Made by a program: the position numbers and the translations under genes. The notes under the pieces were generated by a model that worked only from the letters and a program-made list of their open reading frames with translations, made no database searches and was not told the DNA's origin. This document shows positions 1 through 64,000 of a stretch of 64,000 nucleotides of DNA, one piece after another. Where the stretch lies: contig CALWRA010000001.1 in the NCBI GenBank assembly GCA_944383825.1, positions 62,001-126,000 on the forward strand, in the 5' to 3' direction. This DNA is from an uncultured Acetatifactor sp. Its GTDB lineage: Bacteria > Bacillota > Clostridia > Lachnospirales > Lachnospiraceae. Position 1 is the stretch's first letter, and each line of letters starts with the position of its first letter.

Positions 1-545
1 CATACAAAGCCTGTTGCCAGTCCTCCTATATGGGCCGCATTGTCAATATTGCTGCCTGTAAATCCGCTGTACAGAGAATAGAAAATCATCAGCATTACTC
101 TGACCGGAGTTACATTTTTCATAGGTCTGTGAAAAAGCAACACCATTGCCAGCAAAACGCCGTCCAATCCGAATACAGCCCCGCTTGCGCCAATAGAACC
201 TGAAATGTCGTCTGTCACAAGCTTAAAAAAAAGCGATGCCAGGTTCCCTCCAATTCCCGAGAGGAAATAAAGAACTCCATATCTTATATGTCCTATCTCT
301 TTTTCAATCATGGCTCCCAGGAAGAAGAGGATGAACATATTGTTAAAAATATGGCTGACGCCGCTGTGCAGAAACATGGCCCATATAATTCTTCCATATT
401 CTCTCTTTACAGCTACATGCCATACGTCCAGTATTCCCTTATTATATAACAAGTCTCCGGTAAAAGTACATATAATAAAAATAATTACATTAGTCAGCAC
501 CAAAGCAGCGCTGACAACAGGCCAGCTTTTCCACTTCTGCAACAC
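1..545 (-). CDS. Rhomboid family intramembrane serine protease (partial, C-terminus off window)
   Basis: About 181 residues are visible; the gene runs off the left edge. The catalytic serine motif GASGAVFG and the histidine motif AAHIGGL both sit in hydrophobic segments, and HIFNNM matches the rhomboid HxxxN signature of TM2. Rhomboids cut membrane proteins inside the bilayer. No ATG is available: the in-frame stop upstream forces a GTG at 545 (or TTG at 542), preceded by GAGAGG. It lies 87 bp after the FHA gene at the end of the tad run and so may act in pilus processing, which is inference. The family call is firm, the start less so. Confidence 0.88.
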   Translation of the reverse strand, partial: MLQKWKSWPVVSAALVLTNVIIFIICTFTGDLLYNKGILDVWHVAVKREYGRIIWAMFLHSGVSHIFNNMFILFFLGAMIEKEIGHIRYGVLYFLSGIGGNLASLFFKLVTDDISGSIGASGAVFGLDGVLLAMVLLFHRPMKNVTPVRVMLMIFYSLYSGFTGSNIDNAAHIGGLATGFV

Positions 546-632
546 AGGGCACGCATCCTCTCAAAAATATCTCTTTACAATGTACCACTGTTTACCACTG
601 TCCGTCAACAAAAGCATTTTCTTGTTATTTTT

Positions 633-1784
633 TTATCTAAAAAACAATATTGTTTTGCCCAGCTTAATTTCATCCTCTTCTTCCAGCCTTTTCTTTTCAT
701 AGGGCTGCATTCTAAGACCATTTTTAAACGTTCCGTTAGTAGAGTTCATGTCTTCCAGAAATATTCCTTCCGGTTCCTTCAGTATGCGGGCATGCATTCT
801 GCTGACCGCATGATCTTCCAGCACCAAATCAGATTCACTTTTCATTTTGCCGATTGAGAGAATATTCTTATCCAGCCGTACAAGCAGTTTTCCTTCAGCC
901 GTGTAAAGTCCGTGTATCTTTTCCATGCTTTCCCCGGATTCTTCTATGTAGATTGTTTTTCCCAGCTCTTCTTCGTCATAAGTATTCTCTTCTGCTACTG
1001 CATATCCATTTATTGTTCTTTCCATTTCCTGTCTGTACAGATTTCGGGTTTCCTTATTTTTTCTCTTTTTTCCTTCCAGAAAATTAAAAAACCCTCTTTT
1101 CCCTCTGGAATCTTCATACTCTCTATCCTTTGCAACGTTTTCGTCTGCGGCGTTCTTTTTATCTTTTTCTTTTCTTTCTTTTTCCTTGTTCTCTTCATCC
1201 CTCACAGGTATTTCAGAAACTCTTCCAGGAGCCTTTTTTTCAAGAGATTTCACATCTTCAAATATCTGAGCCTGCAGATACGTATCTCCGCATTGCTCAA
1301 ACCGCTCGTACATTTTGTAAACACATTCCACCAGCCCTTCATCCTCATAGTCGATATGTTCTATCCAAAAATCCAACAGCTTTATAAAATGATTCTCGCC
1401 ATCATAATATGGCACGTATATAAATGAAAATACATTTCTTTCTAACTCCTGAAATATTTGTTCCGGCTGCCATAGAACATTACAATAATCAAGAAGAAAT
1501 CTTTCCAATTCCTGCTGAAGCTGTCCAATCCCCCATACAAAGTCCTGAATCCAGCGTCGGCTAAGGCAGCGTCTTTGGTAAAGCTGGGCCAGACTTTGGC
1601 GTGAAGTAATATCATAATACAGATAGGACAAGCCGTCGATGTACCTAAGACTGCAGGGAAGCAGTCCTTTGATTCCTCCCCTCCCCAGGATACAATATTG
1701 ATATTTTCTTTCCTCAGGCTTTTGGTTCAAAAGCATTCTTTCATAATTATGATTCAGACTCCGTACAAATTCTGTTGTAAGCAT
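633..1784 (-). CDS. FHA-domain protein of the tad locus (DUF6382-like N-terminus)
   Basis: 383 residues. Residues about 300-383 form a forkhead-associated phosphothreonine-binding domain: SIGK, SRMHARI and NSTNGTFKNG are the canonical binding-loop motifs. The first 190 residues match, from memory, the DUF6382 region that accompanies FHA in clostridial tad loci. A Lys/Glu-rich charged linker (about 190-250) joins them. There is no signal peptide or membrane segment, so it is probably cytosolic and may read Ser/Thr phosphorylation to control pilus assembly (inference). The ATG directly follows the stop of the TadE-like gene and uses GGAGGAAGA inside that gene's end, so the two are coupled. Confidence 0.87.
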   Translation of the reverse strand: MLTTEFVRSLNHNYERMLLNQKPEERKYQYCILGRGGIKGLLPCSLRYIDGLSYLYYDITSRQSLAQLYQRRCLSRRWIQDFVWGIGQLQQELERFLLDYCNVLWQPEQIFQELERNVFSFIYVPYYDGENHFIKLLDFWIEHIDYEDEGLVECVYKMYERFEQCGDTYLQAQIFEDVKSLEKKAPGRVSEIPVRDEENKEKERKEKDKKNAADENVAKDREYEDSRGKRGFFNFLEGKKRKNKETRNLYRQEMERTINGYAVAEENTYDEEELGKTIYIEESGESMEKIHGLYTAEGKLLVRLDKNILSIGKMKSESDLVLEDHAVSRMHARILKEPEGIFLEDMNSTNGTFKNGLRMQPYEKKRLEEEDEIKLGKTILFFR

Positions 1785-2246
1785 TCATTCTTCCTCCAAT
1801 ATTTTTCTGAGATTCCTCACAGTCAAAACAGGAGAAATTCTATGGTTCTCATATACGGCATCCGCCTCCCAAAAGCTTTCTCCGCCCCAAAAATCCATTT
1901 CTCCTATGGGAAATTCCTGCGCTCCTGTTCTCTCCACCAGCACAGTATCCTTCTCCAGTTTTATTTCTATCTGACCCTGCTGCCATGCAATGAACTTTTC
2001 CATATTGATTTCACCAGCCCAGCTCTTCATCTGGTACAAGAGTTCCGTTTTGTCCTGTGCAGAGGCTGCGCTGCCTTTCAGAGCGAGGGAATTCATATCC
2101 AATTCCATTAAACAGCGATTATACTGATAAAACCATAGATAAATTACCAGAAAGATAATTCCCAGCACAAGGGGTAAAACCAATGCAGCCTCCACTGTAA
2201 AATATGCCTGCATTTTGCACTCTCTATGCAATGCCCATTTGTCCAA
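1785..2246 (-). CDS. TadE-like minor pilin/pseudopilin
   Basis: 153 residues. A single N-terminal hydrophobic segment begins FTVEAALVLPLVLG, the TadE signature (T-VEAA-LP) that resembles a prepilin cleavage region. The rest is a short extracytoplasmic domain without recognised motifs. A TTG start at 2246 is chosen because AAAGGAG lies 8 nt upstream; an ATG at 2213 is possible but has no ribosome site. It sits between the second prepilin peptidase and the FHA gene, so it is probably a processed minor subunit of the same pilus. Confidence 0.75.
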   Translation of the reverse strand: MDKWALHRECKMQAYFTVEAALVLPLVLGIIFLVIYLWFYQYNRCLMELDMNSLALKGSAASAQDKTELLYQMKSWAGEINMEKFIAWQQGQIEIKLEKDTVLVERTGAQEFPIGEMDFWGGESFWEADAVYENHRISPVLTVRNLRKILEEE

Positions 2247-2295
2247 TATTTTTTCTCCTTTCACAATATGATACCGATGCCAGCCCATACTAATA

Positions 2296-2730
2296 TCACA
2301 ATATACCAATAAAAATAAAGGAAAGCAGTATAAAAGGCAGATAAGGGATTCTGCTATTTTTTTTCGTCTTACGTAAAAACAGCAGAATACCGCAGAAAAT
2401 ACTGATAAGCAGCAGACTGACACAGAATATGAAAATACACTTTCGATATCCTGTCAGCAACCCAAGTTCAAGCAAAATCACTCCATCTGCGGCGCCCGCC
2501 TTTTTAGTTCCCCAAGCTACCAGCAGCAGCGCGCAGCCCGGTGCTACAGCAGGAAGAAATTCAGTTATAAAGCGTAACCATAAAAAGCCGCCGGACGCTA
2601 TTTGGCAAACAGTGTAGCCAACCACTGCTGCACCGCCTATCATGAGACCTACAGTCGGCACTTTTCTTTCCCTGCAGTCATAAAAGCTCATAATGCTCAG
2701 ATATATCGTAACAAAAATAGTGATCAGCAT
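2296..2730 (-). CDS. Second prepilin peptidase-like (A24/TadV-type) protein
   Basis: 144 residues, almost all hydrophobic. Two aspartates sit where A24 prepilin peptidases have their catalytic pair: D18 in YDCRERKVP and D82 in GAADGVIL. The second site departs from the usual GxGD, so activity is less certain than for the copy at 9888-10391. A24 enzymes cut and sometimes methylate prepilins at the membrane. The ATG follows AAGGGGAAAAC. It lies between two TadE-like genes, suggesting it may serve those minor subunits (inference). Confidence 0.75.
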   Translation of the reverse strand: MLITIFVTIYLSIMSFYDCRERKVPTVGLMIGGAAVVGYTVCQIASGGFLWLRFITEFLPAVAPGCALLLVAWGTKKAGAADGVILLELGLLTGYRKCIFIFCVSLLLISIFCGILLFLRKTKKNSRIPYLPFILLSFIFIGIL

Positions 2731-2743
2731 GTTTTCCCCTTAT

Positions 2744-3754
2744 CTACAAGCTCCCACAGCATCGGCTGCAGGGAGCAAATTCCTCTTCAGCTTCTATTCT
2801 AAGCAACGAGTAAACCGTTCTCTTTAAACCGGGACACGTTTCGCTGTAATGGTAGCGATCTCCATAGGGTGTGATGAACACCGTCCCCTTCCTATCTTCC
2901 ATGCAGCATTTTTCACATCGGCTGTATTTTCTCCCATTTTCGTTTCTACAGCTTTCTATTTCCTGAAAGATTATTTTATTTATAGTAATATTTAAATAAC
3001 TGCATTCTCTTGCTTCATGGTATACACTCCCATTTTCGGCAACATACACCGTTGCTTCCGGCATATTTTCTCCAGAGCTGCCGGGTATTTCATATCCAGT
3101 CCAAAAATGACCATAATATCTGTTTGCCATTCGAAAGGAATAAAATCCTACGGCATCCGCCCAAGGAGAAACGGAGTATGTTACATTTAGCTCAAACCGG
3201 TCTCCAGCGCCAAATGCAGTACTCTCCCAAAATTGTAATTCCGACGCTCCGTTCTTTAAGGGAGATGCGTCCAAATAGTCCTTTCCAACATACCGTACCA
3301 ACTCATCTCTTATGTACCCATAAGCAAGCGCCACACCCGCCGCATTTTCCTGCGGCGTCATCTCTTCTAACGCATAGCCATATACCGAGAGTCTGTTGCC
3401 TGCGTCCCGCAGCGCCAGCTGCAAATTACTGTGAAGACGGAGTATTTCCAGTGCGCAGCTTAAATTTAGAAAGAAAAGCAGAAACAGAGGAAGGATTACT
3501 GCAGCCTCTACCGTCATACTGGCCTCCATTTTTCTTTCAAGAGACATAAACGGCGATATCCCCTTTATGGAGACACGCATAGGTAAGAAGGGTGTATGGG
3601 AGTTTAAACTTTGGATAAGATTTTTAAATTTGTATGTTTGTTTCGGAAAAGGTCTCTCTTTCTTAATTTTATTTTTTTGTTCTTTTCTGTTGAATGTGAT
3701 GCTGTTCTTTGTTTTGCCATTTTTTTGCGTTCTTCTTCTCCATAAAGAGGACAT
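2744..3754 (-). CDS. TadE-like protein with Cys-rich C-terminal repeats
   Basis: 336 residues. A very basic N-terminal extension of about 75 residues precedes MTVEAAVILPLFLLFF, the TadE-type membrane segment. The exported part ends in two similar modules, each of the form VY(or IT)...Y-H-x4-C...C-x2-C (HEARECSYL then CEKC; HYSETCPGL then CSRC), which could bind metal or form disulfides. The ATG at 3754 is backed by GGAGGTGAGCGGCG immediately upstream, so the extension appears to be translated. Neighbours place it in the pilus machinery. The Cys modules are unusual for a minor pilin. Confidence 0.78.
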   Translation of the reverse strand: MSSLWRRRTQKNGKTKNSITFNRKEQKNKIKKERPFPKQTYKFKNLIQSLNSHTPFLPMRVSIKGISPFMSLERKMEASMTVEAAVILPLFLLFFLNLSCALEILRLHSNLQLALRDAGNRLSVYGYALEEMTPQENAAGVALAYGYIRDELVRYVGKDYLDASPLKNGASELQFWESTAFGAGDRFELNVTYSVSPWADAVGFYSFRMANRYYGHFWTGYEIPGSSGENMPEATVYVAENGSVYHEARECSYLNITINKIIFQEIESCRNENGRKYSRCEKCCMEDRKGTVFITPYGDRYHYSETCPGLKRTVYSLLRIEAEEEFAPCSRCCGSL

Positions 3755-3776
3755 CGCCGCTCACCTCCCTTCTAAT

Positions 3777-5225
3777 CTACCAGTACTCTTTCTGTCTGAT
3801 GATTTCAAATTCATATCCATATGTGCTTTGTATAAGAAACCGTGCTTCCAGGCCGTCGATGCAGCCATCCAAACGAAAGCAGGAATTGCCCTGGGTCTGC
3901 CGGATATCTGCCTCCACCATATTCATAGCCCGCCCCGTGAGTACATCTGTATCCGAAAGCATTAGAAAAATCCTCAAGTAATCTTCATAGGCAAGGCCTG
4001 TTCCTTCCTGAAAATTTTCTTGGGTATCCGCCTGGAGAGCTCCCTGCAGGTCATAATGCCATGTTGCGTCATCCTTTATAAGGGGAATCTTTCCTCCTGC
4101 CAAAAGCGTTTCTACATCATAAAGGCTTTCCGCATATGCCCATCCAAGCAGCAAGGAAATTTTCAGCAGCTCTGTTATTTCCGGCAAAAGCAGCAGCGAG
4201 GCGATGGCCGCTGCCACAAGCTCTGCCGCCATACATTTCTCACTGTCAGAGAAAAGATATAACGCATTTGCCCCCTCTCTTAAAAGCAGCAGGCGGTTCA
4301 CAGTTCCTCTCAGATTTTCCATATCCCTGTGGTCTCCGACAATCAGGTATTCCACCTGATACATAAGAGCCCCTTCCTCTTTTTCGGCTCCATAATATCC
4401 CATGTAATTCAGCAGATATTCCCGAAACAGGAATTGATCGACCAATGATTCTTCTCTCTTTCCCTCTGATACCATATTTCCCCGGTTTATCTCCCCTTTC
4501 CGCATTCTTTCCATAATCAAAGGAGGCCCCGAAATTTCTCTTACGGAAACCTCTGCTTTCTCACCCAGCGCCAGCTTCAAAATTCCCTGTTTTCTTTTGT
4601 CTTCCAGCTTTTGAGTAGGATTTTGAAAATCAACGATTTGAATCTTATTATCTGCAGAAATTTCTAATCCGTCATATTCCTGAAGGCGGCGGTCAATTTC
4701 CTGTTTTTCCTCTTCAATTCTTCTGTCCTCGAGATCATTGGATTCCACAGTTTTAACCCATTCCGTGAGCTCTTTCAGCAGGGTAAGCCCCACATCGTCT
4801 TTTACTGCCTCCACAGCCCGCCGACGAAACACGCCGCCCTCCCTATCTGTAAGCAAACTGGCTTTTGTCAGCTCCGTTTCCTCGGGCCGCAGACACAGGA
4901 AATCCCGGTACCAGTAGTTAGAAAGAATAACTCCATCCAAAGACATATTCTTTTCCAGGTATTGTTGCAAATGCCGCTCCGTATTGGAAAAGGAGGCCAT
5001 AGCTGTTCCGTAAGAGATGTCTATGGCGAAAAGATTGTACTGACGAAAAAGCTCTTTATGGTATTCTGCCAGAACACTGTTCAGCCCAATATCCACAATA
5101 CATTCCGCCTCCAGAGCGGCTGCATTTCTTCTCGCCCCCTCCACAAGCGCAAGACAAAGGGAAAGGAGAATCGCTAAAATCAGCGTAAGATACACCGTCA
5201 AATATGCGTCTGTCCTTTTCACCAT
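3777..5225 (-). CDS. DUF5702/TadG-like pilus-locus protein
   Basis: 482 residues. One N-terminal membrane helix (about 8-30, LTVYLTLILAILLSLCLALVEGARR) is followed by a large, mostly polar, extracytoplasmic region. This is the architecture of the long TadG/DUF5702-type proteins of clostridial tad operons; the assignment is from architecture and position. There is no catalytic motif. GGGGAATGGAAAA precedes the ATG. It lies directly downstream of the pilin gene and 22 bp before the Cys-rich TadE-like gene. Confidence 0.72.
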   Translation of the reverse strand: MVKRTDAYLTVYLTLILAILLSLCLALVEGARRNAAALEAECIVDIGLNSVLAEYHKELFRQYNLFAIDISYGTAMASFSNTERHLQQYLEKNMSLDGVILSNYWYRDFLCLRPEETELTKASLLTDREGGVFRRRAVEAVKDDVGLTLLKELTEWVKTVESNDLEDRRIEEEKQEIDRRLQEYDGLEISADNKIQIVDFQNPTQKLEDKRKQGILKLALGEKAEVSVREISGPPLIMERMRKGEINRGNMVSEGKREESLVDQFLFREYLLNYMGYYGAEKEEGALMYQVEYLIVGDHRDMENLRGTVNRLLLLREGANALYLFSDSEKCMAAELVAAAIASLLLLPEITELLKISLLLGWAYAESLYDVETLLAGGKIPLIKDDATWHYDLQGALQADTQENFQEGTGLAYEDYLRIFLMLSDTDVLTGRAMNMVEADIRQTQGNSCFRLDGCIDGLEARFLIQSTYGYEFEIIRQKEYW

Positions 5226-5255
5226 TTTTCCATTCCCCTTTCCGGCTCCGTTATC

Positions 5256-5429
5256 CTAAATTTTGTTAGTCTGTTTCGTAATTTTAGAAAAGATGGTGTT
5301 TACAATATCCGTTATCTGCTCTTTAAAAATAATTACCAGTCCCACAAGCACAACGATAATTAATATTACTTCCACCGTCCCCATTCCTTCTTCTTCAGCA
5401 AGAAGCTGGCGTACTCCTTTCAGTTTCAT
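5256..5429 (-). CDS. Flp1-like type IVb pilin, 57 residues
   Basis: Short gene. A hydrophilic leader MKLKGVRQLLAEEEGMG is followed by TVEVILIIVVLVGLVIIF and an amphipathic tail ending TKQTNKI. The G-x-x-TVE boundary followed by a long hydrophobic helix is typical of Flp-type prepilins, and Glu follows the likely cleavage region as in other type IV prepilins. It is the likely major pilin polymerised by the CpaF/TadB/TadC machine. GGAGAGGAG lies just upstream of the ATG. It is the only pilin of this class seen in the window. Confidence 0.85.
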   Translation of the reverse strand: MKLKGVRQLLAEEEGMGTVEVILIIVVLVGLVIIFKEQITDIVNTIFSKITKQTNKI

Positions 5430-5474
5430 TATTTTTCTCCTCTCCGCCCCAGCGGGCTGTTTAGATTAATTTCC

Positions 5475-6902
5475 TTATGTTCCCATAGTATAAAAGGCAG
5501 GCAGCATGACCATAATCATGACCACCAACAAAAGCATTACCATAGGCAGCAATAGCTTTGTTCCCGCTTCCTCCCCCAGCCTTCTGGCATTTTGAAGCTG
5601 ATCCTCGCAAGCCTTGTCCGCCTCTTCCTTCAATCTATCAAGAAGTGCGCTGTTTCCTTTTTTCAGGTTTTGCACAAGCAGAGTACTAAGTCTGATATAT
5701 TCCTGCATTCCGCTTCTTTTTCCAAAACGCTCATATGCAGCGTTTTCAGATACGCCTGCCTGAAGCTCTCTGCAGGTATAACGCATTTCCTCGTATGCAG
5801 GAGACGGTATTTTTCCTCTGCTTTTAAAAGGTTGTGAGGATGCCTTCTGGAACGCTCCCCTGATGGTCATTCCGGCTCCCAGATATAATAATAGCCTGTG
5901 CACAATTTCCGAATATTCCTTTTTCATCAGCTTCTTTCTTTTTTCTGTTTTCTCGTGTAAATCTCTGTCATTTAACAGGTATACGGCTCCGGAGGCAACC
6001 AGTGTCATAACCCATAACAGAAACCCTTTATCGCTGGTTACCTGTCTCCATTCCACCTCTTCTCCTCTCCAAGTTTTTGGCAGTCTCCAGGTTTCCTCCA
6101 TACGGCTCTCCTTTTCAGAAAGAGTCAGCAGCTCTTCCAGCTCAAAACGAACCTGCTCCCGGTAAGAAAGAATTTTGGGCGTCACACACACTGTTATTTC
6201 TTTTTTCCACTGACTCTCTCCGTAAAAAAGCACTGCTGTCAATGCTACTTCCGTCGTCTCTGCCGGTACATAAACTTTCCCTGTTCCATCGACTACATCC
6301 GGTCTGTCCGAAGTCCATTCCACAGTGAACGGAAAGCCCTCATATTCCTCCAGGAGCTTCAGGTTTTCGTTGACATGTTCCAAAGAAGTGTTTTCTGCCA
6401 GAATCAGCTCCGGCAGACTGTTCTCAAATTCCCTGAGAACCTCTTCCAGCCTCTCCCCCGACAGTATCTTGGGGGCAATCCGTATTGTAAATACATTTGC
6501 TTCTTCTTGTCCCTTTGTAAGAGCGGCTATTTCCACCGTCTGCTCATCCTCTTCTCTTACAACAATTCCCTCTTTGTCCAATATCAGACGACCCTCTTCT
6601 CGGATACTTACCAGCACTCCCAGCGCCGTGCCTGCAAATAGTATAATTAATGACAGGGAAATTTTCTTGACATAGTAATCTGTTTGCGCTCTCTGCCCCG
6701 ATTCCCCGGGATAAAGCCTCTTTATGTCCGCTTCCACCTGCTTCGAACGAAACAGCGGTATTCTTTTTATATAAGAAAATTTGTATAGATAGATTGCCAT
6801 TCTGTAAAAAGGGGCTGGCTTCCCTTTGGGAGCTTCCTCTTTCCTGGAAAGGGCAAAGCATATCCCATACATTAAACTAATTAACAGCGCTGCCAAATAC
6901 AC
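5475..6902 (-). CDS. tadC: TadC-like pilus platform protein with an inserted Ig-like domain
   Basis: 475 residues against roughly 280-320 for ordinary TadC. The last 150 residues are a type II secretion F (T2SSF) domain ending in a membrane helix (LLLPMVMLLLVVMIMVMLPAF). Residues about 80-103 and 297-313 are further helices. Between them, about residues 185-260 look like an atrophied bacterial Ig-like domain (VEWTSDRPDVVDGTGKVYVP...LTAVLFYG...ITVCVTP), apparently outside the membrane. A GTG start at 6902 is set by GGAGG seven bases upstream. The platform protein works with CpaF and TadB to move pilin into the fibre. Confidence 0.85.
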   Translation of the reverse strand: MYLAALLISLMYGICFALSRKEEAPKGKPAPFYRMAIYLYKFSYIKRIPLFRSKQVEADIKRLYPGESGQRAQTDYYVKKISLSLIILFAGTALGVLVSIREEGRLILDKEGIVVREEDEQTVEIAALTKGQEEANVFTIRIAPKILSGERLEEVLREFENSLPELILAENTSLEHVNENLKLLEEYEGFPFTVEWTSDRPDVVDGTGKVYVPAETTEVALTAVLFYGESQWKKEITVCVTPKILSYREQVRFELEELLTLSEKESRMEETWRLPKTWRGEEVEWRQVTSDKGFLLWVMTLVASGAVYLLNDRDLHEKTEKRKKLMKKEYSEIVHRLLLYLGAGMTIRGAFQKASSQPFKSRGKIPSPAYEEMRYTCRELQAGVSENAAYERFGKRSGMQEYIRLSTLLVQNLKKGNSALLDRLKEEADKACEDQLQNARRLGEEAGTKLLLPMVMLLLVVMIMVMLPAFYTMGT

Positions 6903-6921
6903 AAAAGTACCTCCCGCATTG

Positions 6922-7695
6922 CTAAAAAAACGTTTCTGTCATAATCCTCTGCATAATCACTTCTGTCAGGATACAGGCTCCAATATAAATACCCAGACAA
7001 ATTGTCATAATGCCGGCCCCCTGCAGGTTATGATACAGAGCATCAAAGTATCCTGGATTCCCCAGCCCTATATAAACGGAAATTGCAAAAGGCATTAATT
7101 TCATCATTTTCTGTTCCAGCTCTCTTCCGCTCAAAATTGTCTGTATTTCCTGACGCACGGCAATTCTCTGCCCGATCAGATCACAAGAGGATTTTATAAT
7201 TTCCTCCATATTCCCACCATTTCTTTTTGCAATTACAAGAACACCTGCAAATTGCTGTATTTCCGGACTTCCGCTTCTTTCTGCCAAATCTGTCAGCTGC
7301 TCTTCCAGAGAAACGCTGATTAAAAGCCCTCTTTGGATCAGCTCCAGCTCTTCATAAATCATAGATTCTTTTCCATAGAGAAGTTCCATGTCTTCCCGGC
7401 TTTCCAGAAAAGCATTTTCAAGAGCATATCCCGCCCGAAGGGATGATGATACTGATAAAATGCATTCCCGAAATTGAACAGTCAAATCATCCCTTGCCTT
7501 CTGTGCTTTTTTACGCTCAGTATTTCTAAAAAATACGGCTCCTGCCACGGACAGGGGAATCACCGCCCATAGGCTGCGGTAAAAAAATCCGGCCAGAAGT
7601 GCCGTTATTGCCATAGACTTCATTATTTCTCCCAGGAGCTCTTTCTTCCCCCAGCAGTATTTATGATAATCCCGCCGCTTTAAGCTTAATTCCAC
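6922..7695 (-). CDS. tadB: TadB-like pilus platform protein (T2SSF domain)
   Basis: 257 residues with paired membrane helices near residues 28-55 and two more near the C-terminus, enclosing a T2SSF domain (SSLRAGYALENAF, LAKRNGGNMEEII-type segments). TadB and TadC are thought to form the inner platform turned by the CpaF ATPase. The GTG start at 7695 has AAAGGAGG eight bases upstream and overlaps the end of cpaF by 35 bp, so translation is coupled. The tadC GTG lies 19 bp downstream. Confidence 0.88.
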   Translation of the reverse strand: MELSLKRRDYHKYCWGKKELLGEIMKSMAITALLAGFFYRSLWAVIPLSVAGAVFFRNTERKKAQKARDDLTVQFRECILSVSSSLRAGYALENAFLESREDMELLYGKESMIYEELELIQRGLLISVSLEEQLTDLAERSGSPEIQQFAGVLVIAKRNGGNMEEIIKSSCDLIGQRIAVRQEIQTILSGRELEQKMMKLMPFAISVYIGLGNPGYFDALYHNLQGAGIMTICLGIYIGACILTEVIMQRIMTETFF

Positions 7696-8878
7696 AAAGC
7701 AAACCTCCTTTCTTCTTTAACCGGCCTGTAATTTTGGCATTGTCATCCTCTTCCTCTTCCTCAAAAACATATAGAGGGTTCAGCCTGATCTTATCTCCTT
7801 CCCATCCCACAACCTCCGTTATTTCAAGCACTCTCCTGGTTCTATCCCGGAGCCTGCCAAGATGGACGAGAATATCCAGTCCTGAGGCAATCTGCTGTTT
7901 AACTGCCGGTAGCGGAATCTCTAAACCCATTAAAACCATATTTTCCAGTCTTGCAAGCATGTCCATGCCACTGTTTGCATGTCCTGTGGACATACTCCCG
8001 TCATGACCTGTGTTCAGGCACTGCAGCATATCAAATGCCTCCGGTCCTCTGACCTCTCCCACGATAATCCTGTCTGGACGCATTCTGAGTGAAGAACGGA
8101 TCAGCTCTCTTATGGTAATTTCCCGACAGCCCTCCACATTGCTGTTGCGTGTTTCCAGGCGTACCAGATTTGGAAGCTCCTGAAGCTGCAGCTCAGCACT
8201 GTCCTCTATGGTCACCACTCTTTCATCAGAAGGAATAAATTTGGAAAGCGCGTTGAGGAATGTGGTTTTTCCGCTTCCGGTGCCCCCGCTGATAAAAATA
8301 TTGTATTTTGCACGGACAAGTTTTTCTAAAAAGTCTGCCGCTTCCCTGCATATGGAATTGTTCTGAACCAGGTATTCCATTGTAATAGGCTTGTCAGGAA
8401 AGCGTCTGATAGTCACCGCAGGGCCATTAAGCGCAATGGGACTCATTACGATATTCACCCTTGAACCGTCAGGAAGTCTGGCATCTACAATAGGAGACGC
8501 TTCATTTACCACACGGTTGCATCCTGCTACAATCTGCTGAATGACATCCTGCAGCTTCTCAGCGGATTCAAAACCCACTTCCAACTCTCTCAATCGCCCT
8601 TCTTGCTCTATGAAAATGTGATCCTTACCATTGATCATTATTTCTGTGACCGTTTTGTTATCCACAAAAATCTGAAGAACATCCAGACGTCGAAGGGAAT
8701 CAAAGAGCTCTCTTTTTAACTTCCGACGGGCTTCTACCGTGTAAAGCATTGTATCCTTATGAGCAAGAAGCGCTTCGTCTATGGCTTCCTCCACTTCCTT
8801 ATCAGAAAATTCTCTGACAAGCTCCATTTTCTTCTGAACCTCCCTGCGCAGCTCCTTTTTCAGCTCTGTATATTCCAT
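7661..8878 (-). CDS. cpaF: CpaF/TadA-type secretion ATPase
   Basis: 405 residues. Walker A is GGTGSGKTT (198-206), the Walker B region RPDRIIVGEVRG (268-278), and the His box SMSTGHA (295-301), with the Asp box near TIEDSAELQL. This is the full set for the VirB11/CpaF family of hexameric ATPases that power tad pilus assembly at the inner face of the membrane. Its ATG overlaps the tadZ stop region by 19 bp and uses AAAGGAGAGCGGGAAC. All key residues are present. Confidence 0.95.
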   Translation of the reverse strand: MEYTELKKELRREVQKKMELVREFSDKEVEEAIDEALLAHKDTMLYTVEARRKLKRELFDSLRRLDVLQIFVDNKTVTEIMINGKDHIFIEQEGRLRELEVGFESAEKLQDVIQQIVAGCNRVVNEASPIVDARLPDGSRVNIVMSPIALNGPAVTIRRFPDKPITMEYLVQNNSICREAADFLEKLVRAKYNIFISGGTGSGKTTFLNALSKFIPSDERVVTIEDSAELQLQELPNLVRLETRNSNVEGCREITIRELIRSSLRMRPDRIIVGEVRGPEAFDMLQCLNTGHDGSMSTGHANSGMDMLARLENMVLMGLEIPLPAVKQQIASGLDILVHLGRLRDRTRRVLEITEVVGWEGDKIRLNPLYVFEEEEEDDNAKITGRLKKKGGLLCGIKLKAAGLS

Positions 8879-9891
8879 GTTCCCGCTCTCCTTTCTTCCG
8901 CCAGTATGCTTCTGACATAATCGGCCAGAGCTCCTCTTGTATACTGCTCCGGCTCCTCCGGTATTCTATCGAACCTAGGAAGGATGATTCTGCTTGTCTT
9001 TTCCAAAATTTCTTCATATTGGCACATCCCAAGAAGCTGCTCGTACTGAAGCATTTTGCAGGCCGCAGCCCTGTCATTCTTCGTTAATGTAAAAATTCTC
9101 ATACATTTTTTCATAATGTCAAACAGTCCCTGCATGCTCTCGCTCAGATCCAGAACAATGTATTGGTATTTTCCTGACTCATCTATTTTCTGCAAAAGCC
9201 TCTGCCATTCCTGAGACGTTACTGCCAAAAGATTTTGCCCGGCTTTCACCGGTGGTACATAGTCTAGCTGCCCTCTCTTTCGGATCAAGGTCTCCATTCG
9301 GAGATAAAACTCTTGCCCCTGCGCATTTAGGAAATATAGCAAATCTGCAAGATCCCTAGTCTGCATATCCGGCAGAAGCCCTGTGATCCCGGCATAGTGT
9401 TCAAAGTTTAGATAAAGTGTGGTATACTCCTCCGCCAACATCTGACTCATGGTCAGGGCAAAGGAGGTCTGCAGACATCTTCTCACAGGCGAATAGATTC
9501 CTACAAGCTTTGCTTTGCCTGTTTCAGTCAGCCTCGGAAACGTAATTTCCGCAAACTCCAAATAAGCTTCCAAAAGCTCCTGCAATATGTTTTCCGCCTT
9601 CTGGTATTTATTTACATTCCTGAATTCAGGCCATTTCACCACACCGCTTTCATTCAAGATTACAGTGCAACCCGCCTGTAATTTTGCTAGCTCCTCCGAA
9701 AAAGCTGTTTCTGCCACCACCAGCACGGCGGTTCTGTTTTGTCTTGTTTCTTTGACTATCTCTTCCACACTTGTATAGGTATGCACTTCCCATGGAAGTC
9801 CCTCTCGCTTTTTCAAAAATTCCGTAAAAAGCTGTGCATATTCTTCCTCCGGATCATACAGTCTCAAAACAGATAATTCATAATTCTTCAA
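8860..9891 (-). CDS. tadZ: TadZ/CpaE-like protein with degenerate P-loop
   Basis: 343 residues. An N-terminal receiver-like region is followed from about residue 125 by a ParA/MinD-like fold. Where Walker A should be, the sequence reads YSPVRRCLQTSFAL: the serine/threonine end is kept but the GK pair is LQ, so ATP binding is doubtful. YIVLDLSESMQGL fits the position of a switch II/Walker B strand. TadZ proteins position the pilus machine in the cell. A TTG start at 9891 shares TTGA with the stop of the upstream peptidase gene and has GGAGG six bases before it. Confidence 0.8.
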   Translation of the reverse strand: MKNYELSVLRLYDPEEEYAQLFTEFLKKREGLPWEVHTYTSVEEIVKETRQNRTAVLVVAETAFSEELAKLQAGCTVILNESGVVKWPEFRNVNKYQKAENILQELLEAYLEFAEITFPRLTETGKAKLVGIYSPVRRCLQTSFALTMSQMLAEEYTTLYLNFEHYAGITGLLPDMQTRDLADLLYFLNAQGQEFYLRMETLIRKRGQLDYVPPVKAGQNLLAVTSQEWQRLLQKIDESGKYQYIVLDLSESMQGLFDIMKKCMRIFTLTKNDRAAACKMLQYEQLLGMCQYEEILEKTSRIILPRFDRIPEEPEQYTRGALADYVRSILAEERRAGTWNIQS

Positions 9892-10391
9892 CCGGCACCT
9901 CCCATGCACAGCAAAGCTCCCAGAAAAACCGGACCTGAAAGACAAATTCCAAAAGACCTGTGATTGCCGTTATTTTCCGTATAAAGCTTCCATTTACCGC
10001 TGCGCAGAACAGATAAGGTATAATCTGCCAGGTAAAACAGTCTCTCCTTTGCATTATGCTCCTTTAACATTTTAATCAGGGAAAAAATTGCTGCCACGAG
10101 TAGAGAAAAGAATAAAAAAGAAGGAATTTTTTGAATTGGAAAGTATCCGGCGCAGACACCTAAAAGTTTTACATCTCCTCCTCCAATACAGCCTATTTTG
10201 AATAAAGGATATGTCAGCATTGCAACGGCCGCCGTTGCAGCAAGGCACAAGAATAGTCGTCCGGGATTGGCCCAGATCATCGCCTGTCCCAATCCAAGTG
10301 CAAAAAACAAAAGCAATAGCCAGTTAGGTATTTTATGACGCAGATAGTCGTAAATGCAGGCCATTGTCAGGAATACACATAATGACGCCAA
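9888..10391 (-). CDS. Prepilin peptidase (A24 family)
   Basis: 167 residues, strongly hydrophobic, with the A24 catalytic pair D15 (YDYLRHKIPN) and D73 (GGGDVKL, the classic GxGD). It cleaves prepilin leaders at the cytoplasmic membrane face. No ATG is in frame; TTG at 10391 follows GGGAG by eight bases. This is the first gene of the tad run, and its stop overlaps the tadZ start. The upstream 166 bp (10392-10557) contain two TATAAT-like boxes but no clear full promoter. Confidence 0.88.
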   Translation of the reverse strand: MASLCVFLTMACIYDYLRHKIPNWLLLLFFALGLGQAMIWANPGRLFLCLAATAAVAMLTYPLFKIGCIGGGDVKLLGVCAGYFPIQKIPSFLFFSLLVAAIFSLIKMLKEHNAKERLFYLADYTLSVLRSGKWKLYTENNGNHRSFGICLSGPVFLGALLCMGGAG

Positions 10392-10557
10392 AGCATCGTC
10401 TCCCTTCGTATTATATTTTTATTCTTATGGATAATGCGAGACGAAAGAGTCTCAGTGATACTTTAGAATTTTTTTGATTGATTGTAAGACACATTATAGC
10501 CCCTCTCCTTCTCCTTTGCAATAGGAAAAAAGCAAATAAATAATTTTTGTTAAACTT

Positions 10558-10830
10558 CTACAACATTTGATAAATCCCGATTCCGTAAAGAACCAGAAGC
10601 CCCGGAATTCCAAGTATTCCTGATGTCAAAATTGTAACTATATTGATGCCCACCCCCAGGGAAATCCCCATGGCAGCCAGCATGGAATTAATAAAATAAA
10701 TGGCAATCGTGCCAAGAACGCTGCGCATCACCACATTTAAAAGCCATTCTATTTTTCTGCGCACCGCTCCCATCAGCAGTACCGCAGCACATGTCAAAAC
10801 AATCACCATAGTACCCATATTCTGTTCCAT
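10558..10830 (-). CDS. bofA: BofA-family pro-sigma-K processing inhibitor
   Basis: 90 residues, three hydrophobic segments, ending in a Gly/Pro/Ile-rich stretch (GILGIPGLLVLYGIGI) that is the BofA signature. In Bacillus, BofA holds the SpoIVFB protease inactive until sigma-K is needed, so the gene suggests a spore-forming lineage. It lies near a YaaL-like gene; yaaL and bofA are also neighbours in Bacillus, but here they diverge. The start ATG at 10830 lacks a strong ribosome site. Confidence 0.86.
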   Translation of the reverse strand: MEQNMGTMVIVLTCAAVLLMGAVRRKIEWLLNVVMRSVLGTIAIYFINSMLAAMGISLGVGINIVTILTSGILGIPGLLVLYGIGIYQML

Positions 10831-11054
10831 AGTCGCAATCTCTTTTTTCTTTGCTATAATCTATGTCCTGCATTTTAAAATATTCCTGTACTTTTCTTTC
10901 TGATTATATGTATATCTCCATCCGCTATAACCCCAGTCCGCCCTGATAAATATGCTTTCATTACTTTTCTTTCCATTCTTTCTAGGAATTGGTATATTTT
11001 CCAATTAAGAGGGCTATACTTTTAACAACAAATTTGAAAGGGCTTTGTATCAGC

Positions 11055-11351
11055 ATGAAAATATTTTTCAGTCGCAACTATGATTCCTCTCGTTTAACTG
11101 AGGAAGATCTGACTCCTGTCAGCCTGCGGGAAGCCATGGAAAAAACCCGCGAGGCCTTGGATGTGGCCTATGCGGGTTTCGATAACGCCGTTGATGTGGA
11201 TATGATCGACAGTTACATTTATGAAATTAATTCTCTGCAAAAAAGATATAAACACCTGACTGATCTGGCAGCTTTGGAACCTTCTGCAGAAGCTGAAAGA
11301 TCATGCCAACATTCCCCGATTCGAGCCTTGGTCAGTCATGTTTTCGGTTAA
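11055..11351 (+). CDS. YaaL-like DUF2508 family protein
   Basis: 98 residues from the ATG at 11055 (an upstream extension to 10989 is open but lacks a ribosome site). The central segment ALDVAYAGFDNAVDVDMIDS and YIYEINSLQKRYKHL match the small helical DUF2508 family, function unknown. It is one of the few plus-strand genes here. Its last 51 bp overlap the convergent fliS gene, so at least one of the two C-termini is encoded on overlapping sequence. The 224-bp gap to bofA should contain both divergent promoters. Confidence 0.72.
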   Translation: MKIFFSRNYDSSRLTEEDLTPVSLREAMEKTREALDVAYAGFDNAVDVDMIDSYIYEINSLQKRYKHLTDLAALEPSAEAERSCQHSPIRALVSHVFG

Positions 11352-11777
11352 AGTATTCCTTCCGTAGGTAAGTCCGGCATAGACTGCCTGAGAATTGTTC
11401 ATCAAGGGACCGTTTTCGTTCATGGGCGCAATTTTTTCGTATGCGTCATGCAGAGGGCGGATCACTTTTTCGATCTCCTCCAACGGTTTGGAATCGTATC
11501 TGCCCTCTCCGAAGGCAAGCCTTTTGATGCAAAATAAATAAAGCTGTCTAAGCGAGGGAGCCGGCTCATATTCCAAGTTCAGAGAGCTCAAAAGCTCATT
11601 GAGACATCCTCTTGCCTTGCGGATGGACTCTTTAAAATCTTCCTGGGCATCCGCCTCATGGGCCTGCCTGCCTTCCTCAAGATAATCCAATAGCATCTCA
11701 TATAAAATCACTACAAGCTGTGTGGAATTTGCCTGAGATATTTTCAGCGTATACTGTTGCTTGCGTTCTTTTGTCAT
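11301..11777 (-). CDS. fliS: Flagellar export chaperone FliS
   Basis: 158 residues, all-helical. The start YTLKISQANSTQLVVILYEM and the segment SIRKARGCLNELLSSLNLEYE match the FliS family, which binds the C-terminus of flagellin and keeps it unfolded for export. It follows the flagellin gene by 64 bp on the same strand, the expected order. The final 17 residues overlap the convergent YaaL-like gene and may be a lineage-specific tail. Confidence 0.88.
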   Translation of the reverse strand: MTKERKQQYTLKISQANSTQLVVILYEMLLDYLEEGRQAHEADAQEDFKESIRKARGCLNELLSSLNLEYEPAPSLRQLYLFCIKRLAFGEGRYDSKPLEEIEKVIRPLHDAYEKIAPMNENGPLMNNSQAVYAGLTYGRNTLTENMTDQGSNRGMLA

Positions 11778-11841
11778 TTTTACGCCTCTCTATCCGCTTC
11801 AGCGGAACCAAATTCAACAATACCCGTACCCGCTCCCCGCT

Positions 11842-12993
11842 TTACTGTAGGAGCTGCAGCACCTGAGAAGGTCTCTCGTTCGCCTGGGCGAGCATAGAAG
11901 TTCCGGCCTGAGTCAGAACCTGATAAGTAGTGTAATAGGTCATCTCCTCAGCCATATCAACATCCATAATGCGAGAGTAAGCCGAGGTCATATTTTCTGA
12001 GGTGACGTCAAGACTGTTGACCGTGGATTCCAGTCTGTTCTGATATGCCCCCAGACGTCCTCTTACTTTGGAGACATACTTAATAGCACCATCCAGCCTT
12101 TGAATGCCGTCTACCGCTCCATCAGCCGTAGAAACATCCACATTCTCTATTCCCATGTTCTGCAGGGAGATTGTGGGAATATCCACAGCCAAAATCTGTC
12201 CTTCGTTAGCCCCCACCTGAAGACGCATGGCACCAATTCCCGTAGCGTCAATCATCAGGGCATTTCCCCCCGCCTCGCTAAAGGTTACCGACTGTGCCGT
12301 TCCAAAATTTACTCCGGAGACATCCAGTACCATCTCAAATCCATCCGCCCCCTTGATCGTCACCAGATTATCCTTTGTGGAAACAGTTGCCCCAGCAGGA
12401 AAATCGGTGCCCAGATCTAAGTTGTTGAGGTCCACAAGATAATTTCCTGTCTCCTGACCGTTTACGATTTCCTTGGTAAGGGTAATGCTGGTTATGGTGT
12501 ATTCCTTCACCGTCACATCTTTTGAATAAGAATTCACCTTTACTTCAAGATTGTTTGTATATCCTTTGAAATCAAACTCTCCGTTTAAAAGCGGCTGTCC
12601 GTTGAATTGCGTGGTTTCCGCAATCCGGGTAATCTCCTCTTTAAGCTGCGTAATTTCCTCCTGAATGGTTTGCCGATCCTCATCGGTATTAACGCCGTTG
12701 GCCGCCTTTACCGCCAGCTCGTTCATTCTCTGCAACATTTCACTTACTTCCGCCAAAGCCCCATCTGCAATTTCAATTATGGAAATACCGTCACTGGTAT
12801 TCTGGTTTGCCACAGACAGCCCCTCTATCTGCGCATTCATTCTCTTACCCATAGCCAATCCCGCCGGATTGTCCTTAGCATGGTTAATCTTTAATCCCGA
12901 TGAAAGTCTCTCCAAAGATCTTGCCAGCAGATCCTCACTGTTTGACAGCGCGTTGTTGGATATCATTGCTGATACGTTGTAATTAATTCTCAT
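11842..12993 (-). CDS. fliC: Flagellin
   Basis: 383 residues. The conserved N-terminal D0/D1 region (MRINYNVSAMISNNALS, LERLSSGLKINHAKDNPAGL) and C-terminal D1/D0 region (RLGAYQNRLESTVNSLD, SRIMDVDMAEEMTYYTTYQV, ending QVLQLLQ) are both intact. The variable middle spans about 165-290. It is the filament subunit and implies motility. GAGGTAGCTT precedes the ATG, 14 bp after the DUF6240-like stop, so it is transcribed with that gene. Confidence 0.96.
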   Translation of the reverse strand: MRINYNVSAMISNNALSNSEDLLARSLERLSSGLKINHAKDNPAGLAMGKRMNAQIEGLSVANQNTSDGISIIEIADGALAEVSEMLQRMNELAVKAANGVNTDEDRQTIQEEITQLKEEITRIAETTQFNGQPLLNGEFDFKGYTNNLEVKVNSYSKDVTVKEYTITSITLTKEIVNGQETGNYLVDLNNLDLGTDFPAGATVSTKDNLVTIKGADGFEMVLDVSGVNFGTAQSVTFSEAGGNALMIDATGIGAMRLQVGANEGQILAVDIPTISLQNMGIENVDVSTADGAVDGIQRLDGAIKYVSKVRGRLGAYQNRLESTVNSLDVTSENMTSAYSRIMDVDMAEEMTYYTTYQVLTQAGTSMLAQANERPSQVLQLLQ

Positions 12994-13007
12994 AAGCTAC
13001 CTCTTTT

Positions 13008-15881
13008 CTACTGTCTTACTGCTTCCAAAAAAATCTTTGCCACCCGGTAAAGCTCCCCGTTGTCAGGCCGGCTTTCCGCGGCCCCGGGAGCCGCCTCCCG
13101 ACTTATTAAGGTCTCAGCACCGCCTAATGTACCTTCCCCGAGAGTTATTCCCTCGACCGTCCAGCGCTTTGAAGCTTCACTGGTGAATGTATCGGCAATT
13201 TGCAGCAGTTTCGTAACCTCCGTTTTTTCATTTCCTGAAAGATCTCCAAAGATGGTGCCATCCTTTAATCGGAACCGCGCGGTGATGCCTTCCTCCTGTG
13301 AAAACCGGCAGTCTATGCGGACTCTTCCCGTTTCCTCTTCTCCTCTTTCCACTGTAAGGTGAATACCCGTAAGCTCTTCCCCAATATACATGGATAGAAA
13401 ATATTCCTCCTGCGCGGCAAGGCTTCCTGCCAACGTCAGCCTCTTGTGAGCCAGACGCAGGTTTCTCACATCCAGAAAACTGTCTGTTTCCGTCACAGCT
13501 CTTTCGGCTTCCTTTGCTGCGCGTCCCACCAGATCTTCATACCGGCTGCGGAAGGTATCTTTCTCATCCAGGCTTTCCCAGAGAGCGGATGCTTCCTGTT
13601 CTTCTGCGGATGCTGTTTCCTTTTCAGAGTCCTCTCCCCTATCCTTCCAAATTCCCCGGAAAATCCCCATATCCTTCAGCAACTCCTGTGCCGCCAGAAG
13701 ATTCCCGGCACTGGGAGTAATCTGTCCTCTCTGCAGCAATGCATAGCATTCCTGATCTGATATCACAGCCTGGCGAAGCCGGCTAAGCTCCTGACTCCTG
13801 TAGGACTCCGAAGCCTCCTCACTATATGCCGCTTCCGTCAGTGCATTTTCGGCATTTTTCACGAAAGCTCGCTCAATCTGATGGGAAATACTTTCTCCGC
13901 GGTGCAGAAGCTCCGAAATTGTGCCCAGCTCATCCGTAACACGCACATCCATATGTTTGAATCTTCCAGTTCTCACCGCCGACAAAAGATTGTTCAGGTG
14001 AAGCTGCGCCTGGCTGTTCACAAGAGCCCCTATTACTGCGCCATCTGATTTCTCTATCTGGCGCAGCAGACGGTAAATTCCGATATAGGTCTCCCGCTCC
14101 TCAGGTGTGATGGATTTATTTTGTTCCAATCCATAAAGAAAACGGCTGTAGCTTTCCGCACTTTCCTGGAATTCTTCAGGAAGTTCCGCAAAATACTGGT
14201 CCAGTTCCTGGAGAGTCCTTTCCAAAGGATTTACTCCATCTCTGATCATACGTAATGTGACCGCAGGGGTCATCTTCTCCATAAGAGACTGTACCTGAGC
14301 ATCCGCAGCCTTCACCAGCTCAATTCCGCTTTGAGTGATTTCCATGCTGTTATAGCCGAGAATCCGGACAGCTCTCCTGTTCTCCGCAGAAGTTTCAAGC
14401 ATCATATCCTCTAAAATAGCGTCCACATTGGCAAAAGCCTTGCTGATGCTGTCCCCCAGATCCCTTCTGGGAGAGGTCATCAGTGCCTCATAGCTTTCGC
14501 CAGCCTTCACGTATGCCTCTTTCAGAGCGCTGCCCTGCTTGTAAAACTCCGTCAGGCTTCCCGCCCCTTCGGAAACGCTCCAGGGACCCAGAATCCGGGC
14601 AGGCAGTCCCGGCAGCTGTGCAAGAATTCTGCTGCTTTCCTGATAAGACCGGTATTTTTCAACTGCCTGTGCATCCTTGGGAAAATATTGTGCGGCAAGC
14701 TTCTGCTCCGCTTCCTTAAGAGCCTCAACAAGCTCCTCCATTGGCGCCGTATCTATGGAAAATCCACTTTTCAGCAATTTTACATTCACTTCCGCCGTCA
14801 TTCGCAGGCGAATTTCCTCCAGCTGCCTCCTGGCGGCAACACTCTCAGCTCCCTGAGGAAGATCCAGATTCTGATAGTAAGACAGAATATCCGCCGCCCT
14901 TTGATAAATATTGTCCCTTTTCTCCAAATTAGCACGGAAAGGTTCCTTTCCATCTGCAACTGCATTGGCCGCCGCCGCCGCAAAATCTTCTTCCGCCATC
15001 GGCAGCCGGAGCTCCTGTATGGCGTTCAGTCTCTTCAGATTCTCCTCTGTAAGAGGCAGGCCGTTTTCCAAAAGCCACTGTCCCATTTTTCTGCCGTCTG
15101 CGTCCGGCCTAAGTCCGGCTTTTTCCACCACCCTGTCTATCTGCTCCTCAAGACCTTGGGTCTCGCCGCCCTTTGCGCTTTCCGCATAATACCCTTTGAT
15201 TTCCTCCGCGTAATACTTCGGAGCTCTGTTTCCCCCGGTCTGTCCCAATGAAGCTTCTTTGCCCCGCGCGCCGCTGCTCTGAGCCAGATAAATGTTCCAA
15301 ATCTCCGGCTCCATGCCGTTGTCCACAAGATACCTTTCGGCGCCTTCTCCCATTTGTGTAAGCTGAGAAGCCATTTCCCAAGCTTTCTTGACTCCTTCTA
15401 TATTTTCAGGCGTCAAAGGCACATCCGCCTCCCGAAAGCTTTGGGTGATTGCTCTGGCCAGACTGTCGCTGCCCAGCGCCGCCGACAAAGTACTCAAGTC
15501 CAGATCATCCGTATAGCCCACGATATTCTGGCCAGATCTGGCAAGCTCCGCCTTGATCTTATCCAAGATCGTCACTGCCTCTTCCGGGTCCAGGCTTTCA
15601 AAATGAAAGCCCTCCTCTTCCAGTTTTGCATAATCTTCTTCCGACATGGTATGCGACATGAGCGTCATATAATCCTGCTGCACGGAAATATCCTTGTTTT
15701 CAGCATCCTGACGGATCTCCGCCCAGGACTTTTTGGAAGCATTCCCAAGCACCATATCTGTATCCGGTGCAAAAAAAGTCTCATAGGCCGCTCCTGCCTT
15801 TTCCATAGGAACGGCGCCAAACCTCTGAGTCTGTTTTGCCGGCGTCTGCTCTGGCGCCGTTGTCTGAAATGTAATCTTCAC
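13008..15881 (-). CDS. Large DUF6240-like protein of the flagellin operon
   Basis: 957 residues from a GTG at 15881, chosen because GGGAG lies nine bases upstream and a sigma-28-like promoter lies inside the longer open frame (to a TTG at 16022). It is mostly helical, soluble and acidic, with repeated segments like GLRPDADGRKMGQWLLENGL. From memory it resembles DUF6240, found near flagellar genes in Lachnospiraceae. The last 130 residues (ELTGIHLTVERGEEETGRVR, ARFRLKDGTIFGDLSGNE) loosely recall the C-terminal domain of hook-length protein FliK; this is a hypothesis. It is directly followed by flagellin and fliS. Confidence 0.62.
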   Translation of the reverse strand: MKITFQTTAPEQTPAKQTQRFGAVPMEKAGAAYETFFAPDTDMVLGNASKKSWAEIRQDAENKDISVQQDYMTLMSHTMSEEDYAKLEEEGFHFESLDPEEAVTILDKIKAELARSGQNIVGYTDDLDLSTLSAALGSDSLARAITQSFREADVPLTPENIEGVKKAWEMASQLTQMGEGAERYLVDNGMEPEIWNIYLAQSSGARGKEASLGQTGGNRAPKYYAEEIKGYYAESAKGGETQGLEEQIDRVVEKAGLRPDADGRKMGQWLLENGLPLTEENLKRLNAIQELRLPMAEEDFAAAAANAVADGKEPFRANLEKRDNIYQRAADILSYYQNLDLPQGAESVAARRQLEEIRLRMTAEVNVKLLKSGFSIDTAPMEELVEALKEAEQKLAAQYFPKDAQAVEKYRSYQESSRILAQLPGLPARILGPWSVSEGAGSLTEFYKQGSALKEAYVKAGESYEALMTSPRRDLGDSISKAFANVDAILEDMMLETSAENRRAVRILGYNSMEITQSGIELVKAADAQVQSLMEKMTPAVTLRMIRDGVNPLERTLQELDQYFAELPEEFQESAESYSRFLYGLEQNKSITPEERETYIGIYRLLRQIEKSDGAVIGALVNSQAQLHLNNLLSAVRTGRFKHMDVRVTDELGTISELLHRGESISHQIERAFVKNAENALTEAAYSEEASESYRSQELSRLRQAVISDQECYALLQRGQITPSAGNLLAAQELLKDMGIFRGIWKDRGEDSEKETASAEEQEASALWESLDEKDTFRSRYEDLVGRAAKEAERAVTETDSFLDVRNLRLAHKRLTLAGSLAAQEEYFLSMYIGEELTGIHLTVERGEEETGRVRIDCRFSQEEGITARFRLKDGTIFGDLSGNEKTEVTKLLQIADTFTSEASKRWTVEGITLGEGTLGGAETLISREAAPGAAESRPDNGELYRVAKIFLEAVRQ

Positions 15882-15960
15882 CTGTTTCGTCTCCCTGATT
15901 GTCCGGTTTTTCACAGCTCTCAGGCATCTCTCCTGAGGGCGTCTCTCTTCGTTATCATTT

Positions 15961-15988
15961 ATTTCGGTACAAACATCGGGATTCTTTA
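15961..15988 (-). promoter_or_regulatory. Possible sigma-28 (flagellar) promoter
   Basis: On the minus strand TAAAGAAT (15988-15981) is followed 17 nt after TAAA by CCGAAAT (15967-15961). The sigma-28/sigma-D consensus is TAAA-N15/16-CCGATAT, so the match is good but the spacer is one longer. It lies about 75 nt before the GTG at 15881 and would drive the DUF6240-like/flagellin/fliS operon. Confidence 0.42.
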
Positions 15989-16040
15989 CCCCATTATTCT
16001 CTACTTGTGAGGAAGAAATCAAAGCGGCAGAAAGTATTGG

Positions 16041-17945
16041 TCAAAACACAAATATTGCCGCCCCATAGGGAGGCAGATCGAAGCAGATAGAATAATCCTG
16101 ATAATGAAAAGACTTTTTCCTGGCCATAATTTCTTTAGGAATTTCATTCCCCCATCCGCCAAACCTTTCTTCATCGCTGTTCAGCAGCAAACGATATTTC
16201 TTTTTTCTGGGAACTCCCACTACGTAATTTTCACGCTTTACGGGAGTCATGTTCAGCACAAACAAAAGATTTCTGGTTTCGGAAGAGGACCTGCGCACAA
16301 AGGCGTATGTGCTGTGCTCCTCATCATCTGCATTCATCCATTCAAATCCCTCCCAGCGATTATCTATTTCATGCATGGCCGGATATTTGCGATATAGCAA
16401 AAGCAGCTCTTTCATAAATTCATGTATGCCTTTATTATACTTTTCCTGCAAAAGATACCAGTCCAGCTCTCTTTCCTCGCTCCATTCCCTCTCCTGGCCG
16501 AAGTCCTGACCCATAAACAGAAGCTTCTTGCCGCAATGTCCGAACATATAAGCGTAGCCCACTCTGAGATTTGCATATTTGTCCGCCGTATACCCAGGCA
16601 TTTTATTGACCATGGAGCACTTCAGATGAACGACCTCATCATGTGAAAGGGGAAGAATATAATTCTCACTGTCATTATAGCTCATAGCAAAGGTCAGGGC
16701 GTGATGGCAACCCTTCCGGTAAATAGGATCCAGCTTCATATACTCGCAGAAATCGTGCATCCAGCCCATATTCCACTTAAAGGCGAACCCCAGGCCATCT
16801 TCCCCGATCCCACAGGTCACATGGGGCCATGCAGTGGATTCTTCCGCTATCGTCAGAAATCCCGGATAGGTTCCCCTCACTACAGAATTCAGATGCCGGA
16901 AAAATTCAATGGCCTCCAGGTTTTGGTTGCCCCCGTATCGATTGGGAACCCATTGTCCTTCTTTTTTGCCGTAATCCAGATACAGCATGGATGCCACCGC
17001 ATCCACTCTGATTCCATCTATATGAAACTCTCTCAGCCAGAACAATACATTGGCAATCAGAAAATTTTTGACCTCCGGTTTTCCGTAATTGAAAATTTTC
17101 GTGCCCCAGTCCGGATGCTCTCCAAGCCTGGGATCCGGATGCTCATAGACGCACTGTCCGTCAAATTCCGCCAGACCGTGAGCATCCGTCGCAAAATGCG
17201 CAGGCACCCAGTCCAGAATCACTCCCACCCCTGCCTTGTGGAGCTCATTTACAAGATACATAAAATCCTCAGGAGAGCCATAGCGGGAAGTAGGAGCATA
17301 ATAACCGGTGACCTGATAACCCCAGGAGCCGTCGAAGGGATGCTCGGCAATCCCCATTAGCTCAATATGGGTGTATTTCATTTCCTTCAAATATTCCACA
17401 ATCCGCTGGGCAAATTCCCGATAGCTGTAAAACCCCTCCGTTCCATCCGGGTGCTTCATAAAGGAGCCAATATGACATTCGTATATTGCCATAGGCTCTT
17501 TGTTCATATCAAGCGCGTCGCGCCTGCTCATCCATTTTTCATCTTTCCATGCAAAACCGGAAAGGTCAGCGACCACGGAGGCTGTACCCGGACGGCACTC
17601 CGCCAGGTTGGCAAAGGGATCCGACTTGTACAGCTTCCTTCCGTCTCCTGCGGTTATCAGAAACTTATACATTGCACCCTCTTCCGCTCCAGGGACAAAC
17701 AGAGCCCAGATTCCTCCTTCTCCAAGCTTTTCCATTGGATGGGCGTCTTCCTTCCATTGGTTAAAAGTGCCGATCACATGCACCTTGACCGCATTAGGAG
17801 CCCACACAGCAAAGTAAACCCCCTCCACGCCCTCTTCACAGGATAAATGAGCTCCCAGTTTTTTATAAATATCATAATGAGTTCCCTGCCCAAAAAGATA
17901 TTGATCTGCCTCGGAAATAAAAATCCTCTGCTCTGCTTTCGCCAT
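16041..17945 (-). CDS. glgB: 1,4-alpha-glucan branching enzyme
   Basis: 634 residues, normal length for GlgB. An N-terminal CBM48-type module (YFAVWAPNAVKVHVIGTFNQ) precedes the GH13 barrel: YECHIGSFMKHPDG, the nucleophile region DGIRVDAVASMLY, the acid region IAEEST, and PLSHDEVVHLK. The enzyme makes alpha-1,6 branches in glycogen. No other glycogen gene is in the window. GGAGGCGGGG precedes the ATG, 12 bp after the TPR gene. Confidence 0.96.
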   Translation of the reverse strand: MAKAEQRIFISEADQYLFGQGTHYDIYKKLGAHLSCEEGVEGVYFAVWAPNAVKVHVIGTFNQWKEDAHPMEKLGEGGIWALFVPGAEEGAMYKFLITAGDGRKLYKSDPFANLAECRPGTASVVADLSGFAWKDEKWMSRRDALDMNKEPMAIYECHIGSFMKHPDGTEGFYSYREFAQRIVEYLKEMKYTHIELMGIAEHPFDGSWGYQVTGYYAPTSRYGSPEDFMYLVNELHKAGVGVILDWVPAHFATDAHGLAEFDGQCVYEHPDPRLGEHPDWGTKIFNYGKPEVKNFLIANVLFWLREFHIDGIRVDAVASMLYLDYGKKEGQWVPNRYGGNQNLEAIEFFRHLNSVVRGTYPGFLTIAEESTAWPHVTCGIGEDGLGFAFKWNMGWMHDFCEYMKLDPIYRKGCHHALTFAMSYNDSENYILPLSHDEVVHLKCSMVNKMPGYTADKYANLRVGYAYMFGHCGKKLLFMGQDFGQEREWSEERELDWYLLQEKYNKGIHEFMKELLLLYRKYPAMHEIDNRWEGFEWMNADDEEHSTYAFVRRSSSETRNLLFVLNMTPVKRENYVVGVPRKKKYRLLLNSDEERFGGWGNEIPKEIMARKKSFHYQDYSICFDLPPYGAAIFVF

Positions 17946-17957
17946 TCCCCGCCTCCA

Positions 17958-20666
17958 TTATGAAAAATCTTGTTCCGTGAGAATAATCATATCCTCGTCG
18001 TCATATCGTCTCGCAAACAAAATATCCAGAAAATGCCCCGGAGTCTTCCTGTTGGCATGACGGATGGCCTCGTCCACAATCTCCTTGACCTCCAGCACCG
18101 TCACCACATGATCGATGGTCTGCATATCTTCAATCCGTGTGTGAAGGGCCAGCACCCCCAGCTCATCAATGGAATATTCCCTCTCTCTCGCATACTGCCT
18201 TCCGAAGGCTACAAGCGTATCGTTGCTTAATGCCTCAACATCCATACGGCAGGTAAAGCATGCTGAAAGCCGCTTTTGTGCCGAAAGCAACTTATCCATG
18301 GACTTTTTGGTATCTTCCAAAATCACAATAATCCCCATGGATTCTTGCTGCAGCGCCTTAAACAGCGCAGCTGCGGTTTCTTCGTTGATCCCCGATGCCT
18401 TTTGAATGATCAGCGCGCCGTTTTTCAGCCCCAGAAGAATCTCTTCCACATTCCTGCGATTTAATGCCTGGCCTGAAATCTTTGCCACCTTTCCTGAGAA
18501 ATTGCTGTCTGTAATCTGCACCTCACGAATCATGTTTTTTGCCAGAGTCAACGTATCCATGCCTTCCTCTCCGGTAAGAATCACATTTCCCGTGTAGGCC
18601 GCCAGGCTGATACCATCAATCACCTTTACAAGTTGCTGTCTGGCGGTCTTGCTTTGAATGAACGGCGCATATAGCTCCTTTTCTTCTCTCGTCAGGTTTC
18701 TGACCCTGGCTTTGTCACGCTCCACCTCTATCCGGGAACCTGAGGGCTCCTTTTTCGGCACATCGTCCCTTTCCCTGCCCTGGGCTTCGCCATGGGCAGA
18801 TATATCCGGTTGTCCAAGCTCTTCAGATTCTTCAAAATCTCCAGATTCTTCAAAAGCCTGGAGCACCTCAGAGGTTTCTGACGCTTCAAGCTCCTCTGTA
18901 AATTCGGCTCCCTCTTCCTCAGCTTCAGAAAACTTTTCCGCTGTCTCCTCTGGGACAGCCTCCTGGAACGTCTCTTGGAAAGATTCTTCCTGCGTGTCCC
19001 CGTACTCCGGAAGAGGCTCTTGTGTAAATTCATCCTCAGTCCCGAAAACTCCAGGGGCATTTCCGCTCTCAAGCTGCTCCAGAAGGCCATCTCTTACGGA
19101 TGCTTCAAATTCCGTAAACATGTTTCCGGTCTGCTGCAGCACATGCAGACGAACCTCTTCCCTGCGTTTTTCCTGGTTCTCTTTCTTCATTTGTTCCCAT
19201 TCCGCAAGGACGTCCTGTATGTTCATCTGTCCCGTAATCTGTTTTTCCAGAGGTTCACTCTCCGGCATAACCAGGCTGATCTGGCCATCCGTCTCCTGGG
19301 AAAGAACACTCGCAAGCTCCCGGGGCGGTTGTGCCTGAAAGGCCTCCTGAAAAACGGTTTCAGCGCTTTCCTTCCGCATCTGCTCCAAAACCGTTTCCCC
19401 GGTCACATCGACAGCGTCCTCCGTTTTCGTTTCATTCTTTTCCAGACTTATTTCGGATCCATCCGGCTCCTCCAAGATATGTCCCAGCTCTCCGGTCTCT
19501 CCGAAGAATACCTCTGAAGATTCTATCTCTTCTCTGCGCAGAGTATTGTCCGCCGGTGCCTCTCCTGCTGGCGTCCTTTCATCCCAACTCTGCCGCACCT
19601 CTCTTTCCTCCCGGGGCCCGGCAATTTCCCGTATATCTTCTGCAGAAACTCCCTCCCGACTCTCTGTTTCCCATATGTTTTCCGCAGGCTCGTCCTCTTC
19701 CAAAATATCCGCTTCCTGAACCTCTGGCTCCGGATTGACATAATGCAGGGAATCACCGGAAGCCTCCTTGGCAGGCTCGTCTCCCAGCACTTCTCTCAGC
19801 CCGGCGGCCAACTCTTCCTGAAGATTGATGGTATTATACTGCCCTACATCCATAGTTTTCACCTGGATGTCTATGTTCTCCTGTTGTCTGCCCGTCTCCT
19901 CTTCTCCTTCTGAAGGAGGCTCATCCTCTGCCGGATAGTCCTCTGCAGGAGGATAGCTTTCCTCTTCCGGATAGCCATCAGCATTCTCATAGCCCTGCGC
20001 TTCTTCGTATTCCTGCGTATCAGGATAATCCTGTACCTCCCCGGCGGGTTCCGGTTCAAACCGGTGATCGTATTTTTCCTGCTGTTCTGAGGTCAGGGGC
20101 TGATGAAGCATTTTCAGCTCCATGGCCTTGATCACATATTTCCCTTCTCCAAACCAGAGGATCAGCTCGTCACATTCCTCCACGCAGCGGGTTGCAAGCC
20201 CTACTCTATGATACAGATAGGCCAGCTCATAGGCCCATTTTTCCCTATAATCTCTCTTTTTGAGCTCCTCCAAAACCTCAATACGCTCCTCGAGACTTAC
20301 ATCCTGAGCCTCATATAGCTTATACTGAAGAATATAGCGCCCGGGATCCCTGGGGGCTATCTGTACAAATTCCTTGTAATATTCTACCGCCTGTAAAAAC
20401 TCCTCCATTTTTATGGAAAGCTCACAAAGAGAATAGCAAATCGTCCTGCCCCCGGGTCGGCGCTCATACGCAAGCAGCAACATATCCCGGGCATCCTCGT
20501 ACCTGCGGTTAATTTTATACAAGTCGCTGATGGTGCACAGCATCATCACGCTTTTGACTCTCCTCCAGTCAATGGTGTCGGCAATCTCCGCCGCCTGAGC
20601 GTACTCCCCCTGCGCGATCATCTCTTTTATTTCATCCGCCCTTATTTTATATTCATACTTATCCAA
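17958..20666 (-). CDS. TPR protein with a degenerate EccA/CbxX-like AAA domain
   Basis: 902 residues. Residues 1-200 are TPR-like helical repeats (YEDARDMLLLAYERRPGG, FLQAVEYYKEFVQIAPRDP). About 205-625 is a long acidic Glu/Pro-rich, probably disordered linker. About 630-890 has the layout of a CbxX/EccA-type AAA domain, but Walker A reads TGEEGMDTLTLAK (no GK) and the Walker B strand ALIIQKASG has no acidic pair, so it is probably a pseudo-ATPase. TTG at 20666 follows GGGAG. Function unknown; it sits between rsmA and glgB. Confidence 0.7.
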   Translation of the reverse strand: MDKYEYKIRADEIKEMIAQGEYAQAAEIADTIDWRRVKSVMMLCTISDLYKINRRYEDARDMLLLAYERRPGGRTICYSLCELSIKMEEFLQAVEYYKEFVQIAPRDPGRYILQYKLYEAQDVSLEERIEVLEELKKRDYREKWAYELAYLYHRVGLATRCVEECDELILWFGEGKYVIKAMELKMLHQPLTSEQQEKYDHRFEPEPAGEVQDYPDTQEYEEAQGYENADGYPEEESYPPAEDYPAEDEPPSEGEEETGRQQENIDIQVKTMDVGQYNTINLQEELAAGLREVLGDEPAKEASGDSLHYVNPEPEVQEADILEEDEPAENIWETESREGVSAEDIREIAGPREEREVRQSWDERTPAGEAPADNTLRREEIESSEVFFGETGELGHILEEPDGSEISLEKNETKTEDAVDVTGETVLEQMRKESAETVFQEAFQAQPPRELASVLSQETDGQISLVMPESEPLEKQITGQMNIQDVLAEWEQMKKENQEKRREEVRLHVLQQTGNMFTEFEASVRDGLLEQLESGNAPGVFGTEDEFTQEPLPEYGDTQEESFQETFQEAVPEETAEKFSEAEEEGAEFTEELEASETSEVLQAFEESGDFEESEELGQPDISAHGEAQGRERDDVPKKEPSGSRIEVERDKARVRNLTREEKELYAPFIQSKTARQQLVKVIDGISLAAYTGNVILTGEEGMDTLTLAKNMIREVQITDSNFSGKVAKISGQALNRRNVEEILLGLKNGALIIQKASGINEETAAALFKALQQESMGIIVILEDTKKSMDKLLSAQKRLSACFTCRMDVEALSNDTLVAFGRQYAREREYSIDELGVLALHTRIEDMQTIDHVVTVLEVKEIVDEAIRHANRKTPGHFLDILFARRYDDEDMIILTEQDFS

Positions 20667-20786
20667 GGTATTCCGCTCCCTTTTTGGTCTTTGGTTCGTT
20701 TATATTCCACACTTTTCTAAAGTTTATCATAGCTTCCAACAGTATGTCAAAATAAACGGCAAAAAATATGCAGGCGCATAATCCTG

Positions 20787-21641
20787 TTATAATAGATCGC
20801 TCAAAACGGCAAATTGTTCCAGCGTCAGCGCCTCTCCCCTCACAGTGGAAGGCAGTCCCAGCTTTTCCAAAGCTCGAGCTGCCTCTTCCTTTGATATATG
20901 TAATTCGGAGGCATTGCCGAGGCTGTTTATCAGAGTTTTCCTCCTCTGATTAAAGGCCGCCCGGATCAGCCCAAACATTTTCCTCTCATCCCTCACTTTC
21001 ACAGGCGCCTCTTCGTATCTGACAAGCCGTATCACTGCGCTGCCCACCCCGGGTCTGGGTATAAAGCAGTTGGGCGGTACATTTGCCACAACCTCAGGTC
21101 GCGCATAGTACTGTACCGCCAAGGATAACGCTCCGTAATCCTTTGTGCCGGGCCCAACCTTCATACGATCCGCTACTTCCTTCTGCACCATGACCGTTAC
21201 GCTGATAAGAGGCACCTGTGTTTCAAAGAGAGTCATAATAATTGGCGTAGTAATATAGTAGGGCAGGTTGGCCACTACCTTAATGGGCCGCCCCTGGTTT
21301 CTCTCCCGCACCAACTCATTTATATCCGTCCTAAGGATGTCCCCGTTTATCACCATCACATTTTTGTAGGGAGAAAGAGTTTCCTCCAAAATAGGGATCA
21401 GCGCCTTGTCAATCTCCACTGCGATCACTTTTCCAGCTTTTTCCGCAAGGTATTGGGTCATTGTGCCGATCCCCGGTCCGATCTCCAGAATACAGTCATC
21501 CTCCGTAATCTGTGAAGCGGAGACAATCCTTTCAAGTACGCCGGGGTCTATGAGAAAATTCTGCCCGTATTTCTTCTGAAAATTAAAATGATATTTTTGC
21601 AGCACCGCAATGGTATTCTGCGGTATCCCAAGATTTGCCAT
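20787..21641 (-). CDS. rsmA: 16S rRNA dimethyladenosine transferase RsmA
   Basis: 284 residues, usual length. QNFLIDPGVLERIV, the SAM-binding loop LEIGPGIGTMTQYLAE, VIAVEIDKALIP and the catalytic NLPYYITTPIIM motif identify KsgA/RsmA, which dimethylates two adjacent adenines in helix 45 of 16S rRNA. The C-terminal domain RAAFNQRRKTLINSLG is present. GGAGAAGTGAG precedes the ATG. It lies 24 bp after the HAD gene on the same strand. Confidence 0.97.
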   Translation of the reverse strand: MANLGIPQNTIAVLQKYHFNFQKKYGQNFLIDPGVLERIVSASQITEDDCILEIGPGIGTMTQYLAEKAGKVIAVEIDKALIPILEETLSPYKNVMVINGDILRTDINELVRERNQGRPIKVVANLPYYITTPIIMTLFETQVPLISVTVMVQKEVADRMKVGPGTKDYGALSLAVQYYARPEVVANVPPNCFIPRPGVGSAVIRLVRYEEAPVKVRDERKMFGLIRAAFNQRRKTLINSLGNASELHISKEEAARALEKLGLPSTVRGEALTLEQFAVLSDLL

Positions 21642-21665
21642 CTCACTTCTCCTAAAGTTAATACA

Positions 21666-22328
21666 CTATTGATTAAAAAACCGCATAACTTCCGTCAGAT
21701 CCCTGCAGACAAGGAGGCAGAGCCTTTTAATTTCTTCGTCCGGCTCCACCAGATCCGGCACCATAATCGGCTGCATTCCGGCTGTAGCAGCAGCACGGAT
21801 CCCGTTGGGAGAATCCTCTATGGCGTAGGCATGCTCCGGAAGCGTTCCCATTTTTCTACAGGCAAGCAGATAAATATCTGGCCGGGGCTTGGAATGTTCC
21901 ACCATATCTCCCGATACAATCACTGAAAAATAATCAATGAGCTGCGCCTGCCTCAAATGGCTCACTACAGATTCATACCGGGAGGAAGAGGCCAGACCGA
22001 TCCGAAAGCCCCCCTGCTGCAGGTAAGGAAGCAGTTTTTCTACTCCGGGTTTTAAGGGAAGCCCGTTCTTTTGAATTTCCTCCCGAAACCATTCCGAAAC
22101 CTTCCTCCGAAACTCTTCATATGGAAACGCCTGTCCCGGGAAACGTTGCTCCCATGCTTCCAGCACCAATGTCTTTGTGTCATTATCATTCAGCCCGATG
22201 CAGCGTCTGGACACCTCCTCTATTCCCTCTATGCCTCTCTCCTTTGCCGCTTTTTCCCAGCATTGGATGCACAGTCTTTCCGTGTCAAACAATACGCCAT
22301 CCATATCAAAAATCACAGTTTTATTCAT
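21666..22328 (-). CDS. HAD-family phosphatase (beta-phosphoglucomutase-like subfamily)
   Basis: 220 residues. Motif I is FDMDGVLFDTE (nucleophile and acid Asp), motif II lies in GLASSSRYESV, and motif III/IV are KPRPDIYLLA and AIEDSPNGIRAA. A helical cap between motifs I and II gives the subfamily I layout of small phosphosugar phosphatases and mutases; the substrate cannot be told. Its ATG overlaps the stop of the DHHW gene. Confidence 0.92.
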   Translation of the reverse strand: MNKTVIFDMDGVLFDTERLCIQCWEKAAKERGIEGIEEVSRRCIGLNDNDTKTLVLEAWEQRFPGQAFPYEEFRRKVSEWFREEIQKNGLPLKPGVEKLLPYLQQGGFRIGLASSSRYESVVSHLRQAQLIDYFSVIVSGDMVEHSKPRPDIYLLACRKMGTLPEHAYAIEDSPNGIRAAATAGMQPIMVPDLVEPDEEIKRLCLLVCRDLTEVMRFFNQ

Positions 22329-23442
22329 AGTATTGAAAATCCTCCAGAAAATGAATACAGTTATAGACTACCAGCACATCCATACCCTCCTCCGGTTCGC
22401 AGCTCGCCATAAGATTGTATAGACTTCCGTTGAAATATCTCAAATCCACCACATATATCTTGCTGTAATGGGGTGTTAAAAGCGGAATCAGACTGTTGGC
22501 ATAGGAATCCTTTATCACAAACAGCGTCCCTTTGCTACGATAACTCGTGTCAATGCTCGTAAAAGCATGATTATCGTCCAGAAAAAAGCCGTATTTATTT
22601 TTTGTATCCAAATAGCCCTTCTCATAATAGGAAGCCGCAGCTTTTTCAAAATCATAGACGATGGACACAGGACGCTTTATCGTCTCCGGGAAATAGCTGA
22701 TCCTCTCCCCATCCATAGGAATATTCAGACGGGAATGTAAAGTTCCCAGGAAATCATCCGAAGCGGTTCTCATTCCCGATACATTATAGTCATAGGGCTC
22801 CTCCCCGGCGGCCTGGGCCCACGCAAGATAACCATAATATGCACCAAGACTGGTCCAATGGTGATCCGTCCGATAGTAAATCTCCTCTCGGGAATGCTCC
22901 TTCAGGGCAGTATATACATCTATATAATGTCGGCTGCCAATCCTCTGTGCCACATAGGCAAGCAGTTGGGTCTGATCATAGAAAGACGCGTTTGCCGGAA
23001 GCTTATCCGTAATAATATTGTCTGCCGTAGGTATCAGCATGACTGTGGCATTCCAGTCCTCTGTCAGTTTTTCCAAAAGAGCCACTTTTTTCCTTTCCTG
23101 GGCACCGGAATATTCCTCTGGCAGGTGCTGCTCTATCAGATACCCATCCTCCCCAAGATACACTCCGTTAATGTCCTTTTTTTGCAGCAGAATATCGCTT
23201 TTCGTCTTTATACCAATCCATTTGTCCCTTCCCACAAACTGATCCGTAATGTATTCTTCATATTCAGCGCCATACTCACCGCTCTTTATACCCTCCTCCG
23301 TCATCTCGGGTTTGGAGGCAAGTACGCGGTTCTCTGTCTCGGAATAAATTCTGTCGCTATGAAACATATCGGCCACAGTAATCACAAGCAAAATGGCGCA
23401 AACCAGACCGATGGTCAAAATCGCGTTCCTCTTTTCATCCAT
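22321..23442 (-). CDS. DHHW-family (AlgX/AlgJ-like) SGNH-type protein
   Basis: 373 residues with one N-terminal membrane anchor (about 8-27). The motif RTDHHWTSLGAYYGYLAW (about 190-207) defines the DHHW family, related to alginate O-acetylases AlgX and AlgJ; the Asp-His pair is the predicted catalytic element and LFVIKDSYANSLIPLL fits the serine block. It is expected to transfer acyl groups onto an extracellular polymer using groups moved across the membrane by the adjacent MBOAT. GAAGGAGG precedes the ATG, 15 bp after the MBOAT gene. Confidence 0.87.
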   Translation of the reverse strand: MDEKRNAILTIGLVCAILLVITVADMFHSDRIYSETENRVLASKPEMTEEGIKSGEYGAEYEEYITDQFVGRDKWIGIKTKSDILLQKKDINGVYLGEDGYLIEQHLPEEYSGAQERKKVALLEKLTEDWNATVMLIPTADNIITDKLPANASFYDQTQLLAYVAQRIGSRHYIDVYTALKEHSREEIYYRTDHHWTSLGAYYGYLAWAQAAGEEPYDYNVSGMRTASDDFLGTLHSRLNIPMDGERISYFPETIKRPVSIVYDFEKAAASYYEKGYLDTKNKYGFFLDDNHAFTSIDTSYRSKGTLFVIKDSYANSLIPLLTPHYSKIYVVDLRYFNGSLYNLMASCEPEEGMDVLVVYNCIHFLEDFQYYE

Positions 23443-23457
23443 AGCGGCCTCCTTCCT

Positions 23458-24870
23458 CTAAAATCTGAAATACAAAAAGGGATTATAGCTGGCATCCACA
23501 ATATAGGCTATGGACAACAGCAAAAGCAGAGGCGGCATTACCTTTTCTCCCAGACGGTACAGGGCTATACCCCAGCCTGTTTTGATCTTTTCCAGTTTTT
23601 TTATCATTCCGCCGGGAAAAGGCGTTGACGCGGCAATCGCCACTACAAACAGAATCAGATATTCTGTACCGAAATACAGCGCCTGCCGGTCCACTCCTAC
23701 GCCTCCAAAGCCAAACATTGCCCCAAAATATCCCCAAGCCTGACCGAGAGACTGAGAGGCAAAAAACACCCAGCCAAGAAGGACGGCAAGGCATGTATAA
23801 ATTCTCCCGAATATCTTGGGGACAGCTGCCAGAGCTCTTGCCAGAAACAGCTTTTCCAGAATCAAAAGAAAAGCAAACCAAAGCCCCCACACCAAAAAGC
23901 TCCATTCCGCTCCGTGCCAAATTCCGGTGAGCGCCCAAACGATGAGCAGATTCAAAAGCTGTCGAGGCAGGCCCTTACGGTTCCCGCCAAGAGGAATATA
24001 CACATACTCCCGAAACCAGCTGCTTAGCGAGATATGCCATCTTCTCCAGAACTCTGTAACGGAAGCCGAAATATAGGGATAATTAAAATTCTCTGGGAAA
24101 TAAAATCCCAAACACGCCCCCAGGCCAATCGCCATATCCGAATAGCCTGAAAAGTCAAAATAAATCTGGAAGGCAAAGGCTCCTATTCCCAGCCAGGCCG
24201 TCAGAACGCTGATCTCCCCATAATCCATGGCGGAAATCTCCGTCCAGAGCACACCCAGATTATTGGCAATCAAAACTTTCTTTGCAAGCCCTGCAACAAA
24301 CCGCTTGATTCCGGCGCTTATCTGATAGAGATCCGGCCTGTGACTGTGAAGCTGCTCCTCCACCTGACGGTATTTTACGATGGGCCCTGCAATAAGCTGA
24401 GGGAACATTGTCACGAAAACGCAGAAGTCCAGAAAATTTTTCTGTACCTTTGCCTCTCCGCGATAGACATCGATGGTGTAGGACATGGTTTGAAAGGTAT
24501 AAAAAGATATACCGATGGGAAGCGGAATATTCAGCAAAGGAAAGCTCGTTCCAGCCAATGAATTTACGGAGCCGATCAGGAAGTCCGCATACTTGAAAAA
24601 TCCCAGAAGAAGCAAATTTATTACCACAGAAGAGGTTAACAGAAAAACAGCGGCCTTCCTTTCGGCATACCTTGCTATCAGTATGCCATGAATGTAATCA
24701 GAAACCGTGGAAAACAGCATCAGCAATATGTACACCGGTTCACCCCAGGCATAAAAAAACAGGCTCCCCAAAAGGAGGATGAAATTTTTCATCCTCTGGG
24801 GAACCAAAAAGTAGCAAATAAAAAATATGGGCAAAAACCGAAACAGAAACAAAATACTGCTGAATACCAT
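23458..24870 (-). CDS. MBOAT-family O-acyltransferase (AlgI/DltB-like)
   Basis: 470 residues, about ten or more membrane helices. The active-site histidine lies in LTGIWHGAEWSFLVWGLW, and YVYIPLGGNRKG is the other family hallmark (AlgI type). It passes acetyl groups from cytosolic donors to an outer acceptor enzyme, here most likely the DHHW protein next door. A GGAG seven bases upstream supports the ATG at 24870. No polysaccharide synthase is in the window, so the polymer is unknown. Confidence 0.94.
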   Translation of the reverse strand: MVFSSILFLFRFLPIFFICYFLVPQRMKNFILLLGSLFFYAWGEPVYILLMLFSTVSDYIHGILIARYAERKAAVFLLTSSVVINLLLLGFFKYADFLIGSVNSLAGTSFPLLNIPLPIGISFYTFQTMSYTIDVYRGEAKVQKNFLDFCVFVTMFPQLIAGPIVKYRQVEEQLHSHRPDLYQISAGIKRFVAGLAKKVLIANNLGVLWTEISAMDYGEISVLTAWLGIGAFAFQIYFDFSGYSDMAIGLGACLGFYFPENFNYPYISASVTEFWRRWHISLSSWFREYVYIPLGGNRKGLPRQLLNLLIVWALTGIWHGAEWSFLVWGLWFAFLLILEKLFLARALAAVPKIFGRIYTCLAVLLGWVFFASQSLGQAWGYFGAMFGFGGVGVDRQALYFGTEYLILFVVAIAASTPFPGGMIKKLEKIKTGWGIALYRLGEKVMPPLLLLLSIAYIVDASYNPFLYFRF

Positions 24871-24882
24871 TCTTACGCTCCA

Positions 24883-25563
24883 TTAATGCTCTACATTGCG
24901 GCTCAGAATTTCAATCGCCAGCTCGTTCTGCTCCTGACATTGTGTGATAACGGCTTCATCGCCGCTTTCAGAGGCCGCTGTGGTATCAGCGCCAAGCTGC
25001 ACAAAACAGACATAGTCCCCGAGCCTTTCGATTCTGGAGGCTTGAATCTTCCCGAGATTCATTGGATATTGTGTGGTATTGTTAATCAGATTGTCCCGGT
25101 ATTCGTTCAAGGCTTCCTCTACTGCATCTACCTTATCACTTTTTGCTTTGATAATCAATAAAGTATCTACATTTGTGCTGATCATTGGCATTTCGCCCAT
25201 ATAATCCTCATACAGATCTGAAGTGATACCGAAGGTTCCTTCCAACATTTCCGGAGTAATAGCCGTGTTGGGCCAGTAATTTTCTCCAAGGGCTTCTGCC
25301 ACGGCATCCCGCAAAGCCGTCATTTCCTCGCTCCAGCCCTCCGCCAGATCCATGTTTGTCTCCGATGTCTCATTTTCCTCCTGTGTAGAGGACAGACCCG
25401 TCTCCGGCGCCGGAGATGTTTCCGTTTCCTGAACGGCTGTAGTTTCCGCTCCGCCCTCAGCAGTCTGCTGGGCGGACTGATCTGAGCTTCCATTGTTGTC
25501 CCCGCAGGAAGCCAGGACAAGCGTCATGACCCCCACACTGAGTAAAACCGATAATTTTTTCAT
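24883..25563 (-). CDS. DUF4358 lipoprotein
   Basis: 226 residues. The lipobox LVLASC (Cys about 20) follows a signal peptide, then a Ser/Thr/Glu-rich linker to about residue 75 and a DUF4358 domain (GITSDLYEDYMGEMPMIST, NTTQYPMNLGKIQASRIERL). DUF4358 lipoproteins recur beside MBOAT/DHHW pairs in clostridia, so it is likely a surface partner of the acylation system; its exact role is unknown. AAGGAAGGAG precedes the ATG, and it appears to be the first gene of this operon. Confidence 0.88.
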   Translation of the reverse strand: MKKLSVLLSVGVMTLVLASCGDNNGSSDQSAQQTAEGGAETTAVQETETSPAPETGLSSTQEENETSETNMDLAEGWSEEMTALRDAVAEALGENYWPNTAITPEMLEGTFGITSDLYEDYMGEMPMISTNVDTLLIIKAKSDKVDAVEEALNEYRDNLINNTTQYPMNLGKIQASRIERLGDYVCFVQLGADTTAASESGDEAVITQCQEQNELAIEILSRNVEH

Positions 25564-25679
25564 AATAAGACTCCTTCCTTATAATGCTGGTTATAGTATA
25601 CCCTATTCTTTTAAAAAATTCCAAAACACCTTTCTTAAGAATTTATTATCTTGTATGAGTGCAAGTCCATATAGGAAAA

Positions 25680-25706
25680 CCCGCTGCAGCTTTGTGCTAC
25701 AGCGGG
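25680..25706 (-). terminator. Rho-independent terminator after beta-helix gene 1
   Basis: CCCGCTG and CAGCGGG pair around an inner AGC/GCT extension with one mismatch; on the minus strand the hairpin is followed by TTTTCC. It lies 14 bp after the stop of the beta-helix gene and before the DUF4358 operon. Confidence 0.82.
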
Positions 25707-25719
25707 CCATTTGACTCTG

Positions 25720-28700
25720 CTACGATTGATCCTGTTTCTTTTTATACACCACTACGCCCGCCACCGCTGCCACCGCGATGACAACGGCCAGCAGTACAAA
25801 GAGTAGGACAGGATTTTGGCCATTAGACGCAGGTTCTTGCGCTTCTTCCACAGGAGCTTCTCCGTTCCGGGCCTCCGGCGCTTCTTTTTCCTCCGTCTCG
25901 GGTACAGCAGTCTCCTGTGCTACATTTTCCACTACCGCATAGATGCTGAAATGGTCTGTCTCAAACACCACATCTTCATTTTCCAGCCTGAAATCCAGGG
26001 CCTCCGCGTTTCCTTCATCATCCACATAATATACGCTCAGATTATCTCGGTCATAGCCTGTGGGCGCTGGGATTCTGACCTCCACCATGCCATAAGGCTG
26101 TACCGGCTCTCCATTCAGCAAAAGCGTAATGTTGAAAGCAGCAATCTTTTCTCCCAAAGCCTCAAGATCCGTTGCTGCCTCCTGGCCTTCAGCCAGCTCC
26201 GCAATAACCACGGAAAGTTCCCAGGTATCCTCCATATTTCCATGAAGCCGGATGCCTGTTTCCTCGTGTCTTTTTGTAACCATTTGGCTGACTGCAAAGG
26301 CTTCTGTCTCAGAAGCCGCCGCCACAGTATATGGTCTCCTTGCTGACATGGAAGCAGCGTTTCTTGCCGCAGCGGACCCCTGAAGCTGTTCACTTGTGTC
26401 TGTTCCCGAACCTCCCTGTCCTGCAGATGACGGCGTCTGGGGTGTTCCTCCCCCGTCAGGCTGCTGGATTTCGCCGGGGTTCACTGGCTCCTGAGGCTCT
26501 CCGGGGTTCACCGGCTCCTGGGGCTCTTCGGGGTTCACCGGCTCCTGGGGCTCTTCCTTTCCCTCAATCTTGAAGCTTACGGTGGCCGATGCGCCTCCCG
26601 CCTCAATGGACGCCGTGTACTCTCCAGGCTCCACAGGCGCTCCGGAAATCTCCTCTTCTCCTTGTCTGTAAATCACACTCAAGTTGTCCAGACCATTGGC
26701 TGTCCATTCATGGCTGAAAGATAAAACTGCCTCCTTCTCGCTTCCGTCATACTTTGTATTTGCAGGAGAAGTCAGCATAGCCCTTCCAAGGGTTTCTCCA
26801 CAAACGCTGCAAAAGCCTTCCAGACCGACGCTATCCGTCAGGCTGCGGTAGGAAACCGTATGACTGTGCACCGCCACCTCTAAAGCGCCGATACTGGGTG
26901 TGTCGGCTGCAATCACATTTCCCAGCATATCACGGGTCAGCTCCAGTCCATCGATCTTCTTACCTCTCCCCTCCACCATAGTTTTATTCTGGGGAATGTA
27001 ATTAGCCGCCCGCTCTCGAAGAATCCTCAGAGGATCCTGCTTGAGATCCTCCACGGAAGCCAAGTTTCTCGTGCCCTCCGCAAGTCCTTCTTCATGATCT
27101 TTGTACGCTTCAGGGTTGGCCATCTGTGCGTCCCCGTAATAATTGCCGGGCCAGCTGACATCAGTAATTCCAAAGTCTCCCTCCTTGGAAAACAGATTAT
27201 TGGTGATGGTGGAACCGGGGGCAATACCAACGTTTGATTTTGAAAATTTCAGCCCCGTCACTCCCTCTTTTACATCCACAATATTGTTCATAAAAATCAC
27301 ATACTCTGCACTGTTTCTGGTATTCATGCTGGAGAACAGATATGTGTTATCCTTTACTATATAAATAGTATTATTGTATACAATAGGCGCTCCATTCACC
27401 GTTCCGTTGTTACTGTGATCCTGAAATACCTCCTGATTATTGCCCCAGGCATCGGCGGCGGAAATATTATATCGGAACACAGTGTTTCTCTGACTGCTCA
27501 TTAAAAGCAGGGCGCCACCCTGATTATTATGGCTATAATTATACTGGAACACCGAATTATAGCAATTGTTGTCCGCATCGAAGGCCTGACCATCCGTCTG
27601 TCCGTAGACAGTGCCGTAAATTTCATTGTACTGGAACAAAACATCTGTTGCATAATGAGTCCACGCTGCGGCGTAATATACGCTGTTCAGGTTGATGGAG
27701 GCGGAACCGTTCACCACATTGTATTCCACAACGCCGTTTTCCGCATTTTCCTCGAGGACAATTCCATCTCCCAGCGTATCTTCAATATAATTGTTGTTTA
27801 TGGACACGTTCCTGTTATTCCTGTTATAGCCGGTGCTGTAATTTCCCTCCACCTTTGTACGGATTCCTTCGTGCATGGTCCGCCATACGGTATTATACTG
27901 CAAGGTCACTCCATCAAAGCCGGCCTGGTTGTTGGTAGCGGGCGCTTGACTCTGTCCCTGAGGATTCCTGAACTCTGCCAGGGCAATGATCCCTCCTGAC
28001 ATTTTCGGGCTGGCGTTGGCTACGCTGTCGGTCGTATTTGACACCACATCATGCACATAGCAGTTTTCCACCGTCAAGTCTTTCATCAGCTGGCTCTGAT
28101 CATATGTATACAGATAAATGCCCGCTCTTACATACTGCTCGTTATAACGCGTTCCATAACTCTGTCCCGCTCCGTAATTCGTTATTTCAAAATTACTGAT
28201 TTCCCAATAGGATTGGTTTACCAGCATAATGGTCGCACTGTAAAGACTGTAGCTGGTTCCCCCGCCGTTGATCAGGGGTCTTCCAGCCGCTTGGATATCT
28301 CCATAGGAGCTGAGCACGATGGGCCTTCCTTCATCCCCGTTTCCTCTGGGCCTCAGGTATCCGTTCCAGATTCCCCCCGCTTCAAACAAAATTTTATCCC
28401 CCGGCCGGAACTCCATGGCGTTTACCTTATCCAGAGTGCTCCATGCCTGATCCGGCGAAGTCCCTGTATTGGCATCGTTTCCGCCGTTGCTCACATAATA
28501 GGTCTGCCCTGTATAGGTCAGGTCATATCGCACCGTTACCTGCGCGGTCACTGTAATATCCGGATAGGAAATCAACCTTCCCTGGACCTGAAAGGAACCA
28601 AGATCTGCATAGGAAGATTCAGGTATGAAATCCCACAGAACCTTTTCCATACCGACGGCTCCGGTCTTGTAGGCCACCTCCACCTCGGCGGGAAGTACCG

Positions 28701-30477
28701 GAGGTTCTCCCAGGCTTACCTCTATCTCCACATCGGCCACGCTTTTTATCATGGGCGCCACTCTCGCAATCAGAGCGGGCTTTTGCACATTATCCCTTGT
28801 TGTTGTAGATGCAAAAAGGTCATGCTGATTATTCGCCGCCTGTGTGTCTATGGAAAACACAAAGGAAAGCTCTGTGTTTCCTTCCTCCAGCGCTGCAGTC
28901 ACAGCCTCCGTCACATCCACCTCATAAACATAGCTGGGATAGTCCAGCTGCACCGTATTTACACGGTTCTGGGCCGTCACGGTCACGGCAGTTCCCACGC
29001 CGGCAGCCATGGCGTTCTCCAGTCCGTCCCACGTCAGCGTGTCTCTCGTCCAGCCATCCAGGGTAAAGGTCTGGATTTGAAAGGAACTAAAATCCGCCCC
29101 GGGATTGTTCTGTTCTCCGTCGTGGGTCTGAAAGGTCAAAACATACTGATCCTTTCCCTCCCTGTCCAGATTATTCAGATCAAATCTCATCGCGATTCGT
29201 CTGGTATACGTTAAATTGGAGCCATCCGTGGTTTTCAGACGCAGCCGATCCTGCAGCTTCGAAGCCATGCCGGACATCAGGATCTGTCCGGTCTTTCCTG
29301 CATCGCTTCCTGCCTGTACGTAGGTATCCGCCTCAGGATAAGCCGTGGATGAGGTATTCTCCTGTACCGTTACATACATGGTGACCCCTCCGCTATACCC
29401 GTCCACGGTTCCCGTAACCGTATAGGTTTTAATCTCATTCGTATTCACTGCCTGAAGTTCTGTGGAATTCCATGTGACGGGGGCCTTTCCGGTGCCACCC
29501 TCCAGATACTCCACAGATACCTCCGTAGGCGGCTGAAATATCTCTCCCCGGCCTACCGCACAAAGCACATCGGGTACGCGGCCGATGGTCTTCTTCACCG
29601 GTTCCATTATGCTGAGCTGGGGATGCTTTTCTGAATCAGACTCCGCAAGGCTGCAAATATTCACACCATTATTAGCGACGCGCGTCTCAATAAACAGGCA
29701 GAAGGTAATCCTATCCTTCGAACCTGCCACAGCAGTCTTGACCATCTCCGTAACGTCCACCATTATCTTATCGCCCGCATTCGCCGAGTTGTTTTCAGCT
29801 GCTCGGCCCAGGGCTGCATCTGCCTGCTGGGACACCGCAGGAGCGCCAGCGCTTCCTATGTCTGCGACATCTCCGCCGCTCACTGTCGTTATCATAGCAG
29901 CATCTCCGCCGCTCACTGTCGTTGTCGGAACAGCTACAGCGGCATTCAGCTCAGGCACGGAACTTGCCGTCAGCGCGTTCTGGCCTGCTGCCTCCAGATA
30001 AAATGCCTTGGCATCCGCAGGCTTACTGTTCGCAAGCCAATCGGCATAGGTCTGAGATGTGTTCACCGCATCCATATCCCCGTCAAAAGTTCCCACATAA
30101 TACGGATTCGCATTGCTGTAATTATTATCCTTGTCTCGAATTGTCAGCTCCAATAAAGCCTGTCCTACCTCGCTCTCGTTGTTAATGGAGCTTATGTCAA
30201 ATTCTATATAGGCTCTCCTGTTGTAATTTTCCTTATCAGAAGCATTGCTGTTGCTATATTTGACACGTAGATAGCCCTCATCGGCAGCAAACCGGGAAGC
30301 CGTCTTCCCGCTCATATTTCCCTGCACATAGCCGTTTCTGACAGCCGTCAGTGTCTGGGAACCATCCGCCGCTCGGGCACGCATTTCCCGTCCGATAGGG
30401 GCGGCACCCAAAACCAAAGCCATGCTTAACCCCAAGGCCAGCCATGCTTTGCATCTTTTCCTTCCTGCCTTTTTCAT
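25720..30477 (-). CDS. Giant secreted right-handed beta-helix surface protein 1
   Basis: 1585 residues. The start at 30477 has AAGGAG six bases upstream; the open frame to 30582 is not needed. A signal peptide (about 1-36) leads to two CBM96/DNRLRE-like beta modules alternating with two Big_4-type Ig-like domains, then a long parallel beta-helix (YYVSNGGNDANTGTSPDQAW, NNNYIEDTLGDGIVLEENAE, many N-N-x-Y/I turns). Then come an Ig-like module, a Pro-rich stretch of three 9-residue PQEPVNPGE repeats, a C-terminal domain shared with beta-helix protein 2, and a final membrane helix with KKKQDQS. There is no LPxTG. It could be an adhesin or a glycan-active protein. Confidence 0.85.
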   Translation of the reverse strand: MKKAGRKRCKAWLALGLSMALVLGAAPIGREMRARAADGSQTLTAVRNGYVQGNMSGKTASRFAADEGYLRVKYSNSNASDKENYNRRAYIEFDISSINNESEVGQALLELTIRDKDNNYSNANPYYVGTFDGDMDAVNTSQTYADWLANSKPADAKAFYLEAAGQNALTASSVPELNAAVAVPTTTVSGGDAAMITTVSGGDVADIGSAGAPAVSQQADAALGRAAENNSANAGDKIMVDVTEMVKTAVAGSKDRITFCLFIETRVANNGVNICSLAESDSEKHPQLSIMEPVKKTIGRVPDVLCAVGRGEIFQPPTEVSVEYLEGGTGKAPVTWNSTELQAVNTNEIKTYTVTGTVDGYSGGVTMYVTVQENTSSTAYPEADTYVQAGSDAGKTGQILMSGMASKLQDRLRLKTTDGSNLTYTRRIAMRFDLNNLDREGKDQYVLTFQTHDGEQNNPGADFSSFQIQTFTLDGWTRDTLTWDGLENAMAAGVGTAVTVTAQNRVNTVQLDYPSYVYEVDVTEAVTAALEEGNTELSFVFSIDTQAANNQHDLFASTTTRDNVQKPALIARVAPMIKSVADVEIEVSLGEPPVLPAEVEVAYKTGAVGMEKVLWDFIPESSYADLGSFQVQGRLISYPDITVTAQVTVRYDLTYTGQTYYVSNGGNDANTGTSPDQAWSTLDKVNAMEFRPGDKILFEAGGIWNGYLRPRGNGDEGRPIVLSSYGDIQAAGRPLINGGGTSYSLYSATIMLVNQSYWEISNFEITNYGAGQSYGTRYNEQYVRAGIYLYTYDQSQLMKDLTVENCYVHDVVSNTTDSVANASPKMSGGIIALAEFRNPQGQSQAPATNNQAGFDGVTLQYNTVWRTMHEGIRTKVEGNYSTGYNRNNRNVSINNNYIEDTLGDGIVLEENAENGVVEYNVVNGSASINLNSVYYAAAWTHYATDVLFQYNEIYGTVYGQTDGQAFDADNNCYNSVFQYNYSHNNQGGALLLMSSQRNTVFRYNISAADAWGNNQEVFQDHSNNGTVNGAPIVYNNTIYIVKDNTYLFSSMNTRNSAEYVIFMNNIVDVKEGVTGLKFSKSNVGIAPGSTITNNLFSKEGDFGITDVSWPGNYYGDAQMANPEAYKDHEEGLAEGTRNLASVEDLKQDPLRILRERAANYIPQNKTMVEGRGKKIDGLELTRDMLGNVIAADTPSIGALEVAVHSHTVSYRSLTDSVGLEGFCSVCGETLGRAMLTSPANTKYDGSEKEAVLSFSHEWTANGLDNLSVIYRQGEEEISGAPVEPGEYTASIEAGGASATVSFKIEGKEEPQEPVNPEEPQEPVNPGEPQEPVNPGEIQQPDGGGTPQTPSSAGQGGSGTDTSEQLQGSAAARNAASMSARRPYTVAAASETEAFAVSQMVTKRHEETGIRLHGNMEDTWELSVVIAELAEGQEAATDLEALGEKIAAFNITLLLNGEPVQPYGMVEVRIPAPTGYDRDNLSVYYVDDEGNAEALDFRLENEDVVFETDHFSIYAVVENVAQETAVPETEEKEAPEARNGEAPVEEAQEPASNGQNPVLLFVLLAVVIAVAAVAGVVVYKKKQDQS
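26474..26556. repeat. 27-bp tandem repeats, three copies, inside beta-helix gene 1
   Basis: Three near-identical 27-bp units encode PVNPGEPQE-type repeats in the stalk of the surface protein. The units differ by only one to three bases, so copy number may vary between strains. Confidence 0.75.
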
Positions 30478-30535
30478 TTCCCACTCCTTTTCCTTCTCTT
30501 CCAAATCATTGGGAGCAGAATACATCCCCAAACTT

Positions 30536-31528
30536 TCACAGCTCTTCAAGATTTTGCATTCTCTGCTCCACAGCTTTCTCATATTGCTCTCTTATCAAAT
30601 AATTTCTCACCAGATCTTTCGAAGACTCAAAGTCACCTCCCTGCCTTTCTATTTCGCGTACCCTGCAGACGCTGGGCAAACCTGCAAATTCCCCTCGAAA
30701 TATATCCCCTTTCTCATGTGAAAACAGCTCTGTCAAAAGTGTCTGCGTAAACATATCATCTCTGCCCACATCCTTTGTGGAGACCTGGGTTTTTGTCAAG
30801 ATTTGCAAATTCAGCCCCTCTCTGACATCCGCAATATCTTCTCCACGTCTCCACGCTTCATAGACAGCGTCAAGCGCATCCTCTAACAGAATAGAATCCG
30901 TTTCCCCGGGATTGAAGCAATAGCATATATCCACAGTCGCCTGAAGATCCCCTCTCATAGCCACCCCGGTTATATCCATTCGCCCGTAAGCCTCCCGCAG
31001 CTGATCCTCTGTGAAATCAAATTCATTTTCCGCCATGTATCTTAAGAGTTGATTTTCCAGATCCTGATAGAGATATAAGAATAAGCTCTCCTCCGTCCAG
31101 CGGGTCATACCGTAGCCTGTTGGACCTGTTCCCGCTTCATTCAGCTCCGCAGCCCTTTGCTGTAGCGCCTCAAAGCCTTCCCACACTGGAATTCCTCTTT
31201 CCTCTGCCAACGAACGAACTGACACATATCTTACAATTGCTTCTCTGGTCAGTTCATTGGCATATTCTTCTGCCGTAAGCCCTTCTTCATTGGGTGTCTG
31301 CCAGCCTCGTTCACCTTTCGACACATCGATTCCATATTCCGCATAAAAATCTCCGCTTGCACGAGCCTTCTGCATGTCATAAAAAAACTCGTATTCCTCG
31401 CCGCTGACTACATACTCCCCAATCCTCATACTGTTTCGAGACCAGAGGCCACATCCTGTGCATAAAAATGAAAGCCAAAAAAGCAGTGACAACACAGTGA
31501 AATAACGAAAACTCGGATTTTTAACCAT
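30536..31528 (-). CDS. SurA/PrsA-like foldase lipoprotein 1
   Basis: 330 residues. The lipobox LCTGC (Cys about 26) anchors it outside the membrane. The helical N-terminal domain (GEYVVSGEEYEFFYDM, LTREAIVRYVSVRSLAEERG) resembles SurA_N/PrsA chaperone domains, and the segment from about residue 190 lies where a parvulin isomerase would be but its usual motifs are poor. It ends 58 bp before the giant beta-helix gene, so the two are probably co-transcribed and it probably helps fold that protein (inference). A second pair at 39582-44805 repeats the arrangement. Confidence 0.72.
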   Translation of the reverse strand: MVKNPSFRYFTVLSLLFWLSFLCTGCGLWSRNSMRIGEYVVSGEEYEFFYDMQKARASGDFYAEYGIDVSKGERGWQTPNEEGLTAEEYANELTREAIVRYVSVRSLAEERGIPVWEGFEALQQRAAELNEAGTGPTGYGMTRWTEESLFLYLYQDLENQLLRYMAENEFDFTEDQLREAYGRMDITGVAMRGDLQATVDICYCFNPGETDSILLEDALDAVYEAWRRGEDIADVREGLNLQILTKTQVSTKDVGRDDMFTQTLLTELFSHEKGDIFRGEFAGLPSVCRVREIERQGGDFESSKDLVRNYLIREQYEKAVEQRMQNLEEL

Positions 31529-31553
31529 ACAAGTATCCCTCCCAGAATATTCA

Positions 31554-31585
31554 ACAGGCGAATTATCAAAAAATACAGGCGAATT
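31554..31585. repeat. Two 11-bp direct repeats, 21-bp period, in a leader
   Basis: ACAGGCGAATT occurs at 31554-31564 and 31575-31585, so the copies lie on the same DNA face two helical turns apart. They sit just downstream of the predicted transcription start of the foldase/beta-helix operon, which suits a repressor site. Confidence 0.55.
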
Positions 31586-31592
31586 TGTGATT

Positions 31593-31621
31593 ATTATAGC
31601 TTTTCACTTTTTTTCTGTAAA
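31593..31621 (-). promoter_or_regulatory. Sigma-A-type promoter for foldase/beta-helix cassette 1
   Basis: On the minus strand TTTACA (31621-31616) and TATAAT (31598-31593) are separated by 17 bp, one base from consensus in the -35. Transcription should start near 31586, about 58 nt before the foldase ATG. Confidence 0.68.
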
Positions 31622-31676
31622 CGAATTACATGTTTCTGGAAAAAAATTATTATTTCCAGAGTATTTGTGCAATAAA

Positions 31677-31710
31677 AAAGCTGTAAAGCATTTTTCAGCC
31701 TTACAGCTTT
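31677..31710 (-). terminator. Terminator after the DUF4173 gene
   Basis: Ten-base arms AAAGCTGTAA/TTACAGCTTT with a 14-nt loop, followed on the minus strand by a T run (AAAAAA on the plus strand at 31673-31679). It separates the DUF2975/XRE/DUF4173 operon from the foldase promoter. Confidence 0.82.
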
Positions 31711-31761
31711 TATTTGTTTATCTATTTAGCAGCACATTATCAGCTTCCGAAAAATTTGAAT

Positions 31762-33408
31762 TTATCCATACCGCTCAAGCTGCACCCTGGCCATATGCCT
31801 TGAGATATTAAAGGTGCGAAGGGAGTCCTCCTCCAGTTTCTGTCTCAACCGATCCAAATATACATATCCAAATCCCTGGGCCTTATATCTGTCTTCAGCC
31901 TCCAGCCCGGAAGCATGCCAGATCGTCTCTTCGGTCTCGTACAATTCCAGGTCATATCCCAGCTCTTTCATATAAGGAATCAACACCGGCGCGGCATCGG
32001 CGCTCAGAGATGCCAGATAAGAAAAGTCCACACCGTAAGCGTTTGTATAGCCTCCGTCATAGATTCCATCCCGGGCGTCAGCCGCCTCCTGCTCAGCGCT
32101 TCGGGGAGCGTCAGCAAGATTCACCTTTGCAATCATGTAGTCAGGATGGCTGAAGGACAAAGCCACATAGCATACGGTGACCACAGCAACACTGAAACGG
32201 AATAACGGAAATCCTTCCCAAAATATCCCGGCAATTACACCTCCAAACAGCACAAACAATACAGTCAGCGTCCACAGTACAAAAATGCGAAGAAAGGTCA
32301 AGTCATAAGTACTGATATAAAGAATCATTCTCATTGCGCTGGATGCAATCATCACAAAGGTACAAAGCGACATCACTGTCAGTATAACCTGCAGCAGCCT
32401 GCTTTTTCTAAAAAAGCTCATAGTGCACAGCACAATCACAAGATTCATAATGCTTACAAAAAGAAGCTGAAAAAATCCTTCTCTTGCATACTCCGCATAA
32501 GTGTATCCCTCCGGAAGCTGCATTCTGCCTAGAAAAAGCCCGAAAATCTGAATACCCGAAAACAAAATATACAGTAAAGACAACAGTCCCGTCACAGTAA
32601 TCGCCAGAACAGGCTCACCCTTTCTGTGATCCTTTACTTCCTCTCTGATACTGTGCCTGCACAAGTATGCAAGAAGCAGATAACTCGCAAAAAACAAAAA
32701 TACAACGCGAAATACCACATTCCAGATATAGGCCGGCCGTAACCAGTCAAAAAAATCCTTTGTCATTTGCCGGAATACTGCATCTGCGCTGCTCAGCAGA
32801 GAAGCCGCAAACAAAAGCAGAGGCAGGCCCACAGCAAGTCCCAGAACAGCAAACCAGATTTTACTGTCCTTTTTTCTTCCCCGTAGATATGCCGCCCCAT
32901 CCGTAAAGGGACGGCCGACCTCCCCCAGGCTTGAAAAAATCAGCTGCAATATTGCGCTCAGATATTTTCCCAGCTTCCAGTTGGCAGTTTCATAAAACTG
33001 CTTGAGCAAAAGGCTCATCATCAAAAGAAAAATCCCTGTCTTATTCAGATTTATAATTTTATAGTCGTCGGTGCAGAAAGTGGATACCGCCAGAAGCATC
33101 ATCCCCGTCATATAAAAGACGCTGCCTTTTTTTAAGGAAATCTCCAGTTTTGATAAACATAAGCACAAATACAAGAGACTTCCCGCCACGAAAAAAGGGA
33201 AAGTAATCCCGGATCCGTTACGAAACATGCAAAAGGCATAAAAAGCCGCATAAAGAAAGGTTGCCGGTCCAAAGAAGCCAAACTGGCTTTTTAGCCTCTT
33301 TGTCCGTTCCGTGTCCTCCTTCTTCGGCTGAGCGGCCACCACATACGGCGTCGCTGAATTTTGCTTTGCTGTGCTCAGCACTTCCTGGCTTTGAACTTCT
33401 TGATTCAT
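31762..33408 (-). CDS. DUF4173/DUF4153-family multi-pass membrane protein
   Basis: 548 residues with about 11-13 membrane helices and a soluble C-terminal tail of about 100 residues. The motif YTYAEYAREGFFQLLFV is typical of the DUF4173/DUF4153 group, function unknown. The ATG at 33408 has GGAGG five bases upstream; an upstream GTG at 33414 overlaps that site and is rejected. It is the last gene of a three-gene set with a DUF2975 protein and an XRE regulator, 30 bp after the regulator. Confidence 0.84.
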   Translation of the reverse strand: MNQEVQSQEVLSTAKQNSATPYVVAAQPKKEDTERTKRLKSQFGFFGPATFLYAAFYAFCMFRNGSGITFPFFVAGSLLYLCLCLSKLEISLKKGSVFYMTGMMLLAVSTFCTDDYKIINLNKTGIFLLMMSLLLKQFYETANWKLGKYLSAILQLIFSSLGEVGRPFTDGAAYLRGRKKDSKIWFAVLGLAVGLPLLLFAASLLSSADAVFRQMTKDFFDWLRPAYIWNVVFRVVFLFFASYLLLAYLCRHSIREEVKDHRKGEPVLAITVTGLLSLLYILFSGIQIFGLFLGRMQLPEGYTYAEYAREGFFQLLFVSIMNLVIVLCTMSFFRKSRLLQVILTVMSLCTFVMIASSAMRMILYISTYDLTFLRIFVLWTLTVLFVLFGGVIAGIFWEGFPLFRFSVAVVTVCYVALSFSHPDYMIAKVNLADAPRSAEQEAADARDGIYDGGYTNAYGVDFSYLASLSADAAPVLIPYMKELGYDLELYETEETIWHASGLEAEDRYKAQGFGYVYLDRLRQKLEEDSLRTFNISRHMARVQLERYG

Positions 33409-33438
33409 ACACACCTCCCGTCCGTTTAGCGGACATTT

Positions 33439-33651
33439 TTACACTTCATCAGGTACATATTCCAGAATATCTCCCGGCTGGCAGTCCAGCGCTTTACAAA
33501 TAGACTCCAATGTAGAAAACCGAACTGCCTTTGCCTTATTATTTTTTAATATGGATAAATTAGCCAGCGTAATGTCCACTTCGCCTGCAAGCTCCGTAAG
33601 ACTCTTTTTTCGCTTTGCCATCATCACATCCAGATTCACAACAATTGCCAT
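33439..33651 (-). CDS. Small XRE-family (YozG-like) transcriptional regulator
   Basis: 70 residues, a single helix-turn-helix domain (KSLTELAGEVDITLANLSIL) with the ending ICKALDCQPGDILEYVPDE typical of the YozG/Cro-like group. These usually pair with DUF2975 membrane proteins, as here. The ATG at 33651 follows AAGGGGTGTACTT. It probably autoregulates through the repeats at 34332-34367. Confidence 0.9.
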   Translation of the reverse strand: MAIVVNLDVMMAKRKKSLTELAGEVDITLANLSILKNNKAKAVRFSTLESICKALDCQPGDILEYVPDEV

Positions 33652-33741
33652 AAGTACACCCCTTGCCCGCCGTGGAGGCCATTCATTCAATATTTGGAAA
33701 GAAGCAGGGTGCTGCGCACATGCGGCCTGCTTCTGATACTG

Positions 33742-34215
33742 TCATATGGTGAGATCATTTTCTTCCTTATAACGCACAGCCTCCTCAAATACCATTCCAA
33801 GAACCTTGCTGAACAGTCCCGCTATCACAAAGACAAAAACCACAACCGCCATGGCAACAGTCCAGTAAACAATACTGCGCACCACCGACATCCCTGCGAT
33901 AAAAAAACTCCAGTTTCCCATTTTTCTGAGACTGAAAACATTTTCCATGACAAAGCAGTCTTCCTCCAGCACAGTGCGAAAAATTTTCCGAAGCTCGCCG
34001 AGAAGCACAATGGCCGCCACTCCCAACACAAAGTAAATAATAACATTTTCTTCATAATACTCCCTAAGCTGGGGAAAGTAATCCCACAGCCCTCTTATGC
34101 TCAAGGGAAGAGAGGCAGTTACAGCCATTCCTCCGAAGTACATAATATCCAGAAGGAGCTTAGTCCAGCGGGTCAAAAGCTGCTTTCGCCTGGTTAAATC
34201 CTTTTCCAATTTCAT
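33742..34215 (-). CDS. DUF2975 membrane protein
   Basis: 157 residues with four membrane helices (about 18-38, 53-73, 97-120, 125-145). RKIFRTVLEEDCFVMENV, followed by a membrane segment, is the DUF2975 pattern. These proteins are encoded with small XRE regulators and are thought to control them or sense the envelope; not proven. The ATG at 34215 has AGAGGTG just upstream. First gene of its operon. Confidence 0.86.
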   Translation of the reverse strand: MKLEKDLTRRKQLLTRWTKLLLDIMYFGGMAVTASLPLSIRGLWDYFPQLREYYEENVIIYFVLGVAAIVLLGELRKIFRTVLEEDCFVMENVFSLRKMGNWSFFIAGMSVVRSIVYWTVAMAVVVFVFVIAGLFSKVLGMVFEEAVRYKEENDLTI

Positions 34216-34331
34216 GTGGCACCTCTTTTTGGCAGACAAACGCTGCCTTTTTCTTTTATGAGCGGTATACGGTCCTGATGCCGCATTCCTCTTCTTATCA
34301 TGGCCAATATAGCACTATTTTTTGTGATTGT

Positions 34332-34367
34332 CAATATATTTTTATTGATAAACAATATATTTTTATT
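34332..34367. promoter_or_regulatory. Repeat-type operator of the DUF2975/XRE operon
   Basis: CAATATATTTTTATT occurs twice (34332-34346 and 34353-34367) with a 21-bp period. Between them TATTG-ATAAA-CAATA forms an inverted repeat at 34343-34357. Both lie about 120-150 bp upstream of the DUF2975 start and suit binding by the small XRE regulator. Confidence 0.5.
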
Positions 34368-34458
34368 ATATATCAAAACTCTCGAACATTTTATATTAGT
34401 GTCTTTAACACAAATGAGTCTCAATGTGACATAAAAATCATGAATGGAGGTTCTAATT

Positions 34459-34611
34459 ATGGAGAACAGATTCAGAAAAAATGGTATTGATTATGTATTT
34501 GTCGGAGATTACTACATTCCGGATTGGGAACTGCCTGTGGAGGAACGTCCTATCGGAAAATACGGACGTATGCAACGTAAATATCTGAAGGAAAATATTC
34601 CGATGCTGTAA
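34459..34611 (+). pseudogene. Truncated TnpV-like transposon protein
   Basis: 50 residues. VGDYYIPDWELPVEERPIGK and YGRMQRKYLKEN match the N-terminal half of TnpV, a small protein carried by Tn4451-type and related clostridial elements. Full TnpV is over 100 residues; here the frame stops right after ENIPML, where sequence from a Fic-family gene begins. GGAGG is seven bases before the ATG. It marks a decayed mobile element. Confidence 0.68.
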
Positions 34612-34963
34612 AACGATTTGATTTTAAGCTGTCAGCTCTTGATTTAACGTACAACTCAAACCATATTGAAGGAAGCCGTCTGACCCACGATCAGACCAGA
34701 TATATTTTCAAACTAACACCATCGGTGTGGAAAACGAAGTTCTCAATGTAGATGATGTGATTGAAACCGCAAATCATTTTCGATGTATTGATATGATCAT
34801 TGACCATGCAAAATCTGCTTTGACTGAGGAGTTTATTAAGGAGATTCATCTGGCTTTGAAAAGTGGAACCAGCGATTCCAGAAAAGACTGGTTTGCAGAT
34901 AGTGGAAAACTTGAAAAACTCTGCTTATATGTTGGATACAAGACCGTTTCAAGTTTTGTGTAA
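34612..34963 (+). pseudogene. Frameshifted Fic-family protein fragment
   Basis: Frame one reads RFDFKLSALDLTYNSNHIEG then SRLTHDQTRYIF; after about 34712 the match resumes one frame over as TNTIGVENEVLNVDDVIETA and continues to SGTSDSRKDWFA. This is the N-terminal part of a Fic/DOC protein with a one-base loss. The catalytic HxFx(D/E)GN(G/K)R motif is absent and the end diverges into unrelated residues. Fic enzymes AMPylate proteins; this copy cannot. Confidence 0.75.
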
Positions 34964-35119
34964 ACTAAGAAAACTGATGTAAGATATATTATTAGTTACT
35001 TTGGGCAGAGCCGATTTTTTAAGGTTCTTCTCTTGCTTGTATTATAATGCAGTGTCAGGGCATGTCAGGCAGGGCTGCCCTGGCCATGGCTAAACCAGCC
35101 CTCTCAGACCGGCAGCGGC

Positions 35120-35357
35120 TTATAGTCCGGATAGCCTTTCTTCAAAAAACATCTCCAACTGCGAATGGATTTGCCCCCAATTCTGTCGGTGGCCTGCCCA
35201 TTTTTTCGCAATGTCCATCATAGCCAGATCTGCATTCACATACCGCGGCTGCAAATCCCGCCTCTGCAAACCAGCCTGCTGCCCGCGCTGCAAAAAACGT
35301 GCCATGATGATTCAAGTCTTCTCCCTTTACAAGATGCAGTGTCTCATACGTCCGCAT
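35120..35357 (-). pseudogene. Hotdog-fold acyl-CoA thioesterase remnant
   Basis: MRTYETLHLVKGEDLNHHGT and ARAAGWFAEAGFAAA match the start of small bacterial acyl-CoA thioesterases (about 130-160 residues). After about residue 40 the match is lost and the frame ends at residue 71 (35142); an overlapping frame stays open to 35120 with a plausible helical tail (AMMDIAKKWAGHRQNWGQIH). It looks like a truncated or fused copy, 47 bp after the MATE gene. A functional short protein is not excluded. Confidence 0.5.
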
Positions 35358-35404
35358 ATTTCCCTCTCATTTCAAATGGCTATCCGCCTTATGGCTTGCG
35401 GGTC

Positions 35405-36757
35405 TCATCCAGCCCCATGAGGACTGACGGCCATTTTTTTCCATTTTCCCATTAAATATCTGATTACAAACAATATCACCCTGAAAGTCCAGTCAAGGAG
35501 CATTGCCATCCACACTCCCACCGCTCCATAGCCCATGTTTACACCGATAATGTAGCTGAAACCGATCCTGAACACAAACATAGAAAAAACGGAAACCGCC
35601 ATGGTGTAACGCACATCGTTGCAGGCCCGGAGCATATTGGGGAGCACAAAGGAAAGAGGCCACAAAAAGATGGCCATGCCATTATGAATCATAACCAAAA
35701 TATATGTAAGCTCCGTAGTCTCCCGTTCAAGGCCATAAAGCTGCAGAATCTGCGGAAGGCCCAAGAGGATCAGGCTGTTTACAATAGCTGTGTACAGATA
35801 AGTAATAAAAAGCAGCTTCTTTGTATAATATTTTACCTGCTGCAAATCACCGGCTCCGACGCATCTGCCCACCACAGAAATCATAGCAAGACTCATGGCC
35901 TGCCCCACAATGCAGCCCATGCTATCTAAGCTGTTGGCCACTCCGTTCGCCGCAATCTGCATCGTGCCGAAGCCTGCTATAATGCTGACCACAATCACTC
36001 TTCCCAGCTGGAATATACCGTTTTCAATACCGCTCGGAATGCCAATGTAAAGAATTTTTTTAATCACATCCCATTCAAACCGGAACCGTTCCCGTGTCAG
36101 ATACACCATATTATTGGGATTTTTCAGCAGACTAAACAGCACAACGGCAGCTACAACCCTGGAAATCAACGATGGAACCGCCACCCCCGCCACTCCCTGA
36201 TGCAGTGCAAAAACACCGATGGCGTTACCCGCCACATTGATAATATTCATAAGCATGGAGACTTTCAGAGTAATTCTGGAATTGCCCATGGATCGGAACA
36301 GCGCCGCACAGGAATTGTAAACTGCCAGAAACGGGAAGGAAAAGGCCGAAATAATCAAATAGATTACCGCATTTTTAAAAACATCCTGCTCTATCCTGCC
36401 GAAAAACAGTGAAATAATCTGATGATTCAGTAAGATTACAAATGCCGATACCGCCACAGTGATCAATCCCACCGTGTAGATCAGTTGTCTGGCCGATCGG
36501 CACGCCTCCTGCCTTTTTCCTGCACCGATAAACTGGGAGGTTACAACCGCTCCCCCTGTAGCCAAGGCAGACAGCACACTGATAATCAAATTGTTAAACA
36601 TATCTACCAGCGACACCCCTGATACCGCCGCCTCCCCGGCAGATGCGATCATCATGGTATCGGCCATCCCCACTGTAATCGCCAAAGTCTGCTCAAATAT
36701 CAAAGGAATAATTAGCTTTCTCAAATCTTTTTTTGAAAATAATTTTCCTGTTTCCAT
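35405..36757 (-). CDS. MATE-family efflux transporter
   Basis: 450 residues, 12 predicted membrane helices in two related halves, with LIIPLIFEQTLAITVGMADT at the start and AVVTSQFIGAGKRQEACRSA after the second helix, both typical of MATE exporters. They expel cationic drugs or metabolites with Na+ or H+. The substrate cannot be read from sequence. The start ATG follows a weak AGAGAGAAAAG. Confidence 0.93.
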   Translation of the reverse strand: METGKLFSKKDLRKLIIPLIFEQTLAITVGMADTMMIASAGEAAVSGVSLVDMFNNLIISVLSALATGGAVVTSQFIGAGKRQEACRSARQLIYTVGLITVAVSAFVILLNHQIISLFFGRIEQDVFKNAVIYLIISAFSFPFLAVYNSCAALFRSMGNSRITLKVSMLMNIINVAGNAIGVFALHQGVAGVAVPSLISRVVAAVVLFSLLKNPNNMVYLTRERFRFEWDVIKKILYIGIPSGIENGIFQLGRVIVVSIIAGFGTMQIAANGVANSLDSMGCIVGQAMSLAMISVVGRCVGAGDLQQVKYYTKKLLFITYLYTAIVNSLILLGLPQILQLYGLERETTELTYILVMIHNGMAIFLWPLSFVLPNMLRACNDVRYTMAVSVFSMFVFRIGFSYIIGVNMGYGAVGVWMAMLLDWTFRVILFVIRYLMGKWKKMAVSPHGAG

Positions 36758-36785
36758 AGCTTTTCTCTCTACAAAGAAATTTTTC

Positions 36786-37574
36786 TCAGGAATTCGCTGA
36801 TTGCTCCATGCGGTACAGACGCATTCCGTTTTCCCATGCGGCTCTCCTTACCTCTTCCTCACTCACTCCCTTAAGCTGCGCCAGCGCAGCCGCCACATAA
36901 GGGAGATTCAGAGAAGAATTTCTCTTCCCACGATTAGGCTCTGGGGCCAGATAGGGGCAATCCGTTTCCAGTACAATATAGTCCAGGGGAATGTATTTTG
37001 CCGCTTCCTTTAGCTTTTTTGCATTTTTAAACGTCAGAACGCCGCCGATGCCGAAATAAAATCCCATGTCCAGAAAGCGGCGGGCCGTTTCTCTGGAATA
37101 AGAATAACAGTGGATCACACCTCCCGTCTCCCCCGCCTTTTCGGCCCTCATAATGTCAATGGTATCTTCTGCCGCCTCTCTGGAATGTATCACTACAGGC
37201 AAAGACATCTCCTTTGCAAGGGCCAGCTGCTTTGCAAACCATTTTTTCTGTACCTGTCTTTGGGGCTCGTCCCAATAGTAGTCCAATCCGATTTCTCCCA
37301 CTGCCACACACTTTTTCCGGCCGCACTGTTCTTTCAGCCATGTTATGACTTCCTCATTCAACCCCTTTGTTTCCTGGGGATGTATGCCCATGGCCCCATA
37401 AATAAAATCATAGCGTTCCATAAGCTCCATAGTGCTTTTACAAGAAGCAATTCCTGCTCCTATGTTGACTACCCGCAGAATTCCCTGACTGGGAAGCTCC
37501 CTCAAAACCTCCTCCCTGTCTTCGTTATAGGCCTCATCATCATAATGGGCATGTGTGTCAAATATTCCCGTCAA
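36786..37574 (-). CDS. TatD-family metal-dependent hydrolase
   Basis: 262 residues. FDTHAHYDD (metal ligands), MGIHPQETK, VGEIGLDYYW, QLALAKEMSLPVVIHSREA and LETDCPYLAPEP are the family's ordered motifs. TatD proteins are Mg-dependent nucleases acting in DNA repair or RNA processing. The TTG start at 37574 has GGAGGAATAAAC directly upstream. It precedes the MATE gene by 28 bp. Confidence 0.95.
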   Translation of the reverse strand: MTGIFDTHAHYDDEAYNEDREEVLRELPSQGILRVVNIGAGIASCKSTMELMERYDFIYGAMGIHPQETKGLNEEVITWLKEQCGRKKCVAVGEIGLDYYWDEPQRQVQKKWFAKQLALAKEMSLPVVIHSREAAEDTIDIMRAEKAGETGGVIHCYSYSRETARRFLDMGFYFGIGGVLTFKNAKKLKEAAKYIPLDYIVLETDCPYLAPEPNRGKRNSSLNLPYVAAALAQLKGVSEEEVRRAAWENGMRLYRMEQSANS

Positions 37575-37685
37575 GTTTATTCCTCCAGCTCATTTTCAAA
37601 AAAATCAGCAGGAACAGTCTTTCTCCTGTCCCTACTGATTTTAGTTTAACATTTAACCCTCTGTTGGGCAATATCAATATCAGGT

Positions 37686-39383
37686 CTATACCTCAAAAAT
37701 CTGCATACTTTTATGTAACTTCTCCACACTGTCCTTCTGCTGGCGGGCAATTTCCTCAATACTGCGGATTACTTCACTGACATGGGATACTGATGCTGCA
37801 GATTCCTGAGTGCTTGCGGCGTTTTCCTGCGCTACCGCAGTCAGATTCTGAACCGTATCCGTCACATTCGCCTTGGCCTCGTTCAGTCTGTCTGTTTTCT
37901 CCGCCACTCGTCCCAGCGCTTCAATGGCCTGCTCTACCTGCTTGAGCACCTGTCTCACCTGCTTATCCGTCTTTTCCACATTATCATTCTGCTGTCCCAT
38001 GACGGTCTTAACCTCCTCCATGGTTCCCACAGCCTTTTGGGAATCCTCCAAAAGGGAATTGATAATATTCTCTATCTGCATTGCGGATGCATTGGACTGC
38101 TCTGCCAGTTTCTGAATCTGAGCGGCCACCACCGCGAAGCCTTTTCCCTGCTCTCCTGCCCTCGCGGCCTCAATGGAAGCGTTCAGAGAGAGAAGATTGG
38201 TCTCTTCAGCGATCTCCGTAATCAAAGCCGTAGCCTCCTTGATCTTCTGGGCAGATACATTAGTCGTATTTGTCTGCGCATAAATCATGTCTATGGACTC
38301 TCTGGTTGTTACATTGACGCTCTGCAGATCATGAAGGGTATCCACTGCCGTCTTTCCCAGCTGCTGAATCAGCTTGGCGCTCTCATTCATTGCGTCAATT
38401 TCTTCCGCTGTTTCTTCTATCATATTGCCAATGACAATGATATTTTCCGTAGCCCTCTGGGTCTCCTCCGCCTGTCCGGTTGCCCCCTGCGCAATTTCCT
38501 CCACTGCCCGGTCCACCTGCTCAATATGCTCTGAGGTGATTTTTGTTTCCTCCGTCAGATGCTCTGACGCTTCATTGAGAACCTGACTCTGTTCTTTGAT
38601 GCTCCCAATGATCTCCTGCAGCTCCTCCTTCACCATCATAATGCTGCGGCTGATATTTCCGATCTCGTCCTTCCGCTTGAGAGTGCTTTGGCTCAGCTCT
38701 ATGTTCAGCTTTCCGACGGATACCCGTTCCAGAGCATTGGTTCCCTCATGAAGTGTCTTTACCATCTTATACACCACCGCAAAGAGAAACGCGGCACTGC
38801 ATACGAAAAGAATAAATGTAGCCACTGCCATAAGGATAATAATATGGCTGATCTGATCCTGTGCGTGCGATTGGGGCATACCCGCAAAAATCATTCCTGT
38901 AACATCCTGCGTTCCGCTCTCATACAAAGGAATATAATATCCGAAAAAGGGCTGTCCTTCTACGACGATATTCGTATCAAAATATTCTTCCCCATCTCCC
39001 TGAACCCTGTCCAGCACAGCCTCGTCCGCCTGAGTTCCCACAACACGATTCCCCTGCGCATCAACAATCGAAGTCATGTATCTCGTTGGGCCATAAAATA
39101 CTGTGATGTCTATATCTGTCGCCTGTTTTATATGATCCGCTATCTCAGATGCTTCACTTACATTGAACTCCCCTTTATACAATACGCCTCCGTCCACACG
39201 AAACTCCCCCTCATCCGCGTGCTCCAAAGTCTCCCTTACCGCCACCGCCGAAGCCCGTAAGCCATTCTTAATGCTCTCCGTCAGAGCGTCACCGATTCTG
39301 TTATTCCCGATCAGGATCACTGCAAGTCCCAGCCCCAGCAAAGGCGCCAGCGCCAGCGCAAGAATTTTAGACTGCATTTTCAT
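37686..39383 (-). CDS. Methyl-accepting chemotaxis protein with single-Cache sensor
   Basis: 565 residues. Membrane helices near 7-26 and 185-207 flank a periplasm-type single Cache domain ([30 protein letters not shown]). A HAMP region follows, then the signalling hairpin [20 protein letters not shown], essentially the universal MCP tip. It should control motility together with the flagellar genes of this window. No CheA/CheW is present here. AAGGGAATCGAGCT precedes the ATG. Confidence 0.95.
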
Positions 39384-39540
39384 AGCTCGATTCCCTTCTT
39401 ACAAAATATATAAATTTTCTAATTCATATTATATCATTTTGTTTGGAATTGTCTATCATAAAGTGAAGGTTATAAAAAAGAATAGGTTAAATTTGTAAAA
39501 TATGCTGAAAGAAGTGTTGTTTTCCTATAGCCTCCTCCAA

Positions 39541-39574
39541 AAAGGGACCCCCGCATTAATGCGGAAGCCCCTTT
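39541..39574 (-). terminator. Terminator after beta-helix gene 2
   Basis: AAAGGG/CCCTTT outer arms and a perfect CCGCA-TTAA-TGCGG inner stem; on the minus strand it ends in TTTTTG. It lies 8 bp after the beta-helix stop. Confidence 0.82.
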
Positions 39575-39581
39575 CCTGGTT

Positions 39582-42500
39582 TTATTGTGATTTTTTCTTT
39601 TTCCAAAAAACGATTCCTGCCGCAGCCAAAACAATCACCACTATGATCAAAATGATAGCTGCAGAAAGCCAATCTCCGTTTTCATTCTGCTCCGTTGGCG
39701 CTTGAAGCTCCTTGTTTTCCGTTTCCCCGGATGTCTCACGGCTTTCAGCGGTATCCGAAGTGTTTTCCTGTTCCTGAGCGTTTTGCACCTGTTCATTTTC
39801 CACAACTGCATACACGCTGAAATGGTCTGCGTCAAACTCAACGTACTCTCCTGACAGTCGGAAAGCAATACTTTCATGATTACCTTCATCATCAATATGG
39901 TATACGCTCAGAAGATCTGGATTATATCCTTCGGGCACTGGAATTTTTACCAAAATGCTATCCGACGGCTGAACGGGTTTCCCGTTAAGCAATAAGGTAA
40001 TGTCAAACGCCCTATAGCGTTCTCCCAACGCATCAAGAGATGTCTTTACAGGCTCAGCGATGTTTTCACTCTCCTTGATTTCCACAAGCAGCTCCCACGA
40101 ACTCTCCATTGCTCCTTCCAGCACAATTCCTGTAGCCTCGTCCTGCTTGGTAATGCTGACGGGCACTCGTTCCATGCTGCTCATCAAAGTCCCAGAATTT
40201 CTCAGTGAATCCCTACTTTGTGTCTGTCTGTTTGTAACAGGCCAGGTATTGCTTTGCTCTAAAGAGCCGGAGACATTATTCTGACCTGTTCCGGTATCTG
40301 TACCTCCTCCCGTGCCGCCTGAAGAGGAACCTCCACTTCCTTCTCCGGAGGTATTCCCATTATTTCCCGGGCCGGAAGTGTTTCCGCCTTCTCCCTCACC
40401 GGGACTGTTCCCTTCTCCTCCTCCGGGAGCGTTTCCATCCTCTCCTCCAGGAGTGTTTCCATCCTCTCCTCCAGGAGTGTTTCCATCCTCTCCTCCAGGA
40501 GTGTTTCCATCCTCTCCTCCAGGAGTGTTTCCATCCTCTTCTTCGCCTGTAGTCTGTTTGTTTGTCATAAAGCTTATTTCCACGTAATCCGACCTGTTTC
40601 CGGCTGTATCCACGGCGCAGATTCTAAGTGTATATTCCGTACCGCTTTGCAGCCCGTCCAAAGTCGCTTGTGTCTTAGCTCCTGCCGTCTGCGTTAAAAG
40701 AACATCTCCATGATAAATTTCATATCCTTCCACTCCAACATTATCCGAAGCGGCGCTCCAACTGATTATGACGCTGTTTTCGGTAATACCGGAAACCTGA
40801 GGAGTCCCCGGAGCGGCAGGCGCCTGAACATCCTTCTTGGTAGAAAAGCTTACCGACGCCGGAGTGGATTTATTTCCTGCCGCGTCAAGAGCAATCAGCT
40901 CCAGATTATACGCATGGTCGGGCTCAAGTCCATTCAGTCTGACCTGGCTTGCGCCGCCTCCCACGCCGGCAAGGCGTGTTCCCTGATGGTACAGCTCATA
41001 TCCTGTCACTTCCCGATTGTCCATAGAAGCCTTCCACGTCACAAGGGCGCTGGTTTCTGTAATATCCTGTGCCTCTACCTCAGATGGCACGGAGGGCGCT
41101 TCAATATCCTCTACCTCCTCATTCAGATAAGTAATAATGGGAGTTGCATATATACTGGGAGCGTTGGGATTATTTTGAGCCGCAGCCCTCAAACGTATCC
41201 AGTCTCCTTTCTGTACCGTAAGCTCTGCTTCTGGGAAGTTTCCCTGCACGTTCATCTGACTCATTTCACAGGATTGTATCAGATTCTCGTTCAGATACAG
41301 GCCAAGCTCCACGCTCCCCGCGGTATTATTCTGTCTTAAAAACGGCTCGTCCGCTTTCAGCTCAAAGGTAACCTTCCCGCTCATAGGCGCACGAAACGCC
41401 ATAAAAACATAAAATCCGTCATCCGCCGTAAAGTCCACAATCAGCCCGTGGCTGGACTCGGTCACACTGCCCTTTGTTCCTTGCGCCCCCACATTGTCCC
41501 AGCGGTTGCTTGCAATTTCCCAGGTTGCATACTGGCTGGAATAATTTGTAAAGTTTACATACTCGCTGCTTCCATCCTGATACTGGGCAAACCAGACATT
41601 TCCCTGCTGCTCATCTACATAATCCCTCGTCCAATGATACTCATTTTTGATCCGTATGGTATAATTTTCCTGCGTTATTCCATCTTCGGCCAGAACTCTT
41701 AAGGTCATTCCATCCTCCAGAGCTCCGGAAATCACTTCCTGGTTCCCTTTCCGCACAGCTGCAGATGCCGTGTCGGCAATGGTAATTCCACTCAAAAGGC
41801 TTCCCGGCGTACAAGGATTATTAGGGGTGGAAGGCACATATATTTCATTTCCCTTCACCATAAAAATGCTCTCATAGAGGGTGGCGTCATTATCGGCCAG
41901 AATTGTGTAGCTGATGGTCTGTCCCCCGTGAGAAAGCGTCACTGCCATTCCCGGCTTTACAATGTCTTCTTCCCCCAGCTTTGAAGCTCCGTCCATCACG
42001 GCAATTTCCACGCCGGAATCATAAACCAGATTTTCCAAAAGCTGGCTTACTGTAGTATTTTTCTCCAGTCCTGCAATGGTGTTTTGCTGTCCGATTCCCT
42101 TTGTATCCACCGTATAAACTCTGGAGGTAATTAACAGGGAGACCTCATCGCTTTCCGCTGCTCCTATCTCGGGCACGGCGCCGATTTTCCTTCCAAAAAA
42201 GTCTTTTTCCGGCACAAATCCATTGTCATCCACGATTACCTTGCCCTGGTTGATAGCCTTGGAGCCTTCCGCAAGCAGGTATCCTTTCCACACGCTTCTG
42301 TCATACACTCCTGGTCCGTTTGCAACGGGCGCACTGGGGGCTTTTCCCGGATCTGCAAATACCGCTTCTCCTGCATTGACGCGAATGGGATTCGTGTCTG
42401 TGTCAGGCACATTTGTATAATTATAGTACAGATTATTGTCATAGGTCAGACGGTTGTTGGGCCTCCAGGTTTCATTTCTGGGCGAAGAGCCGCTGTAATA

Positions 42501-44021
42501 AAAAATATTATTCTCAATTTTTCCGGCTCCGGTATTCATATCCGGCCTGATAACCGGAACATTTTCTTTCATATAAAACGTATTATTGTAAATATGCGCA
42601 TCAGGGTTATTCGGCACATTCAGCACACCAATCAAATCATTCTGACTGATATTATAGCGGAATGTACTGTTTACCGCCTGTTGCAGGCAGAACATTACAG
42701 CGCCACCCGTATTGCCGCTGCTGTAATTATATTGATAAAGAGTACCGTCCCCCGAATCTGCATCCCATGCCTGTCCGTCTCCGTTGCCCTGTCCGGCATT
42801 CAATGTGTCATAGCATTCATTGTATTGAAAGAGGGCATCCTTGCATTTCCATGGCCAGATAGCGGCAGCCACACGTCCAAAATCCGTGCTTTTGTAATCG
42901 GTAAGATTAATCTGTCGTGCAGCATCCACGGATACATTGTGCTCTACCAAAGGCCTGTAACAGTACATTGTGGTGATAGAATCTCCGCCTGCAGCGTCTA
43001 TATAATTATTTCTGATTACCACATCCGTATTTCCATAGCGCATACATATTTCATCACTGATTTCCGCTGCGGAAAATTTATCGGAGTGCGCCCCGGTATA
43101 GGCTGCCGCAATTCCCCACCTGTTCACATTGGCCACATGACAGTTTTGAATTACCAAATCGTGGAATCTGGGAATTCCCGTCTGTCCCTCATTGGCGGGC
43201 TTTGCCATGATAAAATAAATTCCGCCGTTTACCATATGCTTATCGTAAACGTTGCCCACCACATCATGAATATAAAGATCATCCAAAACAATATGTTCCA
43301 GAGTTCCTCTATTCTGTGCAACACCTGCCACCCCCGTCCTGTTCATTACATTTGGATCGTTATACTGCAGATTAGCGCCTGTGGGATTCTCCTCATCTCT
43401 GTTGCTTCCTCCCTGATTGGTAATTTCCAGACCGCTGATTTCTATGTACTCCACATCATATAAAAGGATAGCGGTAGATACCCAGCCCCTATATTTATGC
43501 CTGACATTATCAAGCTGCTTTCCATAGTCCTGATACCATTTACCAGTTCCGTTGGTGTTGATCACCGGCTTGTTTCCAGAACCATAGGTTCCTATAATGA
43601 CTGGAGCGCCCTCTGCTCCGCCTTCATTTTCCAGATGCAGATACTGACTGTCAAAAACAGATCCTCTCTCCAGAAGCACCTGATCGCCCGGGCCAAGAGT
43701 CAGCTCATTGATCTTATCCAGAGTCCGAAAGGGCTTATCCTGGCTCATTCCATTATTTTGGTCATTCCCATGAACTGAGCTGACATAATAAGTGGTTCCC
43801 ACCGTAGCCTTTAAAAGCATGTTGGCACTGACAGACATATTTCCGCTGACAGTATTATTCCCGCTGACAGCGGAGCTTTCTTTTACCGACGAGCCGACAT
43901 TTTCAAGCTGCGCTCCCCTTACCGAAGCAGGCGCAAGCAGCATGGCAGCAATTAAAATTCCCGACAATCTCTTTCTCCATTCATGGCTCTTCCTTTTTTT
44001 TCTAATAAATGCTATTGCCAT
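39582..44021 (-). CDS. Giant secreted right-handed beta-helix surface protein 2
   Basis: 1479 residues from the ATG at 44021, which has GAGGAGGAAAA just before it. Signal peptide (about 1-37), then a Ser/Val-rich SAVSGNNTVSGNMSVS stretch, a long parallel beta-helix (YYVSSVHGNDQNNGMSQDKP, LVIQNCHVANVNRWGIAAAY), cadherin-like/unassigned beta modules, two fibronectin type III domains (SALVTWKASMDNREVTGYEL, SVIISWSAASDNVGVEGYEI), a Gly/Glu/Asn/Pro repeat stalk and the same C-terminal domain as protein 1 (ITLLLNGKPVQP, DHFSVYAVVEN), ending in a membrane helix plus KKKKSQ. Confidence 0.85.
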   Translation of the reverse strand: MAIAFIRKKRKSHEWRKRLSGILIAAMLLAPASVRGAQLENVGSSVKESSAVSGNNTVSGNMSVSANMLLKATVGTTYYVSSVHGNDQNNGMSQDKPFRTLDKINELTLGPGDQVLLERGSVFDSQYLHLENEGGAEGAPVIIGTYGSGNKPVINTNGTGKWYQDYGKQLDNVRHKYRGWVSTAILLYDVEYIEISGLEITNQGGSNRDEENPTGANLQYNDPNVMNRTGVAGVAQNRGTLEHIVLDDLYIHDVVGNVYDKHMVNGGIYFIMAKPANEGQTGIPRFHDLVIQNCHVANVNRWGIAAAYTGAHSDKFSAAEISDEICMRYGNTDVVIRNNYIDAAGGDSITTMYCYRPLVEHNVSVDAARQINLTDYKSTDFGRVAAAIWPWKCKDALFQYNECYDTLNAGQGNGDGQAWDADSGDGTLYQYNYSSGNTGGAVMFCLQQAVNSTFRYNISQNDLIGVLNVPNNPDAHIYNNTFYMKENVPVIRPDMNTGAGKIENNIFYYSGSSPRNETWRPNNRLTYDNNLYYNYTNVPDTDTNPIRVNAGEAVFADPGKAPSAPVANGPGVYDRSVWKGYLLAEGSKAINQGKVIVDDNGFVPEKDFFGRKIGAVPEIGAAESDEVSLLITSRVYTVDTKGIGQQNTIAGLEKNTTVSQLLENLVYDSGVEIAVMDGASKLGEEDIVKPGMAVTLSHGGQTISYTILADNDATLYESIFMVKGNEIYVPSTPNNPCTPGSLLSGITIADTASAAVRKGNQEVISGALEDGMTLRVLAEDGITQENYTIRIKNEYHWTRDYVDEQQGNVWFAQYQDGSSEYVNFTNYSSQYATWEIASNRWDNVGAQGTKGSVTESSHGLIVDFTADDGFYVFMAFRAPMSGKVTFELKADEPFLRQNNTAGSVELGLYLNENLIQSCEMSQMNVQGNFPEAELTVQKGDWIRLRAAAQNNPNAPSIYATPIITYLNEEVEDIEAPSVPSEVEAQDITETSALVTWKASMDNREVTGYELYHQGTRLAGVGGGASQVRLNGLEPDHAYNLELIALDAAGNKSTPASVSFSTKKDVQAPAAPGTPQVSGITENSVIISWSAASDNVGVEGYEIYHGDVLLTQTAGAKTQATLDGLQSGTEYTLRICAVDTAGNRSDYVEISFMTNKQTTGEEEDGNTPGGEDGNTPGGEDGNTPGGEDGNTPGGEDGNAPGGGEGNSPGEGEGGNTSGPGNNGNTSGEGSGGSSSGGTGGGTDTGTGQNNVSGSLEQSNTWPVTNRQTQSRDSLRNSGTLMSSMERVPVSITKQDEATGIVLEGAMESSWELLVEIKESENIAEPVKTSLDALGERYRAFDITLLLNGKPVQPSDSILVKIPVPEGYNPDLLSVYHIDDEGNHESIAFRLSGEYVEFDADHFSVYAVVENEQVQNAQEQENTSDTAESRETSGETENKELQAPTEQNENGDWLSAAIILIIVVIVLAAAGIVFWKKKKSQ
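40427..40545. repeat. 24-bp tandem repeats, about five copies, in beta-helix gene 2
   Basis: A 24-bp unit (on the plus strand GTGTTTCCATCCTCTC plus CTCCAGGA) repeats almost perfectly and encodes GGEDGNTP units of the stalk. It has no spacers and is in frame, so it is not a CRISPR array. Confidence 0.85.
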
Positions 44022-44037
44022 TTTTCCTCCTCTTAAC

Positions 44038-44805
44038 CTATTCTCCATACCATTTCCGAATTTTCTCCAAGGTTACGTCGTACAGTTTTCCTTCATCAAT
44101 CCATACCTTCAGCCCCTCTTCATATTCCGCAATCAGCTCCCTGTATCTCTCCTTCTGCAGCGCAGCATCCACTACGCTCTGAATTTCGTCCAGCTGAGGT
44201 TCCGAAAAGCCGTCAGGCCCCGTCCACTCATTGTTTCTGAAATATTCTTCCCTCTCCTGCTGAGAAATCTCCAGCTCCTTATTATTCTTGTCATTCAAAA
44301 ACTGTTGTTCCAGCGCTTCCAGTTCATAGCTGATATATTGCTCCAAGGAAAATTGCGTCAATCCGTATACAATTTGTCCCTGCTCCAGACTTTTCTCCCG
44401 TTCTTCATTTTCGTTACGCCATCGTTCAAGCAACGCCTCATAGCCGTCATCTCCCACATACCCCCTTTCTTCGGCCAATTTATAAACAGCTCTCCTGTAA
44501 GCAAGAGCTCTGACTGCGTGATCCATCATTATCCTGACGGGGTTCTCCCCTTCGTATTCGGTTTCCCATTCGTCCAGCGTTCCCAGCGCTGTACTGTATT
44601 TTTCCAAAAAATACTGAGAAACGCTGAATCTGGTTTCTTCCATGATCTGAAAATATTCTTCTTCACTCACCTCCTCACCGTCTATCTTCATAAATGAGCC
44701 GCTGCCGCCTTGAATAAAGCCGACAATAAGCACAGCTGCCACAATTATTACGATTGCTGACGAAGCCAGCACGATTGATTTTTTCATCCTTCCGCACACC
44801 CGCAT
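44038..44805 (-). CDS. SurA-like membrane-anchored foldase 2
   Basis: 255 residues. An N-terminal membrane helix (about 9-31, no lipobox) is followed by a helical domain with the SurA_N pattern (KIDGEEVSEEEYFQIM, MDHAVRALAYRRAVYKLAEE). The C-terminal half has no parvulin motif, so it looks like a pure chaperone. It ends 16 bp before beta-helix gene 2 and repeats the layout at 30536-31528. The ATG at 44805 has no clear ribosome site; an in-frame ATG at 44787 is also possible. Confidence 0.66.
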   Translation of the reverse strand: MRVCGRMKKSIVLASSAIVIIVAAVLIVGFIQGGSGSFMKIDGEEVSEEEYFQIMEETRFSVSQYFLEKYSTALGTLDEWETEYEGENPVRIMMDHAVRALAYRRAVYKLAEERGYVGDDGYEALLERWRNENEEREKSLEQGQIVYGLTQFSLEQYISYELEALEQQFLNDKNNKELEISQQEREEYFRNNEWTGPDGFSEPQLDEIQSVVDAALQKERYRELIAEYEEGLKVWIDEGKLYDVTLEKIRKWYGE

Positions 44806-45282
44806 CTCAAAAATCTGTACATACTTTTTTTATAAGTGTATTGATTTTTCGTCTTTATTGATATAGCGATGTTGCTTAGTTTTTAATTAATATTGTTAAT
44901 ATACATAAATTTATCATGATAAATATGGCATTACACAGCAAATTTCTATTTTTTAATTGCAAAACCGGTATGAGACATTTCTTATGCTTTTACATCAGAA
45001 TCCTTCTATATGGCCAGCATAAAAAGGCGGCTTCTTCAGCTTCAGACGACGCTTGCTTTATAGACAGTAAACAAGTTTGCTCCAAAAAAGGGATTGTTAT
45101 AATGAAACGATTTGAATAAGTCAGATTAGAGAATTGGATAAGTAAATAGTCGAACACATTTCATTTCTGAAAAATTCCAGGCTCGATAAACCCGGATATT
45201 ATTATGTCAAAGACCGCAATATCCGGGTTTCATTTCTTACCAAATATGATTTTTTACAGCATGTGAAATTGCTCTCTCCTGC
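44806..45282. other. 477-bp AT-rich intergenic region
   Basis: Holds the terminator of the rubrerythrin gene (45188-45230) and a perfect 16-bp palindrome ATTTATCATGATAAAT (44909-44924) about 104 bp before the foldase start, which could be an operator for that cassette. An open frame at 44916-45119 on the plus strand lacks a ribosome site and family resemblance. Nothing else seen. Confidence 0.5.
45188..45230 (-). terminator. Hairpin terminator after rubrerythrin
   Basis: Perfect 13-bp arms AAACCCGGATATT and AATATCCGGGTTT with a 17-nt loop. The downstream T tract is short on either strand. It lies 53 bp after the rubrerythrin stop. Confidence 0.68.
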
Positions 45283-45819
45283 TTAATAGTTTTCACAGTG
45301 AATCTCAAAATAGCTTTGAGGATGGGCACAGGTAGGGCAGGTTTCCGGCGCGGCAGTTCCCACTATAATATGTCCGCAGTTACGGCACTCCCAAACCTTT
45401 ACCTCGCTTCTGGCAAAAACTTCGGCCATTTCCACATTATGCAGCAGTGCGCGGTAACGCTCCTCATGGTGCTTCTCAATAGCAGCCACCAGACGAAACT
45501 TTGCCGCCAGCTCTGGAAATCCCTCTTCCTCAGCTGTCTTTGCAAAGCCATCGTACATATCGGTCCACTCATAGTTTTCCCCTTCTGCGGCGTGAAGCAA
45601 ATTCTGCTGCGTGCTGCCAATGCCGTTCATTTCCTTAAACCACATTTTTGCATGCTCCTTCTCATTCTCAGCAGTCTTAAGAAACAAAGCCGCAATCTGC
45701 TCGTAGCCCTCTTTCTTTGCTACGGACGCAAAATAAGTATATTTATTGCGCGCTTCGGATTCCCCCGCAAAAGCAGCCTCCAGGTTTTTCTCAGTCTGTG
45801 TTCCGGCGTATTTGTTCAT
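45283..45819 (-). CDS. rbr: Rubrerythrin
   Basis: 178 residues. The ferritin-like di-iron domain ([44 protein letters not shown]) is followed by a rubredoxin-type domain with two CxxC pairs (VWECRNCGH and ETCPTCAHP). Rubrerythrins reduce hydrogen peroxide in anaerobes. The gene sits after perR, a classic pairing, with a 27-codon open frame joining the two. GAGGAAACAAAG precedes the ATG. Confidence 0.96.
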
Positions 45820-45899
45820 CTTTGTTTCCTCGCTTTTCCTTTGTTTTTATTCTCATGCCGAAGCCGTTCATACAGCGGCATAAAAATCTGTTTGCTCAT
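45816..45899 (-). CDS. Possible 27-residue coupled peptide between perR and rbr
   Basis: [27 protein letters not shown]: the ATG overlaps the perR stop (ATGA) and its stop overlaps the rbr ATG (ATGA again), so the frame fills the gap exactly. It is very basic and has no recognised family. It may be a real small protein or simply a device that couples perR and rbr translation. Confidence 0.38.
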
Positions 45900-46276
45900 T
45901 CTCGAGACTCCTGTTCCGCTTTCCTACGGCATTCGGCACACAGATAGTACACTTTCAAGTCATAGAAAAGAAAGCCATCGCCAAGCTGCCTTTTCAGAGA
46001 ATCTGTAAGATCCTCAAAGCAGACGTCTGTAAGCCTTCCGCATTTGCTGCATACAGTATGATCGTGCTTCATAGACCGGTCATACCGGTCTGCAGAGCCC
46101 TCCACCGAAATTCTACGCAGCATTCCGGCCTCGCACAGCTTGTTCAAATTATTGTAAATCGTTGCGAGAGCTACGGCAGGATAACATTTTTTCAATTCTA
46201 AGAAAACCTGCTCCACCGTCAAATGCTGTGTGGATTGCGTGACAAGCTTATAAATTTCTTTTTCATATTTCGTCAT
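45896..46276 (-). CDS. perR: PerR-like peroxide-sensing Fur-family repressor
   Basis: 126 residues. A winged helix (LTVEQVFLELKKCYPAVALA, TIYNNLNKL) is followed by the metal-sensing part with MKHDHTVCSKCGRL and YLCAECRR, giving two CxxC structural zinc sites. The call of PerR rather than Fur or Zur rests on its operon with rubrerythrin and on a PerR-type box in front of it. It should repress this operon until peroxide oxidises its metal site. Confidence 0.87.
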   Translation of the reverse strand: MTKYEKEIYKLVTQSTQHLTVEQVFLELKKCYPAVALATIYNNLNKLCEAGMLRRISVEGSADRYDRSMKHDHTVCSKCGRLTDVCFEDLTDSLKRQLGDGFLFYDLKVYYLCAECRRKAEQESRE

Positions 46277-46292
46277 AAGTCCCGTTTCTTTT

Positions 46293-46307
46293 TTAGAATT
46301 ATTCTAA
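46293..46307 (-). promoter_or_regulatory. PerR/Fur-type box before perR
   Basis: TTAGAAT-T-ATTCTAA is a perfect 7-1-7 inverted repeat, close to the Per box TTATAAT-N-ATTATAA. It lies 17 bp before the perR start codon, so the operon is likely autoregulated. Confidence 0.76.
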
Positions 46308-46520
46308 AACTATTATATTGGTTCTAATCCCTAATGTCAAGGGTTAAATATCCAGATTCTTCCACATTGAAATTTATATAGAAATTTTGTTGCTATACAA
46401 GAAATGTTCGCGTTCTCTGTACTGCAAAAATTTTCAAAAAATGCTCTCAGACCTCCCAGATAATCGGGGTCATCCGTTCTATTGCCTCCGCTAATCTTGC
46501 CTTTTCATATTTCTGAAATC

Positions 46521-47048
46521 TTAGTTTTCCAAATAATCCATTAATGGAGTTAAATATTTCTTATCTGTCCAATCACAATTTTGTCCTGCTGCACACATAA
46601 GAGCTTTCATCCACGGCTCATATGTACTGGGATCTTTTTTTGCTACAGATTTTTGTAACATTTTGCATAAAGTTCTGTCCATAAAGTTCATTTTACTTTC
46701 ATCCCATGCGCCCCTCCCGTAAAAAAGCGGAATTTCTCTTAATTCTCCTGTCAGATTATGTTCCTTAATTTGTGCAAATGCACTCTCATCAAAGGGAGAA
46801 GCACCAACACACAATACAGCTATTTTCTTATCCTTTATTCTGCTGATATTCTTCTTTAAAAACGATAAGCCTGCTATTCCAGAAGCGTATATACCCCCAC
46901 ACAATACAACTATATCGTATTGTTCCACTTCATTCACCGTCACTTTCAGCACTTCTGCACATTGAAAATCCGTCATGCTCTGAAGCCATTCGACATATTT
47001 TTTTGTAGCTCCATATTTGGACTGATAAATAATAATTCCCTTTTTCAT
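46521..47048 (-). CDS. Flavodoxin-domain protein (HemG/flavodoxin_5 type)
   Basis: 175 residues. The N-terminal FMN phosphate loop region IIIYQSKYGATKKYVEWL is a flavodoxin signature; VVLCGGIYASGIAGLSFL and IAVLCVGASPFDE provide the other flavin-contact loops. It probably carries electrons or protects against oxidative stress, in keeping with neighbouring rubrerythrin. The ATG at 47048 has AAAGGAATTGATT upstream. Confidence 0.88.
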   Translation of the reverse strand: MKKGIIIYQSKYGATKKYVEWLQSMTDFQCAEVLKVTVNEVEQYDIVVLCGGIYASGIAGLSFLKKNISRIKDKKIAVLCVGASPFDESAFAQIKEHNLTGELREIPLFYGRGAWDESKMNFMDRTLCKMLQKSVAKKDPSTYEPWMKALMCAAGQNCDWTDKKYLTPLMDYLEN

Positions 47049-47594
47049 AATCAATTCCTTTCTGAAAACTCATATTTTTCCCTTTTTCAATTTACAATGC
47101 GCTTTCAATGGCTTTTTGAATCCATACCCAACATCTGTTTCAATTTCTGCAACCTGACGACCAGTCAAGATATTGTGTGAGGTCTTCGATCGGAACATAC
47201 TTTTCGTTTGCCATGCGCAGCATGATTGCCAGACCTGCAAATCGATTGATGCCTCGGTTCATGGAATAAAGATTAATCTTCTGCCTCTCTCTGAGTTCCC
47301 TCCAGGGCTCCAACTCCCACTCCTCCACAACAGATGACTAAAAGCAAAGTATGTTTTACTGCTCATAGTATTATCCCATGGCGCATCCTTCCGAATCCAC
47401 ACATATCAGATATGCTCCCTCATTATACACCTTCCTTTTAAAATTTCACAGCCTTCACAACCTGCTTTCGTGCAGAATATACAGCGCTTTCATCTGCCTC
47501 CGGGAGACCTCAGGGGAATATCCGTCCCATTTTCTATCAACACAAATAAAAAAAGTCCCAAAACCCGCATACACGCAAGTCTTAGAACCTTTAG
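47049..47594. other. 546-bp region with only a weak short open frame
   Basis: A minus-strand frame at 47140-47328 (62 residues, NLYSMNRGINRFAGLAIMLR) has natural-looking composition but a GTG start without a ribosome site and no family I recognise; it could be the tail of a lost gene. The remainder up to the tRNA shows no clear signal. Confidence 0.4.
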
Positions 47595-47667
47595 TGCGCC
47601 GCCAGGGGCTCGAACCCTGGACACCCTGATTAAGAGTCAGGTGCTCTACCAACTGAGCTAGCAGCGC
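47595..47667 (-). tRNA. tRNA-Lys (anticodon CTT)
   Basis: 73 nt without an encoded CCA. A seven-pair acceptor stem GCGCTGC/GCGGCGC (one G-T), D arm GCTCAGTTGGTAGAGC, anticodon loop ACTCTTAAT giving CTT, and T arm CAGGG-TTCGAGC-CCCTG are all present; discriminator base A. Confidence 0.96.
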
Positions 47668-47811
47668 ATTCATGATAAATGTTTTACAACGCAAAAATTA
47701 TTATATTATATTGTTTTCTGAAATGCAAGTATTTTTTCCAATTTTTTTATAATTTCTAAAATTTGTGCATTTTACTGCCCTTTAAAGGCAGCGGCCGGAC
47801 ATATGGCCCGC

Positions 47812-48318
47812 TTACACATCGGCAGAGGGCATTTCTGTATAAGGCTTATTCCCATCATGCCCACTCTCCTTTTCGTGAGTCTGCCTGCATTCCCTGCAAT
47901 AACCGTACAGCTCAAGTTTATGTCCTGTAACGATAAAGTCTCCTGTTTCCTGCTCTAATTGTACATGTGCAAAGGGGCAGCTCGAGAGCTGTATTCTTTT
48001 ATGGCAATCCAAGCAGACAGCATAGTGAGTATGTCCCCCACGATTCAGCTCATACACCGCCGTTCCGTCCCCCAACCAGTTGGTTCTATTGACCATGCCT
48101 TTTTCCTCAAAAGCAGCAAGAATACGATAAATAGTAGACACTGCATAGGATGCATCTGACTCATCCTTTTCCACACGGTTATAAATCTGTACGGCGCTCA
48201 AAGGCTCCTTTGCCTCTAAAAGAACCTGATATACGCATTTGCGCTGTTTTGTCCACTTGATTCCTTTTGGGTATGTGATATTCCAAATTTCCCGGTTTTT
48301 TCTTTCCTGACCGCTCAT
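47812..48318 (-). CDS. Zur-like Fur-family transcriptional regulator
   Basis: 168 residues. Winged helix (EPLSAVQIYNRVEKDESDA, TIYRILAAFEEKGMV), then HTHYAVCLDCHKRI and the ending TGHKLELYGYCRECRQ, which is the pattern of Zur-type members. A His/Glu-containing tail follows. The ATG at 48318 uses GTGAGGAGC; the GTG at 48327 overlaps that site. It lies 57 bp after a putative metal transporter gene on the same strand and probably controls it through the palindrome at 49334-49372. Zinc or manganese is undecided. Confidence 0.82.
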   Translation of the reverse strand: MSGQERKNREIWNITYPKGIKWTKQRKCVYQVLLEAKEPLSAVQIYNRVEKDESDASYAVSTIYRILAAFEEKGMVNRTNWLGDGTAVYELNRGGHTHYAVCLDCHKRIQLSSCPFAHVQLEQETGDFIVTGHKLELYGYCRECRQTHEKESGHDGNKPYTEMPSADV

Positions 48319-48375
48319 GCTCCTCACTTCCTTATCGCGAAAGCCCCGGATGCCCGTCAGCCGCCGGTGCGCCTG

Positions 48376-49218
48376 TTATATGACCCATTCTATCACAATT
48401 CCAGTTAAAACGCCAATAGCATATAACAGACATACAATTTTCAAATTTTCCTTTTTATTATGGTTTGCCCGAAATAAAACCAGAAGCCCGGCGCCCGCGC
48501 CCGAAAGCAGCCCCGACATCATGGCCCCCGTGCTCATGGCTCCGCTGAGATAAAGCTGCGTGATGGCTACTGAGGCCGCACAGTTTGGAATCAGTCCCAC
48601 AGCGCCCGCAAGGATAGGTCCAAGCACAGGACGATTTAGAATCAGCTCCGCCAAAGCTTCCTCTCCCACAAAATGCAGAACTACATTCATCACAAAGGTA
48701 ATTAAAATGATAAAAAAGGTGATCTGCAGCGTATGGCTAACTGCGGATCGCAGAATTCCTTTCTCACAATGACAGTGCTCATGTGCACAAATGTCATGAA
48801 TGTGATGATGCTCCTCCTTATCACTCTTCCTGAAAAGAAAAATGTCAATCAGAAAACCGGCAGCCGCTCCAATAAGAATTTTTGCGCTTAAGATATTAAG
48901 AATCAGTCCCAAAGGCTGTTTTTCTGAAATCAAAATAGGCAGCATTTCATCGGATGTAGAAAGATAAATCGCTATCAGCGTCCCCAGAGAAATCACGCGG
49001 CCCGCATACAGTCCGGAAGCAGCCGCCGAAAAGCCGCACTGTGGCACGGCTCCCAAAATTCCGCCGATTAGGGGGCCCATTCTTCCTGCTTTTCGTACCA
49101 GCCTTTCCGTTCCTGCACCGGCTCTGTGCTCCAGATATTCCATTGCAAGATAAGTCAAAAACAAAAATGGTATCAGCTTCAGGCTGTCAATCAATGTGTG
49201 CTCGATTATATGTAGCAT
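48376..49218 (-). CDS. Putative manganese/metal exporter (ArsP_2-like permease)
   Basis: 280 residues with about eight membrane helices in two similar halves (GGILGAVPQCGFSAAASGLY and AGAVGLIPNCAASVAITQLY are the repeated PxCxxS/A motifs). The cytosolic loop between them is His/Cys-rich (EEHHHIHDICAHEHCHC), a likely metal-binding site. This matches, from memory, the putative manganese transporter/permease family. The ATG at 49218 has AAGGAAGGAGCGT upstream; the open frame to 49395 would run through the operator and is rejected. Confidence 0.82.
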   Translation of the reverse strand: MLHIIEHTLIDSLKLIPFLFLTYLAMEYLEHRAGAGTERLVRKAGRMGPLIGGILGAVPQCGFSAAASGLYAGRVISLGTLIAIYLSTSDEMLPILISEKQPLGLILNILSAKILIGAAAGFLIDIFLFRKSDKEEHHHIHDICAHEHCHCEKGILRSAVSHTLQITFFIILITFVMNVVLHFVGEEALAELILNRPVLGPILAGAVGLIPNCAASVAITQLYLSGAMSTGAMMSGLLSGAGAGLLVLFRANHNKKENLKIVCLLYAIGVLTGIVIEWVI

Positions 49219-49333
49219 ACGCTCCTTCCTTTCCTTCAGGCATCTTACTCCAGCGAATAAACGGATATTTTCTATCTCTTTACAGACATAACAAAATTCA
49301 TGTTTTGTCGTCTTTCCGGTCCATGTATAAAAG

Positions 49334-49372
49334 TAGTCTAAATGCAAATGAATTGCATTTGCATTTAGACTA
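49334..49372 (-). promoter_or_regulatory. Long palindromic Fur/Zur-type operator
   Basis: Perfect 17-bp arms TAGTCTAAATGCAAATG and CATTTGCATTTAGACTA around AATTG. It lies 116-154 bp before the transporter start and overlaps the predicted -10 box, so a bound regulator would block transcription. The Zur-like protein in the same operon is the obvious ligand. Confidence 0.8.
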
Positions 49373-49395
49373 TACCATAATCCGAGAATTGTCAA
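49369..49395 (-). promoter_or_regulatory. Promoter of the transporter/Zur-like operon
   Basis: On the minus strand TTGACA (49395-49390) and TATAGT (49374-49369) with a short 15-bp spacer. The -10 lies inside the palindromic operator. Confidence 0.6.
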
Positions 49396-49435
49396 GAATT
49401 TTTGAGTTTTTGAATAAAAGTATCAACATCCTCTG

Positions 49436-50641
49436 TCAATATTCGTTTACCACCTGAAAAATATAGAATTTCAAATAAAAGGACTGGTCTGCAGCCCACA
49501 AAATGGGATGATCGCAGGCCTGCGTCCGAAATTCCACCTGCCTCAGCCTTCTGTGCGCCCCTTGTGCGGCTTCACGAATGGTTTTTGCAAACAGCTCCGA
49601 TTCCATAAAATGAGAGCAGGAGCAGGTTGCCAGAAAGCCCCTGTCACGCACCAGCCTCATTCCCCTTAAATTAATCTCACGGTATCCCTTCACAGCGTTT
49701 TTCACGGAGCTGCGCGACTTGGTAAAAGCGGGAGGATCCAGAATCACCACGTCAAAGCTTTCCCCCTGATTCTCCAGCTTTGGCAGAAGGTCAAATACAT
49801 CCGCGCACTGAAAGCTCACTCTACCCTCCAATCCATTCAGCCTTGCATTCTCCCTCGCCTGCTCCACCGCAAGGGGTGAGGCATCCACTCCCAACACGCT
49901 TTTTGCTCCCGCTATCCCTGCGTTTAGCGCAAAGGAGCCGGTATGAGTAAAGCAGTCAAGCACCTTTTTATCATGGCACAGGCGCCGTATCGCCATCCGA
50001 TTATTTTTCTGATCCAGAAAAAATCCTGTTTTCTGTCCGTCTTCCACATCCACAATATATTTTATACCGTTTTCCAATATTTCCACTCTTGTATCAAAGG
50101 CTTTCCCTATAAATCCCTTATACCGCTCCATGCCCTCCTGAAGCCTTACCTTGGCGTCGCTTCTCTCATACACCCCCCGAATAAGAATCCCCTCCTCCGC
50201 AAGCACCTTTTTCAGCGCCTTCACAATTACTGTTTTCCATCTGTCAATTCCCAGAGCCAGAGACTCCACCACCAGCACATCCGAAAATTTGTCTACTACA
50301 ATGCCTGGGAGAAAATCGGCCTCCCCGAAAATCACACGGCAGCTTTCCGTGTCAATGGTCTCCCTTCGGTACTCCCAGGCTGCTCTTACCCGCCTTTCCA
50401 TAAATGTTTCATCAATAAGGTCCTCTTTTTTTCTTGACAGGAGACGGATGGCAATCCTCGATCTCATATTGATAAATCCATATCCCATAAAATAGCCGTC
50501 AAAATCCTGTATGTTCACGATGTCTCCGTTTTCGAATCCTCCCATAATAGAATCTATCTCGTTGTCATACACCCACATTCCCCCGGCTTTCAGGGTGCGT
50601 CCCCCACCCTTTTTTAAAGTCACTGTCGCTTGATACATCAT
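49436..50641 (-). CDS. RlmI-like class I SAM-dependent rRNA methyltransferase
   Basis: 401 residues. An N-terminal PUA-type domain (RTLKAGGMWVYDNEIDSI, GFINMRSRIAIRLLSRKKED), a linking domain, then the methyltransferase with VLDCFTHTGSFALNAGIAGA, VLGVDASPLAVEQA and the catalytic VVILDPPAFTKS plus LATCSCSH. This is the RlmI/YwbD group that makes m5C in 23S rRNA. The ATG at 50641 has GGAAAGGAAAG upstream; an earlier ATG at 50674 has no ribosome site. Confidence 0.92.
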   Translation of the reverse strand: MMYQATVTLKKGGGRTLKAGGMWVYDNEIDSIMGGFENGDIVNIQDFDGYFMGYGFINMRSRIAIRLLSRKKEDLIDETFMERRVRAAWEYRRETIDTESCRVIFGEADFLPGIVVDKFSDVLVVESLALGIDRWKTVIVKALKKVLAEEGILIRGVYERSDAKVRLQEGMERYKGFIGKAFDTRVEILENGIKYIVDVEDGQKTGFFLDQKNNRMAIRRLCHDKKVLDCFTHTGSFALNAGIAGAKSVLGVDASPLAVEQARENARLNGLEGRVSFQCADVFDLLPKLENQGESFDVVILDPPAFTKSRSSVKNAVKGYREINLRGMRLVRDRGFLATCSCSHFMESELFAKTIREAAQGAHRRLRQVEFRTQACDHPILWAADQSFYLKFYIFQVVNEY

Positions 50642-50744
50642 CCGCTCACTTTCCTTTCCCTGTTGTTCATCCATACCAAAAATAATATCCGTTTTTTACT
50701 TGACAATCAACGCCTTTTTATTTATTATTTTACTGTTGGAACAG

Positions 50745-50818
50745 CGATGCGTGGCTCAGCTTGGTAGAGCGCTGCGTTCGGGACGCAGAGGTCGCAGGTT
50801 CAAATCCTGTCGCATCGA
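50745..50818 (+). tRNA. tRNA-Pro (anticodon CGG)
   Basis: 74 nt, no encoded CCA. Acceptor stem CGATGCG/CGCATCG, D arm GGCTCAGCTTGGTAGAGC, anticodon loop TTCGGGA giving CGG, T arm GCAGG-TTCAAAT-CCTGT. The C1-G72 pair is typical of bacterial tRNA-Pro. Confidence 0.96.
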
Positions 50819-50831
50819 TTGATAAATTCGT

Positions 50832-50873
50832 AAGCTATATTTCTGCCCTGTAATTAAGGCCGGAATGTAGCTT
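50832..50873 (+). terminator. Terminator after tRNA-Pro
   Basis: A 16-pair stem (AAGCTATATTTCTGCC with GGCCGGAATGTAGCTT, all mismatches being G-U pairs in RNA) with a 10-nt loop, followed by TTCTTGTTTTATATTTT. Confidence 0.78.
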
Positions 50874-50974
50874 TCTTGTTTTATATTTTACAATTGTAAT
50901 CATATCAAGCCAAAATCCTTATAATGATACTTATGAATCCAATAACAGCGGTGAGCTTACACGTTGATATATGA

Positions 50975-51085
50975 AACCACACCGATAAAAGTACGGCAGA
51001 AAAAATAGCTGTCACTTTTTTGGAGAAGCAGAGAGCTGTTCTGCAGAAAATCAAAACGCTTGAGAAGAAACTGGAGGTGACTTGA
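50975..51085 (+). pseudogene. 3' remnant of a gene coupled to the EVE-nuclease
   Basis: 36 open codons without a usable start (NHTDKSTAEKIAVTFLEKQR then a coiled-coil-like Lys/Leu/Glu tail) end at a TGA that overlaps the ATG of the next gene (TGATG). Before it the frame is interrupted by a stop at 50972. Such overlap is typical of a two-gene module, so this is probably the end of a lost upstream partner. The family is unknown. Confidence 0.5.
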
Positions 51086-52080
51086 TGCCCGTACATATTT
51101 TTCAGGTGGATGAGACCAATTTTGAGATTTGCAGAAAATACGGATTGGCTGGAATATTTGATGCTGAAAGGGGAAACATTAACGACACTCTCATATCTCG
51201 CCTTTCACTTATGCGCATCGGTGATCCGGTGCTCTTTTACGTGGGAAGGTCCAGCATAAAAAAAGAGAAAAGCAAAAAAGAGCTATATGGAGTGTGGAAA
51301 GTTTCAAGCGAGCCTTTTTATGATACCTGCCCCGTCTGGACGGACCAAGTGTACCCTTACCGCATCTGTGTGGAAGAACTGGATGGAGCCGTATTTAAAA
51401 CCCCTATCAGATTAAGCGACATTTACCATCTCATAGATACCGGACGAATTTGGACCTTTGCGCTGATGCGCAACCACACTTCTGTAAACGCAGTTTTTTC
51501 AATGACTGCCCAGGAGTATGATGTAATCTACGATGAATTTATCAAGGTGAACCAAGATGGCCCTACAGTGCAATACCTGACTGAGCCCTATAGGAACAGC
51601 GACTCTCCGCTGATGAAGCGGCTTCACTATGAAAAGGGACTGCTCAAATTTGAGTCTTCCTTAATGGCATTGCTGGCAGACGGATTAAAAACACATACTT
51701 ATTCTGATGTTCTGCATCATTACAGCGACTACTCCATGTACGTTCCAACCAACTGGGGAAAAGAAATCGATATGCTTCTGATTCACGGTCATCCGAAAAA
51801 AACGGATACTATATCCTCTTATGATATTATAGAAGTCAAGAAGCAGCAATTTGATGAAGCAGGGCTGGAGCAGCTATTGGACTATGAATCCTGGTTTATC
51901 CAAAATAGGGTACGGGGAGATGCACAAATGGTACGCTCCATTGCAATCGCACAATCCTTTCATCCCAATGTAATAAAATATCTTCAGATGCGGTCTAAAT
52001 ATGAGAAGAAAAACATAAGTCTGCTGAATTATACAGGTGCCCCGGATGGAAAAATACAATTAGCACCGTATGATATATGA
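51085..52080 (+). CDS. EVE/PUA-like domain fused to a PD-(D/E)xK nuclease
   Basis: 331 residues. About 1-155 resembles an EVE/PUA fold (IGDPVLFYVGR, LYGVWKVSSEPFY, YPYRICVEEL), which in known proteins reads modified bases. About 175-315 carries a PD-(D/E)xK nuclease core: helix Glu in KFESSLMALLADG, Asp in GKEIDMLLI, the DIIEVKKQ motif, then a helix with QLLDYESWF; the layout is like NucS/DUF91. GGAGGTGACTTG precedes the ATG. It lies next to tRNA-Pro and a truncated partner, against the local gene direction, which suggests a transferred defence gene. Confidence 0.68.
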   Translation: MPVHIFQVDETNFEICRKYGLAGIFDAERGNINDTLISRLSLMRIGDPVLFYVGRSSIKKEKSKKELYGVWKVSSEPFYDTCPVWTDQVYPYRICVEELDGAVFKTPIRLSDIYHLIDTGRIWTFALMRNHTSVNAVFSMTAQEYDVIYDEFIKVNQDGPTVQYLTEPYRNSDSPLMKRLHYEKGLLKFESSLMALLADGLKTHTYSDVLHHYSDYSMYVPTNWGKEIDMLLIHGHPKKTDTISSYDIIEVKKQQFDEAGLEQLLDYESWFIQNRVRGDAQMVRSIAIAQSFHPNVIKYLQMRSKYEKKNISLLNYTGAPDGKIQLAPYDI

Positions 52081-52096
52081 CATTTGAAAAAACATA

Positions 52097-52119
52097 TCCC
52101 CCTCTTCCAAGGAGGGGGA
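52097..52119 (-). terminator. Terminator after the class II aldolase gene
   Basis: Perfect 8-bp arms TCCCCCTC/GAGGGGGA with a 7-nt loop; on the minus strand followed by ATATGTTTTTTC. It separates the aldolase from the convergent EVE-nuclease gene and probably ends both. Confidence 0.82.
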
Positions 52120-52154
52120 CGCTTCTGATGGAGCATGTGTAAGTATGAAGAGAT

Positions 52155-53315
52155 TTAAGCATTCTCCTCTTTTTTATAGCGTTCTGCCATCTCATCCAGG
52201 CTGATCTGTTCGCACAACGGCGCTTTTCCAAAGGATCCGAACTGCACAATGAGTGTGCCCACCGCTTCTTTTACTCCCCTTTCAATGCAGCAAAGAATTT
52301 CTTTCGTATCTTCATCTTTTACTTCTCCGTACATAACTGCGTGCATGATAGGAGCAAGAAATACTCTGGGATCAAACTGCTCTTTTTTCGCCTCAAGAAG
52401 TTCATAAATACCACCCACGGACGCGCTGTTTCTCTTCTCGGGATATTTAACGAAAAACTCTTTCATATTTCTTGTAACAGCAAGACGTATATCAGTATCC
52501 ACGTTGATTTTTCTGATTCCACAGGGTATGGCCGCTTTCAGCTCCTCAATGGAAATCCCCGCCGTATCGGGCAGCAGGCCTCCAAGCCCATTGATCTCCT
52601 CTACAATATATCCCGGAACCGTAGAAGAGCCGTGGGACACAAGGGCGCAGAAAATCCCTTCGTATGCCAGGCATTCGCTGATGGCGATGGGAATCTCTTT
52701 CCTGAGTTTTACGTTTTTTCCCTTTGACGCACCATGCATTGTCCCATAGGAAATGGCAAGCGCATCCACTCCTGTCTTTTTCACAAATTCCACTGCACTT
52801 AAGGGATTTGTGTATGTGGATGCAGCGGAAAACACATGATCTTCCACGCCGGCTAAAACTCCCAGCTCTCCCTCTACGCTGACTCCTCTTGCATGCGCAT
52901 ACTTAACCACCTCTCTGGTCAGCTCCATATTTTCCTCAAACGGAAGGGATGAGCCGTCAATCATCACAGAAGTATATCCTCCCTGAATGGCCGCTATGCA
53001 GGAGTCCATATCCTTTCCGTGATCCAGATGAAGCACCACTGGTATCTCTGCAGACTCACCGTATTTTTTTACCGCATTGGCAATATTTTTTGCTCCGGCT
53101 TTTTTATCCTCCAGGGTGGCATTCATAAAATCAACACATCCCCCCATAAATCCGTTTGCCAGATCGGCTCCCTGTAAAATCGCCGTTGACCGGAACATTT
53201 CATGAACCTCAATGACTGCTTTGGCCTGGGCCACGGCATTTACATTAAAGGCTCCCTGCGCATATCCATATTTTGATGCGGCTTCCAAAACAGGCCTCAA
53301 TGGTATTAAAGACAT
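52155..53315 (-). CDS. Class II fructose-bisphosphate aldolase-like protein
   Basis: 386 residues, longer than the common 285-310. Metal and substrate motifs are present: HLDHGKDMDSC, VEGELGVLAG, SYGTMHGASKG, SHGSSTVP and KINVDTDIRLA. The C-terminal extension (DPRVFLAPIMHAVMY, QFGSFGKAP) recalls the longer CbbA/FBA type. These Zn enzymes split or join ketose phosphates and DHAP. Its place after an importer and a NagB-like gene suggests a dedicated sugar route rather than central glycolysis. It lies 16 bp after the NagB-like gene. Confidence 0.88.
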   Translation of the reverse strand: MSLIPLRPVLEAASKYGYAQGAFNVNAVAQAKAVIEVHEMFRSTAILQGADLANGFMGGCVDFMNATLEDKKAGAKNIANAVKKYGESAEIPVVLHLDHGKDMDSCIAAIQGGYTSVMIDGSSLPFEENMELTREVVKYAHARGVSVEGELGVLAGVEDHVFSAASTYTNPLSAVEFVKKTGVDALAISYGTMHGASKGKNVKLRKEIPIAISECLAYEGIFCALVSHGSSTVPGYIVEEINGLGGLLPDTAGISIEELKAAIPCGIRKINVDTDIRLAVTRNMKEFFVKYPEKRNSASVGGIYELLEAKKEQFDPRVFLAPIMHAVMYGEVKDEDTKEILCCIERGVKEAVGTLIVQFGSFGKAPLCEQISLDEMAERYKKEENA

Positions 53316-53331
53316 ATGTACTCCTCCTTAC

Positions 53332-54156
53332 TTATTCATCCTGAAGTTTTGCAACATACTCAGTGAATGACAATGTAATATCTGGGTGCTTTCTTAATAG
53401 CGTCACGGGAAAGTCTGTCGAGGTCTCCCCATAGGCGGCTCTTCTGACAACTGCCCGGTGCCAGTTTCTGAAGCAGCCCAGTCTGATTTTTTTTGATTTT
53501 AAAATTTCAAACATACCGATTGTTATACAATAGCGGGGCATATCCTCCAGGGCTCCGCTCAAGTCTCCAATGGCGTTTGCGGTCCGTGTTTCCGGAGTGA
53601 TCTCCAGAATTCGGGTTTTCTGCGCACAAAATTCCTCCGCAGAGAGAGAGGGATCCGCTTCGTTAAATGCCACATGTCCGTTAATACCGACGCCCCCAAA
53701 GACAATGTCCACTCCCCCCAGCTCCTCAATTAATTCCAAAATTCGTTCGGGATCTTCCGGATCCGGAAACACCCTTTGCTCCTTTGGCATCACAAGCTCA
53801 TCATCTATCTTTGTGTAAACGGCGCGTTCCATAAATCCCCGAAAACTGAGAGGATGATTTACGGACACCCAGCTTTTGTTCTCATCCAGATATTCGTCCA
53901 TATTGATAAACCATACATTCTTCAGACTAATCCTGTTTGTATTCACCAAATCAACGAAATAAGGATATTGCCCCACGGGCCCTACAGGGCATATCATCAC
54001 TGTCCTGCGCCCTGCGGAATTATTTGCGCTGATTTCATCCGCCATCTGCTGCGCCATTTTTTGAAAAACAGTTTCATTATCCTTTTCGCAGATAAGTCTT
54101 AGCTGCGGGCTGTTATTCAGAAGCTGCTCTTTGTCATATAAATAATATTCTTTCAT
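53332..54156 (-). CDS. NagB/6-phosphogluconolactonase-family protein with altered phosphate site
   Basis: 274 residues. FINMDEYLDE and GVGINGHVAFNEADP align with the NagB active-site segments, keeping the DEY aspartate, His and Glu. But the phosphate loop SGGTP is replaced by CPVGPVGQYP, the ANSRFF arginine region reads ANAIGDL, and the GSQKA lysine region reads RNWHRA; also the GNDGH aspartate is Asn. So a standard sugar-6-phosphate substrate is unlikely. TTG and ATG adjoin at the start; ATG at 54156 is chosen with GGAGGGCAGAG upstream. Comparison residues are from memory of E. coli NagB. Confidence 0.8.
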   Translation of the reverse strand: MKEYYLYDKEQLLNNSPQLRLICEKDNETVFQKMAQQMADEISANNSAGRRTVMICPVGPVGQYPYFVDLVNTNRISLKNVWFINMDEYLDENKSWVSVNHPLSFRGFMERAVYTKIDDELVMPKEQRVFPDPEDPERILELIEELGGVDIVFGGVGINGHVAFNEADPSLSAEEFCAQKTRILEITPETRTANAIGDLSGALEDMPRYCITIGMFEILKSKKIRLGCFRNWHRAVVRRAAYGETSTDFPVTLLRKHPDITLSFTEYVAKLQDE

Positions 54157-54186
54157 CAATCTCTGCCCTCCTGATATTCATCAAAA

Positions 54187-54216
54187 AACTCAGGACGTCC
54201 GAAGGCGCCCTGAGTT
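54187..54216 (-). terminator. Terminator after the substrate-binding lipoprotein gene
   Basis: AACTCAGG/CCTGAGTT arms with a partly paired 14-nt middle, followed on the minus strand by TTTTTTGA. It lies 11 bp after the binding-protein stop and 30 bp before the NagB-like start, so it may lower expression of the enzymes relative to the importer. Confidence 0.78.
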
Positions 54217-54226
54217 CTTCAAAATC

Positions 54227-55330
54227 TTATTCTCCTGCTTCTACCATAACATCCAGCATTACATAGTCTGATACCGGAGGATCAACAGTAACCGTACCCG
54301 CATCAATCAGATTCTGTTTCTGTGTTGTATAGTAGCCTTCAACCGTTCCATCTGCCGCGCCTGCAGAAACCTCTTGTCCGGTCAGCCAGTCTGCGTCGCC
54401 TCTCTGGCTGTAAACAGTATCATAATCCGTAGCAGTTTGTGCCGCAACCCATTCTGCAACCTGCTCATAGTTTCCTTCCGCCGCATAGTCCATTCCTTTA
54501 AACAAGGCTCTTGTAAACCTTACAAGCGCATCTCTGTTTGCCTCTGCATAGGAAGGCGTGCAGATCCAGCTCGCAAGAGAGATGGTGGAATCAATAAACG
54601 TCATATTGTCGCACAGCTTAGTGGTTCCTTCCACCTGCTCCAGAATGGTAAGGGTTCCCGGAGACCATGTTGCAGCCGCGTCTACGCTGCCCGATGCCAT
54701 CGCCGTAACAATATTCTCCGGAGCCATGTCCATAGCTTCAATATCTTCCATTGTCATTCCCACGCTGCTCAACGCATTTTCAAGAATATCCTGGCTGGAT
54801 GTTCCGGATGCATATGCAACTGTCTTTCCTGCCAGATCCTCTATGGTTTCAATGCCGGGCCCTCCGATAACGGCATCACCGTTGGAAATGTGGGAAAGTG
54901 CAAATATTGTGGCATTTCCTTCCACACAGAGTCTGTGAGCTCCCTGTCCAATATAACCTATGTCAACGGAGCCCGATTCCATGGCAGAAATAATATTGGG
55001 GCCATCCTGAAACTCAATGAGGTTGACCGTAATCCCCTCTTCCGCAAAATATCCCTGCTCAATGGCAGTCATAACAGACCAAAGACTTCCATAATTGGGC
55101 ATATAAGCCACATTGAGCGTCAGCTCATCCTGGGCCTGGCCGGTTTCCGCAGCCGCGCTCTCGCTGCTTTCTGTGCCTTCAGCGCTGCCTGTAGTATCAG
55201 CCGCTGCTTCCGTTGTGCTTGCAGCGCTGCTTGCATTGTTGCCTGCGCCTCCTGTTTCCGTGGTACCGCCGCATGCAGCCAGCGATACTGTCAGCGCCGC
55301 TGCCAGTCCCGCTGCCAAAATTTTTCTCAT
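54227..55330 (-). CDS. SsuA/TauA/NrtA-type ABC substrate-binding lipoprotein
   Basis: 367 residues. The lipobox SLAACG follows a signal peptide, then a Ser/Thr/Ala/Glu-rich linker to about residue 70. NVAYMPNYGSLWSVMTAIEQ and GYFAEEGITVNLIEFQDGPN are typical of the NMT1/SsuA family, which binds taurine, sulfonates, nitrate or thiamine precursors. Ligand cannot be read from sequence. Linked to permease and ATPase genes upstream. ATG at 55330 follows an in-frame ATG and GGAGGACAAT. Confidence 0.91.
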   Translation of the reverse strand: MRKILAAGLAAALTVSLAACGGTTETGGAGNNASSAASTTEAAADTTGSAEGTESSESAAAETGQAQDELTLNVAYMPNYGSLWSVMTAIEQGYFAEEGITVNLIEFQDGPNIISAMESGSVDIGYIGQGAHRLCVEGNATIFALSHISNGDAVIGGPGIETIEDLAGKTVAYASGTSSQDILENALSSVGMTMEDIEAMDMAPENIVTAMASGSVDAAATWSPGTLTILEQVEGTTKLCDNMTFIDSTISLASWICTPSYAEANRDALVRFTRALFKGMDYAAEGNYEQVAEWVAAQTATDYDTVYSQRGDADWLTGQEVSAGAADGTVEGYYTTQKQNLIDAGTVTVDPPVSDYVMLDVMVEAGE

Positions 55331-55378
55331 CATAATATTGTCCTCCTTTAAACTTTATATAAATGGCTTTTTACGCCA

Positions 55379-56170
55379 TTACTTGCGCACTTCCAGATAT
55401 TCCTGATATACCTGCTTCCAAATATGGTTTTTCAACTCCATAAACCGAGGACTCATCTTTGTTTCCTGGTTTCTTGGATAAGGAATATCAATGTCCACGA
55501 TATCTCTGATCCGTCCGGGTCTTGCACTCATAATAACCACCCTTGTGGCAAGGACAATTGCTTCCTCCACATCATGCGTTATAAAGAAACAGGTTTTCCG
55601 CTCATTTTCCCAGGTTTGAAGCAATTCTGTCTGAAGCTGAGTTCTTGTCTGCGCATCCAGAGCGCCGAATGGCTCATCCATCAGCAGGACTTCGGGCTGC
55701 ACCGCATAAGCACGGGCAATCGCCACACGCTGCTTCATTCCTCCGGACAGCTCCTTGGGATAACTGTCGGCAAAATCAACCAGATCCACCTTTTCCAGAT
55801 ACTTCATTGCCACTTCCCGGGCTTCCTCCTTCCCCATTCCTTTCAGCTTCAGGCCAAACATAACATTTTTGATCACAGTCAGCCAGGGAAACAGGGCATA
55901 CTGCTGAAATACAACGCCTCGCTCCGTACCGGTTCCCTCTACCTTTTTTCCATCCAGATACACGGCTCCCGATGTTGCAGGGAGCAATCCGGCAATAATA
56001 TTCAAGAGAGTGGACTTTCCGCATCCGGAGGGTCCTACCACACAGATAAACTCATTTTCCTTAATGTCCAGATCCACACCGTTTAATGCGACCATGGTTC
56101 CCTTTTTTGTTTCAAAAACCTTTTCCACATGATCGATTTTTACTTTTATACTTCTCTCTTCTCCTGCCAT
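55379..56170 (-). CDS. SsuB/TauB-type ABC transporter ATPase
   Basis: 263 residues. Walker A GPSGCGKSTLLNI, Q-loop VFQQYALFPWLTV, signature LSGGMKQRVAIARAYA, Walker B EVLLMDEPFGALD and the H-loop FITHDVEEAI are all intact. It powers the adjacent importer. Its ATG lies inside the end of the permease gene (25-bp overlap), and GAAAGGAAG is upstream. Confidence 0.96.
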   Translation of the reverse strand: MAGEERSIKVKIDHVEKVFETKKGTMVALNGVDLDIKENEFICVVGPSGCGKSTLLNIIAGLLPATSGAVYLDGKKVEGTGTERGVVFQQYALFPWLTVIKNVMFGLKLKGMGKEEAREVAMKYLEKVDLVDFADSYPKELSGGMKQRVAIARAYAVQPEVLLMDEPFGALDAQTRTQLQTELLQTWENERKTCFFITHDVEEAIVLATRVVIMSARPGRIRDIVDIDIPYPRNQETKMSPRFMELKNHIWKQVYQEYLEVRK

Positions 56171-56952
56171 CCCGTAAGCTTCCTTTCAAGAATCTTGATC
56201 ACCTTTTCACAGGTCATTCCGATAATGCCGATAAGTATTATGTACAGCAGCATGGGCGCAACCTCAAAGCTGTTATTCAACGAACGGATTCTCATTCCCA
56301 GTCCCGCTATGGCTCCAGTAGACTCCGCCGCAATCAGAGTTGTCAGAGCCACGCTGACTCCCAGACGCACCGCTGTTATAATAAAAGGCGTTGTGGCTGG
56401 AAAAACGACCTTTACCAGAATATCTTTATCCTTTGCTCCCAACACTCTGGCTGCCTTAATCAGAGTCTCATCCACATTTCTTACACCCTGATATATAGTG
56501 ACGCTCATAATAAGGAAAGTCGCAAGCCAAATTACAATCACCTGAGGCCTCCTGCCCACTCCGGCCGATATAACAACCAGGGGCACATATGCCAGAGGCG
56601 GAATATTGCGGATAAACTGAATCCATGGTTCAACAATATTCCTCACCGGCCGGTACCAGGCCATAAGAAATGCTACCGGAACCGCAGTCACAAATCCAAG
56701 GATAAATCCCAGGAATACAGATATCATACTGCTGGAAAAATCCTGCCACAAGACCCCTCTCTCGGCCATAGTTCTACACGCCTCTATAATGGAGGGAATA
56801 AAGGGGAAGCTGCGTGCCGTGGAAGGATTAATGGACAGCACATACCATAATCCGATTGCAGTCATCAGAGAAAGAAGCAGCCACGCCCAATTGGGTATTT
56901 TTCCAATTATATCTCTGTTCTTTTTTTCCTTTTTTGCGTTATTGACATCCAT
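56146..56952 (-). CDS. SsuC/TauC-type ABC transporter permease
   Basis: 268 residues with six membrane helices. The EAA-like coupling loop reads AARVLGAKDKDILVKVVFPA, followed by TPFIITAVRLGVSVALTTLI. This is the permease type of taurine, aliphatic sulfonate and nitrate importers. It is the first gene of the operon and diverges from the LacI-type regulator gene. GGAGGAGATG precedes the ATG. Confidence 0.94.
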   Translation of the reverse strand: MDVNNAKKEKKNRDIIGKIPNWAWLLLSLMTAIGLWYVLSINPSTARSFPFIPSIIEACRTMAERGVLWQDFSSSMISVFLGFILGFVTAVPVAFLMAWYRPVRNIVEPWIQFIRNIPPLAYVPLVVISAGVGRRPQVIVIWLATFLIMSVTIYQGVRNVDETLIKAARVLGAKDKDILVKVVFPATTPFIITAVRLGVSVALTTLIAAESTGAIAGLGMRIRSLNNSFEVAPMLLYIILIGIIGMTCEKVIKILERKLTGWQEKREV

Positions 56953-57015
56953 ACGCCATCATCTCCTCCCATTTTGCACACTGAATGCATAATAATTTTA
57001 CTTGAATGTTTAATA

Positions 57016-57067
57016 ATTATAGCATAATTGCCATGCAAAAAAAAATATTTTTACACAAACGATTGCA
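57016..57067 (-). promoter_or_regulatory. Operon promoter with LacI-type operator
   Basis: A TATAAT -10 lies at 57021-57016 on the minus strand. Upstream at 57054-57067 is TGCAATCGTTTGTG (minus strand), a CG-centred site that fits the LacI-family consensus TGNAANCGNTTNCA except for the last two bases. It covers the region just upstream of the -35. The divergent LacI-type gene is the likely binder. Confidence 0.5.
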
Positions 57068-57228
57068 TGCCATTTTCTCCCATTATCTTCACATGTTTAT
57101 ACCTAGCATTTGTAGAATTTTTCTAGAAATAAATATATAATATTCTTAAAGTCAGGATGTCGTTCAGATACAAAAAGGACGCCGTTTCCCTCAGCGGCAC
57201 CCTTTACGGAAAGGGGGGATTCCTCTAT

Positions 57229-58251
57229 ATGACATTAAAGGAAATTGCAAAAGAGGCGGGCGTTTTGGCCTCCACCGTATCCCGGGTTATTAACCGCAAG
57301 CAGTCTGCCGCAAGCAAAGAAGTACAGGATAAAATATGGGAGATTGTACGCAATACCGGATATTCTCCCAATTCTGCCGCCCGTGATCTGAAAACAGGGC
57401 AGACATCTCCTGAGATAAAGCATATGCGCTCTATCGCCTGCATTTTTGCTCGTACTGCCGATCCCATCAATGACGCATTCTTCTCAGTGCTGGCGCGGGG
57501 AGTGGAGCAGGAGGCGTTCCGTCGTAATTATATCGTAAAATACATTATTACTCCGCTTGATATTGACAATCCCTCTATTTTTCATCTAATTACCGATAAC
57601 CATGTGGACGGAGCCGCAGTGTTGGGCCGATGCGATAAAAGGATGCTGAGTTTTCTGAAAAACCATTTCAACTATGTGGTATACAGTGGTTTAAATTCAC
57701 TGAATGCAAAATATGACCAGGTTATCTGCGATGGTCAGCAGTCCGCAGCTATGGCAATGGAGAAATTATGGGAGCTTGGCCATTCCAAAATCGCTTACTT
57801 AGGAGAGACTGTAAACGAAAACCGCTATGCCGGTTACTGTGACTTTTTAGCGGCCAAAAACCTCCCCTTCATCAAAAATCGGGTGATTAATGTTCCCATG
57901 ACTATGGAGGGAGGATATCAGGGAGCGCTGAAACTGCTGAAAACGGAAGGAAGCTTCACCGCCGTTTTTTGCTCAAACGACATTACAGCCATCGGGGCCA
58001 GTAGGGCACTTCAGGAAAACAAGCTGAGAATCCCTGAAGATGTTTCTTTGATCAGTATTGATGATATAGAAATGGTACAGTATATAACCCCCATGCTCAC
58101 CACAGTCCATATTCCTATTGCAGAAATGGGGCAGATGGCTGCCAAACTCCTTATTGACCGGATCGAGGGCGGACATGTGCTTCCTCTTAAAGTGAATCTT
58201 CCCTTTTCTCTGACCACAAGAGAAAGCTGTGCAAATCCTAAAAAGTTTTAA
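57229..58251 (+). CDS. LacI-family transcriptional regulator
   Basis: 340 residues. MTLKEIAKEAGVLASTVSRV is the LacI helix-turn-helix and RKQSAASKEVQDKIWEIVRN the hinge region; the rest is a periplasmic-binding-type sugar-sensing domain (AAVLGRCDKRM, LGHSKIAYLGE, FCSNDITAIGASRAL). The ATG at 57229 has GGGGGG nine bases before; the open frame to 57157 is not needed. It diverges from the importer operon, which it probably controls in response to a sugar. Confidence 0.93.
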   Translation: MTLKEIAKEAGVLASTVSRVINRKQSAASKEVQDKIWEIVRNTGYSPNSAARDLKTGQTSPEIKHMRSIACIFARTADPINDAFFSVLARGVEQEAFRRNYIVKYIITPLDIDNPSIFHLITDNHVDGAAVLGRCDKRMLSFLKNHFNYVVYSGLNSLNAKYDQVICDGQQSAAMAMEKLWELGHSKIAYLGETVNENRYAGYCDFLAAKNLPFIKNRVINVPMTMEGGYQGALKLLKTEGSFTAVFCSNDITAIGASRALQENKLRIPEDVSLISIDDIEMVQYITPMLTTVHIPIAEMGQMAAKLLIDRIEGGHVLPLKVNLPFSLTTRESCANPKKF

Positions 58252-58252
58252 A

Positions 58253-58269
58253 CCGGAATCCTATTCCGG
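58253..58269. terminator. Shared hairpin between convergent lacI-type and cotH genes
   Basis: CCGGAAT-CCT-ATTCCGG is a perfect 7-bp hairpin starting 2 bp after the regulator stop and covering the cotH stop codon. On the minus strand a T-rich TTTAAAACTTTTT follows. Confidence 0.66.
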
Positions 58270-59715
58270 AGCCGTGGAAAACATAACTCTCTCCAGCGCT
58301 GTATTTTGTCTTTTCCAGGCGGACTCCAGATCCTCAAAGTCTCCCAAATGCTCTATCCGAACTCCAGCAGTATCTATTTTTACATCTGGCTGCTCCTGCT
58401 GACCGAGAATCGTGGAAGGGATCTGCCCCTGAAGCTGCCCCCGTATACTCTGTGTACGCAGCAGGCATATCCGCTCCAAGGTCTCCACCGCCAGTTGATG
58501 ATCCTCGTAGGAGCAGAATGCAGTAGGGTCTTCCTGTACATAGAGAGCGATCATTCTTTCAGTCTGCCTCAGTCTTGTCTGGAACAGACCGCTTTCAAAA
58601 TATTCCTCAATAAGTCTGTAAAAATACTCATGATACAGGGCAAAATAATCCTCATTCTTCATCAGATTGTGATATAAGGGACGGTTTAACATAATTTCCC
58701 CCTCCGCAGGAGTATTTATAGGGTAATTAATCAAAATCCAGGGATCCTTTATCGGCTCGCTCATTCCCAGCGCATATGTGCCGAAGGCCAGATTGTAATC
58801 CCAGGGCAGGATACTGAGCACGCCTTCTTCCTCATATAAAAAATAATTATGTCCCGTATGTCCGACGTAGCTGTCCCAGTTCATCACAAAAACCTGAACG
58901 GTAAAATACCGAAGGGTCTGATCCACATTCACAGCCCGTTCCAGCTCCTCCCCTGTGGACAGAATTCTCAGCGACTCAATCAGGCGTCTCTCATCCTCCT
59001 CGGAAATCTTAAACTTTGCATTTTCAAATATATTTAGGTAGCTTTCAGGATCATCGTCTATATACTTCAGAGCCACATCCGCATTTTCTTCCTGCAAAGA
59101 ACGATAGTCCGGCTTATACAGCTTACCGTAACTTCTGCCGAAATTCCGTCTGGAAAACGCTTCCTCCGGTTCTTCCACCGCAAGAAAAAGCCCCCATGCC
59201 TCTCCGTTTACCGTAACCCATACATAGCTGCACAGCGGCGCCGGAACTTCCATAAATTCCATCATATCATAAACCATATAAGTTTTCAGGTAGCTGTTAT
59301 CCTGAAAGGATGCATCCAGGGAAAATTTGTCCAATCCGTAATAGTTGCCACCATCCACATACTGATCAAATTCCAGCTTCAGACTGTAGCGGCACAGCCC
59401 GTATTCCTTCGTCAGACGCAGCGAGTTATTCCCCTTTGCCCGCAGCCCCACCTGATGAAACCTCTCACCGTCAATCTCCACCGTGCAGGCCACATATTCT
59501 TCCTTTTCCGCATTTTCAATGAATTCTCCCCAGTTCTCAATCTGTATATCAATGACATGCACCCGGCTGTCATCAAACAGGCGCAGCGCATAGCCGGGCA
59601 GAGAGTCTGCTCTCGATATACCAAGACGCTCCCCAAACATAAAAACGACTGTGAGCAGCGCTGCAAGCAGCGCCGCTCCAATACAGATACCGTCTACATA
59701 CTTATGCCTCACCAT
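58261..59715 (-). CDS. CotH-family (spore coat kinase-like) protein
   Basis: 484 residues. An N-terminal membrane helix (about 10-28) is followed by a CotH domain: GLRAKGNNSL, KFSLDASFQDNSYLKTYM, VNGEAWGLFLAVEEPEE and SILPWDYNLAFG. CotH proteins are protein-kinase-like and were first known from spore coats; membrane-anchored versions recur beside DUF4956 and VTC genes. Its ATG comes 3 bp after the DUF4956 stop. The membrane anchor places it outside the cell rather than in the coat. Confidence 0.9.
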   Translation of the reverse strand: MVRHKYVDGICIGAALLAALLTVVFMFGERLGISRADSLPGYALRLFDDSRVHVIDIQIENWGEFIENAEKEEYVACTVEIDGERFHQVGLRAKGNNSLRLTKEYGLCRYSLKLEFDQYVDGGNYYGLDKFSLDASFQDNSYLKTYMVYDMMEFMEVPAPLCSYVWVTVNGEAWGLFLAVEEPEEAFSRRNFGRSYGKLYKPDYRSLQEENADVALKYIDDDPESYLNIFENAKFKISEEDERRLIESLRILSTGEELERAVNVDQTLRYFTVQVFVMNWDSYVGHTGHNYFLYEEEGVLSILPWDYNLAFGTYALGMSEPIKDPWILINYPINTPAEGEIMLNRPLYHNLMKNEDYFALYHEYFYRLIEEYFESGLFQTRLRQTERMIALYVQEDPTAFCSYEDHQLAVETLERICLLRTQSIRGQLQGQIPSTILGQQEQPDVKIDTAGVRIEHLGDFEDLESAWKRQNTALERVMFSTAPE

Positions 59716-59718
59716 AAT

Positions 59719-60390
59719 TTATCCCATATAATCCCCATTGTAGGACACCAGAACCACCCGGCTGATCCCCTGCATAGATTCCAATTCATTGACAAAATAA
59801 CAGCCCCCATCCTTCAGGCGGATCTCATAATTAAGCTCCACACAGCCGTTATCCACACTCTTACTCTTCAAACTCATGCGTTTTACCTGGGATGACACAA
59901 AAATCCGCGCCTGCTCTTCCAATTCATGATTTTCACAATGTATTACCAGAATATAAGGAGAGTCCGCCGCCTTTCTTCCCGAAAAGATAAGCAAAACAAT
60001 TCCAATAAAAATGCTTCCAAAAACAGCCAGCGGAATCAGACCCGCGGCCAATACGATTCCCACGGCGATTGCCCAGAAAAGAAACACAATATCCATAGGC
60101 TCCTTAACAGCAGTACGGAATCTCACAATGGACAGCGCTCCCACCATTCCCAGGGAAAGAACAATATTGCTCACCACAGTCATGATTAACAGTGTGGTAA
60201 TCAACGCCATAGCCACTAAGGTTACGCCAAAGCTTGCAGAATACATAACTCCGCTGTAGCATTTCTTATAGATGAAAAATATGAACAGGCCAATTAAAAA
60301 AGCCAGTACAAAGGCAATTACCATATCCAGCATGGAAATACTCACAGCATTATCCAAAAAGCTGGATTTAAAAATATCCCGAAACGTCAT
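59719..60390 (-). CDS. DUF4956 membrane protein
   Basis: 223 residues. Four membrane helices in residues 20-135, with the conserved LSLGMVGALSIVRFRTAVKE, the DUF4956 signature, then a cytosolic ferredoxin-like tail. Its function is unknown but it co-occurs with VTC and CotH proteins, suggesting a shared polymer or surface task. GAGAGGAAGAATTGCGGA precedes the ATG. Confidence 0.91.
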   Translation of the reverse strand: MTFRDIFKSSFLDNAVSISMLDMVIAFVLAFLIGLFIFFIYKKCYSGVMYSASFGVTLVAMALITTLLIMTVVSNIVLSLGMVGALSIVRFRTAVKEPMDIVFLFWAIAVGIVLAAGLIPLAVFGSIFIGIVLLIFSGRKAADSPYILVIHCENHELEEQARIFVSSQVKRMSLKSKSVDNGCVELNYEIRLKDGGCYFVNELESMQGISRVVLVSYNGDYMG

Positions 60391-60450
60391 TCCGCAATTC
60401 TTCCTCTCATCCCATGTATCATGGAAGGCTCTGACACATATCTGTAAACG

Positions 60451-61149
60451 TTAGTCAAACCGCCTGCACAAAGCATATTTAGAGCAGGCAGAGGCCCTTC
60501 TGTCCGGAACCTGTACCGCCATACGGACAATTTCGGGCAGAAATGCGTCATATTTTATTTCCAGCACAGTACCTTCCTCCAATGCGCAAACGCAAAACAG
60601 ATCTGTGTTCAGAAAATCTACACTCAAAAGGCCTGTGCGGACATGGCGATCCAGTGTAATCCGCACATTGCCCGGACCATACAGAAACGCCTCCCTGTCA
60701 TACCGGACAATTGTTTTCGGCCTCAGCCCAGTTCCCTGCAGCTTGCTGTAAAATTCTATAAGCAGCGGATCTCCCGACTCCAGCAGACAAGCATATCTGC
60801 CCTTAAGCAAATCATCCGTCTGTTTTTGCGTGATTCTTGCGCTGCGCTTACCGCATAGACCGTTCACCTTAAATTTTTTCTCCAGTCGTATAAAGGATGT
60901 ATCTTTTCCATAATACCGAAGGCGAAATTTCTCCCGCTTATTAACGCCATCGATTTTCTCCCGAAGAGCGCTGTCGTAAGGCGTATCGAAATACAAGCTG
61001 GTCACGCCATATGAACCATCGTCTCCCGCGTTTTTATCATGGGTAAACAATTTCCGGAGTCTTTGGGAAAGCACCAGATCCTCCCGAAGGTTTATCCGGT
61101 GCTTCCACTCATGCCGCAACGCTGCAGACTGCCGTGTGTCAGTCGTCAT
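60451..61149 (-). CDS. VTC-domain (polyphosphate polymerase-like) protein
   Basis: 232 residues from the ATG at 61149; earlier in-frame ATGs (61194, 61170) would overlap the upstream gene more. RHEWKHRINLRE, SLYFDTPYDSALREKIDG, REKFRLRYYG and RLEKKFKVNGLCGKRSA supply the basic tunnel residues of VTC domains, and LEIKYDAFLPEIV the acidic one. In yeast VTC4 the domain makes polyphosphate from ATP. With CotH and DUF4956 it forms a common but unexplained bacterial set. The start overlaps the preceding lipoprotein's stop by 11 bp. Confidence 0.88.
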   Translation of the reverse strand: MTTDTRQSAALRHEWKHRINLREDLVLSQRLRKLFTHDKNAGDDGSYGVTSLYFDTPYDSALREKIDGVNKREKFRLRYYGKDTSFIRLEKKFKVNGLCGKRSARITQKQTDDLLKGRYACLLESGDPLLIEFYSKLQGTGLRPKTIVRYDREAFLYGPGNVRITLDRHVRTGLLSVDFLNTDLFCVCALEEGTVLEIKYDAFLPEIVRMAVQVPDRRASACSKYALCRRFD

Positions 61150-62419
61150 AGTTACTGTTTCCGCCGTCATTATAGTTGGTGTTTCCGTTATCATTATAAT
61201 TACTGCTGCCTGCCTGGCTATAATCCGTTACACCATCGTTATTGGGGCCGTAGTCCGTGTCGTTGTAGTCTGTCACCCCATCGCTGTTCGGGCCGTAGTC
61301 CGTGTCGTTGTAGTCTGTCACCCCATCGCTGTTCGGGCCGTAGTCCGTGTCATTGTAATCTGTCACCCCATCGCTGTTCGGGCCGTAGTCCGTGTCATTA
61401 TAATTTGCCGGAATGTTTGTCGCAGGCGGTACTGTTGCTGCACCTGTTCCGCTCTGCGTCTGAGGCGTCGTCGCACTCGTTCCGCTCTGTGTCTGAGGTG
61501 TCGTCGCACCCGTTCCGCTCTGTGTCTGAGGTGTCGTTGCACCCGTTCCGCTCTGTGTCTGAGGTGTCGTCGCACCCGTTCCGCTCTGTGTCTGAGGCGC
61601 CGGAACCACCGCTCTTTGTTCCGCTTTTATCACTTTGCCTGTCTGTGCATCGACTTCGTAGTCGTAAACATTTCCGTTTGCTGTAAACTCCAGCTCAAAG
61701 GTAGCCGTACCATCATCATGGTCAAAATCTCGTTCCGCAAAAACTGCATCCGCCGCATTGATTCCCGCCTGAGCAAGAGCAATTTCTTTTGCTTTGTCAA
61801 GTGTAATATAGGGAGAAGGATTCCCTTCCTGCGCATAGCTTGGGTCATAGTCATCCCCATCAATGGTTACTATACCTGATGTAAGCTGCAATCCCTGTAC
61901 CGCCTCCTGAGTGCTGGCGCTGATATTTGTCACAAAATCAGCGCTTGGAAGGACGGAGCCTGGCTCCACCTGAATGACAATATTCTTTTTCGTTCCATCA
62001 ATATCATCTACAAAATAACCGGCCTCATTGATTTCCACAACCAAATCCTTTAAAACCGCATCACATTCCTTGCCAATAAAATCCTGATAACCGGCAACAA
62101 TGCCTTCTCCTTCCGCATTTCTCCCAGTCAACGCAGTTACCAGACCCGCTTCGTTATACTCAATTTGAATTTCAGGATTGACGCTCAAAATAATCGTTCC
62201 CGCTTCCTGGATAGTAACATCCTGAGGTATGGTCTCCTGGGATACGTTTTGCTGAGGCACAGCCTCCTGCTGTATGGTTCCCGGAACTCCAGCTTCCTGG
62301 GATACAATTTCCTGAGGTATGGTACCCTCGATGAACGGAGAGCCGCATCCGGTCAGAAGGACGGTTGACATAGCAGCCAGGGAAGAGACCGTTGCAAAAA
62401 TTTTTCTTCTCAGTTTCAT
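61139..62419 (-). CDS. Lipoprotein with RsgI-like NP domain, PepSY domain and repeat tail
   Basis: 426 residues. Lipobox LLTGC (Cys 25) then a Gln/Pro/Val linker of IPQE-type repeats to about 72. About 75-165 matches the extracellular RsgI middle domain, with an Asn-Pro pair (N81-P82) in ILSVNPEIQIEYNE. A PepSY-like domain (ITLDKAKEIALAQAGINAAD, YDYEVDAQTGKVIKAEQ) follows. The tail has five 11-residue TQSGTGATTPQ and four 15-residue YNDTDYGPNSDGVTD repeats. ATG at 62419 has GAGAGGAG upstream. It lies between rsgI and the VTC gene. Confidence 0.8.
   Translation of the reverse strand: MKLRRKIFATVSSLAAMSTVLLTGCGSPFIEGTIPQEIVSQEAGVPGTIQQEAVPQQNVSQETIPQDVTIQEAGTIILSVNPEIQIEYNEAGLVTALTGRNAEGEGIVAGYQDFIGKECDAVLKDLVVEINEAGYFVDDIDGTKKNIVIQVEPGSVLPSADFVTNISASTQEAVQGLQLTSGIVTIDGDDYDPSYAQEGNPSPYITLDKAKEIALAQAGINAADAVFAERDFDHDDGTATFELEFTANGNVYDYEVDAQTGKVIKAEQRAVVPAPQTQSGTGATTPQTQSGTGATTPQTQSGTGATTPQTQSGTSATTPQTQSGTGAATVPPATNIPANYNDTDYGPNSDGVTDYNDTDYGPNSDGVTDYNDTDYGPNSDGVTDYNDTDYGPNNDGVTDYSQAGSSNYNDNGNTNYNDGGNSNYDD
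61223..61402. repeat. 45-bp tandem repeats, four copies
   Basis: Near-perfect 45-bp units coding for YNDTDYGPNSDGVTD in the lipoprotein tail; the outermost copy has drifted. High identity suggests recent expansion. Confidence 0.85.
61441..61599. repeat. 33-bp tandem repeats, five copies
   Basis: Five units of 33 bp (the last partial) coding for TQSGTGATTPQ in the lipoprotein linker, differing at only a few positions. Confidence 0.85.
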
Positions 62420-62529
62420 AGTATTTACTCCTCTCAAATGTTTAACTTTCGGCTTTCTATTGCCTTATATTCTTAGATTACGATAGGTAGATGCAATAAC
62501 AGGGGTAATTTGGAAAAATTATGTATTTA

Positions 62530-63576
62530 TTAATCATAATCGTCGCTGTATCCGCTGTATCCGCTGTTTCCATAGTAATTAGAATTTCCTGCGCTGTAAC
62601 CGGAATTACCGTTTCCATAATTTGAATCATTTGGAATTCCTGCAGGCGGTGCAGGTTCCGGCGTTGGCACGGAGGGCTCTGACCCAGGGGCCGAGGCAGG
62701 AGGTATGGATTCCGACGGTACCGTTGGCGGAACAGGCTCAGGTGGAGATGATGGTGCGGATTCCGATGATGGCTCCGGCGGGACGGACTCCGGCGGAGAT
62801 GACGGGGCAGGCTCCGATGATGGCTCCGGCGGGACAGGTTCCGATGGCGCTACGGATGATTCCGCTTCAGGCGCTATGATTGGCGCCTCCTGCTCAGGTG
62901 TTGGCAAAGTTGGCTCAGATGCAGACGTTGGTCCCGTGATTTCCGCCGCAGGAGATTCCTCCGTTGGCGCCGACGCCCCCTGTTCTCCCTCCGGAATGCT
63001 GTCAAAGTCCACAACTTCAATGGTAACCGTAATCCGTCCCTCAAGATATTTTGCCACCTCTGTGCGCAGCTCGATCCCATATTCCTGGAACAGCTCTTGG
63101 TCAGGAGCATCAATGGCAAAGGAGATCAATCCTCCTTCCTGCAGGAAACCCAAATAAATTGCACGGTCAATCAATTCGTCTGCAACTGTCACCTTATCCT
63201 TGCCTTTACCGGAATATCCTTCCAACAAAATCCTTCCTTCCTCGTTTGTTCCCGTCAAAGCAATGACTTCTCCCCTGCGGTTCAGCTCCATCCGAATCGC
63301 GGGATTGATTTCCAGGTAAATAGAAGAATAAGGTTGAACATGATTACGGTAATATCCTAATCCAAAAGCCAGGAGGAGACATGCCGCCGCTGCCGCAATC
63401 ATCCCTCTCACCCTGCGGGAAGACCAGCTCTCATTTTCGGGCTTCTCCCTCATCAAGACAGGATTGTACACCGTCTGCCCCACTTCATAATAAAGATTTG
63501 CCGCCTTTAAAAAATATCCATTCTCGTCCAGAAGAATTACATAACTGGGGCGGCATTCCATAACCATATATCTCAT
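62530..63576 (-). CDS. rsgI: RsgI-family anti-sigma-I factor
   Basis: 348 residues. The cytosolic RsgI N-domain (MRYMVMECRPSYVILLDENG) binds SigI; one membrane helix spans about 57-77. Outside, SSIYLEINPAIRMELNRRGE contains N91-P92, where RsgI proteins are known to self-cleave between Asn and Pro. A Pro/Ser/Glu stalk (about 205-315) and a Tyr/Asn/Gly-rich tail (SGYSGYSDDYD) replace the carbohydrate-binding domains found in cellulolytic clostridia. Its ATG overlaps the sigI stop (ATGA), so the two are coupled. Confidence 0.93.
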   Translation of the reverse strand: MRYMVMECRPSYVILLDENGYFLKAANLYYEVGQTVYNPVLMREKPENESWSSRRVRGMIAAAAACLLLAFGLGYYRNHVQPYSSIYLEINPAIRMELNRRGEVIALTGTNEEGRILLEGYSGKGKDKVTVADELIDRAIYLGFLQEGGLISFAIDAPDQELFQEYGIELRTEVAKYLEGRITVTIEVVDFDSIPEGEQGASAPTEESPAAEITGPTSASEPTLPTPEQEAPIIAPEAESSVAPSEPVPPEPSSEPAPSSPPESVPPEPSSESAPSSPPEPVPPTVPSESIPPASAPGSEPSVPTPEPAPPAGIPNDSNYGNGNSGYSAGNSNYYGNSGYSGYSDDYD

Positions 63577-64000
63577 TGTCCTGCCACTCCTTTCATCACC
63601 TGCTTCAAATGGCCCCTGATAATTTCATATCCATTCGTATAAATGAGCAAAAGAGCAACCATATATTTGCGGTGCCGCTCCAGAGTTTTCCTATCTGCGC
63701 CGCCTCCCTCGCTCATACGGGCGAGGGGAAGTCGCTTTGTGCGTAGGAATTCATCCAAAATATCAGAGTTTTCTTTCGCATACTCAAGGGCTTTCCGGCA
63801 AGTCTCCATGGTACGGCGTTGTCTTGGACAGTTATCCGCAACATCGCTAAGCTTCACACCAAACTCCTCCATTTGTCTGGCCAGTTCTTCAATTTCAGCC
63901 CGTGTAGCTTCTCTTGCCGTTAGTTCTTCTGTATGATTTTTTCCATCAGTCAAAGAATCTCCCAGGGATAACTCCTCTTCTCCTGACGGCATATCCAGCG
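63573..64000 (-). CDS. sigI: RNA polymerase sigma factor SigI (partial, N-terminus off window)
   Basis: About 142 C-terminal residues are visible; the frame continues beyond 64000. KLSDVADNCPRQRRTMETCR and RKTLERHRKYMVALLLIYTN are diagnostic of the SigI C-terminal domain with its promoter -35-recognising helix-turn-helix. SigI responds to envelope or substrate signals through RsgI. Here the regulon probably starts with its own operon (rsgI, lipoprotein, VTC, DUF4956, CotH). Confidence 0.93.
   Translation of the reverse strand, partial: LDMPSGEEELSLGDSLTDGKNHTEELTAREATRAEIEELARQMEEFGVKLSDVADNCPRQRRTMETCRKALEYAKENSDILDEFLRTKRLPLARMSEGGGADRKTLERHRKYMVALLLIYTNGYEIIRGHLKQVMKGVAGQ

What the first reader, a model, noticed from the sequence alone, without database searches (positions are those of the whole stretch)
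30477..31528. Foldase plus giant beta-helix exoprotein: cassette 1 of a repeated two-gene module
A SurA/PrsA-like lipoprotein with poor isomerase motifs ends 58 bp before a 1585-residue secreted beta-helix protein (gene body 25720-30477). The same pair occurs again at 39582-44805. Both exoproteins share a C-terminal domain (ITLLLNG-PVQP, DDEGN, DHFS-YAVVEN) and a C-terminal membrane helix with a Lys tail instead of LPxTG. This suggests a dedicated chaperone-client export system with its own anchor.
Basis: partly seen in the sequence, partly recalled or inferred. Interest (0 to 1): 0.74.

Follow-up and report, generated by a model that had tools for sequence, protein, structure and literature searches.

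The report
Two glycosidase–foldase pairs, one divergent
A gut bacterium carries two copies of a known kind of surface sugar-cutting enzyme that is made together with its own folding partner; one copy is the familiar milk-sugar enzyme and the other an unstudied branch whose partner still looks like the general protein-folding helper from which such partners seem to have evolved.

Summary
The gene pairs are real, and cassette 2 is a known kind. Cassette 2 (39582-44805) matches the GH136 lacto-N-biosidase LnbX (666 bits) and its required partner LnbY (145 bits). Cassette 1 (25720-31528) is a divergent GH136-type pair. Its beta-helix keeps both catalytic aspartates (D962, D969) but has His where ErLnb136 stacks galactose on Trp548. 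It groups with Cuneatibacter and Hungatella proteins, far from the lacto-N-biosidases.

The 330-aa protein F1 models as a SurA/PrsA foldase (pLDDT 87) with a parvulin domain lacking both active-site histidines. Across relatives, the LnbY-like subunit exists with and without a parvulin domain; the forms without it are not one clade (AU p 3e-5), so the domain was probably lost repeatedly. Enzyme and partner co-diverge (Mantel r 0.65, 0/5000).

The "own anchor" claim fails. The shared C-terminal domain occurs in 39 of 299 family genomes, and outside the window no strong LnbY-like gene was found beside it. Foldase linkage follows the beta-helix instead.

The tandem module is therefore known (GH136 subunits I and II). 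What looks new is the uncharacterised branch and the SurA/PrsA ancestry of a subunit described as having a "previously unknown fold". Substrate and activity are untested.

The parts
30536..31528 (-). F1, 330 aa: LnbY/GH136I-like subunit, long form with SurA/PrsA architecture; possible lipoprotein
   Evidence: AF2 model pLDDT 87.2; Foldseek hits SurA 2pv3/9hg5 and PrsA 4wo7 at E 1e-5 to 1e-7; phmmer to F2 3e-7; NCBIfam LnbY weak, 17.5 bits
30641..30949 (-). degenerate parvulin-like domain inside F1 (residues 194-296)
   Evidence: beta-alpha pattern in the model; long-form relatives hit Pfam Rotamase_2 above cut-off here; both active-site His absent
31593..31621 (-). promoter-like site TTTACA-17-TATAAT upstream of F1
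   Evidence: 11 of 12 consensus match; pattern only
25720..30477 (-). exoprotein 1, 1585 aa: signal peptide, DNRLRE/CBM96 and Big_4 modules, GH136-like beta-helix, C-terminal domain, membrane helix with Lys tail
28771..29349 (-). CBM96/DNRLRE module (residues 377-569)
   Evidence: Pfam CBM96 2e-11, NCBIfam DNRLRE 1.2e-18
26833..28515 (-). GH136-like right-handed beta-helix of exoprotein 1 (residues 655-1215)
   Evidence: PDB 6kqs 3.6e-23 and 7v6m 1.9e-22 by sequence; model pTM 0.90, Foldseek 7v6i/5gqc/7v6m/6kqs 1e-18 to 1e-25
27571..27594 (-). catalytic motif DGQAFDAD: D962 (acid/base) and D969 (nucleophile) equivalents of ErLnb136 D568/D575
25720..26265 (-). shared C-terminal domain, membrane helix and Lys tail of exoprotein 1
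   Evidence: 48% identity to exoprotein 2
44038..44805 (-). F2, 255 aa: LnbY-type GH136 subunit I, short form without parvulin domain
   Evidence: NCBIfam LnbY 3.1e-42
39582..44048 (-). exoprotein 2, 1488 aa: GH136 LnbX-type lacto-N-biosidase with fn3 domains; likely start near 44021
   Evidence: NCBIfam LnbX 1.4e-199; PDB 7v6m 1.5e-192
42150..43811 (-). GH136 beta-helix of exoprotein 2 (residues 80-633)
42756..42779 (-). catalytic motif DGQAWDAD (D424, D431)
39585..40139 (-). shared C-terminal domain, membrane helix and Lys tail of exoprotein 2

Best explanation
Both cassettes encode two-component GH136-type surface glycosidases. The small protein is a SurA/PrsA-derived foldase that has become a dedicated partner (GH136 subunit I, LnbY) of one secreted beta-helix enzyme (subunit II, LnbX). 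Inferred steps: the foldase meets the Sec-exported beta-helix at the outer membrane face, is needed for it to reach an active fold, and probably stays bound along its side so that its loop borders the active site, as seen in ErLnb136. Cassette 2 is a lacto-N-biosidase pair feeding lacto-N-biose to the genome's GH112 phosphorylase. Cassette 1 is a retaining glycosidase of an uncharacterised branch, with a substrate other than an unmodified lacto-N-biose end, and its partner keeps a catalytically dead parvulin domain. The C-terminal domain and membrane helix are an ordinary, separate anchoring module.
For: Family matches to LnbX and LnbY and GH136 structures. Both catalytic Asp are invariant across the aligned branch. 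Models: beta-helix 1 to GH136 structures, F1 to SurA/PrsA. Linkage: 22 strong partner genes (E<1e-40) in 18 of 299 family genomes; 20 lie beside a GH136-like beta-helix gene, and the other two are on contigs of genomes whose beta-helix gene runs off another contig's end. All 18 genomes are among the 29 with such a beta-helix. Co-divergence: Mantel r 0.65, 0/5000. Published precedent: activity only on co-expression of both subunits, with subunit I packed on the beta-helix and its Tyr145 near the active site (PMC7335108). GH112 plus ABC transporter genes in this genome.
Against: No activity, complex or localisation was tested. Only 52 of 128 GH136-like beta-helix domains had an adjacent or fused partner by my criteria; no partner was detected in the Bacteroidota members, so it is not needed throughout the superfamily. 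Neither window pair reaches NCBIfam's equivalog cut-offs (2500 and 400 bits). F1 against the LnbY model alone is weak (17.5 bits).
Confidence: 0.82

Rival explanations
1. One reading: a dedicated chaperone-client export system defined by the shared C-terminal domain and its own membrane anchor.
For: Both window exoproteins share the domain and both have an upstream foldase.
Against: The domain occurs at 45 places in 39 genomes. Of 16 outside stretches inspected plus the third copy in this genome, only one had any foldase-like gene nearby, at the score of generic PrsA proteins. The closest relative of cassette 1 (70% identical beta-helix) has the foldase but not the domain.
Confidence: 0.05
2. 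F1 is a transient folding chaperone that leaves once the beta-helix is folded, not a lasting subunit.
For: LnbY was first described as a designated chaperone (cited in PMC7335108). F1 keeps SurA/PrsA architecture and a membrane or lipid anchor of its own. Crystals of LnbX, BsaX and TnX are listed with the beta-helix chain only.
Against: In ErLnb136 the domain is fused, buries about 1618 A2 and lines the active site; RhLnb136 I and II co-purify as the active enzyme (PMC7335108).
Confidence: 0.3
3. Cassette 1 beta-helix is a non-catalytic adhesin or a polysaccharide lyase rather than a glycosidase.
For: Large modular surface protein; weaker fold similarity to PL6 and PL9 lyases; the galactose-stacking Trp is replaced.
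Against: Best structural matches are GH136 enzymes by many orders of magnitude; D at the acid/base column in 125 of 128 and at the nucleophile column in 121 of 128 domains.
Confidence: 0.1
4. F1 is an ordinary PrsA gene that happens to sit upstream.
For: Same fold as PrsA/SurA.
Against: The genome has separate PrsA/SurA-like genes that score far lower with the partner profile, one with both parvulin His motifs. F1's nearest relative is the partner of its nearest beta-helix relative (L036), and F1 lacks both parvulin His.
Confidence: 0.03

Closest known systems
LnbX/LnbY lacto-N-biosidase pair of Bifidobacterium longum and TnX of Tyzzerella nexilis (GH136)
   Same: Cassette 2 has the same beta-helix (646 bits to TnX), catalytic pair, WPW motif and short partner.
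   Different: Cassette 2 has fn3 and a different C-terminal module; its activity is untested. Cassette 1 is only distantly related and lacks the galactose-stacking Trp.
ErLnb136 of Eubacterium ramulus and RiLe(a/b)136 of Roseburia inulinivorans (GH136)
   Same: Two parts, I and II; catalytic aspartates align with D568/D575. The R. inulinivorans partner (L107, very probably the RiLe(a/b)136 locus) is also a long form with a Pfam Rotamase_2 match.
   Different: ErLnb136 is fused and its subunit I has no parvulin domain. Cassette 1 lies in a different clade from both.
SurA and PrsA foldases
   Same: N-terminal helical domain, inserted parvulin domain and C-terminal helix in F1.
   Different: F1 lacks both parvulin active-site histidines and is tied to one client gene; F2 has no parvulin domain.

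Membership tests
GH136 (subunit II) | right-handed beta-helix like LnbX/ErLnb136 | tested here: met
   cassette 2 by sequence; cassette 1 by sequence and model
GH136 (subunit II) | catalytic Asp pair D568/D575 (ErLnb136) | tested here: met
   both cassettes
GH136 (subunit II) | adjacent or fused subunit I | tested here: met
   both cassettes
GH136 (subunit II) | assignment by CAZy curators | not testable with these tools
   no CAZy/dbCAN library on hand
GH136 lacto-N-biosidase activity class | Trp548 that stacks galactose of lacto-N-biose | tested here: not met
   cassette 1 has His941 at the aligned position; cassette 2 has Trp
GH136 lacto-N-biosidase activity class | release of lacto-N-biose from lacto-N-tetraose | not testable with these tools
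   needs enzyme assay
NCBIfam LnbX equivalog (NF047897) | full-length score of at least 2500 bits | tested here: not met
   cassette 2 666 bits, cassette 1 89 bits
NCBIfam LnbY equivalog (NF047894) | score of at least 400 bits | tested here: not met
   F2 145 bits, F1 17.5 bits
SurA/PrsA foldases | SurA_N-like helical domain plus C-terminal helix | tested here: met
   F1 model; for F2, the N- and C-terminal profile segments
SurA/PrsA foldases | parvulin domain between them | tested here: met
   F1 only; F2 lacks it
Active parvulin isomerases | two active-site His (H146 and H239 in S. aureus PrsA, PMC2678132) | tested here: not met
   F1 lacks both; this genome's PrsA-like L180 has HIL and YHI
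LPXTG sortase substrates | LPXTG sorting domain | tested here: not met
   no NCBIfam LPXTG hit above cut-off

The most novel reading that the evidence does not exclude
GH136 subunit I, described as having a previously unknown fold, descends from SurA/PrsA foldases. The parvulin domain still present in long forms such as F1 is inserted at the very loop that in ErLnb136 lines the active site (Tyr145), so a dead isomerase domain may have been reused as a lid or substrate-binding part of an enzyme, and was then lost several times. Cassette 1 would then have a new glycan specificity.
Probability: 0.35. Interest if true: 0.72.

Novelty: new variant of a known kind. Interest (0 to 1): 0.5.

Why it matters
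Reviews call the origin of LnbX enigmatic and the partner's fold unknown (PMC8106489, PMC7335108). The relatives collected here show intermediates: parvulin-bearing foldases paired with GH136-like beta-helix genes. That gives a testable path from general foldase to enzyme subunit. It also indicates several uncharacterised GH136-like branches in gut and soil bacteria that would probably be inactive if expressed without their partner.

Tried and rejected
(1) C-terminal domain as the defining feature: rejected. (2) Pfam on F1 gave no hit and F1/F2 against PDB by single sequence gave nothing useful; a profile and a model were needed. (4) One region request was one base too long and was repeated. 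(5) The founding LnbX/LnbY paper PMC3757183 is not held, so its own wording on LnbY was not checked. (6) A complex model of F1 with the beta-helix could not be made, because the tool folds single chains only. (7) A single origin for partners of the cassette-1 branch was neither shown nor rejected (AU p 0.355).

Full report
What is there. On the minus strand F1 (30536-31528) ends 58 bp before a 1585-aa exoprotein (25720-30477), and the pair recurs at 39582-44805. The exoproteins share a C-terminal domain with a membrane helix and a Lys tail.

Cassette 2 is a known kind. Its large protein matches NCBIfam LnbX at 666 bits and its small one LnbY at 145 bits, and the beta-helix matches solved GH136 enzymes TnX, LnbX and ErLnb136. 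Scores are below NCBIfam's full-length equivalog cut-offs (2500 and 400 bits), so I call it a GH136 lacto-N-biosidase-type pair by domain, not a certified equivalog. The same genome has an SBP, two permease-like genes and a GH112 lacto-N-biose phosphorylase on another contig.

Cassette 1 is a distant relative. Its beta-helix hits 6kqs at 3.6e-23 and its model (pTM 0.90) has 7v6i, 5gqc, 7v6m and 6kqs as best PDB matches. Locus L064 carries ErLnb136 numbering exactly, which allowed residue transfer: D962 and D969 take the places of D568 and D575, while the galactose-stacking W548 is His in cassette 1 and Met or His in most of its neighbours. In a tree of 53 domains cassette 1 and the lacto-N-biosidase clade separate with full support. 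Relatives of cassette 1 occur in Hungatella, Paenibacillus, Enterococcus, Lacticaseibacillus and Bifidobacterium [indicum], which argues against a milk-only substrate.

The partner. F1's model (31 sequences, pLDDT 87.2) shows an N-terminal helical domain, a parvulin-like domain at 194-296 and a C-terminal helix, and matches SurA and PrsA. The profile of the partner family hits HP0175, SurA-like proteins and PrsA by sequence, and several long-form partners pass Pfam's Rotamase_2 cut-off. F1 lacks both parvulin histidines. Partners come as long forms with about 100 inserted residues and short forms with none. On a tree built without the insert columns the short forms are spread (five changes, at least three forced by well supported branches) and one clade of them is rejected (p 3e-5); with PrsA-like outgroups all long, repeated loss is the simplest reading. 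The insertion point falls between ErLnb136 residues 142 and 143 in the profile alignment, next to Tyr145 in the alpha6-alpha7 loop that borders the active site. That the inserted domain sits over the active site is an inference from alignment only.

Linkage. In 299 family genomes 29 hold GH136-like beta-helix matches and 18 hold strong partner genes, all within those 29. Twenty of 22 strong partner genes are next to the beta-helix gene, upstream or downstream; the other two lie on contigs without it, in genomes whose beta-helix gene is cut at another contig's end. Two genomes carry a further gene beside the partner that is a discoidin-type protein, with a PIG-L deacetylase domain where it was tested; in the intact one it lies between beta-helix and partner. 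Partner and enzyme distances correlate (r 0.65 over 37 pairs, 0 of 5000 permutations); shared ancestry alone contributes to such a correlation. Counting all 128 domains collected, 52 have a neighbouring or fused partner, and Bacteroidota members show none.

The anchor. The C-terminal domain occurs at 45 places in 39 genomes. Sixteen outside stretches and a decayed third copy in this genome were read; one had a PrsA-level gene 1.5 kb downstream. Cassette 1's closest relative lacks the domain. So it is a general surface module, not part of the foldase system.

Known and new. Two-part GH136 enzymes, their dependence on the partner and an active-site contribution are published (PMC7335108; PMC8106489). 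Not found in the papers I could read: the SurA/PrsA ancestry shown by parvulin-bearing partners, their repeated parvulin loss, and the branch to which cassette 1 belongs. The 2013 founding paper and the later crystal-structure papers on LnbX, BsaX and TnX were not read, so priority is not certain.

Noticed in passing
L075:472-2883 (genome contig C38): A third copy of the C-terminal domain in a LamG-type exoprotein interrupted by in-frame stops, so apparently a decayed gene; no foldase gene seen nearby.
   Followed up: partly
L049:7932-9842 and L064:7574-9565: Partner and beta-helix are fused in opposite orders: beta-helix first in L049, partner first in L064.
   Followed up: partly
L161:5622-13446 and L160:495-4344: A discoidin-type protein (with a PIG-L deacetylase domain in L161) adjoins the LnbY-like partner gene; in L161 it lies between beta-helix and partner, and in L160 no beta-helix gene was found on the stretch read.
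   Followed up: partly
L054, L060, L062: One partner gene followed by two tandem GH136 beta-helix genes.
   Followed up: no
L099, L117, L120-L122, L126 (Mucilaginibacter, Sphingobacterium, Pedobacter): GH136-like beta-helix proteins in Bacteroidota with no detectable partner gene.
   Followed up: partly
window 22321-25563: DHHW/AlgX-like, MBOAT and DUF4358 genes, an apparent polysaccharide O-acetylation set just downstream of cassette 1.
   Followed up: no
window 13008-20666: A 1004-aa DUF6240 protein and a 902-aa protein with no Pfam match flank a glycogen-branching-type enzyme near a flagellin gene.
   Followed up: no
window 58261-59715: A CotH kinase-like protein.
   Followed up: no
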